Source: Candidatus Sumerlaeota bacterium (lineage in GTDB: Bacteria > Sumerlaeota > Sumerlaeia > JABWBI01). From it: a DNA stretch of 35,133 nucleotides. The notes under the pieces were generated by a model that worked only from the letters and a program-made list of their open reading frames with translations, searched no databases and had not been told where the DNA came from. The DNA is taken from the NCBI GenBank assembly GCA_016928695.1, contig JAFGKF010000038.1, positions 1-35,133 on the forward strand. Reading direction: 5' to 3'. This document shows positions 1 through 35,133 of the stretch, one piece after another (the stretch's first letter is position 1; every line of letters starts with the position of its first letter). A program made the translations under genes and the position numbers.

Positions 1-27
1 GCCCTTTCAGGGCACGGAGGCTGGCCT

Positions 28-62
28 GCCCGCCCCTGGCGGGCCGAGCGCGGAACCCCCGG
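28..62. repeat. Hairpin plus conserved tail: GCCCGCC-CCT-GGCGGGC followed by GAGCGCGGAACCCCCGG; second copy at 302-333
   Basis: Exact 17-nt tail GAGCGCGGAACCCCCGG at 46-62 and 317-333, each preceded by a GCCCGC/GCGGGC hairpin. GCCCTTTCAGGGC palindromes at 1-13, 75-87 and 35017-35029. Confidence 0.7.
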
Positions 63-404
63 CTACGACCGAGTGCCCTTTCAGGGCGCAGGGGCTGAGA
101 GGAATGTCATTTGATACGGCCAGCACGTGTTGCATCTGAGGCTGTGCACAATCCTCTGCGTCTGATTGTCCATTCAGGAAACTCTTGGAAAGAGATTCTT
201 TCATTGCTTCGAGGGGCAATCGATCACATCCATTCTCCTTTGCGTCGGGGGATCCAGTGCCCCGAAGGGGCAACCGGCCGTAGCCGGGGGTGGAGCGCTC
301 AGCCCGCTCAGCGGGCGAGCGCGGAACCCCCGGATAGCGCCCCCCCCAGCGCCCCCGCCCTGGAGGGGCGGCTCAATGTCTGTCCCTTCGTCAGCCGTCG
401 ACCC

Positions 405-836
405 TCAGCCCAGTGTCGAGCCCATCGCCTCCCGCAAAATCCCCACCGTGGCGATCAGTTTCCCCTCGACATCGCGCACCGGCGCGGAGACGTCGCGGAG
501 CCAGCGCTCGGTGCCGTCGGGCAGCACGACCCGGACTCGGACGCGGTAGACAGGGACCTCGCCCCGCTTGAAGGCCCTCCCATAGTCCGCGGGATCGCCG
601 GTGTACCCCGGATCGTCGGGGACAACCTCACGCATGCGATCGACCCAGACCCGGTGTGTGACCTCCCCGGCCTGGACGCCGATCAGATCGCGGATCCCCT
701 CGCCCAGAAAATCGTATGAGTCATTCTCGGGCACGTCACCGAGCCGCATCATGTAGGGCACGCCGCCGTCGGCCTCGACCGCGCGGCAGAGCAGCGCGAA
801 TTTCACCTCGGGGGAGGGATCGATCCATTCACTCAT
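405..836 (-). CDS. Stand-alone PAS-domain-like protein
   Basis: 143-aa ORF. C-terminal part 'YRVRVRVVLPDGTERWLRDVSAPVRDVEGKLIATVGILRE' resembles a PAS/PAC segment. Start overlaps the upstream gene's stop (ATGA). Confidence 0.6.
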   Translation of the reverse strand: MSEWIDPSPEVKFALLCRAVEADGGVPYMMRLGDVPENDSYDFLGEGIRDLIGVQAGEVTHRVWVDRMREVVPDDPGYTGDPADYGRAFKRGEVPVYRVRVRVVLPDGTERWLRDVSAPVRDVEGKLIATVGILREAMGSTLG

Positions 837-1165
837 GGCGACTCGATCAACACGAGACTCTGTTCCCGTCGCCAGGACAGCCCGTTTTCCTCCGCCAGCT
901 GATCCAGGACCTCGCGCAGCGTCACGAGATCGGTCCAGAGGCGGACCCGTCTCTCGTCATCCCCCTCAACGCGAAACTCCTGCCCGGTGATGTCGGTGAA
1001 GATCACGAGCAGGTCGGCCAGGGGAAGCCCTCTCTCGGGTGTGGAGATGGCCAGGGTGCGGTCGAGCGGGGGAATGGGAAGGCTGGGATCGCTCCGGTCA
1101 CAGAATGGACAGGCGCAGGCGGCCAGCGCGGCGATCAGGGCGATTGTGGGGAACAGGCGACGCAT
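833..1165 (-). CDS. Small lipoprotein with STN/secretin-N-like segment
   Basis: Signal sequence MRRLFPTIALIAALAACAC. 'TGQEFRVEGDDERRVRLWTDLVTLREVLDQLAEENGLSWRREQSLVLIES' resembles STN-type domains. Confidence 0.5.
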   Translation of the reverse strand: MRRLFPTIALIAALAACACPFCDRSDPSLPIPPLDRTLAISTPERGLPLADLLVIFTDITGQEFRVEGDDERRVRLWTDLVTLREVLDQLAEENGLSWRREQSLVLIESP

Positions 1166-1327
1166 GGCTCTCAGCGTCGCAGCCAAGTCGTGTCAGGTCA
1201 AGCCACTTGCACGGCGAGACAAGAGCCACCCTCTTTCCTCCCACGTTCGGTGCAATCGTTGCTCTGAAGGTGCTCACAGAGTCATGAGATGTCTTTTTCT
1301 CACCTTGATGACAAGGAGAACTGTCTG

Positions 1328-1723
1328 ATGCGCCACACACTGACCCCCGCTCTGTCTCTTTTCACCCTGCTGCTGGTGGGATTCACCACCATGGCCGTTT
1401 CGGCCCAGGATGTTCCCACGAGCCAGCCGATGGCCATGCACGGCCACGGGATGCCGATGATGGCGCCCGCCACCAGTCAGCCCGCCAGCCAACCGACCAC
1501 GCAGGCCACTGTCTCCGGCGAAATTGCCGCCCCGGTGATCAATGAGCGCTGCCCGATCATGGGACTGCCGATCAATCCCGAGATCTCGGTCGAGTATCAG
1601 GGGCAGCGCGTCTACTTCTGTTGCAATGGGTGCCCCGATCGGTTCCTGGGAAATCCCGAGCCGTATCTCTCCTCACTGCCGCAGTTCGCGGCCGAGACAT
1701 CCGAGGCAGCGGAGTCGAACTGA
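1328..1723 (+). CDS. Secreted YHS-like metal-binding-domain protein
   Basis: RBS aaggag upstream of ATG 1328, signal peptide, His/Met-rich segment, C-terminal 'CPIMGLPINPEISVEYQGQRVYFCCNGCPDRFLGNPEPYL'. Confidence 0.65.
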   Translation: MRHTLTPALSLFTLLLVGFTTMAVSAQDVPTSQPMAMHGHGMPMMAPATSQPASQPTTQATVSGEIAAPVINERCPIMGLPINPEISVEYQGQRVYFCCNGCPDRFLGNPEPYLSSLPQFAAETSEAAESN

Positions 1724-1857
1724 GCGCGCCGGATGATCGAGGCGGAGCGAGGCCGCCCACAGCCCATTTTGTCTTGACCACAGGGCCCCATTGAGCGACT
1801 GAGAGTGCTGCCATGGACCATCTTCGAAAGCACAGGAGATGGAAGGAGATGTTGGCG

Positions 1858-2322
1858 ATGCGACTCGACTCAGTCTCGGCGCTGTGGATGCCCGGCGTCA
1901 CAGTGATTCTGATCCTCGGCCTGATGGCCTGTGGGGGTGAAACCGCCACAGAGGACACATCGGTCTCGCCGGCCCCGGTGGTCGAAGTCGAACCCGTCAG
2001 CCCTCCGCCAGCGCCAGCCCCGGCAGAGCCCGCGAGTCAGCCGGCCGCAGCAGCACCCAGCGTGCCCGAAACCGCTTCGATGGAGCTGGCCCCTGTCGAG
2101 CTCGTCACCGAGCCGATGGCTCAGGTCTCGGAGGAGCCCGCTGAGGAGACCCCGGCTGAGCCCGTGAGACGGGCTGCAGCCGAGATGCCCAACGAGATAT
2201 GCCCCATCACCGGGCTGGAGGTCGATCCGAATATCACTGTGGAGATCGACGGGCAGCAGGTCCGCTTCGCGACGGTCGAGGCGCGGCAGGAGTTCATCGA
2301 TCAGCTGGGCAAAGACGACTGA
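1858..2322 (+). CDS. Lipoprotein with Pro/Ala/Glu-rich linker and degenerate YHS-like domain
   Basis: RBS ggaagga, lipobox-like 'LILGLMACGG'. 'CPITGLEVDPNITVEIDGQQVRF' parallels the preceding gene, but the CCNGC segment is replaced by ATVEA. Confidence 0.55.
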   Translation: MRLDSVSALWMPGVTVILILGLMACGGETATEDTSVSPAPVVEVEPVSPPPAPAPAEPASQPAAAAPSVPETASMELAPVELVTEPMAQVSEEPAEETPAEPVRRAAAEMPNEICPITGLEVDPNITVEIDGQQVRFATVEARQEFIDQLGKDD

Positions 2323-2398
2323 TCTCGGCCACAGAGGCCCAACAGACGTCGGTTTTCCTTTGACGTCTGACAGACATTCGACATCTCAATAAGGGGTG

Positions 2399-3049
2399 AT
2401 GCGACCAGCGCTGATCCTCCTGATCGCTGTTTGGATGGGGTCTGGACTCCAGGCCGCGTCGATGATGCCCTGGTGGTCAGACGGCGTGGAGGCGGAGGCG
2501 CTCAGCCCGCTTGCCCGCGAGTCGTGGGACGAGGCACTCAGGCGCTGGGACCACTGCGATCGCGAGTGGGCCCTCGATGCCCTGGCGCGGGCGGCCAACA
2601 GCCAAGCCGAGGAGCCGACTCTGTGGCTGGCTCTCTCCGAGGCCTGCTTGGACGTGGCTCAGAGACGCGCCAATGAGGGATCCCTCCGGCATCTGGAGAC
2701 GGCCACACGGGCGCTCGACCGCCTCGACGTCGTGCCGCTCGAGGAGGAACTGGGCCAGCGTGCAGTGCGGCTTCGGGGTGCCGTGGAGGGCGAGCGGGCT
2801 CGGATCACCGACCACCTCGCCACGCTGGAGCTCAATCCCCTGCCCCTCGCCGCCCTGGTGCCGGAGCAGACCCCGCGCGCCCCGCGCCTCCGATCGGAGC
2901 CGAGAGATCGCATCTCGTCGAGCCCACCCACTTTCAGTCGCTCGCGCAGAGGCAGGCGCGATCTCACGGTCGATCTCCGGCTGGAGATCGGCGGCGTGAC
3001 AGGCTTCCCATCTCAGCGCACTGACACGATGCGCTTCGAGTGGCACTGA
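2399..3049 (+). CDS. Secreted helical (TPR-like) hypothetical protein
   Basis: 217-aa ORF with signal peptide. Helical segment '[39 protein letters not shown]' is TPR-like. Confidence 0.45.
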
Positions 3050-3126
3050 TTCCCCTCAGTCCGCGCTGAAGATCGAGAGCGCCACGGACACTGTGTCATG
3101 GGCAGTGATTGGGTCTGCGGGGGATG

Positions 3127-3155
3127 TTGACAACCCGCTCGCTGAGCCGTTCAAT
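3127..3155 (+). promoter_or_regulatory. Candidate sigma70-type promoter for the deoC-BMC operon
   Basis: TTGACA (3127-3132), 17-nt spacer, TTCAAT (3150-3155), just upstream of ATG 3177. Confidence 0.35.
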
Positions 3156-3176
3156 GCCCTCTCACAGGAGCGGAAC

Positions 3177-4058
3177 ATGAGCCAGCCCAGTGATCCCCTT
3201 TCCCCTGAGCAGAGAGCGCTGGTCGAGGAGGTTGTCCGGCGCGTGACGGCCCAGCTCGGCGGAAGCCCCGCTCCGAGCCCCGCCCCCTGCTCTGTCCCCC
3301 CTCCCCCCTCGGCGCCGGCCGAGGCCCAGGCGATGCAGGCGATGGCCGACGGCGGTGCCACGCGCTTCGGGACCAACGGCGAGAGCTCGGAGGCCTGTGT
3401 GATGGTCGCCCCGATGATCGACCACACGCTGCTCAAGCCCAATGCGAAGCCCGAGGACGTCGAGAGGCTCTGCGCCGAGGCGAAGCAGCACCGCTTCGCC
3501 AGCGTGTGCATCAATCCCACCCACGTGCCGCTCTGCCGATCTCTCCTGGCCGGGACCGGCGTCAAGGTCTGCACGGTGATCGGGTTCCCTCTGGGCGCGA
3601 CCTCCACCCAGGCGAAGGCCTTCGAGACGCAGCAGGCGGTGGCCGACGGGGCCGACGAGATCGACATGGTCATCAACGTCGGCCTCCTCAGGGCCGGCGA
3701 GTACCCCGCCGTGCTGCGCGACATCGAGGCCGTCGTGGCCGCCGCCCAGGGGCGGACGGTCAAGGTGATCCTCGAGACGTGCGAGCTCACCGATGACGAG
3801 AAGGTCGCGGGGTGCGTCCTGGCGAAGGCAGCGGGGGCGCACTTCGTCAAGACCTCGACCGGTTTCGCCAAGGGCGGCGCCACGCCCGAGGACATCGCGC
3901 TGATGCGCCGCGTGGTCGGCCCCAGGATGGGCGTCAAGGCCTCGGGCGGCATCCGCGACTGCGCCACGGCCCAGGAGATGATCGCGCGCGGCGCGACGCG
4001 CATCGGCGCGAGCGCCAGCGTGGCCATCGTCCAGGGGGCCGAGGGCCATGGCTATTGA
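3177..4058 (+). CDS. deoC: Deoxyribose-phosphate aldolase with N-terminal BMC encapsulation-peptide-like extension
   Basis: DERA motifs 'IDHTLLKP', '[10 protein letters not shown]', 'HFVKTSTGF' (Schiff-base Lys) and '[10 protein letters not shown]'. N-terminal amphipathic helix '[22 protein letters not shown]' is followed by a Pro/Ala-rich linker. Confidence 0.93.
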
Positions 4059-4099
4059 TTCACCCGTTGATCGATTGAGCAGAGAACAGGGGAGAGCCG

Positions 4100-5545
4100 A
4101 TGACTGACGCGACGTCGACCGCACCCGCTGAGGCGCCGGCCAAGAAAAAAGAGCGCATCGAGTCGCTCGATGCCTTCCGCGGATTCACCATCCTCGGGAT
4201 GGTCTTCGTCATCGCCGTGGCGGCGGGGGGCTATCAGAATGAGCCCTATCACGACATGCCCTATGGCGGCCTGCCCCAGCAGATGCGCTGGTTCGGCAGC
4301 CCGCCCGTCTCCACATGGTTCCACGCCGAGGTGGGGTGGGACCTCTGGCACGAGAACTTCCACCGCATGGCGATCGCCGAGCGGGGATACACCGAGGACG
4401 AGTTCAACCACTTGACGCGCGAGGAGCGCGCCGCGATCAGCGCCGAGATCCAGGGGGAGATGGAGGCGCATGAGCACTATCCCCTCCGCCACATCGGCTG
4501 CACGTTCACCGATCTGATCGCCCCCTGGTTCGTCTTCATCGTCGGCGTCTGCATCCCGCTCAGCCGCCGCAAGCGCGGCGCGGCGTTCTGGAAACACGCT
4601 CTCTCGCGCACCCTGATGCTCATCCTCATGGGCATGCTCTACATCTCGTTCGTGCTCCGCGAGCTGGCGCCCTGGTGGGGCGTGCTCCAGGCGATCGGGG
4701 TCGCCTACCTCTGCGGCGTGCTGCTCACACTGCTCCCCAGCGCGGGGCGCTGGATCACGGTCTTCGCCGTCAGCATCGTCTATCTCCTGCTCACCGAGCT
4801 CTGGCCCGCCTGGACGCAGAATCCCCACTGGTTCCCCGAGTGGACCGGCCAGGTGTGGGCGGAGATCGACCGCCCCTTCTGGACGTTCGTCAATCCCACG
4901 GGGAGCGAGAAGCGGCTCCTCGTCATCCACTGCCTGCCGTGGCTCTCGATCTCGTACGGCGTGATGACGATGATCGGCGTCCTGGTGGGTGAGGTGATCC
5001 GCGAGGGCGGCCGCCAGGCGTTCGTGCGGCGCTCGCTGATCGTCAGCGCGATCTTCATCCCCATCGGGTACGGGATTCACCGATACGGCCTCATGACGGA
5101 GGACTGGAGCCTCTGCATGAACAAGCCGGAGGTGACGATCTCCTACGCGCTCTTCACCGCGGGGCTGGGCGCGCTGGTGCTCCTGGGATTCTTCCTGGTG
5201 ATCGACGTGTGGAGGATCAGGTTCTGGTCGAAGCCGCTGCTCGTCTTCGGCATGAACCCGCTGCTGGCCTATTTCATGATGATCCTCATGCGACGCTGGA
5301 TCTTCGACGCCCTCGGCCTGACGGGGATCTTCGACCGCGTCTACCCCCTCCGCGACGACTGGGGCAATCCGCTGGTTCACAATTGGGCCATGTGTCTCGA
5401 GGGCTGGGGAATCGCCCCCGAGAGCGTCGCCGAGTTTTTCCGCAAGAGCGGATACCACGGAATCATGTGGGGCTTGATCTGGACCCTCTGCCTGTGGCTG
5501 ATTGTCCGCTGGTTCAACAGACGCGAGATCTTCTGGAAACTCTGA
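4100..5545 (+). CDS. Multi-pass membrane protein, COG4299 / heparan-alpha-glucosaminide N-acetyltransferase (HGSNAT)-like, DUF5009-type
   Basis: 'RIESLDAFRGFTILGMVFVI' and 'GCTFTDLIAPWFVFIVGVCIPLS' are hallmark segments, followed by many hydrophobic helices. SD 'aggggaga' precedes ATG 4100. Confidence 0.75.
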   Translation: MTDATSTAPAEAPAKKKERIESLDAFRGFTILGMVFVIAVAAGGYQNEPYHDMPYGGLPQQMRWFGSPPVSTWFHAEVGWDLWHENFHRMAIAERGYTEDEFNHLTREERAAISAEIQGEMEAHEHYPLRHIGCTFTDLIAPWFVFIVGVCIPLSRRKRGAAFWKHALSRTLMLILMGMLYISFVLRELAPWWGVLQAIGVAYLCGVLLTLLPSAGRWITVFAVSIVYLLLTELWPAWTQNPHWFPEWTGQVWAEIDRPFWTFVNPTGSEKRLLVIHCLPWLSISYGVMTMIGVLVGEVIREGGRQAFVRRSLIVSAIFIPIGYGIHRYGLMTEDWSLCMNKPEVTISYALFTAGLGALVLLGFFLVIDVWRIRFWSKPLLVFGMNPLLAYFMMILMRRWIFDALGLTGIFDRVYPLRDDWGNPLVHNWAMCLEGWGIAPESVAEFFRKSGYHGIMWGLIWTLCLWLIVRWFNRREIFWKL

Positions 5546-5566
5546 CCGAGACAAGGAGCGCAGACC

Positions 5567-6439
5567 ATGCCGGCCGCCTTTGGATTCGTTGAGACCCGTG
5601 GATTCACGGGCATGATCGAGGCCACCGACGCCATGCTCAAGGAGGCGCGCGTCGACCTCGTGCGCCAGGAGCACATCGGCGGAGGCCACGCCACCGCCAT
5701 CGTCCGCGGCGACGTGGGGGCGGTGCGCGCCTCGGTCGAGGCGGGCGCGACGGCCGCGAAGGCGGTCGGCGAGTTCCACGCCGCCACCGTGATCCCCAAC
5801 CTCAGCGCCATGGCCGAGGTGGTGATCATCGACTGGAAGGGCCCCGGCGAGGAGGTCAAGGTCACCGATTCGATCGGGATGATCGAGATGCATGGGTTCG
5901 CCCCCATGGTGGAGGCGGCCGATGCAGCGGTCAAAGCCGCGCACGTCACTCTGGTCGACTACGTTTCCATCGGCGGGGGGCGCTGCGCCGCGATCGTCCG
6001 CGGCGACGTCGCCGCCTGCCGCACGGCGGTCGATGCGGGTGAGGCCGCGGGCAGCCGCGTGGGGCCGCTCGTCGCCAAGCACGTGATCCCGAGCCCGCAC
6101 GTGCTTCTCCAGGCCAACGGCATGCCGCTCGGCGCCACTGCGAAGAGGGAGAAGTCCAACGGCAAGGCGCTCGGCATCATCGAGACGCTGGGCTTCGTCG
6201 CCTCCGTCGAGGCGCTCGACGCCGCCGTCAAGACCGCCCAGGTCGTCCCCGTGGGCTGGCAGTGCGTCGGATCGGGCCACAGCGCCGTCATTGTCCAGGG
6301 CGACGTCGCCGCCGCGCGCTCGGCGGTCGAGGCCGGGGGAGGGGCCGCCTCGCGGGTCGGCAAGCTCGCCTTCACGCACGTCATCCCCCGCCCCCATGAG
6401 GGCGTCGACCAAGTGCTCCCCCCGGCGAAGAAGCACTGA
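5567..6439 (+). CDS. Triple-domain bacterial microcompartment shell protein (three tandem BMC/Pfam00936-type domains)
   Basis: 290 aa, SD 'aaggag'. Repeats begin 'AFGFVETRGFTGMIEATDAMLKEARV', 'SIGMIEMHGFAPMVEAADAAVKAAHV' and 'ALGIIETLGFVASVEALDAAVKTAQV', followed respectively by 'IGGGHATAIVRGDVGAVRASVEAG', 'IGGGRCAAIVRGDVAACRTAVDAG' and 'VGSGHSAVIVQGDVAAARSAVEAG'. 'HVIPSPH'/'HVIPRPH' ends domains 2 and 3. Confidence 0.93.
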   Translation: MPAAFGFVETRGFTGMIEATDAMLKEARVDLVRQEHIGGGHATAIVRGDVGAVRASVEAGATAAKAVGEFHAATVIPNLSAMAEVVIIDWKGPGEEVKVTDSIGMIEMHGFAPMVEAADAAVKAAHVTLVDYVSIGGGRCAAIVRGDVAACRTAVDAGEAAGSRVGPLVAKHVIPSPHVLLQANGMPLGATAKREKSNGKALGIIETLGFVASVEALDAAVKTAQVVPVGWQCVGSGHSAVIVQGDVAAARSAVEAGGGAASRVGKLAFTHVIPRPHEGVDQVLPPAKKH

Positions 6440-6462
6440 GCCTCCGTGCTGATCCACATTTG

Positions 6463-6492
6463 AAAAGGGCGCTTCCCTGGGCGCCCTTTTTT
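6463..6492 (+). terminator. Rho-independent terminator of the deoC-BMC operon
   Basis: AAAAGGGCGC-ttccctgg-GCGCCCTTTTTT: perfect 10-bp stem and T-tract, 24 nt after the BMC stop codon. Confidence 0.9.
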
Positions 6493-6551
6493 CATGGCCT
6501 CCCGCCTCGCCGATCTGCTCAATGGCATCTCATCTCATCCGGAGGTCAGGA

Positions 6552-9038
6552 ATGAGACTCTCGCACGCCGCTCTCACGATCGCTCTGGGGATGATCGTCC
6601 TCTCGTGCATCACCGAGCCGACTCCCACCACGCGGACCGTCCCTGAGGTTCTGCCCGGGCGCATCGATGACGACACGGTGCTCCTGCCCAACCAGTGGTC
6701 GCTCCGGCCCGCGGGCCAGATGTTCGAGGTGGGCAACTTCCCCGCCAACATGGAGCTCTCGCCCGATGGGAACTGGCTCGCCGTGCTCCACAGCGGGCAG
6801 GGGCAGCACGAGGTCTCGATCGTCGACCTGATGGGCCGGCGCCCCCGCGTCGCCTCGCGCGTGCCCGTGACCAACTTCCAGGGCATCGCCTGGTCGCTCG
6901 ACGGAGAGCGCCTCTTCGTCAGCGGCGGCGAGGACAACGTCGTCCACATCTACTCCCACCGGGGAGGCCTGCTGGGCGATCACCATGAGATCACAGTCGC
7001 GGAGGGCGACGATCCCATGGTGGGCGATGTCGTGGTCACACCGGATGCCGAGACCCTCTTTGTGGCCCTGTGCATCGCCGATCGCGTGCTCGCGGTCGAT
7101 CTGGAGTCCGAGGAGGTCAACGAGATCGCCGCCTGGGAGGGCGACGTCTACCCCCACTCGCTCCTTCTGGAGCCCAACGGCGAGGGGCTGTGGGTCAGCC
7201 TCTGGGCCGAGAGCGCAATCGAGCGGATCGACCTGACCGATCCCGGCGCCGCGCGTGAGCAGGTCGCGGTCGGCAGCCATCCCAATGAGATGGCTCTGAC
7301 CGACGACGGCGCGCGCCTCTTCGTCGCCTGCGCGAACGACAACACCGTGCACGTGGTCGACACCGCATCCCAGCGCGTCACCGAGGTGCTCAACACCGCG
7401 CTCCACCCCAACTCGCCGGAGGGCTCGACTCCCAACAGCCTCGCGATCTCGCCCGACGGCGAGACGCTCTTTGTCGCCAACGCCGACAACAACGACGTCG
7501 CAGTCTTCGACATCGAGGAGCCGGGGCACACCCGCGGCGAGGGCTTCATCCCAGTCGGCTGGTACCCCACGAGCGTTCGTCTGAGCGCGGACGGCGCAAC
7601 TCTCTACGTGGCCAATGGCAAGGGCGACCAGGGCTTCGCCAATCCCCAGGGGCCGAATCCCTACCACCCGTCCCTCACCACAGTGCAGTACATCGCGCGC
7701 CTCCACCCCGGCACCATCACGCATCTCGAGGTCCCCGACGAGGAGGCGCTGCGCTCGCTGACGGAGGATGCGTACGACTGCTCGCCCTATCGCGCGGACC
7801 TGACGCCGGTCGTCGCCCCCGAGGGCCCGAATCCCATTCCCCGGCGCGTGGGCGATCCCTCGCCGATCACCCACGTCATCTACATCGTCAAGGAGAACCG
7901 CACCTACGATCAGGTGCTGGGCGACATGCCCGAGGGCAACGGCGATCCCGCGCTCTGCATCTTCCCGGAGCGCGTCTCGCCCAACCACCACGCCCTCGCG
8001 CGTGAGTTCGTGCTCTACGACAACTTCTATGTCGAGAGCGAGGTCTCCGCCGACGGACACGAGTGGTCGATGGCGGCCTATGCCACCGACTTCGTCGAGC
8101 GCACCTGGCCGATCAACTACGGCGGGCGGGGATTCTTCTATCCCGCGGAGGGTGGCCACGAGATCGCCAGGCCCGACAGCGGATACATCTGGGACCGCTG
8201 CCGCGAGGCCGGGGTCTCGTACCGCTCGTACGGTGAGTTCATCGACAACGGTGAGACACCCGACGACCCGGGCACCGCGACGATGGAGAGTCTGGAGGGG
8301 CACTTCGATCCCCACTACCGCGGCTACGACCTCGAGTATCGCGACGTCGACCGCGCGGCGCGCTTTCTCGAGGAACTCGAGCGCTTCGAGGCCGAGGGCG
8401 AGATGCCGCGCTTCATCGTCCTGCGCCTCCCCAACGACCACACGTCGGGCACGCGGGAGGGTCGGCCCACACCCACGGCCTACGTGGGCGACAACGACCT
8501 GGCGCTGGGGCAGATCATCGAGGCCCTGAGCCACTCCTCCTTCTGGCCAGGCCTCGCCATCTTCGTCGTCGAGGACGATGCCCAGAACGGCCCCGACCAC
8601 GTCGACGCGCACCGGACAGTGGCGCTCGTCGCCAGCCCCTGGGCACGGCGCGGCCTCGTGGACTCGCACATGTACTCGACCGCCTCGATGCTCCGCACGA
8701 TGGAGCTGATCCTCGGCCTCGAGCCCATGAGCCAGTTCGACGCCGGAGCGCGCCCCATGTTCGCCTCCTTCACCATGGAGCCCGACATGACCCCCTACGT
8801 CTGCCGCCCCGCGCAGGTCGATCTCGATGAGGTCAACACCCCCGACGCCTGGGGCGCGGAGATCTCCGCCGGTCTCTACCTCGAGGAGGAGGACTCGACC
8901 GACGATATTCTCCTCAACGAGATCGTCTGGCGCAGCGTGCGCGGCGCCGACTCGCCCATGCCGCCCCCCGTGCGCGCGGCGTTTCTCCGGCCGGTGGATG
9001 ACGATGACGAGGGCGAGCGCGGGAAAGACGAGATCTAG
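6552..9038 (+). CDS. YncE-like beta-propeller lipoprotein with C-terminal phosphoesterase domain
   Basis: SD ggaggt, signal 'LIALGMIVLSC'-type lipobox, repeated 'LAISPDGETLFVANADNNDVAVFDI' blades, then 'ITHVIYIVKENRTYDQVLGDMPEGNGDP...SPNHHALAREFVLYDNFYVESEVSADGHEW' typical of the phosphoesterase family. Confidence 0.85.
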   Translation: MRLSHAALTIALGMIVLSCITEPTPTTRTVPEVLPGRIDDDTVLLPNQWSLRPAGQMFEVGNFPANMELSPDGNWLAVLHSGQGQHEVSIVDLMGRRPRVASRVPVTNFQGIAWSLDGERLFVSGGEDNVVHIYSHRGGLLGDHHEITVAEGDDPMVGDVVVTPDAETLFVALCIADRVLAVDLESEEVNEIAAWEGDVYPHSLLLEPNGEGLWVSLWAESAIERIDLTDPGAAREQVAVGSHPNEMALTDDGARLFVACANDNTVHVVDTASQRVTEVLNTALHPNSPEGSTPNSLAISPDGETLFVANADNNDVAVFDIEEPGHTRGEGFIPVGWYPTSVRLSADGATLYVANGKGDQGFANPQGPNPYHPSLTTVQYIARLHPGTITHLEVPDEEALRSLTEDAYDCSPYRADLTPVVAPEGPNPIPRRVGDPSPITHVIYIVKENRTYDQVLGDMPEGNGDPALCIFPERVSPNHHALAREFVLYDNFYVESEVSADGHEWSMAAYATDFVERTWPINYGGRGFFYPAEGGHEIARPDSGYIWDRCREAGVSYRSYGEFIDNGETPDDPGTATMESLEGHFDPHYRGYDLEYRDVDRAARFLEELERFEAEGEMPRFIVLRLPNDHTSGTREGRPTPTAYVGDNDLALGQIIEALSHSSFWPGLAIFVVEDDAQNGPDHVDAHRTVALVASPWARRGLVDSHMYSTASMLRTMELILGLEPMSQFDAGARPMFASFTMEPDMTPYVCRPAQVDLDEVNTPDAWGAEISAGLYLEEEDSTDDILLNEIVWRSVRGADSPMPPPVRAAFLRPVDDDDEGERGKDEI

Positions 9039-10195
9039 CCGAGCGCTCTGAGCAGCGCCCTTCCAATCGCCTCCGCCAGCAGCGGTGGGACGGCATTGCC
9101 CGTCTGCACGCGGCCCTGAACGGTCCCGCCCTCGATGAAACAGGTGTCGGGGAAGCTCTGGAGGCGGCAACGCTCGCGCACGGTCAGCCCCCGCGGCTGC
9201 GTCGGATGCCCGAACGAGAACTGCGGGCGAATTCCCCCCGAGACCTGCGTCGGGCTCGGGCGATCGGGGTGGAGGCGAATGCGCTGGCGGAACCGCGGGT
9301 ACATCGGCTCGCCGGGGGCCGTGCGCGCGATCCGCTCGACCGTGGCGCGGGGGTGATGTGGCGCGGTGTGATTGGTCAGACTCCGGGAGCCACGTCTCAT
9401 GCATCGCTGGTGATGGCTGAAGGGTTTTTCCGCGTATTCCTCGGCGCTCTGCCCGGGCTCGAGCGGCGGCAGGTCGCCGATGGCCTCCCAGACCGTGACG
9501 AAAGATCGCTGCCCCTCGCCATGGGTGGGCCGAGGCCAGGGGAAGGCGTGACCACTGCGCAGCCCGACGAAGAAGACCCGCCGCCGCTCCTGCGGCACGC
9601 CGAACTCCGCCGCATTGAGCAGTCGCCACTCGACGTGATACCCGCTCTCGGCGATCGCGGCCTCGATCCGCGCGGCAAAGCCGCCCGCGTCGGCCGACCG
9701 CAGCCCCGAGACGTTCTCGAGGATCACAGCGCGGGGTCTCAGGTGCCGCACGACGCGGATGAACTCGTGAAAGAGGAAATTGCGGCGGTCGGCGTCGTGG
9801 CGCTTGCGGTTGCACAGCGAGAAGCCCTGGCACGGCACGCCCGCGGTGACCAGATCCACCGAGCGCCCGTCGAGCGCCTCGTCGATCAGCGCCTCCGGCA
9901 CGCGGCGGATGTCGCCGAGAATCGTCGCGGCGGCCGGATGTGCGCGGGCATACGTCCGCGCCGAGGGAATGTGGTGGTCGAGCCCCAGCGCGGGTGCAAA
10001 GCCCGCCGCGGCGAGCCCCAGCGAGAATCCCCCCGCGCCGCTGAAGAGGTCGACCATCAGCGGTTCATCGCGACGCGGCGCCTCGCGTGGGGAATGGAGC
10101 ACAGGTTCCCCCGTCCAGTTGGTGATGTTCTCCTCGGGGGCGACCCGTGGATCCCACACGTCGAGGGCGGTCTCTCGGCTGGCCATGGCGCTCAT
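9035..10195 (-). CDS. DNA (cytosine-5) methyltransferase
   Basis: 'VDLFSGAGGFSLGLAAAGF' (motif I), 'GVPCQGFS' (motif IV), 'ENVSG' (motif VI), 'QERRRVFFVGLRSG' (motif VIII), C-terminal 'QTGNAVPPLLAEAIG'. Start codon could lie further upstream (10276). Confidence 0.93.
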   Translation of the reverse strand: MSAMASRETALDVWDPRVAPEENITNWTGEPVLHSPREAPRRDEPLMVDLFSGAGGFSLGLAAAGFAPALGLDHHIPSARTYARAHPAAATILGDIRRVPEALIDEALDGRSVDLVTAGVPCQGFSLCNRKRHDADRRNFLFHEFIRVVRHLRPRAVILENVSGLRSADAGGFAARIEAAIAESGYHVEWRLLNAAEFGVPQERRRVFFVGLRSGHAFPWPRPTHGEGQRSFVTVWEAIGDLPPLEPGQSAEEYAEKPFSHHQRCMRRGSRSLTNHTAPHHPRATVERIARTAPGEPMYPRFRQRIRLHPDRPSPTQVSGGIRPQFSFGHPTQPRGLTVRERCRLQSFPDTCFIEGGTVQGRVQTGNAVPPLLAEAIGRALLRALG

Positions 10196-10250
10196 GTCGC
10201 GCCGAGAGTCACTGGTGGCGGCGAGCCCGTCAAGTCCCGTGGTGAGTGGA

Positions 10251-13200
10251 TCACTCTCCCAGCAGCATGAATCCATGGCACTCCACGGTCTGCCAGAGCC
10301 CGGGCTCGCCCAGACCGACGAAGACCCATCTCACCGCATCGGCCAAGACGACGTTCCCCGTCGAGGTCATGTCGTCGATGACGATCCTCGCCTCCGGTCC
10401 CTCAAAGAAACGTGGGCTGCCGAGAGAGTTGAATTGTCCGCCGTTGATCTGCTGATTGACGAGGATCCGCTCCGTGCCCTCGGAGGAGATCACCGTGTAG
10501 GGGGCCTCCGTGGTCCGGTTGGAGCCCTGCGGATACCAGCACTGCGCCTGCCACAGGCCCCTCTGGGGAAGCGTCGCCGACCACTGGGCCTCGGAGGAGG
10601 CGGCGCCGACGGAGGCGAAGCGGTAGTCTGCCCCGTATTTGTCGGAGGAGGAGCTGCCCGTGCTCCAGTCTCCCACGGTGACCTCGAAGCCCGGGTCGGA
10701 GTTGTCGACGATCACCCCACCGATGGTCGCGAGGGTGAACAGCACGGTGTCAGGACCCTGCCCGGTGTTGTCCGCCAGGTCGCGCGAGACAGGGCGCCAG
10801 TGGAGCAGATACGAGGACGGGAGACCACTGACCCGGATCCAGTGACTGGTCGTGTAGGTGGGATCCTCGGGTGTCGTGTGGCCATAGGCTGTTGTCAGCC
10901 CCCAATCCACCTGGGTCGTCGAGAGCTCGTCGGTGACCCAGTGCACGATGGCATCGCGGTCCGAGACGGCGATGACCTCGATGTCGCTGAAGACAGGTGC
11001 GGTGGTGTCCGGGGGCTCGGTGGTGAAGACAAGGTCGACAGAGATCGTCTCATTGCCGAGATAATCCGCCACGCGCAGGCGGGCGTGGTGCTCCGTCTCG
11101 GGATCCAGGCTCGTCAGCGTGATCGTGTCCTCCGCGACATGCGTGGTGGTGGCGGGTGTCGTGCTCCCATAGGCCGCGGTCAGACCCCACTCCACCTCGC
11201 CGGTGGCGGGCTCGTCTGTGACCCAGTGGAGCGTGGCCACCGAGGGGCCAATGTTGATGACCTCGAGGATGAGCAGCGAGGGACCCTCCGTGTCGGGGAC
11301 GGGGGGCGAGAGGAGATAGTCCACCGCCGCCAGCGCCAGCTGGTTTCGCTCGGACTCGGTGACGATGGCCTCGAGAGGCGAGGCGAGAGTCAGGGCCTTG
11401 CCCGGACCACCGGCATAGCCGATTCCTGCGGCGTCGCTCGAGCCCGCCCATGTCAACACAACCTCGCCGCCGAGCCCGGGCGACAGGACGTCGGGCGTCG
11501 TCACGTCGTAGAGGCCGTTGGTGCCGTCGCTGAGGTTGAGGATCAGCCCGGCGAACGGGGTGCCCGCACGCCCGGTCACCTTGCGCACCGACGAGCCGTG
11601 ACTCACGTACCGCATGTGCAGCGTCCCCTCGGCGAAGGCCTCGTCCGCAGCGGAGCCATTGGCGATCAGATCATATCCGACATCAGTGCCGGTCGCGAGC
11701 AGTCGCCCCCCGCCTCCGAGATACGAGGTCAAGAGCGCCTGCTCCGCCGAGGAGAGGGTCTCGTCATCGACGGACTCACGCCCCAGGATCCAGTCGCACA
11801 GCGCATAGTCCCCGAGGAGCACGCCGCCCCCGATCACCGCCTCGTTGGCGCAGGAGTCGATCGGGCGATCGGGCCGCACCGCCGCGAGAGCGCCGATGTG
11901 CTCGAGGACGAAGCGCCGCGGGTTGTTCGGCTCCTGGACTTTTTGGTCCCAGCGGTCGAATCCATTGACGACGAGGAAGGGCTCACCCTCACCGACGTGC
12001 ACGCCCACGACCTCGGTGGGGAAGCTCCGTCCGCCCGCGTTTTCGGCGGCCACACGGAAGAAGAGGATGTCGCCGGCCGAATGCCCGCTCACCACGGTCT
12101 CGGTCACCGGGCCCACATCCTGGCCCAGGTCGAAGGCCATCGCGTCCTGACTGGCGAAGAGGCGATAGGTGTCCGGGGCAGGCCCCCAGCTCGGGGGATT
12201 CCACGAGATGCGGACCTGTCCCCCGCCCAGATTCTCGGCCGCGGGGGCCTCGGGGGGCTCGGGGAGGAAGACGACGGAGTCCCCGGCCACGATCTCCGCG
12301 ATGCTCTCGTAGAAGGCCCGCGCCGCGATCGAACGGAAATCGGGATCAACCAGGTTGAGCAGATCGGGCTCCAGCCGATCGTGGTACGCCAGCTCGGGGA
12401 GCCAGTGGGGAAGATGGTAAGTCGGGTAGAGGAGAACGTCATCGATGCCTCCATCCCTCCATGTCGGATCCCAGCGCTCGCGGATGGTGTTGACGAGATG
12501 ATCGTGCGCGGCCCGCAGTTCCACCTCTTCACTGGGATTCCGGGCAACCATCCACGGAGTCATGGTCCCTGTCTGGGTTCCACTCCCAGTGGCGTCGGCA
12601 TTGGTGTGCAGCTCGAGCTGGAAATCTCCCCCCAGCCACCTGCCCATATTCCACCGGACCTGATAGTCGGCTCCGGTCACATACTCGTCCCAAACCCACT
12701 GCGGTGCTCCATAGGTGAGGGCGTAAGACTTGGCGTATTCCTGCCATCGGGGCAGGCCGCTGACGCCACCGCCCCAGTCCACGTCGCCCATGCCTCCACC
12801 CAGGCGGACGGCGTCGGCCACCACCATGGTTCCGACGTCGTCGGATTCCGTGGTCAGCGTGAGAACCGGCCGGTGATCGCCCGCGGGGAAGACGAACCAG
12901 TCGATCCAAAACCACTGGGAATTGTTGACCGTCTGATTGAGCCGGAGCGAGACGTCGCCCCCCGCCGTGTGGATGATGTAGCGGGCATCGCTCGTGGGAT
13001 TGCCCGTCTGAGGCACCCAGAGGCAGAGCCCATAGCGATCGGTGGCGGGGAAGTCTGCGTACCAGGTCGCCGTCGGGCCGCCTCCGCCGCTCTGAGCCGT
13101 TGCCACCTGGGCGCTGCCCTGCCATGCGCTGGAGTCGATCCACGGTGTCCATGTCCCCGTGCTCTCGAACTCCCCGCTGACAGCCGCGTCATCGATGCGA

Positions 13201-13535
13201 ATCTCATTCAGCTGCTCATCGCGCTCACGCGTGGTCAGGACCGTCGCCCCCGCATTCTGGAAGTACCCGACCAGCCAGCGGTTGATGATCCGTGGAGTGA
13301 TCAGATCCTCGAGCTCCCCGAAACACATGGTGCGCTGCCAGCCCCACCACAGATGCTCCTCGTTCCATGTCCGGCCATGACTGGGGGAGAGGATGATTCG
13401 GTGACCGACGAGTCCCTGCGAGGGCTGTGGCCGCGATTCGAGAATCAGGTCCCCCTCGACTGCCCCCAGCCGGGGAGTGAGGAGAGCCAGAAGGGAGAAC
13501 AATCCGCCGAGGAGGGGGAGCAGACGCCTTTGCAT
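10251..13535 (-). CDS. Secreted N-acetylmuramoyl-L-alanine amidase-like protein with golvesin-type and fibronectin III-like domains
   Basis: N-terminal 'IILSPSHGRTWNEEHLWWGWQR...RIINRWLVGYFQNAGATVLTTRERD' and 'LELHTNAD' are amidase_3-like. Two golvesin/xanthan-lyase-type segments ('ATWYADFPATDRYGLCLWVPQ', 'AQWSATLPQRGLWQAQCWYPQGSNRTTEAPYTV'). Two Fn3-like repeats 'ATLHWVTDEPATGEVEWGLTAAYGSTT' and 'AIVHWVTDELSTTQVDWGLTTAYGHTT'. Confidence 0.7.
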   Translation of the reverse strand: MQRRLLPLLGGLFSLLALLTPRLGAVEGDLILESRPQPSQGLVGHRIILSPSHGRTWNEEHLWWGWQRTMCFGELEDLITPRIINRWLVGYFQNAGATVLTTRERDEQLNEIRIDDAAVSGEFESTGTWTPWIDSSAWQGSAQVATAQSGGGGPTATWYADFPATDRYGLCLWVPQTGNPTSDARYIIHTAGGDVSLRLNQTVNNSQWFWIDWFVFPAGDHRPVLTLTTESDDVGTMVVADAVRLGGGMGDVDWGGGVSGLPRWQEYAKSYALTYGAPQWVWDEYVTGADYQVRWNMGRWLGGDFQLELHTNADATGSGTQTGTMTPWMVARNPSEEVELRAAHDHLVNTIRERWDPTWRDGGIDDVLLYPTYHLPHWLPELAYHDRLEPDLLNLVDPDFRSIAARAFYESIAEIVAGDSVVFLPEPPEAPAAENLGGGQVRISWNPPSWGPAPDTYRLFASQDAMAFDLGQDVGPVTETVVSGHSAGDILFFRVAAENAGGRSFPTEVVGVHVGEGEPFLVVNGFDRWDQKVQEPNNPRRFVLEHIGALAAVRPDRPIDSCANEAVIGGGVLLGDYALCDWILGRESVDDETLSSAEQALLTSYLGGGGRLLATGTDVGYDLIANGSAADEAFAEGTLHMRYVSHGSSVRKVTGRAGTPFAGLILNLSDGTNGLYDVTTPDVLSPGLGGEVVLTWAGSSDAAGIGYAGGPGKALTLASPLEAIVTESERNQLALAAVDYLLSPPVPDTEGPSLLILEVINIGPSVATLHWVTDEPATGEVEWGLTAAYGSTTPATTTHVAEDTITLTSLDPETEHHARLRVADYLGNETISVDLVFTTEPPDTTAPVFSDIEVIAVSDRDAIVHWVTDELSTTQVDWGLTTAYGHTTPEDPTYTTSHWIRVSGLPSSYLLHWRPVSRDLADNTGQGPDTVLFTLATIGGVIVDNSDPGFEVTVGDWSTGSSSSDKYGADYRFASVGAASSEAQWSATLPQRGLWQAQCWYPQGSNRTTEAPYTVISSEGTERILVNQQINGGQFNSLGSPRFFEGPEARIVIDDMTSTGNVVLADAVRWVFVGLGEPGLWQTVECHGFMLLGE

Positions 13536-13715
13536 GAGCCAACCTTCGATGAGAGATGATGACCTCGCCAGAGTGGCGTCCCAAAACGGTTCTGTCTGCA
13601 AGAATTTGGGGACGGGCGCATCGAGGACCATTTTCCCAAAGTGAATCCCCGCGTCCGGAGACGCGGGGAGAGAAAGCGCTGATGCTTGACGGCGCCCTCG
13701 GCGCCGGAGATCGGG

Positions 13716-14333
13716 TCAGATCACCCGGACCAGCCCCGACTGGTTGTCGGTCACATGGCCCGTGCTCATCGAGACGTCGACGCCATAGGAGCCGGGGGGG
13801 AGACTCTCGGGGATCGTGAGCTCGATCCGCGAGCTGTATGTCCCGTTCTCGTACTCGTGGGTCTGGGACTCCTGAGCGATCACCTGCTGGGAGCTGTCGA
13901 CGATGGTCACGTCGATGTCGAAGGGCTGAACGCGGTCGACGGGCCCCACATAGGAGTGGACCACATTGATCTCGACCCGCTCGCCCGCCCGGAGCTGGTC
14001 GGGTGTGACGCGCAGTCGGCGGATGTCGAGAACCTCATCAACGCCGGGCTGCTCATAGACCTCCCGGATATCGGGATTGTTTCTCAGCGTCTCATCCTGG
14101 TCCTCGAGCTTCTCACCCACGATGTAGCCGATCACGCCTCCCGCCAGGGCACCCGCCAGGCCGCCGATGATCGCCGCCTCCGCCGAGTCGTCGATCGCAT
14201 ACCCGACACCCGCGCCGACCAGCGCGCCGGTCAGGGCGCCGAGGCCCGCCGACTGCTCGCTCGTGGCGCAGGCCAGCAGGCCGCCAAAGGCCAGAATCAG
14301 AGTGAGAGTGAGAGCGATGGTCCTCGTTTGCAT
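13716..14333 (-). CDS. Glycine-zipper lipoprotein
   Basis: Lipobox-like 'LILAFGGLLACA'. Glycine zipper 'GLGALTGALVGAGVGYAIDDSAEAAIIGGLAGALAGGVIGYIVG'. Confidence 0.75.
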   Translation of the reverse strand: MQTRTIALTLTLILAFGGLLACATSEQSAGLGALTGALVGAGVGYAIDDSAEAAIIGGLAGALAGGVIGYIVGEKLEDQDETLRNNPDIREVYEQPGVDEVLDIRRLRVTPDQLRAGERVEINVVHSYVGPVDRVQPFDIDVTIVDSSQQVIAQESQTHEYENGTYSSRIELTIPESLPPGSYGVDVSMSTGHVTDNQSGLVRVI

Positions 14334-14451
14334 GGCAGTCATGGCCGTGATCCTCTTCTTCAGGTGTCCATCGGCGGTGGGCATGCGCACCCCACCGCTC
14401 ATCCGATGAGACAACCCTCACCGCACTGAGGTTGCAAGGGCGATTTTGCTG

Positions 14452-17400
14452 TCACTGGGCCCCCAGAGTCAGCCCGAAGGAGAACGTCCCCGACCCCGAG
14501 AGCTCGACCATGTGCGTCAGGGCATGGTTGCGCGGGGAGTTGACCGATCCATCCGTGGCGGCGCCGTTGAGACTGGTGCCGGTGTGCCCCGCGTCGGCAT
14601 AGCCGATCGCCGCACTGCCCCCGCTGGCGTTGGTGAGAGTGAAGACCCCCCCTGCATCCGAGGCGCTCAGATTCGCCTGCCCATTGACGAGCATGTCGAG
14701 CACGTTCGGGCTGAGGCCATTGCGTATATAGAGGGTCGTGATCGCGGGGTCCACGGTGTAGGTCACCTCGAGTGTCGAGGAGCCATCGGCCAGCGTGACG
14801 TCCTTTTGAATCCGTCCATCGCTGGAGGTCAGACGGAAGCCATTGGTGATCGCGGTGACGGTGTGGACGTCGTTGACATACAGATTCGTGTCCGGCCCCG
14901 CGGCCCACCAGTCCTTGAGGCACGAGGTGCGCCCCGCCTCGCCAGAGTCGGCTCCCTCGCGCTCGTCGCTGAAATCGGGATTGGCCAGGGGGCATCCGAT
15001 GACCTGATGGGCGGTGCCCGTGTCGGGGTCCCGCGCAAAGGCGGCGATGAGCCGGCCACCGTCGTTCTCGAGGACGGCGAAGACGCGGCTGTTCGAGAGG
15101 ACAACCTCGGTCTCACCATCGTGGTCCAGATCCGTCTGCTGAGCGTCTGTGGTCTGCCCCGGCGAGGAGACCGCCCACTGCGCGGCGGCCACGGCGATGC
15201 CCACGCGTCGCGCCAGCACGCCGTTGAGCTTCAGTGCCCAGTCGGCGATCTCGTCGTACGTGTTGTCCGGGTTGCCGCTCTCCAGCGGCTCGTCCTCGTC
15301 GTGCCAGGCCGTCTCATAGATCGCGGACGCCCATCCCATCTGCGCGAGCCGGTCGAGATTTCCCGAGCCCAGCCCCGAGAGCGCCGCGCTCAGATCACCA
15401 TAGATGGTCCCGGCGACGCTGACGTGCCCGATCCGGGTGTCGCCCCACGTGCCCAGATCCCGGCGGATGGCGGGATTCCTGTCGTCGAAATCCTCCTCCT
15501 GCCCCGGGGAGCCATAGTACCACGTGTCGTGGTTCCCGTGCGTCGCGTGCATCAGCCAGTCGTAGGTCTGGATCGAGAGCCCCGTGTCCGTGCCGTGGTC
15601 GACGGGCGTCCAGCCGCGCGAGGCGATCTCCTCGAGCGTTGTCATCTCGATCCACTGGTGGTTGGCCAGCCAGCGGACCGTGCGGTTCCAGTTGTCCGGG
15701 TTGTCGTTGCCCGTGCTGAACGAGGTGAACGAGCGCCCCGCGTACGCCTCCCAGTCGTCGAAGGCGAGTACCAGCTGCTCGTCGTCGCTGTCGAGCGCGC
15801 GGTTGATGAAAGCGGTCCGCAGGTCGAAGTTCAGCCCGTCGTCCTGAGGATAGAACTTGTTCCCGTCCGTCTCGTTGTTGATCAGGAAGAGGTTCACGCC
15901 GTTGACGCGGTGGATCCTGTGGCCGTTCGTCTGCGCCTCGCCCAGGCCCCACCACTGCTGGACGTGGCCGTATTGGTCGAGGACCGTGTGGGTGTATCCC
16001 GCCGCCGCGATGTCGGCGAACGTCGAGCCTCGGATCACCCGCTCGGGCACCCACATCACGTGCTGCCCCGGCACGATGGTCTCGCCGTAGATCGCCGCGA
16101 GCATCTCCTCGTTGAGATCGATCGACGTCTGATTCGTCCAGCCCTCGAAGTACGGCATCATGTGCTCGCTGAAGACGCCCGACACCAGCGCCCCCTCCCC
16201 GTTGGCCGCCGAGCCGTCGAGAAACTCCGCGATGCGTGCGTTGAACTCCGGGCCGTCCTGAGGATCCGTGTCCCCGGGGCGATCTGCCCACTGAAGCGAT
16301 GCCGCCAGCGTCGCCGAGACATGGATCGAGGGGGGCGCATGGAAGATCTGGGCGGTGTCCAGCGCGCGGTGATACCCGGTCGGATTGCCGCTCGGCGTCG
16401 TGACGGAGATCGAATAGATCAGATCCTGCAGATTGGCTGAGGTGTTGAGCGACTGGTTGCCGTGCAGGATATAGGCGAAGGGGAGGGGAGTGACCGAGGC
16501 GGTCGAGGGCGTCGCCCCATGGAGAACCCCATCGCCGTACCCGCGGTCGTCATCGACGATCGCGTCGGTCAGGTCGGAGTGATCCGGGATATTTCCCGCG
16601 CCGGTGTGGGTGTGATCGCGCGTTGTGAAGACCTGGAAATTGAGAGGGGAGGAGCCGTCCCACCCCTCGCCGGTCAGCACGCTGCGCGCGATGCCGAACT
16701 CCACCGAGTCGAGATCGGCGCGGAAGCTCGCCCCTCGGAAGAGACTGGGCGAGATCGAGCTGTTCGAGAGAACGGTGAAGCCGCTGTCGTAGATCGTCCA
16801 GGCGTCGGTCTGGTAGAGCGCGACACAAACCTCCCAGAGGGTGTCCGCCTGGCAGTCGGTGTAGTCGGGAAGCCAGACCTGGCCCATGCCGGGCGAGCCG
16901 AGATCGATCGCGACGTAGATGTCGAGTGATCCCTGCTCTGCGTTTTCCGCGAGGTCGCAGAGGTCGACACGGAAAAAGACGCTGTCCCCCGCCGGATCGT
17001 CGCGGTGGTAAAACGCGATGATGTCGCGCGAGCGGTCCTGGCCGTCGCTGAACTCATACACGTCGAAGGGCTCGTCGAGCGCGCGCACGTCATCACTCGT
17101 CCAGTCCTGGAACTGCTCATACCAGTCCTGACCCGCGGTCGTGCCGATCAGGGGGCCGGCGCCGATGGTGATGTCGGGCTGAGACGGCTGCGCGCTGATC
17201 GTCAGCGTGACATCGACGCTCTGCGGCGAGTTGTCCGCATTGCCCGACACGTCGATCCGTGCCCCATACGTGCCCTCAGAGAGCCCGGTCGCGGAGTATT
17301 GCACCGTGATCGTGTCCGCCTCTCCGGTCGAGGAGCCCGAGGGCGGCGAGACGCTCAGCCACGAGGTGCCATCGCCTGTGTCCATCGCCGCGACACTGTA

Positions 17401-20400
17401 GTCCAGCGTCCCTGTCCCCGAGTTGGTGACGGTGAACGAGTCGTTCGAGGGGCTGTTCCCCTCGGTTGCACTGGGCGTGAGAGTGGATGTGCTCAGCGAG
17501 ATCATTGGCTCGTCACCCGCCGCCGGATCGATCGTCAGCGTGACGTCGATCGTCTGCGGCGAGTTGGCCGCATTGCCTGAGACCCGGATCGTCGCCCCGT
17601 GGGTGCCCACGGGCAGTGTGTCAGAGTGGAATCTCACCGTGATGGTGTCCGCTTCGCCCGTGGAGGCGCCGCTGTCCGGTGCCACCGAGAGCCAGCCGGA
17701 GACGGGGTTCTCCATGAGATGCACCATGTCCGCGATGTCGACGACATCGTCACCGTTGGCATTCATACCCGTGCTGTCCGCGGTGAGCCCGAGCAGGTGG
17801 TCGCGGATGTCCGCCCAGACGAGGTCCCCGTCATGAGTGATCGACAAGGTGTAGGTCAGCGTCCCGCCTCCGCTGTTGCTCACCGTGAACTCGGTTTCAG
17901 CTGCGTCCGTGCCCTCGGTGGCGCTGGCCGTGATGCTGGCGGTGCTCAGCGAGATCGCGGGGTCATCGGGGGCCTGCGTGGTCGAGAAGTGCCAGTCGGC
18001 GGTGTCGTTGTTGTCCCAGGTGCCCGATGAGCCGGTGGGCTCGTCGTTGAAGGCGTAATCCAGCTGGGTGGCGTTCGCGGGGACAGTGTAGGGGAACGTC
18101 CAGATGTCGTTGCTCCCCCCGCCCATCGCCTCGTGCTGGACATTGGTCCAGTCGTTGATCCCGTGATGGATGTAGACCTGCGAGGCCCCCTGAAGAGGAC
18201 GACCATTGGCATAATAGGTCACCGTCACCGGCTGCCCCACGACGGATGGATCGGGGGAGACGCCGACAGTCTCCTCGGGCACGTCGGGGACCACGGTGTA
18301 ATTCCAATGATCCCCGTTGTTGTCGTCCTCGGTTCCCAAACCATCCTTGAACTTGAGGTGCATGGTCACCGCCAGGAGAGGCACGGGCACCGTGACCTCC
18401 CACAGAGAGCTCCCGCTGTTGAACACCATCGGATAGTCGGGTGGGCTGGCGTCGAGCGGATCCGGGCTGAACTCGGTGAAGGAGACCTCGGCGATGATCT
18501 GCGCAGCCTCCGCCAGAGGCCCCTGCCCGGGATCGTAGGTGATCAGAACATCCTGGTCGATGACAGGCGGATCCGGATCGACTGTCGGCGTCCCCGTCGG
18601 TGGAGGCGAGACCGACCAGTTCCAATTCGACCCGTTGCGGTCGTCGACGGTCGAGCCCCCATCGTTGAGGGAGACGCTCATCGAAGTCGCCGCCGCATCG
18701 ACGGTGAAGGTCACCTCCCATCGGTTCTCCCCCGAGTTGAAGGTCATCAGCGGATCGGGGGAGACCACGATCGCGCCGCCGTTGAAGGTGACGTGGGCAT
18801 AGACCGAGGTGGCACCGCCGAGAGGACCGTCGCCCACGCTGTAGAGAAGTGTGGCGTCCAGGGTGGCCACCGGGGGATTGGGGATGATCAGCGCTGTGCC
18901 CGTGGGGGAGACAGGCTCCGAGATCGTGAAATGCCAGTCGCTCCCGCCGTTGTTGTCCCACGACCCCGCGTTGTTGTGGAACACGCAGTCGAACGCTGAG
19001 CGGTTTGCGGGCATCGGAATCGTGATCTCCCATTTGCCCTCGCCCGCGTTGAACGTCATCTCGGCGTCGGTGATCGTGCCCGACTCCCAGTTGTCGAAGC
19101 CGCAGTGGATCCAGATCGGCGACTGCCCCTCGATCGGTCCTCCCTCATCCTCGTAGAGAATCGTCCCGTCCTGCCCCTTGGCCAGCGGATTGGGCACCGT
19201 CTGGACACGACCGCCGGGCGTCGAGCCCGAGCCGTCTCCGATCCACACGTGCTGAATCGGAGTGCGGGTCACGTTCCCGCGCGTGTCGACCACCTCAACA
19301 TAATAATCGATCAGGCTCTCGGTGTGGGCGGGGACCGTCGCGGAGAAGTGCTCCGAGATGTGCGCCGGGAGCTCGAAGTAGTCGAGCCCGCCCCAGCTGT
19401 AGGGGTTGTCGGCCGCGAAGGTGTGACCGCTCATCGCGATCGATTGCCAGGCGCCGACCTCTGTGCCGTCGGGCGGTGCGTAGAGCTCGTTGTGGATCGA
19501 ATCGATCGGGTTCACCCCGTCGGCATCGAGGCGATAGAGCAGCGTCGCGCTCTGGATCCCGCTCACGTCGTACGCGAAGGTCCAGACGACGAACGAGCCG
19601 TCGTTGATGAACTGCTGATAACCGTACTGCGCCCCGAACGAGACGGCCCCGGGGTTGTGCGGCTGTCGCTGAGGAATCATCACCGTTGGATTCGTCGTGT
19701 CCTCGCTGGGCAGCATCGACGCGAGGATCGGGTCCACGTGCTCGAACGCCTCGTTGCACCCGACCGTCCCCTTGACCTCCATGTCGAGCGGGTTGCCGTA
19801 GTAGACGTTGCCCGAGTCCATTGAGGCCAAGTGATAGGCCCAGGCCCGCTCGACCGCGGTCGCGCCCGCCCCCGACTCGAGCACGTGGCTGATCCGCGTC
19901 GTGGCCGGGCCACCCGCGAGATCCTCCGCCGTCCGGATCCGATTCTCCGCCGCCGTGAAGATCGCGCACTCCCGCGCCTTGTAGTGCCAGCCATTGATCG
20001 GGTCGATCTGGCCGCTCTCCGTGATCAGGGGGTAGAGCCAGTTGATGAAGATCGGGGAGCCGAAGTCCGAGTCGGCGTTCACCCACCCGCCGTCCTCCAC
20101 GTGCACGATGTCGTCGATGGGCACGGGGTGATCGGCCAGGTACTGATTCACCGTCGACGGAGAGTAGCCCCTGCCGGCGCAGTCGTTCGAGAAGTTTTGC
20201 ACCGCCTCCATGTAGTAGGAGTACCCGCCGCCCCAGGCGTTGTCGCCGTCGTGGGCGAGAACGACGAGCATCGGACGCGCGGGGTTGTTGCCCCCCGCGA
20301 TGCCGTCGAGCGCGTTCGCCCCGATTGAGCCATAGCCATCATCCCACGAGATCGCCTGCGCCGTCGGGACCACGATGATCGAGTCGATCGCCCCCGTCTC

Positions 20401-21264
20401 GGGGTCGACATATTGGGCACGGTGCGGCGTGTACGCGAAGGGGTAGGCATTCGCCGGCGAGCAGCCCCGGTCGATGTGGTCGCGCCAATAGTTCACCCCA
20501 TTGGGATTGATCTGGTCGGCGAGATTCGGCGGGTCGCAGTTGACGCCCCCCGAGCCCAGCACCAGCGGGAAGTCGGGGCAGGCGCGCGAAAGGTGCTCGT
20601 TCGAGATGAACGACCACTCGATGCCCAGGTCCGCCAGGACCGGGATCAGACGCTCGGTGAAACAGGTCTCCGTCGGGAAGAAGCCGCGGGCCGTGCCTGG
20701 CGTGATCCCCCAGATGTCCTCCATCATCTCCTGGTGCAGCCGGATCTGAAGCCACTGCGTGCGCTCGCTGAGGAAGGGCAGCATCGCGTGGTGGTGCGCG
20801 AAGTTGACGATGTCCGCGCGGGAATGGCCCCCCGAGGTGGTCCACCCCCTCGCCTCGTTGATCGAGGCGCTCCAAGAGCCCGAGTAGCCCAGCTGGCCCG
20901 CCAGCCCGAGACTCCGCACGTTCTCCATCAGTGCGCCGGAGTAATTGATCTGCGCCCCGGCGTCGCTCAGATGCCTGATGGTGTTGATCGAGTCGCGCGT
21001 CCGCCACTGATAGGCCGCCACGCGATCATCCTTCCCAAAGATCTCACGGAGGTTGTTCTCAGGATGGGCCGCGCCCCCGTCCGTCTGCTGGATCGACCCC
21101 CAGGCCACCTCGTAGCGGTCCGCCCCCCCATTGCGATCCTGATCCGGCCAGTAGATGGGCTGATGCAGGTGCCAGAGGTAAGTCGTGTGGATTGAATCAC
21201 TGGCGTGTAGCTGGGGGATGAGGAGGGCCCAGAGAAGCCCCAGAGTCGCGACGCGTCGGCTCAT
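14452..21264 (-). CDS. Giant secreted multidomain glycoside hydrolase with two GH57-like modules, four starch-binding-like repeats, two BACON-like domains and a dockerin-like insert
   Basis: Signal peptide 'MSRRVATLGLLWALLIPQLHA', then 'HTTYLWHLHQPIYWPD' (GH57 start) and 'GFFPTETCFTERLIPVLADLGIEWSFISNEH'. C-terminal GH57-like module with 'PYFEGWTNQTSIDLNEEMLAAIYG...MWVPERVIRGSTFADIAAAGYTHTVLD' and 'AFDDWEAYAG'. Confidence 0.8.
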   Translation of the reverse strand: MSRRVATLGLLWALLIPQLHASDSIHTTYLWHLHQPIYWPDQDRNGGADRYEVAWGSIQQTDGGAAHPENNLREIFGKDDRVAAYQWRTRDSINTIRHLSDAGAQINYSGALMENVRSLGLAGQLGYSGSWSASINEARGWTTSGGHSRADIVNFAHHHAMLPFLSERTQWLQIRLHQEMMEDIWGITPGTARGFFPTETCFTERLIPVLADLGIEWSFISNEHLSRACPDFPLVLGSGGVNCDPPNLADQINPNGVNYWRDHIDRGCSPANAYPFAYTPHRAQYVDPETGAIDSIIVVPTAQAISWDDGYGSIGANALDGIAGGNNPARPMLVVLAHDGDNAWGGGYSYYMEAVQNFSNDCAGRGYSPSTVNQYLADHPVPIDDIVHVEDGGWVNADSDFGSPIFINWLYPLITESGQIDPINGWHYKARECAIFTAAENRIRTAEDLAGGPATTRISHVLESGAGATAVERAWAYHLASMDSGNVYYGNPLDMEVKGTVGCNEAFEHVDPILASMLPSEDTTNPTVMIPQRQPHNPGAVSFGAQYGYQQFINDGSFVVWTFAYDVSGIQSATLLYRLDADGVNPIDSIHNELYAPPDGTEVGAWQSIAMSGHTFAADNPYSWGGLDYFELPAHISEHFSATVPAHTESLIDYYVEVVDTRGNVTRTPIQHVWIGDGSGSTPGGRVQTVPNPLAKGQDGTILYEDEGGPIEGQSPIWIHCGFDNWESGTITDAEMTFNAGEGKWEITIPMPANRSAFDCVFHNNAGSWDNNGGSDWHFTISEPVSPTGTALIIPNPPVATLDATLLYSVGDGPLGGATSVYAHVTFNGGAIVVSPDPLMTFNSGENRWEVTFTVDAAATSMSVSLNDGGSTVDDRNGSNWNWSVSPPPTGTPTVDPDPPVIDQDVLITYDPGQGPLAEAAQIIAEVSFTEFSPDPLDASPPDYPMVFNSGSSLWEVTVPVPLLAVTMHLKFKDGLGTEDDNNGDHWNYTVVPDVPEETVGVSPDPSVVGQPVTVTYYANGRPLQGASQVYIHHGINDWTNVQHEAMGGGSNDIWTFPYTVPANATQLDYAFNDEPTGSSGTWDNNDTADWHFSTTQAPDDPAISLSTASITASATEGTDAAETEFTVSNSGGGTLTYTLSITHDGDLVWADIRDHLLGLTADSTGMNANGDDVVDIADMVHLMENPVSGWLSVAPDSGASTGEADTITVRFHSDTLPVGTHGATIRVSGNAANSPQTIDVTLTIDPAAGDEPMISLSTSTLTPSATEGNSPSNDSFTVTNSGTGTLDYSVAAMDTGDGTSWLSVSPPSGSSTGEADTITVQYSATGLSEGTYGARIDVSGNADNSPQSVDVTLTISAQPSQPDITIGAGPLIGTTAGQDWYEQFQDWTSDDVRALDEPFDVYEFSDGQDRSRDIIAFYHRDDPAGDSVFFRVDLCDLAENAEQGSLDIYVAIDLGSPGMGQVWLPDYTDCQADTLWEVCVALYQTDAWTIYDSGFTVLSNSSISPSLFRGASFRADLDSVEFGIARSVLTGEGWDGSSPLNFQVFTTRDHTHTGAGNIPDHSDLTDAIVDDDRGYGDGVLHGATPSTASVTPLPFAYILHGNQSLNTSANLQDLIYSISVTTPSGNPTGYHRALDTAQIFHAPPSIHVSATLAASLQWADRPGDTDPQDGPEFNARIAEFLDGSAANGEGALVSGVFSEHMMPYFEGWTNQTSIDLNEEMLAAIYGETIVPGQHVMWVPERVIRGSTFADIAAAGYTHTVLDQYGHVQQWWGLGEAQTNGHRIHRVNGVNLFLINNETDGNKFYPQDDGLNFDLRTAFINRALDSDDEQLVLAFDDWEAYAGRSFTSFSTGNDNPDNWNRTVRWLANHQWIEMTTLEEIASRGWTPVDHGTDTGLSIQTYDWLMHATHGNHDTWYYGSPGQEEDFDDRNPAIRRDLGTWGDTRIGHVSVAGTIYGDLSAALSGLGSGNLDRLAQMGWASAIYETAWHDEDEPLESGNPDNTYDEIADWALKLNGVLARRVGIAVAAAQWAVSSPGQTTDAQQTDLDHDGETEVVLSNSRVFAVLENDGGRLIAAFARDPDTGTAHQVIGCPLANPDFSDEREGADSGEAGRTSCLKDWWAAGPDTNLYVNDVHTVTAITNGFRLTSSDGRIQKDVTLADGSSTLEVTYTVDPAITTLYIRNGLSPNVLDMLVNGQANLSASDAGGVFTLTNASGGSAAIGYADAGHTGTSLNGAATDGSVNSPRNHALTHMVELSGSGTFSFGLTLGAQ
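17985..19220 (-). repeat. Four tandem starch-binding-like modules (CBM25/26-type candidates) inside the giant GH57 protein
   Basis: Repeating pattern such as 'VSPDPSVVGQPVTVTYYANGRPLQGASQVYIHHGINDW...WTFPYTVPANATQLDYAFND...WDNNDTADWHF', seen four times. Boundaries approximate. Confidence 0.6.
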
Positions 21265-21479
21265 GGATAACGCACACCTCGGAAGCTGAAACCAGGCAGG
21301 GGATTCTGCCTGCAGGGGGATCGAAACCCCGTTATTTATATCGGTCCAAATGCCCATGGTCAAGCTGGGTTTTATCGTCCCTTGGGGGAAGTGCTGCCCC
21401 TCTGTGAGATTTCTTTTCCTTGGCCGAGCCCGGCGGCTGTGCTTAGCCTCTGGGCCACTCTCAGACGCCCGAGGATCTC

Positions 21480-22382
21480 ATGATTCGATTTTTCGCTCTC
21501 TCACTGATCTTCCTGTCGATGACCCCCGCGCTCACGGCCCAGGGTCAGCCGCTCACCCTCCACGCCGCGGACAGCGGTGGTCACATCAGCCTCGGTGGGG
21601 TTGCGATGGAATCAGCCTGGGAGACGGCGACGCCGCTCGTCGTCCCCGTCGCGACAGACGTCATCCATCACCCCCCGCTCGAGGTCTCGATCCGCGCCAT
21701 TGTGGACCGCTCGAGTCTGTGCCTGCGCATCGAGTGGCCCGATGCGAGTGAGGACGCCGACTGCTGGCTGTGGACCCGCGCCGAGAATGGCTGGGAGAGA
21801 TCCGGTGATCGCGACGATGGCCTGCAGATCGTCATCGATTCCCCTGAGGGCCTGAGAGATCAGTGGAACTGGTGGGCGCAGCGGACCGATGCCGTGGGTG
21901 TGGCACAGGACATGGTGGTCTCTGGGGAGGGCGAGGCGGTCTCCGATCCGGGGCAAGTCACCTGGCGGGCCAACGCCATCCCCGATCACAACGCCCCCGC
22001 CGAGGTCTGGGTCGCCGACGAGGCCGAGGGACCACCGACGCCCTATCAGGGGGGCTGGATCTCACGCTCGGCTGATCACCTGTTCGAGGGGCACACCGAG
22101 CCGCTGGGCGAGATCAACCCCTGGACCGGCGAGACCTGGGCCGAGGGCGACACCGTCCCCGGGGTGATCAACATCTTCCCGACCGACAGCCAGAGTGATG
22201 TGGAGACCGTCGGCACATGGCACGACGGCCACTGGATTCTCGAGATGCGCCGCGAGCTCGACACGGGTGATCCCGAGCACGACATCGCCCTGCGAAGCGG
22301 TGAGAGTTTCCCCGTGACCCTGACCTTCCGCGGATCGGAGCCGGAGATCGCCCCGATCACGCTGCAGCTCACGCTGAACTGA
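21480..22382 (+). CDS. Secreted ethylbenzene-dehydrogenase-like heme-binding domain protein
   Basis: Signal peptide. 'ISLGGVAMESAWETATPLVVP', 'SIRAIVDRSSLCLRIEWPDASED', 'DDGLQIVIDS' and 'GTWHDGHWILEMRRELDTGDPEHDIAL' resemble the EB_dh/cytochrome c-552-like fold. Confidence 0.6.
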   Translation: MIRFFALSLIFLSMTPALTAQGQPLTLHAADSGGHISLGGVAMESAWETATPLVVPVATDVIHHPPLEVSIRAIVDRSSLCLRIEWPDASEDADCWLWTRAENGWERSGDRDDGLQIVIDSPEGLRDQWNWWAQRTDAVGVAQDMVVSGEGEAVSDPGQVTWRANAIPDHNAPAEVWVADEAEGPPTPYQGGWISRSADHLFEGHTEPLGEINPWTGETWAEGDTVPGVINIFPTDSQSDVETVGTWHDGHWILEMRRELDTGDPEHDIALRSGESFPVTLTFRGSEPEIAPITLQLTLN

Positions 22383-22385
22383 CCC

Positions 22386-23267
22386 TCACTCCGCCCCGCC
22401 CTGGGCGCCCATGACCTTGCGCAGGCGCGGGTCGAGCAGATCGCGCAGTCCGTCACCGAGGAAGTTGAATCCCATCACGGTGATCAGGATCGCCATGCCC
22501 GGCGCCAGGATGTGCCAGGGGTGGAAGAGCATGTGCTCGCGGAGGTTCGACAGCATCTTGCCCCACGTCGGCAGGGGGTCCTGCGCTCCGATGCCGAGGT
22601 AGCTGAGCCCCGCCTCGGCCATGATCGCCGTCGAGATGCGCAGCGTGCCGTAGACCAGCAGCGTTCCGATCAGGTTGGGGAAGATGTGGACCACCATGAT
22701 CCGGATATTGCCTGCGCCGGCGACCACTGCCGACTCCACAAAGGTCATCTCGCGGATCGAGAGCACCGAGCCTCGGACGATGCGCGTGTAGCTCGGCACG
22801 CTGGCGATGCCCAGCGCGAGGATGGCATTGCGGAGCGAGGGGCCGAGGAAGCCCGCCACGGCGATGGCGAGCAGGAAGAAGGGGAAGGCGAGAAAGATGT
22901 CGACGATCCGCATGATCAGGCTGTCCACCCACCCGCCGAAGTGGCCCGAGACGAGCCCGAGCATCGTTCCCATCGTCATTCCGATGGCGACAACCGTGAT
23001 CCCCACCAGGAGCGAGATCCGCGATCCATAGAGAAGACGCAGAAGCACATCGCGCCCCAGCTCATCGCATCCGAGCCAGTGGCTCACCGAGGGTCCCGCG
23101 AGCCGCTGGGTGCGGTCCTGCGACACAACGACGTCGTAGGGGGCGATGACGAACGACGCGAGCGCGGCGAGCAGCAGGATGACGACGATGGTGAGTCCGA
23201 CCATCGCCAAGCGGTTGCGACGGAAGTCGCGCCAGAAGGCGGCCAGCGGGCTCTGACGCTCGCTCAC
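22386..23267 (-). CDS. ABC transporter permease, DppC/OppC-like
   Basis: 'FWRDFRRNRLAMVGLTIVVILLLAALASFVIAPYD' and 'HWLGCDELGRDVLLRLLYGSRISLLVG' are hallmark DppC motifs. Confidence 0.92.
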   Translation of the reverse strand: MSERQSPLAAFWRDFRRNRLAMVGLTIVVILLLAALASFVIAPYDVVVSQDRTQRLAGPSVSHWLGCDELGRDVLLRLLYGSRISLLVGITVVAIGMTMGTMLGLVSGHFGGWVDSLIMRIVDIFLAFPFFLLAIAVAGFLGPSLRNAILALGIASVPSYTRIVRGSVLSIREMTFVESAVVAGAGNIRIMVVHIFPNLIGTLLVYGTLRISTAIMAEAGLSYLGIGAQDPLPTWGKMLSNLREHMLFHPWHILAPGMAILITVMGFNFLGDGLRDLLDPRLRKVMGAQGGAE

Positions 23268-24211
23268 TGACGCCTCCCCTCCACGCGGATGCGGGGGTCG
23301 AGCATCATGTAGGTGATGTCGACGAGGAGATTCGCCGCGACGAAGACGAACGCCAGCAGCAGCACGATCCCCTGAACGATGGGGGCGTCGCGCGCGAGGA
23401 TGGCGCGGACCATCTCACTGCCGATGCCGGGGTAGTTGAAGACCGTCTCGGTGATCACGGCCCCGCCCAGCAGAGCGCCGAGGCTCATGCCGGTGATCGT
23501 GACGAAGGGGATCAGGGCATTCTTGAGCGCGTGCTTGAAGATGATGCTCCGGCGCGTCAGCCCCTTTGCCTCCGCCGTGCGGATGTAGTCCGAGCTCAGA
23601 ACCTCGAGCATCGAGGAGCGCAGGATGCGGCTGAGGAACGCCCAGGTGCCCGTCCCGAGCACGAAGCCGGGCATCACCATGTGCCAGATCCGATCGAATC
23701 CCGGCTCACCCCGCCCCGAGATGGGAAACCAGATCAGGTGATGGCCGAAGATGATGATCATCTCCAGCCCCATCCAGAAGCCCGGCATCGCCAGGAAGAT
23801 GAAGGTCACCGTCCGCGCGCTGTGATCGACGAAGGTGTTCGCCTTGACGGCCGACACAATGCCGACGATCGCCCCCAGAAGCGTGGCGAAGAACATGGCC
23901 ACGATCGTGAGCTCCGCCGTCGCGGGCCAGTGCTCAGCGATGATCTCGGTCACCGGCCGCTTGCTGCTGATCGATCGGCCGAGATCCAGATGCGCAATGT
24001 CCCAGAGCCAGATCCCGTACTGGACGAAGAAGGGGCGGTCGAGCCCGAGCTCCGCGCGCAGCTCGATGATGTCCTCCTGCGAGGCCTCGGGGCCGAGCAT
24101 CGCCCGCGCCGGATCGCCGGGCATGATGTGCAGCAGACCGAAGACGAGAAACGTGACCCCGAGCATGATCGGGACCAGGGCCACCAGACGATTGGCTGCC
24201 ACACGCCACAT
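23264..24211 (-). CDS. ABC transporter permease, DppB/OppB-like
   Basis: 'RLVALVPIMLGVTFLVFGLLHIMPGDPARAMLG' and 'YIRTAEAKGLTRRSIIFKHALKNALIPFVTITG'. Overlaps the dppC-like start by 4 bp. Confidence 0.92.
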   Translation of the reverse strand: MWRVAANRLVALVPIMLGVTFLVFGLLHIMPGDPARAMLGPEASQEDIIELRAELGLDRPFFVQYGIWLWDIAHLDLGRSISSKRPVTEIIAEHWPATAELTIVAMFFATLLGAIVGIVSAVKANTFVDHSARTVTFIFLAMPGFWMGLEMIIIFGHHLIWFPISGRGEPGFDRIWHMVMPGFVLGTGTWAFLSRILRSSMLEVLSSDYIRTAEAKGLTRRSIIFKHALKNALIPFVTITGMSLGALLGGAVITETVFNYPGIGSEMVRAILARDAPIVQGIVLLLAFVFVAANLLVDITYMMLDPRIRVEGRRQ

Positions 24212-24319
24212 GAGCACGGAGCATGGCCCAGTGACGAGGACACTGTAAAGAGGGGAGAGGACAATCTCATCTCTCTCCACCCTTGCCAAAATCCTGTTGG
24301 GGGAGCAGTCTGCCGCGCC

Positions 24320-26656
24320 ATGAGGGCCGTGAGCGCGAAGGTGAGGTTTTTCCTGAGATCAATCCCAGCCGCGACAGTGCTGGGGATCTGCCTTCTGGCG
24401 AGCGCGTGCGGGGGCGAGCCCGAGCCCGAGGGCGAGGGGATCACCCTCAGCCTCATGACCATCCAGCTCAAGCCGACCTTCAACGACTACATCGAGGGCG
24501 TCTGCGACTCCTTCGTCGCGGCTCACCCCGAGGTTGACCACATCGAGTGGTACGACTTCCCGATCGACGGCTATCTCAACAAGATCCAGACACTCTTTTT
24601 CAACGACGAGATCCCGGACGTCGTCAACCTGACTTTCGACATCGGGGTCGAGATCGCCCAGCAGGGCGTGCTCGTCGATCTCCGGACGATTCTCCCCCCC
24701 GAGGTCCTCGACGACTACTTCCCGCGGATCGTGCGGACGGGCTGCACCTACGGCGGAGAGGTCTTCGCCGTCCCGTGGTACCTCGCCAGCGGCGTCACGA
24801 TGTACAACCGCGAGATCATGGAGCGCGCCGGGCTCGACCCCGATCGACCCCCGACCACGTGGGACGAGGTCATCGCGATGACCCGCCGCATCCGCGAGGT
24901 CGATCCCAATCTCTTCGGATTCTTCGAGCCCCTCACCGAGGCCGGATGGCTCAAGCGCCACTTCGCCGAGGAGGGCATCCCCATCGTCGAGACCGATGAG
25001 AATGGATACCTCCACGCCGTCTTCAACACGCCCGAGGCGGCGGAGTATGTCCGCATGTGGGGGGAGATGTACCGCGAGGGCATCCTCCCGCGCGAGGCGC
25101 TGACCGAGATGCACCCGAGGGCGATCGAGCTCTACAAGGGCGGCCGCACGGCCTTCTTCATCAGCGGCCCGCAGTTCCTGCGTCATCTGGCCGAGGACGC
25201 GCCCGACATCTACGCCGTGACCGATGTGGGGCCGGGCATTCAGGGCTCCGCGGGCCTGATCAACGTAGACGTGATGTGCCTCGGCGTGCCCGAGCGCGGC
25301 GACACGCCGGAGGCGCAGGAGCGTGAGCGCCTCGCCGCGCTGCTGGCCGCTCACATCACCAACGCCGAGAATCAGCTGGCGTTCTGCCACCTCGCCACCA
25401 TCTTCCCGTCGGTCATCGAGGCCGCGCGCGATCCCTTCTTCACCGAGCACGATGGCTCTCTCGAGGGGCGCGCGCGGATGATCGGCGCGCAGCAGCTCGA
25501 CCGCGCGGAGATCCTCGTCGCCGCCCTTCCCGAGGCGGGGCGCCTCAACGACGCCGTCAGCCGTGTGATGGAGCGCGTCTGCCTGGGACAGGCCGAGCCC
25601 GAAGAGGCGCTGGCCGACGCCGTCGCCGAGTACTCAGGCATCCGCCCCGTGGGTGCCAATGCGCCGCCGAGGCCCGTTCCTCTCGCCGCCCGCGTCGCCG
25701 TGGCGCTCGTCGGCGCACTCCTCGCAGCGCTCGCCGTGCGGGGTCTGTGGCGCGGTCGACGCCAAATGCCCCGGGGCCAGCGGCTCCGCACCTCCTACGC
25801 CTTTCTCGCCCCGGCGCTGATCGTGCTCGGCCTCTTCGCCTTCTACCCCATGGCCAAGGGGCTGTGGCTCAGCCTCTACTCCCAGCCGATGCTCGGCCAG
25901 CCCGGCTGGGTCGGGCTCGACAACTTCCGCGAGCTCATCTTCGAGGATCACATCTTCCACCGGGCCTTCTTCAACTCGCTCCGCTACCTGATCGTCGTGC
26001 CTGTGATCGCGTTCCTCTCGCTCGCGCTGGCGCTGCTCGTCGAGCCCGCCCTGCCGGGGATGAGCACTTTCCGCGCTCTCTTCTACATCCCGGTGGTCAC
26101 GACGATGATCGTCGTCGCCCTGACGTGGAAGCTGATCTTCAACGAGGACTACGGCCTGCTCAACGGCGTGCTGCAGGGCGCGCACGTGATCGACGAGCCG
26201 ATCCACTGGCTCACCTCCCCAGGCCTCGTGCTCTACTCCGTCATGGCCGTGACCACCTGGAAGGGCCTCGGCTACTACATGGTCATCTTCCTCGCCGGGC
26301 TCCGCGCGATCCCGCCCGAGCTCCACGAGGCCGCCCGCATCGACGGCGCCCGCGGCTGGCAGATCCTGTGGCACATCAAGCTCCCCGCGCTCCGGCCGAC
26401 CCTCCAGCTGGTCATGATCATCTCGGCCATCGCCGCGATCCAGGTCTTCGAGGAGATCTATGTGATGACCGAGGGCAAGCCCGATCACGCCTCCTCGACG
26501 ATCGTCCACCTGCTCTACGAGTCGTCGTTCGACATCAACCAGGGGCGTCTCGACTTCGGCTATGCCTCGGCGATCGGCGTGCTGCTCTTCGCGCTGCTCG
26601 TCGTCTTCACCTCGCTCTCGCTGTGGGTCACGCGGCGGACGGAGGAGCGAGCCTGA
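24320..26656 (+). CDS. Extracellular solute-binding protein fused to MalF-type sugar ABC permease
   Basis: Single 778-aa ORF. Lipoprotein signal 'LGICLLASACGG', SBP family 1 region ('IPDVVNLTFDIGVEIAQQGVLVDL', 'AVPWYLASGVTMYNREIMERAGLDPDRPPTTWDEV'), then permease 'SYAFLAPALIVLGLFAFYPMAKGLWLSLYS' and EAA-type loop 'ELHEAARIDGARGWQILWHIKLPALRPTL'. Confidence 0.9.
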   Translation: MRAVSAKVRFFLRSIPAATVLGICLLASACGGEPEPEGEGITLSLMTIQLKPTFNDYIEGVCDSFVAAHPEVDHIEWYDFPIDGYLNKIQTLFFNDEIPDVVNLTFDIGVEIAQQGVLVDLRTILPPEVLDDYFPRIVRTGCTYGGEVFAVPWYLASGVTMYNREIMERAGLDPDRPPTTWDEVIAMTRRIREVDPNLFGFFEPLTEAGWLKRHFAEEGIPIVETDENGYLHAVFNTPEAAEYVRMWGEMYREGILPREALTEMHPRAIELYKGGRTAFFISGPQFLRHLAEDAPDIYAVTDVGPGIQGSAGLINVDVMCLGVPERGDTPEAQERERLAALLAAHITNAENQLAFCHLATIFPSVIEAARDPFFTEHDGSLEGRARMIGAQQLDRAEILVAALPEAGRLNDAVSRVMERVCLGQAEPEEALADAVAEYSGIRPVGANAPPRPVPLAARVAVALVGALLAALAVRGLWRGRRQMPRGQRLRTSYAFLAPALIVLGLFAFYPMAKGLWLSLYSQPMLGQPGWVGLDNFRELIFEDHIFHRAFFNSLRYLIVVPVIAFLSLALALLVEPALPGMSTFRALFYIPVVTTMIVVALTWKLIFNEDYGLLNGVLQGAHVIDEPIHWLTSPGLVLYSVMAVTTWKGLGYYMVIFLAGLRAIPPELHEAARIDGARGWQILWHIKLPALRPTLQLVMIISAIAAIQVFEEIYVMTEGKPDHASSTIVHLLYESSFDINQGRLDFGYASAIGVLLFALLVVFTSLSLWVTRRTEERA

Positions 26657-27534
26657 TGCGCGTGGGCAAGGTCGAGATCACGCTGCGCTACGCGCTCCTG
26701 CTGCTGGTGGCGGTCGTCCTGGTCGGGCCGTTCCTCTGGCTCGTCTCGCTCAGCATCCGAGGAGGGGGCAACATCTACGAGCTGAGGCTGATCCCCTCGG
26801 AGATGACGCTCACCACCTACGTCGAGGCGTGGGGGAGCGAGCACTTCGCGGGCAACTTTCTCAACTCGGTCTTCGTCTCCTGCTTCGCCGTCGTGCTCAG
26901 CGTCCTCTTCTCCGGCCTCGCCGCCTACCCCCTCGCGCGGCACGACTTCCCCGGCAAGCGGCTCGTCTTCCTCGCGATCCTCGCTACGCTCATGGTCCCC
27001 TTCCAGGTCTTCATGATCCCCCTCTACCTGCTCTGCCGGAATCTCGGACTCACCGACGGCCCCGTCGATCTGCCCGCCGCGATCAATGCCCTCGAGCCCG
27101 CCGCGCAGCGCCTCCGCGCCTACCTCGCCGTGACGCTGCCGTTCGCCGTGCCCGCCTTCGGCGTCTACCTCCTCCGCCAGCACTTCCTCACCGTCCCGCG
27201 CGATCTGGAGGAGGCCGCGCGCGTCGACGGCGCCGGGGAGTTCACCATCTGGTGGCACGTCTTCATGCCGCTGGCCAAGCCCGCCGTCGCCACCCTAGCG
27301 ATCTTCATCTTCGTTGCGTCGTGGTCGACCTTCCTCTGGCCGCTGCTGATCCTCAACCACGAGGAGATGTACACCCTGCCCGTCTGCATCGCGAAGCTCA
27401 GCGGCGTCTTCGGCGAGTCCACCAACGTCCTCGCCGCGGCGAGCGTCATCGCCATCGCCCCCGTCATCCTCTTCTTCCTCGTCCTCCAGCGGTGGTTCAT
27501 CCGCGGGATCACCGTCGGGGCGGTCAAGGGGTGA
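26656..27534 (+). CDS. Sugar ABC transporter permease, MalG-like
   Basis: TGATG overlap with the upstream gene. 'VGPFLWLVSLSIR', 'MVPFQVFMIPLYLLCRNLGL' and EAA loop 'DLEEAARVDGAGEFTIWWHVFMPLAKPAVATLAIF'. Confidence 0.92.
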   Translation: MRVGKVEITLRYALLLLVAVVLVGPFLWLVSLSIRGGGNIYELRLIPSEMTLTTYVEAWGSEHFAGNFLNSVFVSCFAVVLSVLFSGLAAYPLARHDFPGKRLVFLAILATLMVPFQVFMIPLYLLCRNLGLTDGPVDLPAAINALEPAAQRLRAYLAVTLPFAVPAFGVYLLRQHFLTVPRDLEEAARVDGAGEFTIWWHVFMPLAKPAVATLAIFIFVASWSTFLWPLLILNHEEMYTLPVCIAKLSGVFGESTNVLAAASVIAIAPVILFFLVLQRWFIRGITVGAVKG

Positions 27535-27549
27535 GTTTGAATGTGGAGC

Positions 27550-27963
27550 GCCGGCGCCCTCGCCGGCATCTTCCTCTGAGTGTAGGGGCACGGCGTGCCG
27601 TGCCCAGTGCCTGACGCCACGGCTCAAGAGACACTCGGATCCTCGTCATCAACCACTCTGATACAGGGCGGTTCGCGAACCGCCCCTCCCCGTGGATGCC
27701 GGCGAGGGCACGTTTTTGTTTGGAGTCCTGCGGCTTGCCGCAGAATCATGGGCAAGCCCATGTACTCCAAATAGAACCCGCGGCAGCGAGCGGCCGCGAA
27801 AGAGAGCGCGAGCAAGCTCGCGCAGTCCAGAGAGGGGCCGCCCGCACTCCACCCTCCTCGTCGTGCCGGAATTCCCATTCCGGCACCCTCACGTGCTGAT
27901 GCCGGCGGGGGCGCCGGCGCTCCATTTCAGACTGATCTCTGCGGCAAGCCGCAGGACTCCAAA
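27550..27963. repeat. Cluster of nine near-perfect hairpin palindromes with unrelated stems
   Basis: 27550-27567, 27587-27604, 27666-27685, 27728-27743, 27747-27762, 27806-27823, 27863-27886, 27901-27918 and 27939-27954 each form a perfect stem of 7-10 bp. Confidence 0.85.
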
Positions 27964-27997
27964 TAAAACCCGCGACGACGCGCCGCCGCACTCCAAA

Positions 27998-28507
27998 TCA
28001 ACACTGATCCCTCTCCACCACATACATCCTCAGCTCGACCCCATATTGCTCGAAGGTCCGCTCGAAGTGCATCCCGATCTTTTCGAGCACGCGGATCGAG
28101 GCGGCGTTCTCGGGATAGACGGCCGCCGCGATGCGACCGAGGCCCAGCACGCGCAGCCCATGGTCGAGGGTGGCCCTCGCGAGCTCGGTGGCGAGCCCTT
28201 TGCCCCAGTGCTCACGCGCGAGCGCGTAGCTGATCTCGATCTCCCCCGAGTCCGGGCAGTCGATGAGACCGCAGTGCCCGATGATCTCGCCTGTGTCCTG
28301 GAGCGCTGCCGCCCAGAGACTGAACCCGTGCTCGCGCTCGTGCTCGATGCGCTGGGCGATCATCTCCTGGGTCCTCTCCCGGCTCCAGGGCTGACCGGTC
28401 TCATAGAGGCGCATGACCTCGGGGTCCGCGCAGATCCGCGCCGCGGCGTCGAGGTCCTCCATCGTCCAGGGTCTCAGCAGCGCCCGCGATGTGACGAGGA
28501 TCGGCAT
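27998..28507 (-). CDS. GNAT-family N-acetyltransferase (RimJ/RimL type)
   Basis: 'LVTSRALLRPWTMEDLDAAARICADPEVMRLYETGQPWS...IGHCGLIDCPDSGEIEISYALAREHWGKGLATELARATLDHGLRVLGLGRIAAAVYPENAASIRVLEKIGM'. Confidence 0.92.
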   Translation of the reverse strand: MPILVTSRALLRPWTMEDLDAAARICADPEVMRLYETGQPWSRERTQEMIAQRIEHEREHGFSLWAAALQDTGEIIGHCGLIDCPDSGEIEISYALAREHWGKGLATELARATLDHGLRVLGLGRIAAAVYPENAASIRVLEKIGMHFERTFEQYGVELRMYVVERDQC

Positions 28508-28516
28508 GGCTCCGCG

Positions 28517-29725
28517 TCAGCGCCCGTCGCGCGGCGTGCCCTCGCGCAGTGCGCGCACCAGCAGAGGGAGCTTGGCGATGAGATGATCGACGGCCGCGTC
28601 CGTGTTCTCGCGGCCCAGGCTGATGCGGATGCCTCCGCTCACGCGCCCCATCGGGAGACCCATCGCGGTGAGCACATGGCTCGGCGCCAGACCGCCCGCC
28701 GAGCAGGCGGAGCCCGCGGCGATGGAGATCCCCTCCTCGCCCGCGAGGGAGACGAGCCTCGCCCCCTCGATCCCCTCGATGGTCAGGCACAGGATCGTGG
28801 CGAGGCGATGGGCGGGATCACCGCAGAGCTGAACGCCGTTGATCGATCTCTGCAGCCGCTCGATGATCCAATCCCCCAGAGCCCGCAGCCGGGGCATCTC
28901 CGCGGGGCGAAGGGCCTCGGCGAGCTCGAGCGCCGCCCCCAGCCCTGCGATGGCGGGCACGTTCTCCGTCCCCGCGCGAAGCCCCCCCTCCTGATTGCCC
29001 CCGTGGATGATCGGCTGAATCTCCACACCCCGTCGGACGTACAGCGCGGCACCGCCCTTCGGCCCATGGATCTTGTGGCCCGAGAGCGAGAGCAGATCGA
29101 CGCCCAGCGTCTCGACGTCGATCGGCTCCTTGCCGACCGACTGCACTGCGTCGCAGTGAAAGACCACCCCCCGCTCGCGCGCCACGCGGGCGATCTCGGC
29201 GATGGGGTGGATCACGCCCGTCTCGCTGTTCGCGAACATCACCGTGATCAGCACCGTGTCGTCGCGGATGGCGCGGGCGACGTCGTCCGGATCGATGACG
29301 CCCGATTCCCCCACATCGATGAGAGTCACCTCCGCGCCGAAGTCCGAGAGCGCCTCGAGCGTGTTCAGCACCGCGCTGTGCTCGGTGGTGCACGAGATCA
29401 CGTGCATGCCCCGATGCCTGCGGGCCAGAAAGGTCCCCTTGATCGCCAGGTTGTCGCTCTCCGAGCCGCTCGCGGTGAAGATGATTTCCCCCTCGCGCGC
29501 GCCGATCGCGCGGGCGACCCGCCGCCGCGCCTTCTCCACGGCGTAACGCGCATCGATGCCCTGCGAGTAAATGGCCGACGGATTCCCGAAGCGGTCCGAG
29601 AGAAAGGGCATCATCACGCCCAGTGCCTCGGGGGCAAGGGGCGTTGTCGCCGCGTTGTCGAAGTACAGCGCGTGGGGCGTCAGGCCGGGGGGAAGGTCAG
29701 TGTGCTTGGCGAACGACATGATCAC
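28517..29725 (-). CDS. Cysteine desulfurase (NifS/IscS family)
   Basis: 'YFDNAATTPLAPEAL', 'HCDAVQSVGKEPIDVETLGVDLLSLSGHKIHGPKG' (PLP Lys), 'GSACSAGGLAPSHVL' (catalytic Cys loop). Confidence 0.93.
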   Translation of the reverse strand: MIMSFAKHTDLPPGLTPHALYFDNAATTPLAPEALGVMMPFLSDRFGNPSAIYSQGIDARYAVEKARRRVARAIGAREGEIIFTASGSESDNLAIKGTFLARRHRGMHVISCTTEHSAVLNTLEALSDFGAEVTLIDVGESGVIDPDDVARAIRDDTVLITVMFANSETGVIHPIAEIARVARERGVVFHCDAVQSVGKEPIDVETLGVDLLSLSGHKIHGPKGGAALYVRRGVEIQPIIHGGNQEGGLRAGTENVPAIAGLGAALELAEALRPAEMPRLRALGDWIIERLQRSINGVQLCGDPAHRLATILCLTIEGIEGARLVSLAGEEGISIAAGSACSAGGLAPSHVLTAMGLPMGRVSGGIRISLGRENTDAAVDHLIAKLPLLVRALREGTPRDGR

Positions 29726-29935
29726 ACCGCGGTCAACAGATCACAGGGCTCAGGCCCGCGGTCAAAAGGAATCTGAGATTATTGATGGCGGCGTGGCCAA
29801 TGCACATCATGCTGATCGTGCCGGGACCTGCGCGCCAAAGCGCTTCGGCGGCAGCGCGTGGGGGAGCAGAGGGGGTGAGGGGGACTATTGAGCTCTGCAT
29901 AGAAAATGCATTTCATTTCAGTGTGGACTTCGTAG

Positions 29936-29999
29936 GGGCGCAGCATGCTGCGCCCGTGTTATGTGGCCCCTGAGAGGCGGGCGCAGCGGTGCTGCGCCC
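29936..29999. repeat. Two related palindromes GGGCGCAGCATGCTGCGCCC (29936-29955) and GGGCGCAGC-ggt-GCTGCGCCC (29979-29999)
   Basis: Perfect stems sharing identical 9-nt arms, in the intergenic gap between the two cysteine desulfurase genes. Confidence 0.8.
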
Positions 30000-30074
30000 C
30001 CACAGCGCGGTGCATTGACTGTGCAGAGCTGAATAAAGGGCAAGGCCCATTTTCATTGTCGCTCTCGAGAGGGA

Positions 30075-31238
30075 TCAGAGCGATCCACGGACCCTTTGAA
30101 TCAGAGGCGGGAGCGCATTGATGAGATGATCGACCGACGCCTCACTCGTCCAGTGACCGAGGCTCAGGCGCACCGCGCCATCGACATCCACCTGGGGCAG
30201 CCCCATCGCCTCCAGAACGTGGCTGCTCGCCGTGCCCCCCGTGCGACAGGCCGACCCCGCTGCGATGCAGATGCCCTCCTCGGCCGCCAGCGCCACGAGC
30301 CTCGGCCCGCTGATGCCCCGGATGCCAAGATTGAGCGTGCCCGCGAGACTGCGCTCGAGGTCCCCGTTGACGTCGATCCCATCCAGCGCCGACTGCAGCC
30401 CCTCGGCCAGACGTCGCTTCAGCCCGCGCAGCCGCGCCATCTCCTCCTCCCGCCGGGCATCGACGACCTCGATCGCGCGACCGAGTCCGACGATCCCCGC
30501 CACGTTCTCCGTCCCCGCGCGGAGGCCACGCTCGTGGCTGCCACCGTGGATGAACGACTCCAGCCGCGTCCCTTCGCGGACGTAGAGCGCCCCGACGCCC
30601 TTCGGCGCATAGATCTTGTGGCCCGAGAGCGAGAGCAGATCGACACCCAGCGCGTTGACGTCGATCGCCTCCTTGCCCACCCCCTGGATCGCGTCGCAGT
30701 GGAACAGGATGCCGCGCTCGCGGGCGATCCGGCCGACCTCCTCGATGGGGTGGAGCACCCCGGTCTCGTTGTTGGCGAACATGAGCGAGATCAGCACCGT
30801 GTCCTCACGGATCGAGGCGATCAGCTCGTCGAGGTCGATTGCCCCCGACCTCTGGGGCCGGAGCATCGTCAACTCGTCGTCGAAGTATCGCTCCAGCCAA
30901 TGCAGCGGCTCCATCACGGCGCGGTGCTCGGTCATGCACGAGATCAGGTGGCGGCCCCGCTCGCGGTTGGCCAGCGCGGCGCCCTTGATCGCCAGGTTGT
31001 TGCTCTCCGAGCCCCCGCCGGTGAAGACGATCTCCTCGGGCTTCGCCCCCAGCGCCCTGGCCACTCGCCCGCGCGCCCTCTCGATGCCGTACCGCGCTTT
31101 GACGCCGAACGCGTAGATGGTCGAGGCATTGCCGAACTCCTCGGTGAGAAACGGCATCATCTCCTCGATCGCCTCGGGCGCGATCGGCGTCGTCGCGTTG
31201 TAATCGAAGAAGAGCTCGCGTGGGGTGAGGGCAGTCAT
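30075..31238 (-). CDS. Cysteine desulfurase (NifS/IscS family), second paralog
   Basis: 'FFDYNATTPIAPEAIEEMMPFLTEEFGNASTIYAFG', 'LLSLSGHKIYAPKGVGALYVREG', 'GSACRTGGTASSHVLEAMGLP'. Confidence 0.93.
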   Translation of the reverse strand: MTALTPRELFFDYNATTPIAPEAIEEMMPFLTEEFGNASTIYAFGVKARYGIERARGRVARALGAKPEEIVFTGGGSESNNLAIKGAALANRERGRHLISCMTEHRAVMEPLHWLERYFDDELTMLRPQRSGAIDLDELIASIREDTVLISLMFANNETGVLHPIEEVGRIARERGILFHCDAIQGVGKEAIDVNALGVDLLSLSGHKIYAPKGVGALYVREGTRLESFIHGGSHERGLRAGTENVAGIVGLGRAIEVVDARREEEMARLRGLKRRLAEGLQSALDGIDVNGDLERSLAGTLNLGIRGISGPRLVALAAEEGICIAAGSACRTGGTASSHVLEAMGLPQVDVDGAVRLSLGHWTSEASVDHLINALPPLIQRVRGSL

Positions 31239-31297
31239 GGCGTGGTCTCTCCTATAAGGGCTGGTTCACAGGCAGTGGAGTTGAGAATGGGCCGCAG

Positions 31298-31359
31298 CTC
31301 TCATCCCCCGCCCCCTCTCCCGAGCCTGGGAGAGGGGGAGTTGAGGGGGTGAGGGGGAA
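31298..31359. repeat. CCCCCGCCCCCTCTCCC/GGGAGAGGGGG...GAGGGGG-type palindromic intergenic element
   Basis: 'ccccctctcccgagcctgggagaggggg' inverted repeat with flanking 'gagggggtgaggggg'. Confidence 0.6.
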
Positions 31360-31390
31360 AGAAGGGCAAGGCCCATTTTCAATGCCACTC

Positions 31391-32242
31391 TCAATGTTGG
31401 GCGCCTCGCTCGAAGCCGATCAGCTCCGGCTCGGCGAAGGCCAACCGCCGCGCCATGATCTCGACCGCCTCGGGGTTGCTGTCGATCATCACGAAGTCGC
31501 GGCCATGCCGCGCCGCCGCCTCCCCCGCAGTGCCGCTTCCCGCGAAGAAGTCGAGCACCAGGTCGCCCGGGCGGCTGTGCACACGGACGATCCGCTCGAG
31601 GATGCCCAGCGGCTTCTGTGTCGGGTAGCCCGTTCTCTCCCGCCCCTGCGTGGGGACGATCGTGTGCCACCAGACGTCCGTCGGCGTCTTGCCCCTCGCT
31701 GCCTTCTCCTCGCCGACGAGCCCCGGCGTCATGTAGGGGATGCGATCGATCTCGTCGAAGTTGAACGTGTGGCTCCGGGGATCCCTCGCGTACCACAGGA
31801 TCGTGTCGTGCTTCGCGGGCCAGCGCGTCTTCGGGCGCCCGCCGTAATCGTACGCCCAGATGATCTCGTTCATGAAGCACTCGCGGCCGAAGATCTCGTC
31901 GAGCAGCACGCGGCAGCGGTGCGACTCGCGGCAGTCGATGTGGAGAAAGAGAGAGCCCGCCGGTGCGAGAATGCGGTGGGCCTCGACGAGACGCGGCTCC
32001 AGAAAGGCCAGGAAGTCATCGAAGACGTCCGAGAACTCTCGCGTGCCGAGCGCGATTGTGCGATAGCGCTTGCCCTGAAAGCCGACGCGGTCGCCGCCCG
32101 CCTCATCCTGCACCGTGCGAATGCGCGACAGCCGCTGGGTCTTTCCCGTGTTGAAGGGCGGATCGATGCAGATCAGATCAACCGAGCCGTCGGCCAGGGT
32201 GGGGAGGACCTCCATGTTGTCGGCGAGGATGATCTTCGGCAT
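31391..32242 (-). CDS. DNA methyltransferase, DPPF-type (N6-adenine/N4-cytosine, beta-like motif order)
   Basis: 'DLICIDPPFNTGKTQ' (motif IV) precedes 'PGDLVLDFFAGSGTAGEAAARHGRDFVMIDSNPEAV' (motif I). 'GYPTQKPLGILERIV' present. Confidence 0.92.
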   Translation of the reverse strand: MPKIILADNMEVLPTLADGSVDLICIDPPFNTGKTQRLSRIRTVQDEAGGDRVGFQGKRYRTIALGTREFSDVFDDFLAFLEPRLVEAHRILAPAGSLFLHIDCRESHRCRVLLDEIFGRECFMNEIIWAYDYGGRPKTRWPAKHDTILWYARDPRSHTFNFDEIDRIPYMTPGLVGEEKAARGKTPTDVWWHTIVPTQGRERTGYPTQKPLGILERIVRVHSRPGDLVLDFFAGSGTAGEAAARHGRDFVMIDSNPEAVEIMARRLAFAEPELIGFERGAQH

Positions 32243-32410
32243 GGGTGGATCTCGGCGGCGGGGCAGTTCAGATCCATGGCCCAGATGAGCCCCTCCGTCC
32301 AGCGCGAAGGCACCCCGGAGGCTCCTGGATGAAATGAGGCCCGGGAGCGAGGCCCCCGGGCCATGTGTGCGGAGATCACTCCCCTCCCCGCCGGAGAGGG
32401 TGAGACGAGC

Positions 32411-34351
32411 TCAGCCCAGCGCTCTGTAAGTGAGATCGGCCTCGTAGACCTTCGACACCGAGCCGTCGTCCCGCGTGACGTCCGACCGCTCGCGGAGCAG
32501 GTTGCCGTTGGCATCCTCCCGCTCGTAGGCCTCGCGGGCGAGCGAGATCGAGCGGATCCCGACGTCGCGCAGAGTCGACATCTCGTCCATCCCCGTCACC
32601 CCATCGCCGCTCTTGTCGTGGATGACGCGGAGCTTCTCGAAGATGGCGTCGCGGGCATCGATCACCCCATCGCCGTTGTCGTCGTGCTTGGACAGCTCGG
32701 CGAAGCCATTGGCATCGCCCTCCTGATCGCCGAACAGCTCGCGGCCGTCGGTCAGCCGCCCGTCGCCGTTCGCGTCCACCATCAGCAGAGCGTCGTCGCC
32801 CTGAACGAAGGCCGACTGGTCGGCCTGCCCGTCTCCGTTGAGGTCGAACACGGCCTCGCGTCCCGTCAGGTCCACCCCGTCGCCCTGGAGGTCGATGATC
32901 AGCGGGTCGCCCCGCTGCACCTCGCCCTGGCCGATGGTGACGCTGACCTGGATCTGTGTGACCGACTCACTCTGCACCGCGTGGGCCTCGAGGCCCGCGC
33001 CGCGCAGGTCGGCGATGATCTGATCGACGCGCTGGGTGACCTGCACGTCGACGGTGACGGTGATCGAGCGCGCGGCGCTCTCCCCGCCCTGACCCACCTG
33101 GGCGACCACCTGGTCGATCACTGTGGGTGCGGCCGGCTGCTGCTGCGCAGCGATGATGCCCCTCAGCTGCGACTCAACCTGGGCGAGAAACCGGTCGAAC
33201 TTGCCCGGGTTGAGCTTGGCCAGGGCCTTGAGCATCGAGATGAGCTTGTTGAACGCCTCGGGATCCGAGCGGCGCAGATCGACAAGCCGCTCGGCGAAGC
33301 TCAGAGCCACATTGTCGAGAGGTGAGGGGGGCGGAGACGACCCGAGTCCCTGAAGGACCGAGACGCCCACCTCGATCTGTGTCTGGCTCAGGGCCAGAGG
33401 ATTGTCCTCGCCCAGAGCCTGACCGAGGATCTGATTGACTCGCACCATCACATCGACGCCGACGGCTCCACGGCCAGCCTGAGAGAGACTGACCACGTCG
33501 ACCTCGACACCCACCTGCAGGGAGCTCATGAGCTCCGAGGCCACTGTGGATGAAGAGGATGGGGCGGGGAAACTGCTCGAGGTCGTGCTGGGGGTGCCAA
33601 GACGGGGCCCCAGCGTGGGGTTGAACAGGCCATCCATGGTTCTCCTCCCCGGTGGGACCAGCACCCCTCCCTGGGTCTGATCAGGATACAATCCACCGGC
33701 ACGCATCTCATCGGCCATCTCTGCAGCGAACTTGAGCAATCGGCCCAGCTGAGCGGGATCACTGAGAGCCGAGGCGAGGGGCTCAGGCAATGCCGAGAGG
33801 GACGTCGAGGCCCCAGAGGAGGGGAGAAGAAGCGCCTGGAGAATCTCGGCCACCGCCGGATCGGTGAGCGCCCCGAGCTGGGCGATCCGCTGCGACATCG
33901 AACCCGGGAAGAGAAACGCCTCGCTCTGCAGACGCGCCAGAAGCCCGGCCGCATCCCGCGGCGAGATCTCCGCCAGCCGGGCCACCATTTGCACCAGCTG
34001 CCTCAGCAGCTCCTGAGGAGTGCTCGGGGTGGCTGGCCCTCCGGCAGGAAAAATCGGGGATGTGCTCCCAGGAACCCCCAGGCCCCTCTCCTGTGCGGAC
34101 TGCTGATTCAACTGGTGATAGAGATCAGCCTCGAGTCGGAGAAGAATCTGCGCCGCCTTGCCCAGAAGCTCTTGCACACGCTGGTTGACCGCCTGGGTCA
34201 ACGCGGTCTGAGTCATCTGGACCGCGTCAGCGGCGGTGAGTGTTGACCGGGACGAGGAGGAGGTGGCGGCCGAGGACAAAGAGGGTGGGGTCGCAGGGGG
34301 CCGAATTGCCCCGGTCTGAAGGTCGGAAGAGGCTGGCAGTGTGCTCGTCAT
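32411..34351 (-). CDS. Large Ser/Thr/Pro-rich protein with C-terminal EF-hand/calcium-binding domain
   Basis: C-terminus 'PLIIDLQGDGVDLTGREAVFDLNGDGQADQSAFVQGDDALLMVDANGDGRLTDGRELFGDQ...DDNGDGVIDARDAIFEKLRVIHDKSGDGV' has several DxNxDG loops. Middle region of unknown fold. Confidence 0.75.
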   Translation of the reverse strand: MTSTLPASSDLQTGAIRPPATPPSLSSAATSSSSRSTLTAADAVQMTQTALTQAVNQRVQELLGKAAQILLRLEADLYHQLNQQSAQERGLGVPGSTSPIFPAGGPATPSTPQELLRQLVQMVARLAEISPRDAAGLLARLQSEAFLFPGSMSQRIAQLGALTDPAVAEILQALLLPSSGASTSLSALPEPLASALSDPAQLGRLLKFAAEMADEMRAGGLYPDQTQGGVLVPPGRRTMDGLFNPTLGPRLGTPSTTSSSFPAPSSSSTVASELMSSLQVGVEVDVVSLSQAGRGAVGVDVMVRVNQILGQALGEDNPLALSQTQIEVGVSVLQGLGSSPPPSPLDNVALSFAERLVDLRRSDPEAFNKLISMLKALAKLNPGKFDRFLAQVESQLRGIIAAQQQPAAPTVIDQVVAQVGQGGESAARSITVTVDVQVTQRVDQIIADLRGAGLEAHAVQSESVTQIQVSVTIGQGEVQRGDPLIIDLQGDGVDLTGREAVFDLNGDGQADQSAFVQGDDALLMVDANGDGRLTDGRELFGDQEGDANGFAELSKHDDNGDGVIDARDAIFEKLRVIHDKSGDGVTGMDEMSTLRDVGIRSISLAREAYEREDANGNLLRERSDVTRDDGSVSKVYEADLTYRALG

Positions 34352-34457
34352 CGCATCGGACCTGCGCAAGGGCGCAGGCGTCCTCTGCGCCTCTCTTCGG
34401 CACGGGATCGGAGGTGATTGAGTGCAATAATTCCATCAATTGCCCCCTCTTTCTATA

Positions 34458-34916
34458 TCATCGACTCAGCGCACTGAGCCGCTCTCTGAGGGCCTCGATG
34501 CTCTCATGCACCTCGGTGGCGCAGCCCAGAACCCAGCTGCTGACCTCCTCGATGTTCACCGCCAGAACGAGGTGAACAGGGATTCCCAGATGATAGGCCA
34601 TCGTCAGCTCGCCGTGCGTGCCCCCCCCGCGGATCACGTGCTCATCCCAGAGACACAGAACGATGTCCGAGCGCTGGAGGGTCGCGAGGTCCTTGGTGAT
34701 CACCTTGCGAACCGCCGTCTGGAACCGGGGGAGATCGCTCCGCTTCCAGTGGCGGAAGTTCGCGCGCTCCTCATCGGTCAACCACTGCGCCTCCTCGGCC
34801 GTGGGGTCATAGGCGTCCCATCCCAGCTCGTCGCGGAGAAAGGGGATCAGATCCCGGCGCCAGCCCTCTCCCCCGTCAGGGGCGTGTTCGATGGCTCCGG
34901 CGAGATAGGCGAACAT
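34458..34916 (-). CDS. Nucleoside 2-deoxyribosyltransferase-like protein
   Basis: 'MFAYLAGAIEHAPDGGEGWRRDL', 'RSDIVLCLWDEHVIRGGGTHGELTMAYHLGIPVHLVLA' resemble the nucleoside 2-deoxyribosyltransferase/DUF4406 fold. Confidence 0.6.
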   Translation of the reverse strand: MFAYLAGAIEHAPDGGEGWRRDLIPFLRDELGWDAYDPTAEEAQWLTDEERANFRHWKRSDLPRFQTAVRKVITKDLATLQRSDIVLCLWDEHVIRGGGTHGELTMAYHLGIPVHLVLAVNIEEVSSWVLGCATEVHESIEALRERLSALSR

Positions 34917-35016
34917 GGATCAGCCTCCGGCAGGTCAGTGATGAAGAGGAGAGTCCATACAGAGCTCTCAGGGGATCGTCACTCCTTTATCACACATCCG
35001 TTCTCAAATCCATCTT

Positions 35017-35133
35017 GCCCTTTCAGGGCTGCGGTTCGAGCGTGTCGGCCTCAAAGACCGACACGACAGATGCGCTGCCTGAAAGACAGCGATGTCTCCT
35101 CATGTTTGGAGTCCTGCGGATTGCCGCAGTTCC
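35017..35133. repeat. Hairpin-rich repeat tract at window end, including a partial copy of TTTGGAGTCCTGCGGnTTGCCGCAG
   Basis: CGTGTCGG-CCTCAAAGA-CCGACACG (35041-35065), CGCTG-CCTGAAAGA-CAGCG (35073-35091). 'tttggagtcctgcggattgccgcag' near the end matches 27719-27743 with one substitution. Confidence 0.75.

Follow-up and report, generated by a model that had tools for sequence, protein, structure and literature searches.

The window, the whole stretch of 35,133 nucleotides analysed here, is the entire contig C311 of a draft genome of a Candidatus Sumerlaeota bacterium (4.17 Mb, 393 contigs). Three consecutive genes on its forward strand end with one encoding a protein with three bacterial microcompartment (BMC) shell domains, referred to below as the triple. 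The features of this region are as follows.

3177–4058, forward strand: deoC, deoxyribose-phosphate aldolase (NCBIfam TIGR00126, 287 bits; Pfam DeoC), with a 19-aa encapsulation-peptide-like N-terminal helix; probable cargo
4100–5545, forward strand: membrane acyltransferase-like gene (HGSNAT_cat/NagX-like), between deoC and the triple gene, separated from them by 41 and 21 bases respectively
5553–5558, forward strand: Shine–Dalgarno sequence AAGGAG, 8 bases upstream of the ATG (5567)
5567–6439, forward strand: triple-BMC-domain shell protein, 290 aa, one open frame with three PF00936 matches; orthologues in genomes G001, G007, G028, G032 and G035
5576–5800, forward strand: BMC domain 1 (d1), BMC-H type, VIPNL end signature; PF00936 88.5 bits, model positions 1–74 of 75
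5801–5869, forward strand: linker 1, ∼20 aa; low-confidence segment 92–100 in the AlphaFold model
5870–6097, forward strand: BMC domain 2 (d2), BMC-H type, VIPSPH; PF00936 95.4 bits, model positions 1–75
6098–6166, forward strand: linker 2, ∼20 aa, disordered; low-confidence segment 177–198 in the AlphaFold model
6167–6394, forward strand: BMC domain 3 (d3), BMC-H type, VIPRPH; PF00936 79.1 bits, model positions 1–75
6462–6491, forward strand: intrinsic terminator, a 13-pair stem and T run directly after the triple gene, closing the putative operon

Shine–Dalgarno sequences were present in the run of deoC, acyltransferase and triple genes, and the terminator region (6445–6500) was predicted to fold with −20.9 kcal/mol (z −2.5). 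The three genes were considered a putative operon with the triple gene last, and the same gene order was repeated in G001. No Rfam families or tRNAs were detected in the window. DeoC cleaves deoxyribose-5-phosphate into acetaldehyde and glyceraldehyde-3-phosphate. The DeoC of the window bears an amphipathic N-terminal extension of the encapsulation-peptide kind, and a similar extension was found on the DeoC of related genomes, in those with a readable start. We infer that DeoC is probably microcompartment cargo; its production of acetaldehyde is the aldehyde chemistry ascribed to SPU metabolosomes (PMC4207490).

Translation of the triple gene gave 290 aa with the sole stop at its end, and the GC content by codon position was 0.73/0.50/0.92. 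An earlier reading, made from the sequence alone, had proposed that a single polypeptide carries three tandem BMC domains. Comparison of the whole protein with Pfam PF00936 (cut-off 24.5 bits) yielded 239 bits over three separate stretches, the three full matches expected rather than one or two segments, and the EutM model gave 237 bits. In a profile search of the genome d1, d2 and d3 were matched singly, within one stop-free open frame of 297 aa. The canonical, non-permuted order that had been proposed was borne out by two AlphaFold models, in which every domain runs strand-helix-strand-strand-helix-strand, and the end signatures described were all found (VIPNL in d1, VIPSPH in d2 and VIPRPH in d3).

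Forty genomes of the phylum were searched for PF00936 proteins. Single-frame triples were found in the window's genome (G000), G007, G028, G032 and G035, while in G001 the gene is split over two contig ends, which share an overlap of 12 bases and remain in register. The search for homologues with three PF00936 domains thus gave five other genomes, and the architecture is present in six genomes, which belong to three families within a single class. Triples from different families were ∼50% identical to the protein of the window, and the G028 and G035 triples differed with a dS of 0.67 and a dN of 0.02. On these comparisons the triple is under purifying selection and is a conserved family within one class, not a one-off. 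The three domains are 46–55% identical to each other and 53–58% identical to the single-domain BMC-H encoded in the window's genome, which excludes a recent or assembly-made duplication. The source genome is a fragmented draft, but that the triple should be an assembly artefact or recent tandem duplication, which the sequence-only reading had already thought unlikely, can be dismissed almost with certainty, given this divergence and the recurrence of the architecture in five further genomes, including G007, which is assembled in 10 contigs.

Outside this phylum ∼1,190 genomes of four phyla were searched. No triples were found in 64 genomes of the phylum to which the Latescibacterota locus belongs, nor in 392 Planctomycetota, 396 Acidobacteriota and 341 Elusimicrobiota genomes; in these larger sets only ∼6 candidates per genome were scored, which is not proof of absence, and the search of the Elusimicrobiota lacked a positive control. 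Strong-looking matches in these phyla proved to be neighbouring BMC-H genes kept apart by a stop codon, or a two-domain protein. Among the matches listed, plasmid records held ordinary EutM/Pdu genes only. In genomes of the Latescibacterota phylum and in G009, two BMC-H genes follow each other head to tail in one reading frame, with one stop and a short spacer intervening; such same-frame pairs (L096:1498-2073 and L078:9381-10034) look like an unfused state. Three BMC-H genes in a row were found in planctomycetes. The acidobacterial genome G583 (L102:1501-2091) encodes a natural two-domain BMC-H-like protein that groups with BMC-H and not with BMC-T. It resembles d1-d2 (191 bits over positions 1–181 of the triple profile, with VIPN in its first domain) but has two domains only; it may be analogous to an intermediate on the way to the triple. 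A broken BMC-H gene with its pieces in two frames was seen in G008 (L093:4111-4367), suggesting decay or sequence error, and a highly diverged two-domain BMC protein (∼46 bits per domain) was the only PF00936 protein found in G011 (L015:5755-6759).

In a tree of the individual domains every triple domain lay on the BMC-H side of the split from BMC-T (SH-aLRT 98). By this placement all three domains are of the BMC-H type and not the BMC-T type, and an origin by fusion of a BMC-T with a BMC-H was ruled out. The d1 copies formed one branch (SH-aLRT 92); the d2 copies and the d3 copies were each compatible with one branch, without resolution. A single clade of all triple domains gave an AU p of 0.61 on 79 columns, and on these columns neither internal duplication nor fusion of three different BMC-H genes was rejected.

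The edge lysine equivalent to PduA K26 is retained in all domain copies. The position of PduA R79 is invariably N in d1, S in d2 (in the five copies reaching it) and R in d3, so that the residues at and after this position read N-L/M, S-P-H and R-P-H respectively. The edge motif (P/A)RPH is described as an inter-hexamer contact (PMC8217296); its RPH is kept in d3 only, d2 having SPH and d1 NL. At the pore position K37 the orthologues have D/H/Q in d1, W/S in d2 and K/C in d3, the protein of the window having H, S and C and the triples of family f13 (G028, G032 and G035) D, W and K. These position-dependent residues at the R79 and K37 equivalents suggest that position-specific roles are maintained.

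The classes described in the part of the shell-protein literature consulted are BMC-H with one domain, BMC-T with two and BMC-P with a different fold (PMC8217296), in keeping with the earlier statement that a three-domain chain is no standard class. No published three-BMC-domain protein was found in the literature searched, which covered few subscription journals, and no PDB chain with three BMC domains was present among the matches listed. The three-domain chain lies outside the described shell-protein classes. With BMC-H proteins (EutM, PduA, HO-5815) it shares non-permuted domains of BMC-H-type sequence and the edge lysine, but it has more than one domain per chain and its hexamer positions become three kinds, with pore loops and edge motifs that differ by position. 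With BMC-T(s) proteins such as PduT it shares the fusion of domains towards a pseudohexagonal tile, its predicted packing matching 3nwg and PduT, but the chain has three domains rather than two, the domains fall outside the BMC-T group, and the tile would be a dimer and not a trimer.

Single-chain AlphaFold models were obtained for the protein of the window (pLDDT 75, pTM 0.63, five sequences) and for the G028 orthologue (pLDDT 84.5, pTM 0.83, seven sequences). The latter pTM, reached despite a partly disordered linker, suggests that the relative placement of the domains is predicted with confidence. The length of linker 2 differs between orthologues. With Foldseek, two domains (the pair was not specified) were superposed on the natural BMC-T subunit 3nwg with a TM of 0.86 of the target and 2.4 Å over 184 columns, and this superposition suggests that adjacent domains are packed next to each other, the way they are within a tile. 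Among PDB chains the strongest match by sequence was 6ner (E 1.6e-51), which like the triple has tandem BMC-H domains in one chain but is a man-made fusion of two domains, in an arrangement unlike that of the model; its whole chain did not superpose on the model (Foldseek TM ∼0.45, rmsd ∼17 Å). This mismatch indicates that fused BMC-H domains need not share one tile side by side. The 6ner assembly comprises 30 two-domain chains, or 60 domains, and the engineered fusion remains able to build shells, to judge from the title of its paper (Sutter et al. 2019, as cited in PMC11346464).

Other shell genes of the window's genome were located on the following contigs.

Contig C202: BMC-H, one gene
Contig C386: BMC-T, one two-domain gene, adjoining an RnfC/PduS-like protein
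Contig C151: BMC-P, three adjacent genes

Directly after the BMC-H gene lies a flavoprotein gene (PF02441, L016:9721-10503) with an encapsulation-peptide-like N-terminus, a possible cargo. In the 2021 catalogue (PMC8217296) the FRAG type is characterized by a BMC-P triplet and by shell genes spread over as many as six loci. The window's genome has dispersed shell genes, at distances unreadable from a contig-level draft, and a BMC-P triplet, and by gene content its shell set resembles a dispersed (FRAG) sugar-phosphate-type metabolosome. The likeness to FRAG/SPU systems extends to scattered shell genes, the BMC-P triplet and DeoC with an encapsulation-peptide-like extension, but a triple-domain protein receives no mention in the accessed parts of the two sources (PMC8217296, PMC4207490).

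In the three f13 genomes (completeness 91% for G028, 88% for G032 and 75% for G035) the triple was the only PF00936 protein found, together with three BMC-P each. A search of these genomes for a PduB-like permuted BMC-T gave nothing above background besides the triple, and the idea of a hidden protein of this kind was rejected. Chance loss of the same additional shell genes from all three genomes is unlikely, and from this inventory the triple is probably the only facet protein of f13; if f13 makes microcompartments, their facets must come from the triple.

Since a hexagonal shell tile consists of six BMC domains, two chains of three domains each would be enough to fill it. The explanation that best accounts for the data as a whole, to which we give a probability of about 0.6, is that three BMC-H-type domains fused head to tail would constitute a microcompartment facet protein, two copies of which would pair into a two-fold symmetric, pseudohexagonal tile of six domains (d1-d2-d3-d1'-d2'-d3'). 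The tile would have three kinds of edge, and its central pore would be surrounded by two copies each of three loops that differ in chemistry. It would be a facet component of a metabolosome encoded at dispersed loci and probably enclosing DeoC, the vertices of which would be formed by the three BMC-P proteins; in the window's genome the triple would work beside one BMC-H and one BMC-T, and in f13 it would probably be the sole facet protein. We infer dimerization, pore symmetry and shell incorporation from knowledge of the family and from the model. The two-fold dimer is made more probable by the AlphaFold models and by the genomes with the triple as sole PF00936 protein. Points against it are the lower AlphaFold scores for the protein of the window, the failure of the 6ner chain to superpose as a whole and the restriction of the (P/A)RPH edge motif to d3. 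The broader proposition, that the three-domain dimer with its two-fold, mixed-pore tile represents a further natural hexagonal shell architecture and that the facets of one family are made of this tile alone with pentamers, is advanced tentatively, at slightly under even odds.

The ∼20 aa linkers, partly disordered, would also permit the domains of one chain to enter different adjoining tiles (hexamers or pentamers) and so to link them flexibly. The failure of 6ner to superpose on the predicted side-by-side arrangement is in line with this, and its 30 pairs of domains would fit chains bridging units. This arrangement nevertheless appears unlikely, as at least two of the domains are positioned in the AlphaFold models like those of a natural BMC-T, with a high pTM for G028, and natural BMC-T proteins with two domains assemble into single tiles (PMC8217296, PMC8007038). 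Somewhat less probable again is a hetero-hexamer of one triple and three BMC-H monomers; the domains are of BMC-H type and both the window's genome and G007 carry BMC-H genes, yet the triple is conserved in f13, in which no BMC-H partner was found. Stacking into double discs is described for some BMC-T proteins (PMC8217296), and the pore residues of the triple are unlike those of facet BMC-H, which could speak for a specialised role outside the facets, for example as a cargo scaffold or a minor port, or for a larger oligomer, for instance a stack of two dimeric discs. Such a role is improbable, more so than either arrangement above, because it would leave f13, where no other facet protein was found, without a facet, and because the edge lysines are retained in all domains.

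Known facet tiles are six-fold (BMC-H) or three-fold pseudohexagonal (BMC-T). As a two-fold dimer tile, the three-domain chain would complete a series of one, two and three domains per chain, corresponding to hexamer, trimer and dimer, and would allow each pore position and tile edge to evolve separately, which bears on how shell pores gain selectivity. It would be a natural scaffold for shell engineering with a fixed pore make-up, and one facet protein with BMC-P would amount to a testable minimal shell.

Elsewhere in the window, on the reverse strand, two nearby class V aminotransferase (NifS-like) paralogues were identified at 28517–29725 and 30075–31238, together with a C5 cytosine DNA methylase (9035–10276) and an N6/N4 DNA methylase (31391–32242). 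The same strand carries an ORF of 2303 aa (14452–21363), which reads like a secreted multi-domain glycoside hydrolase.
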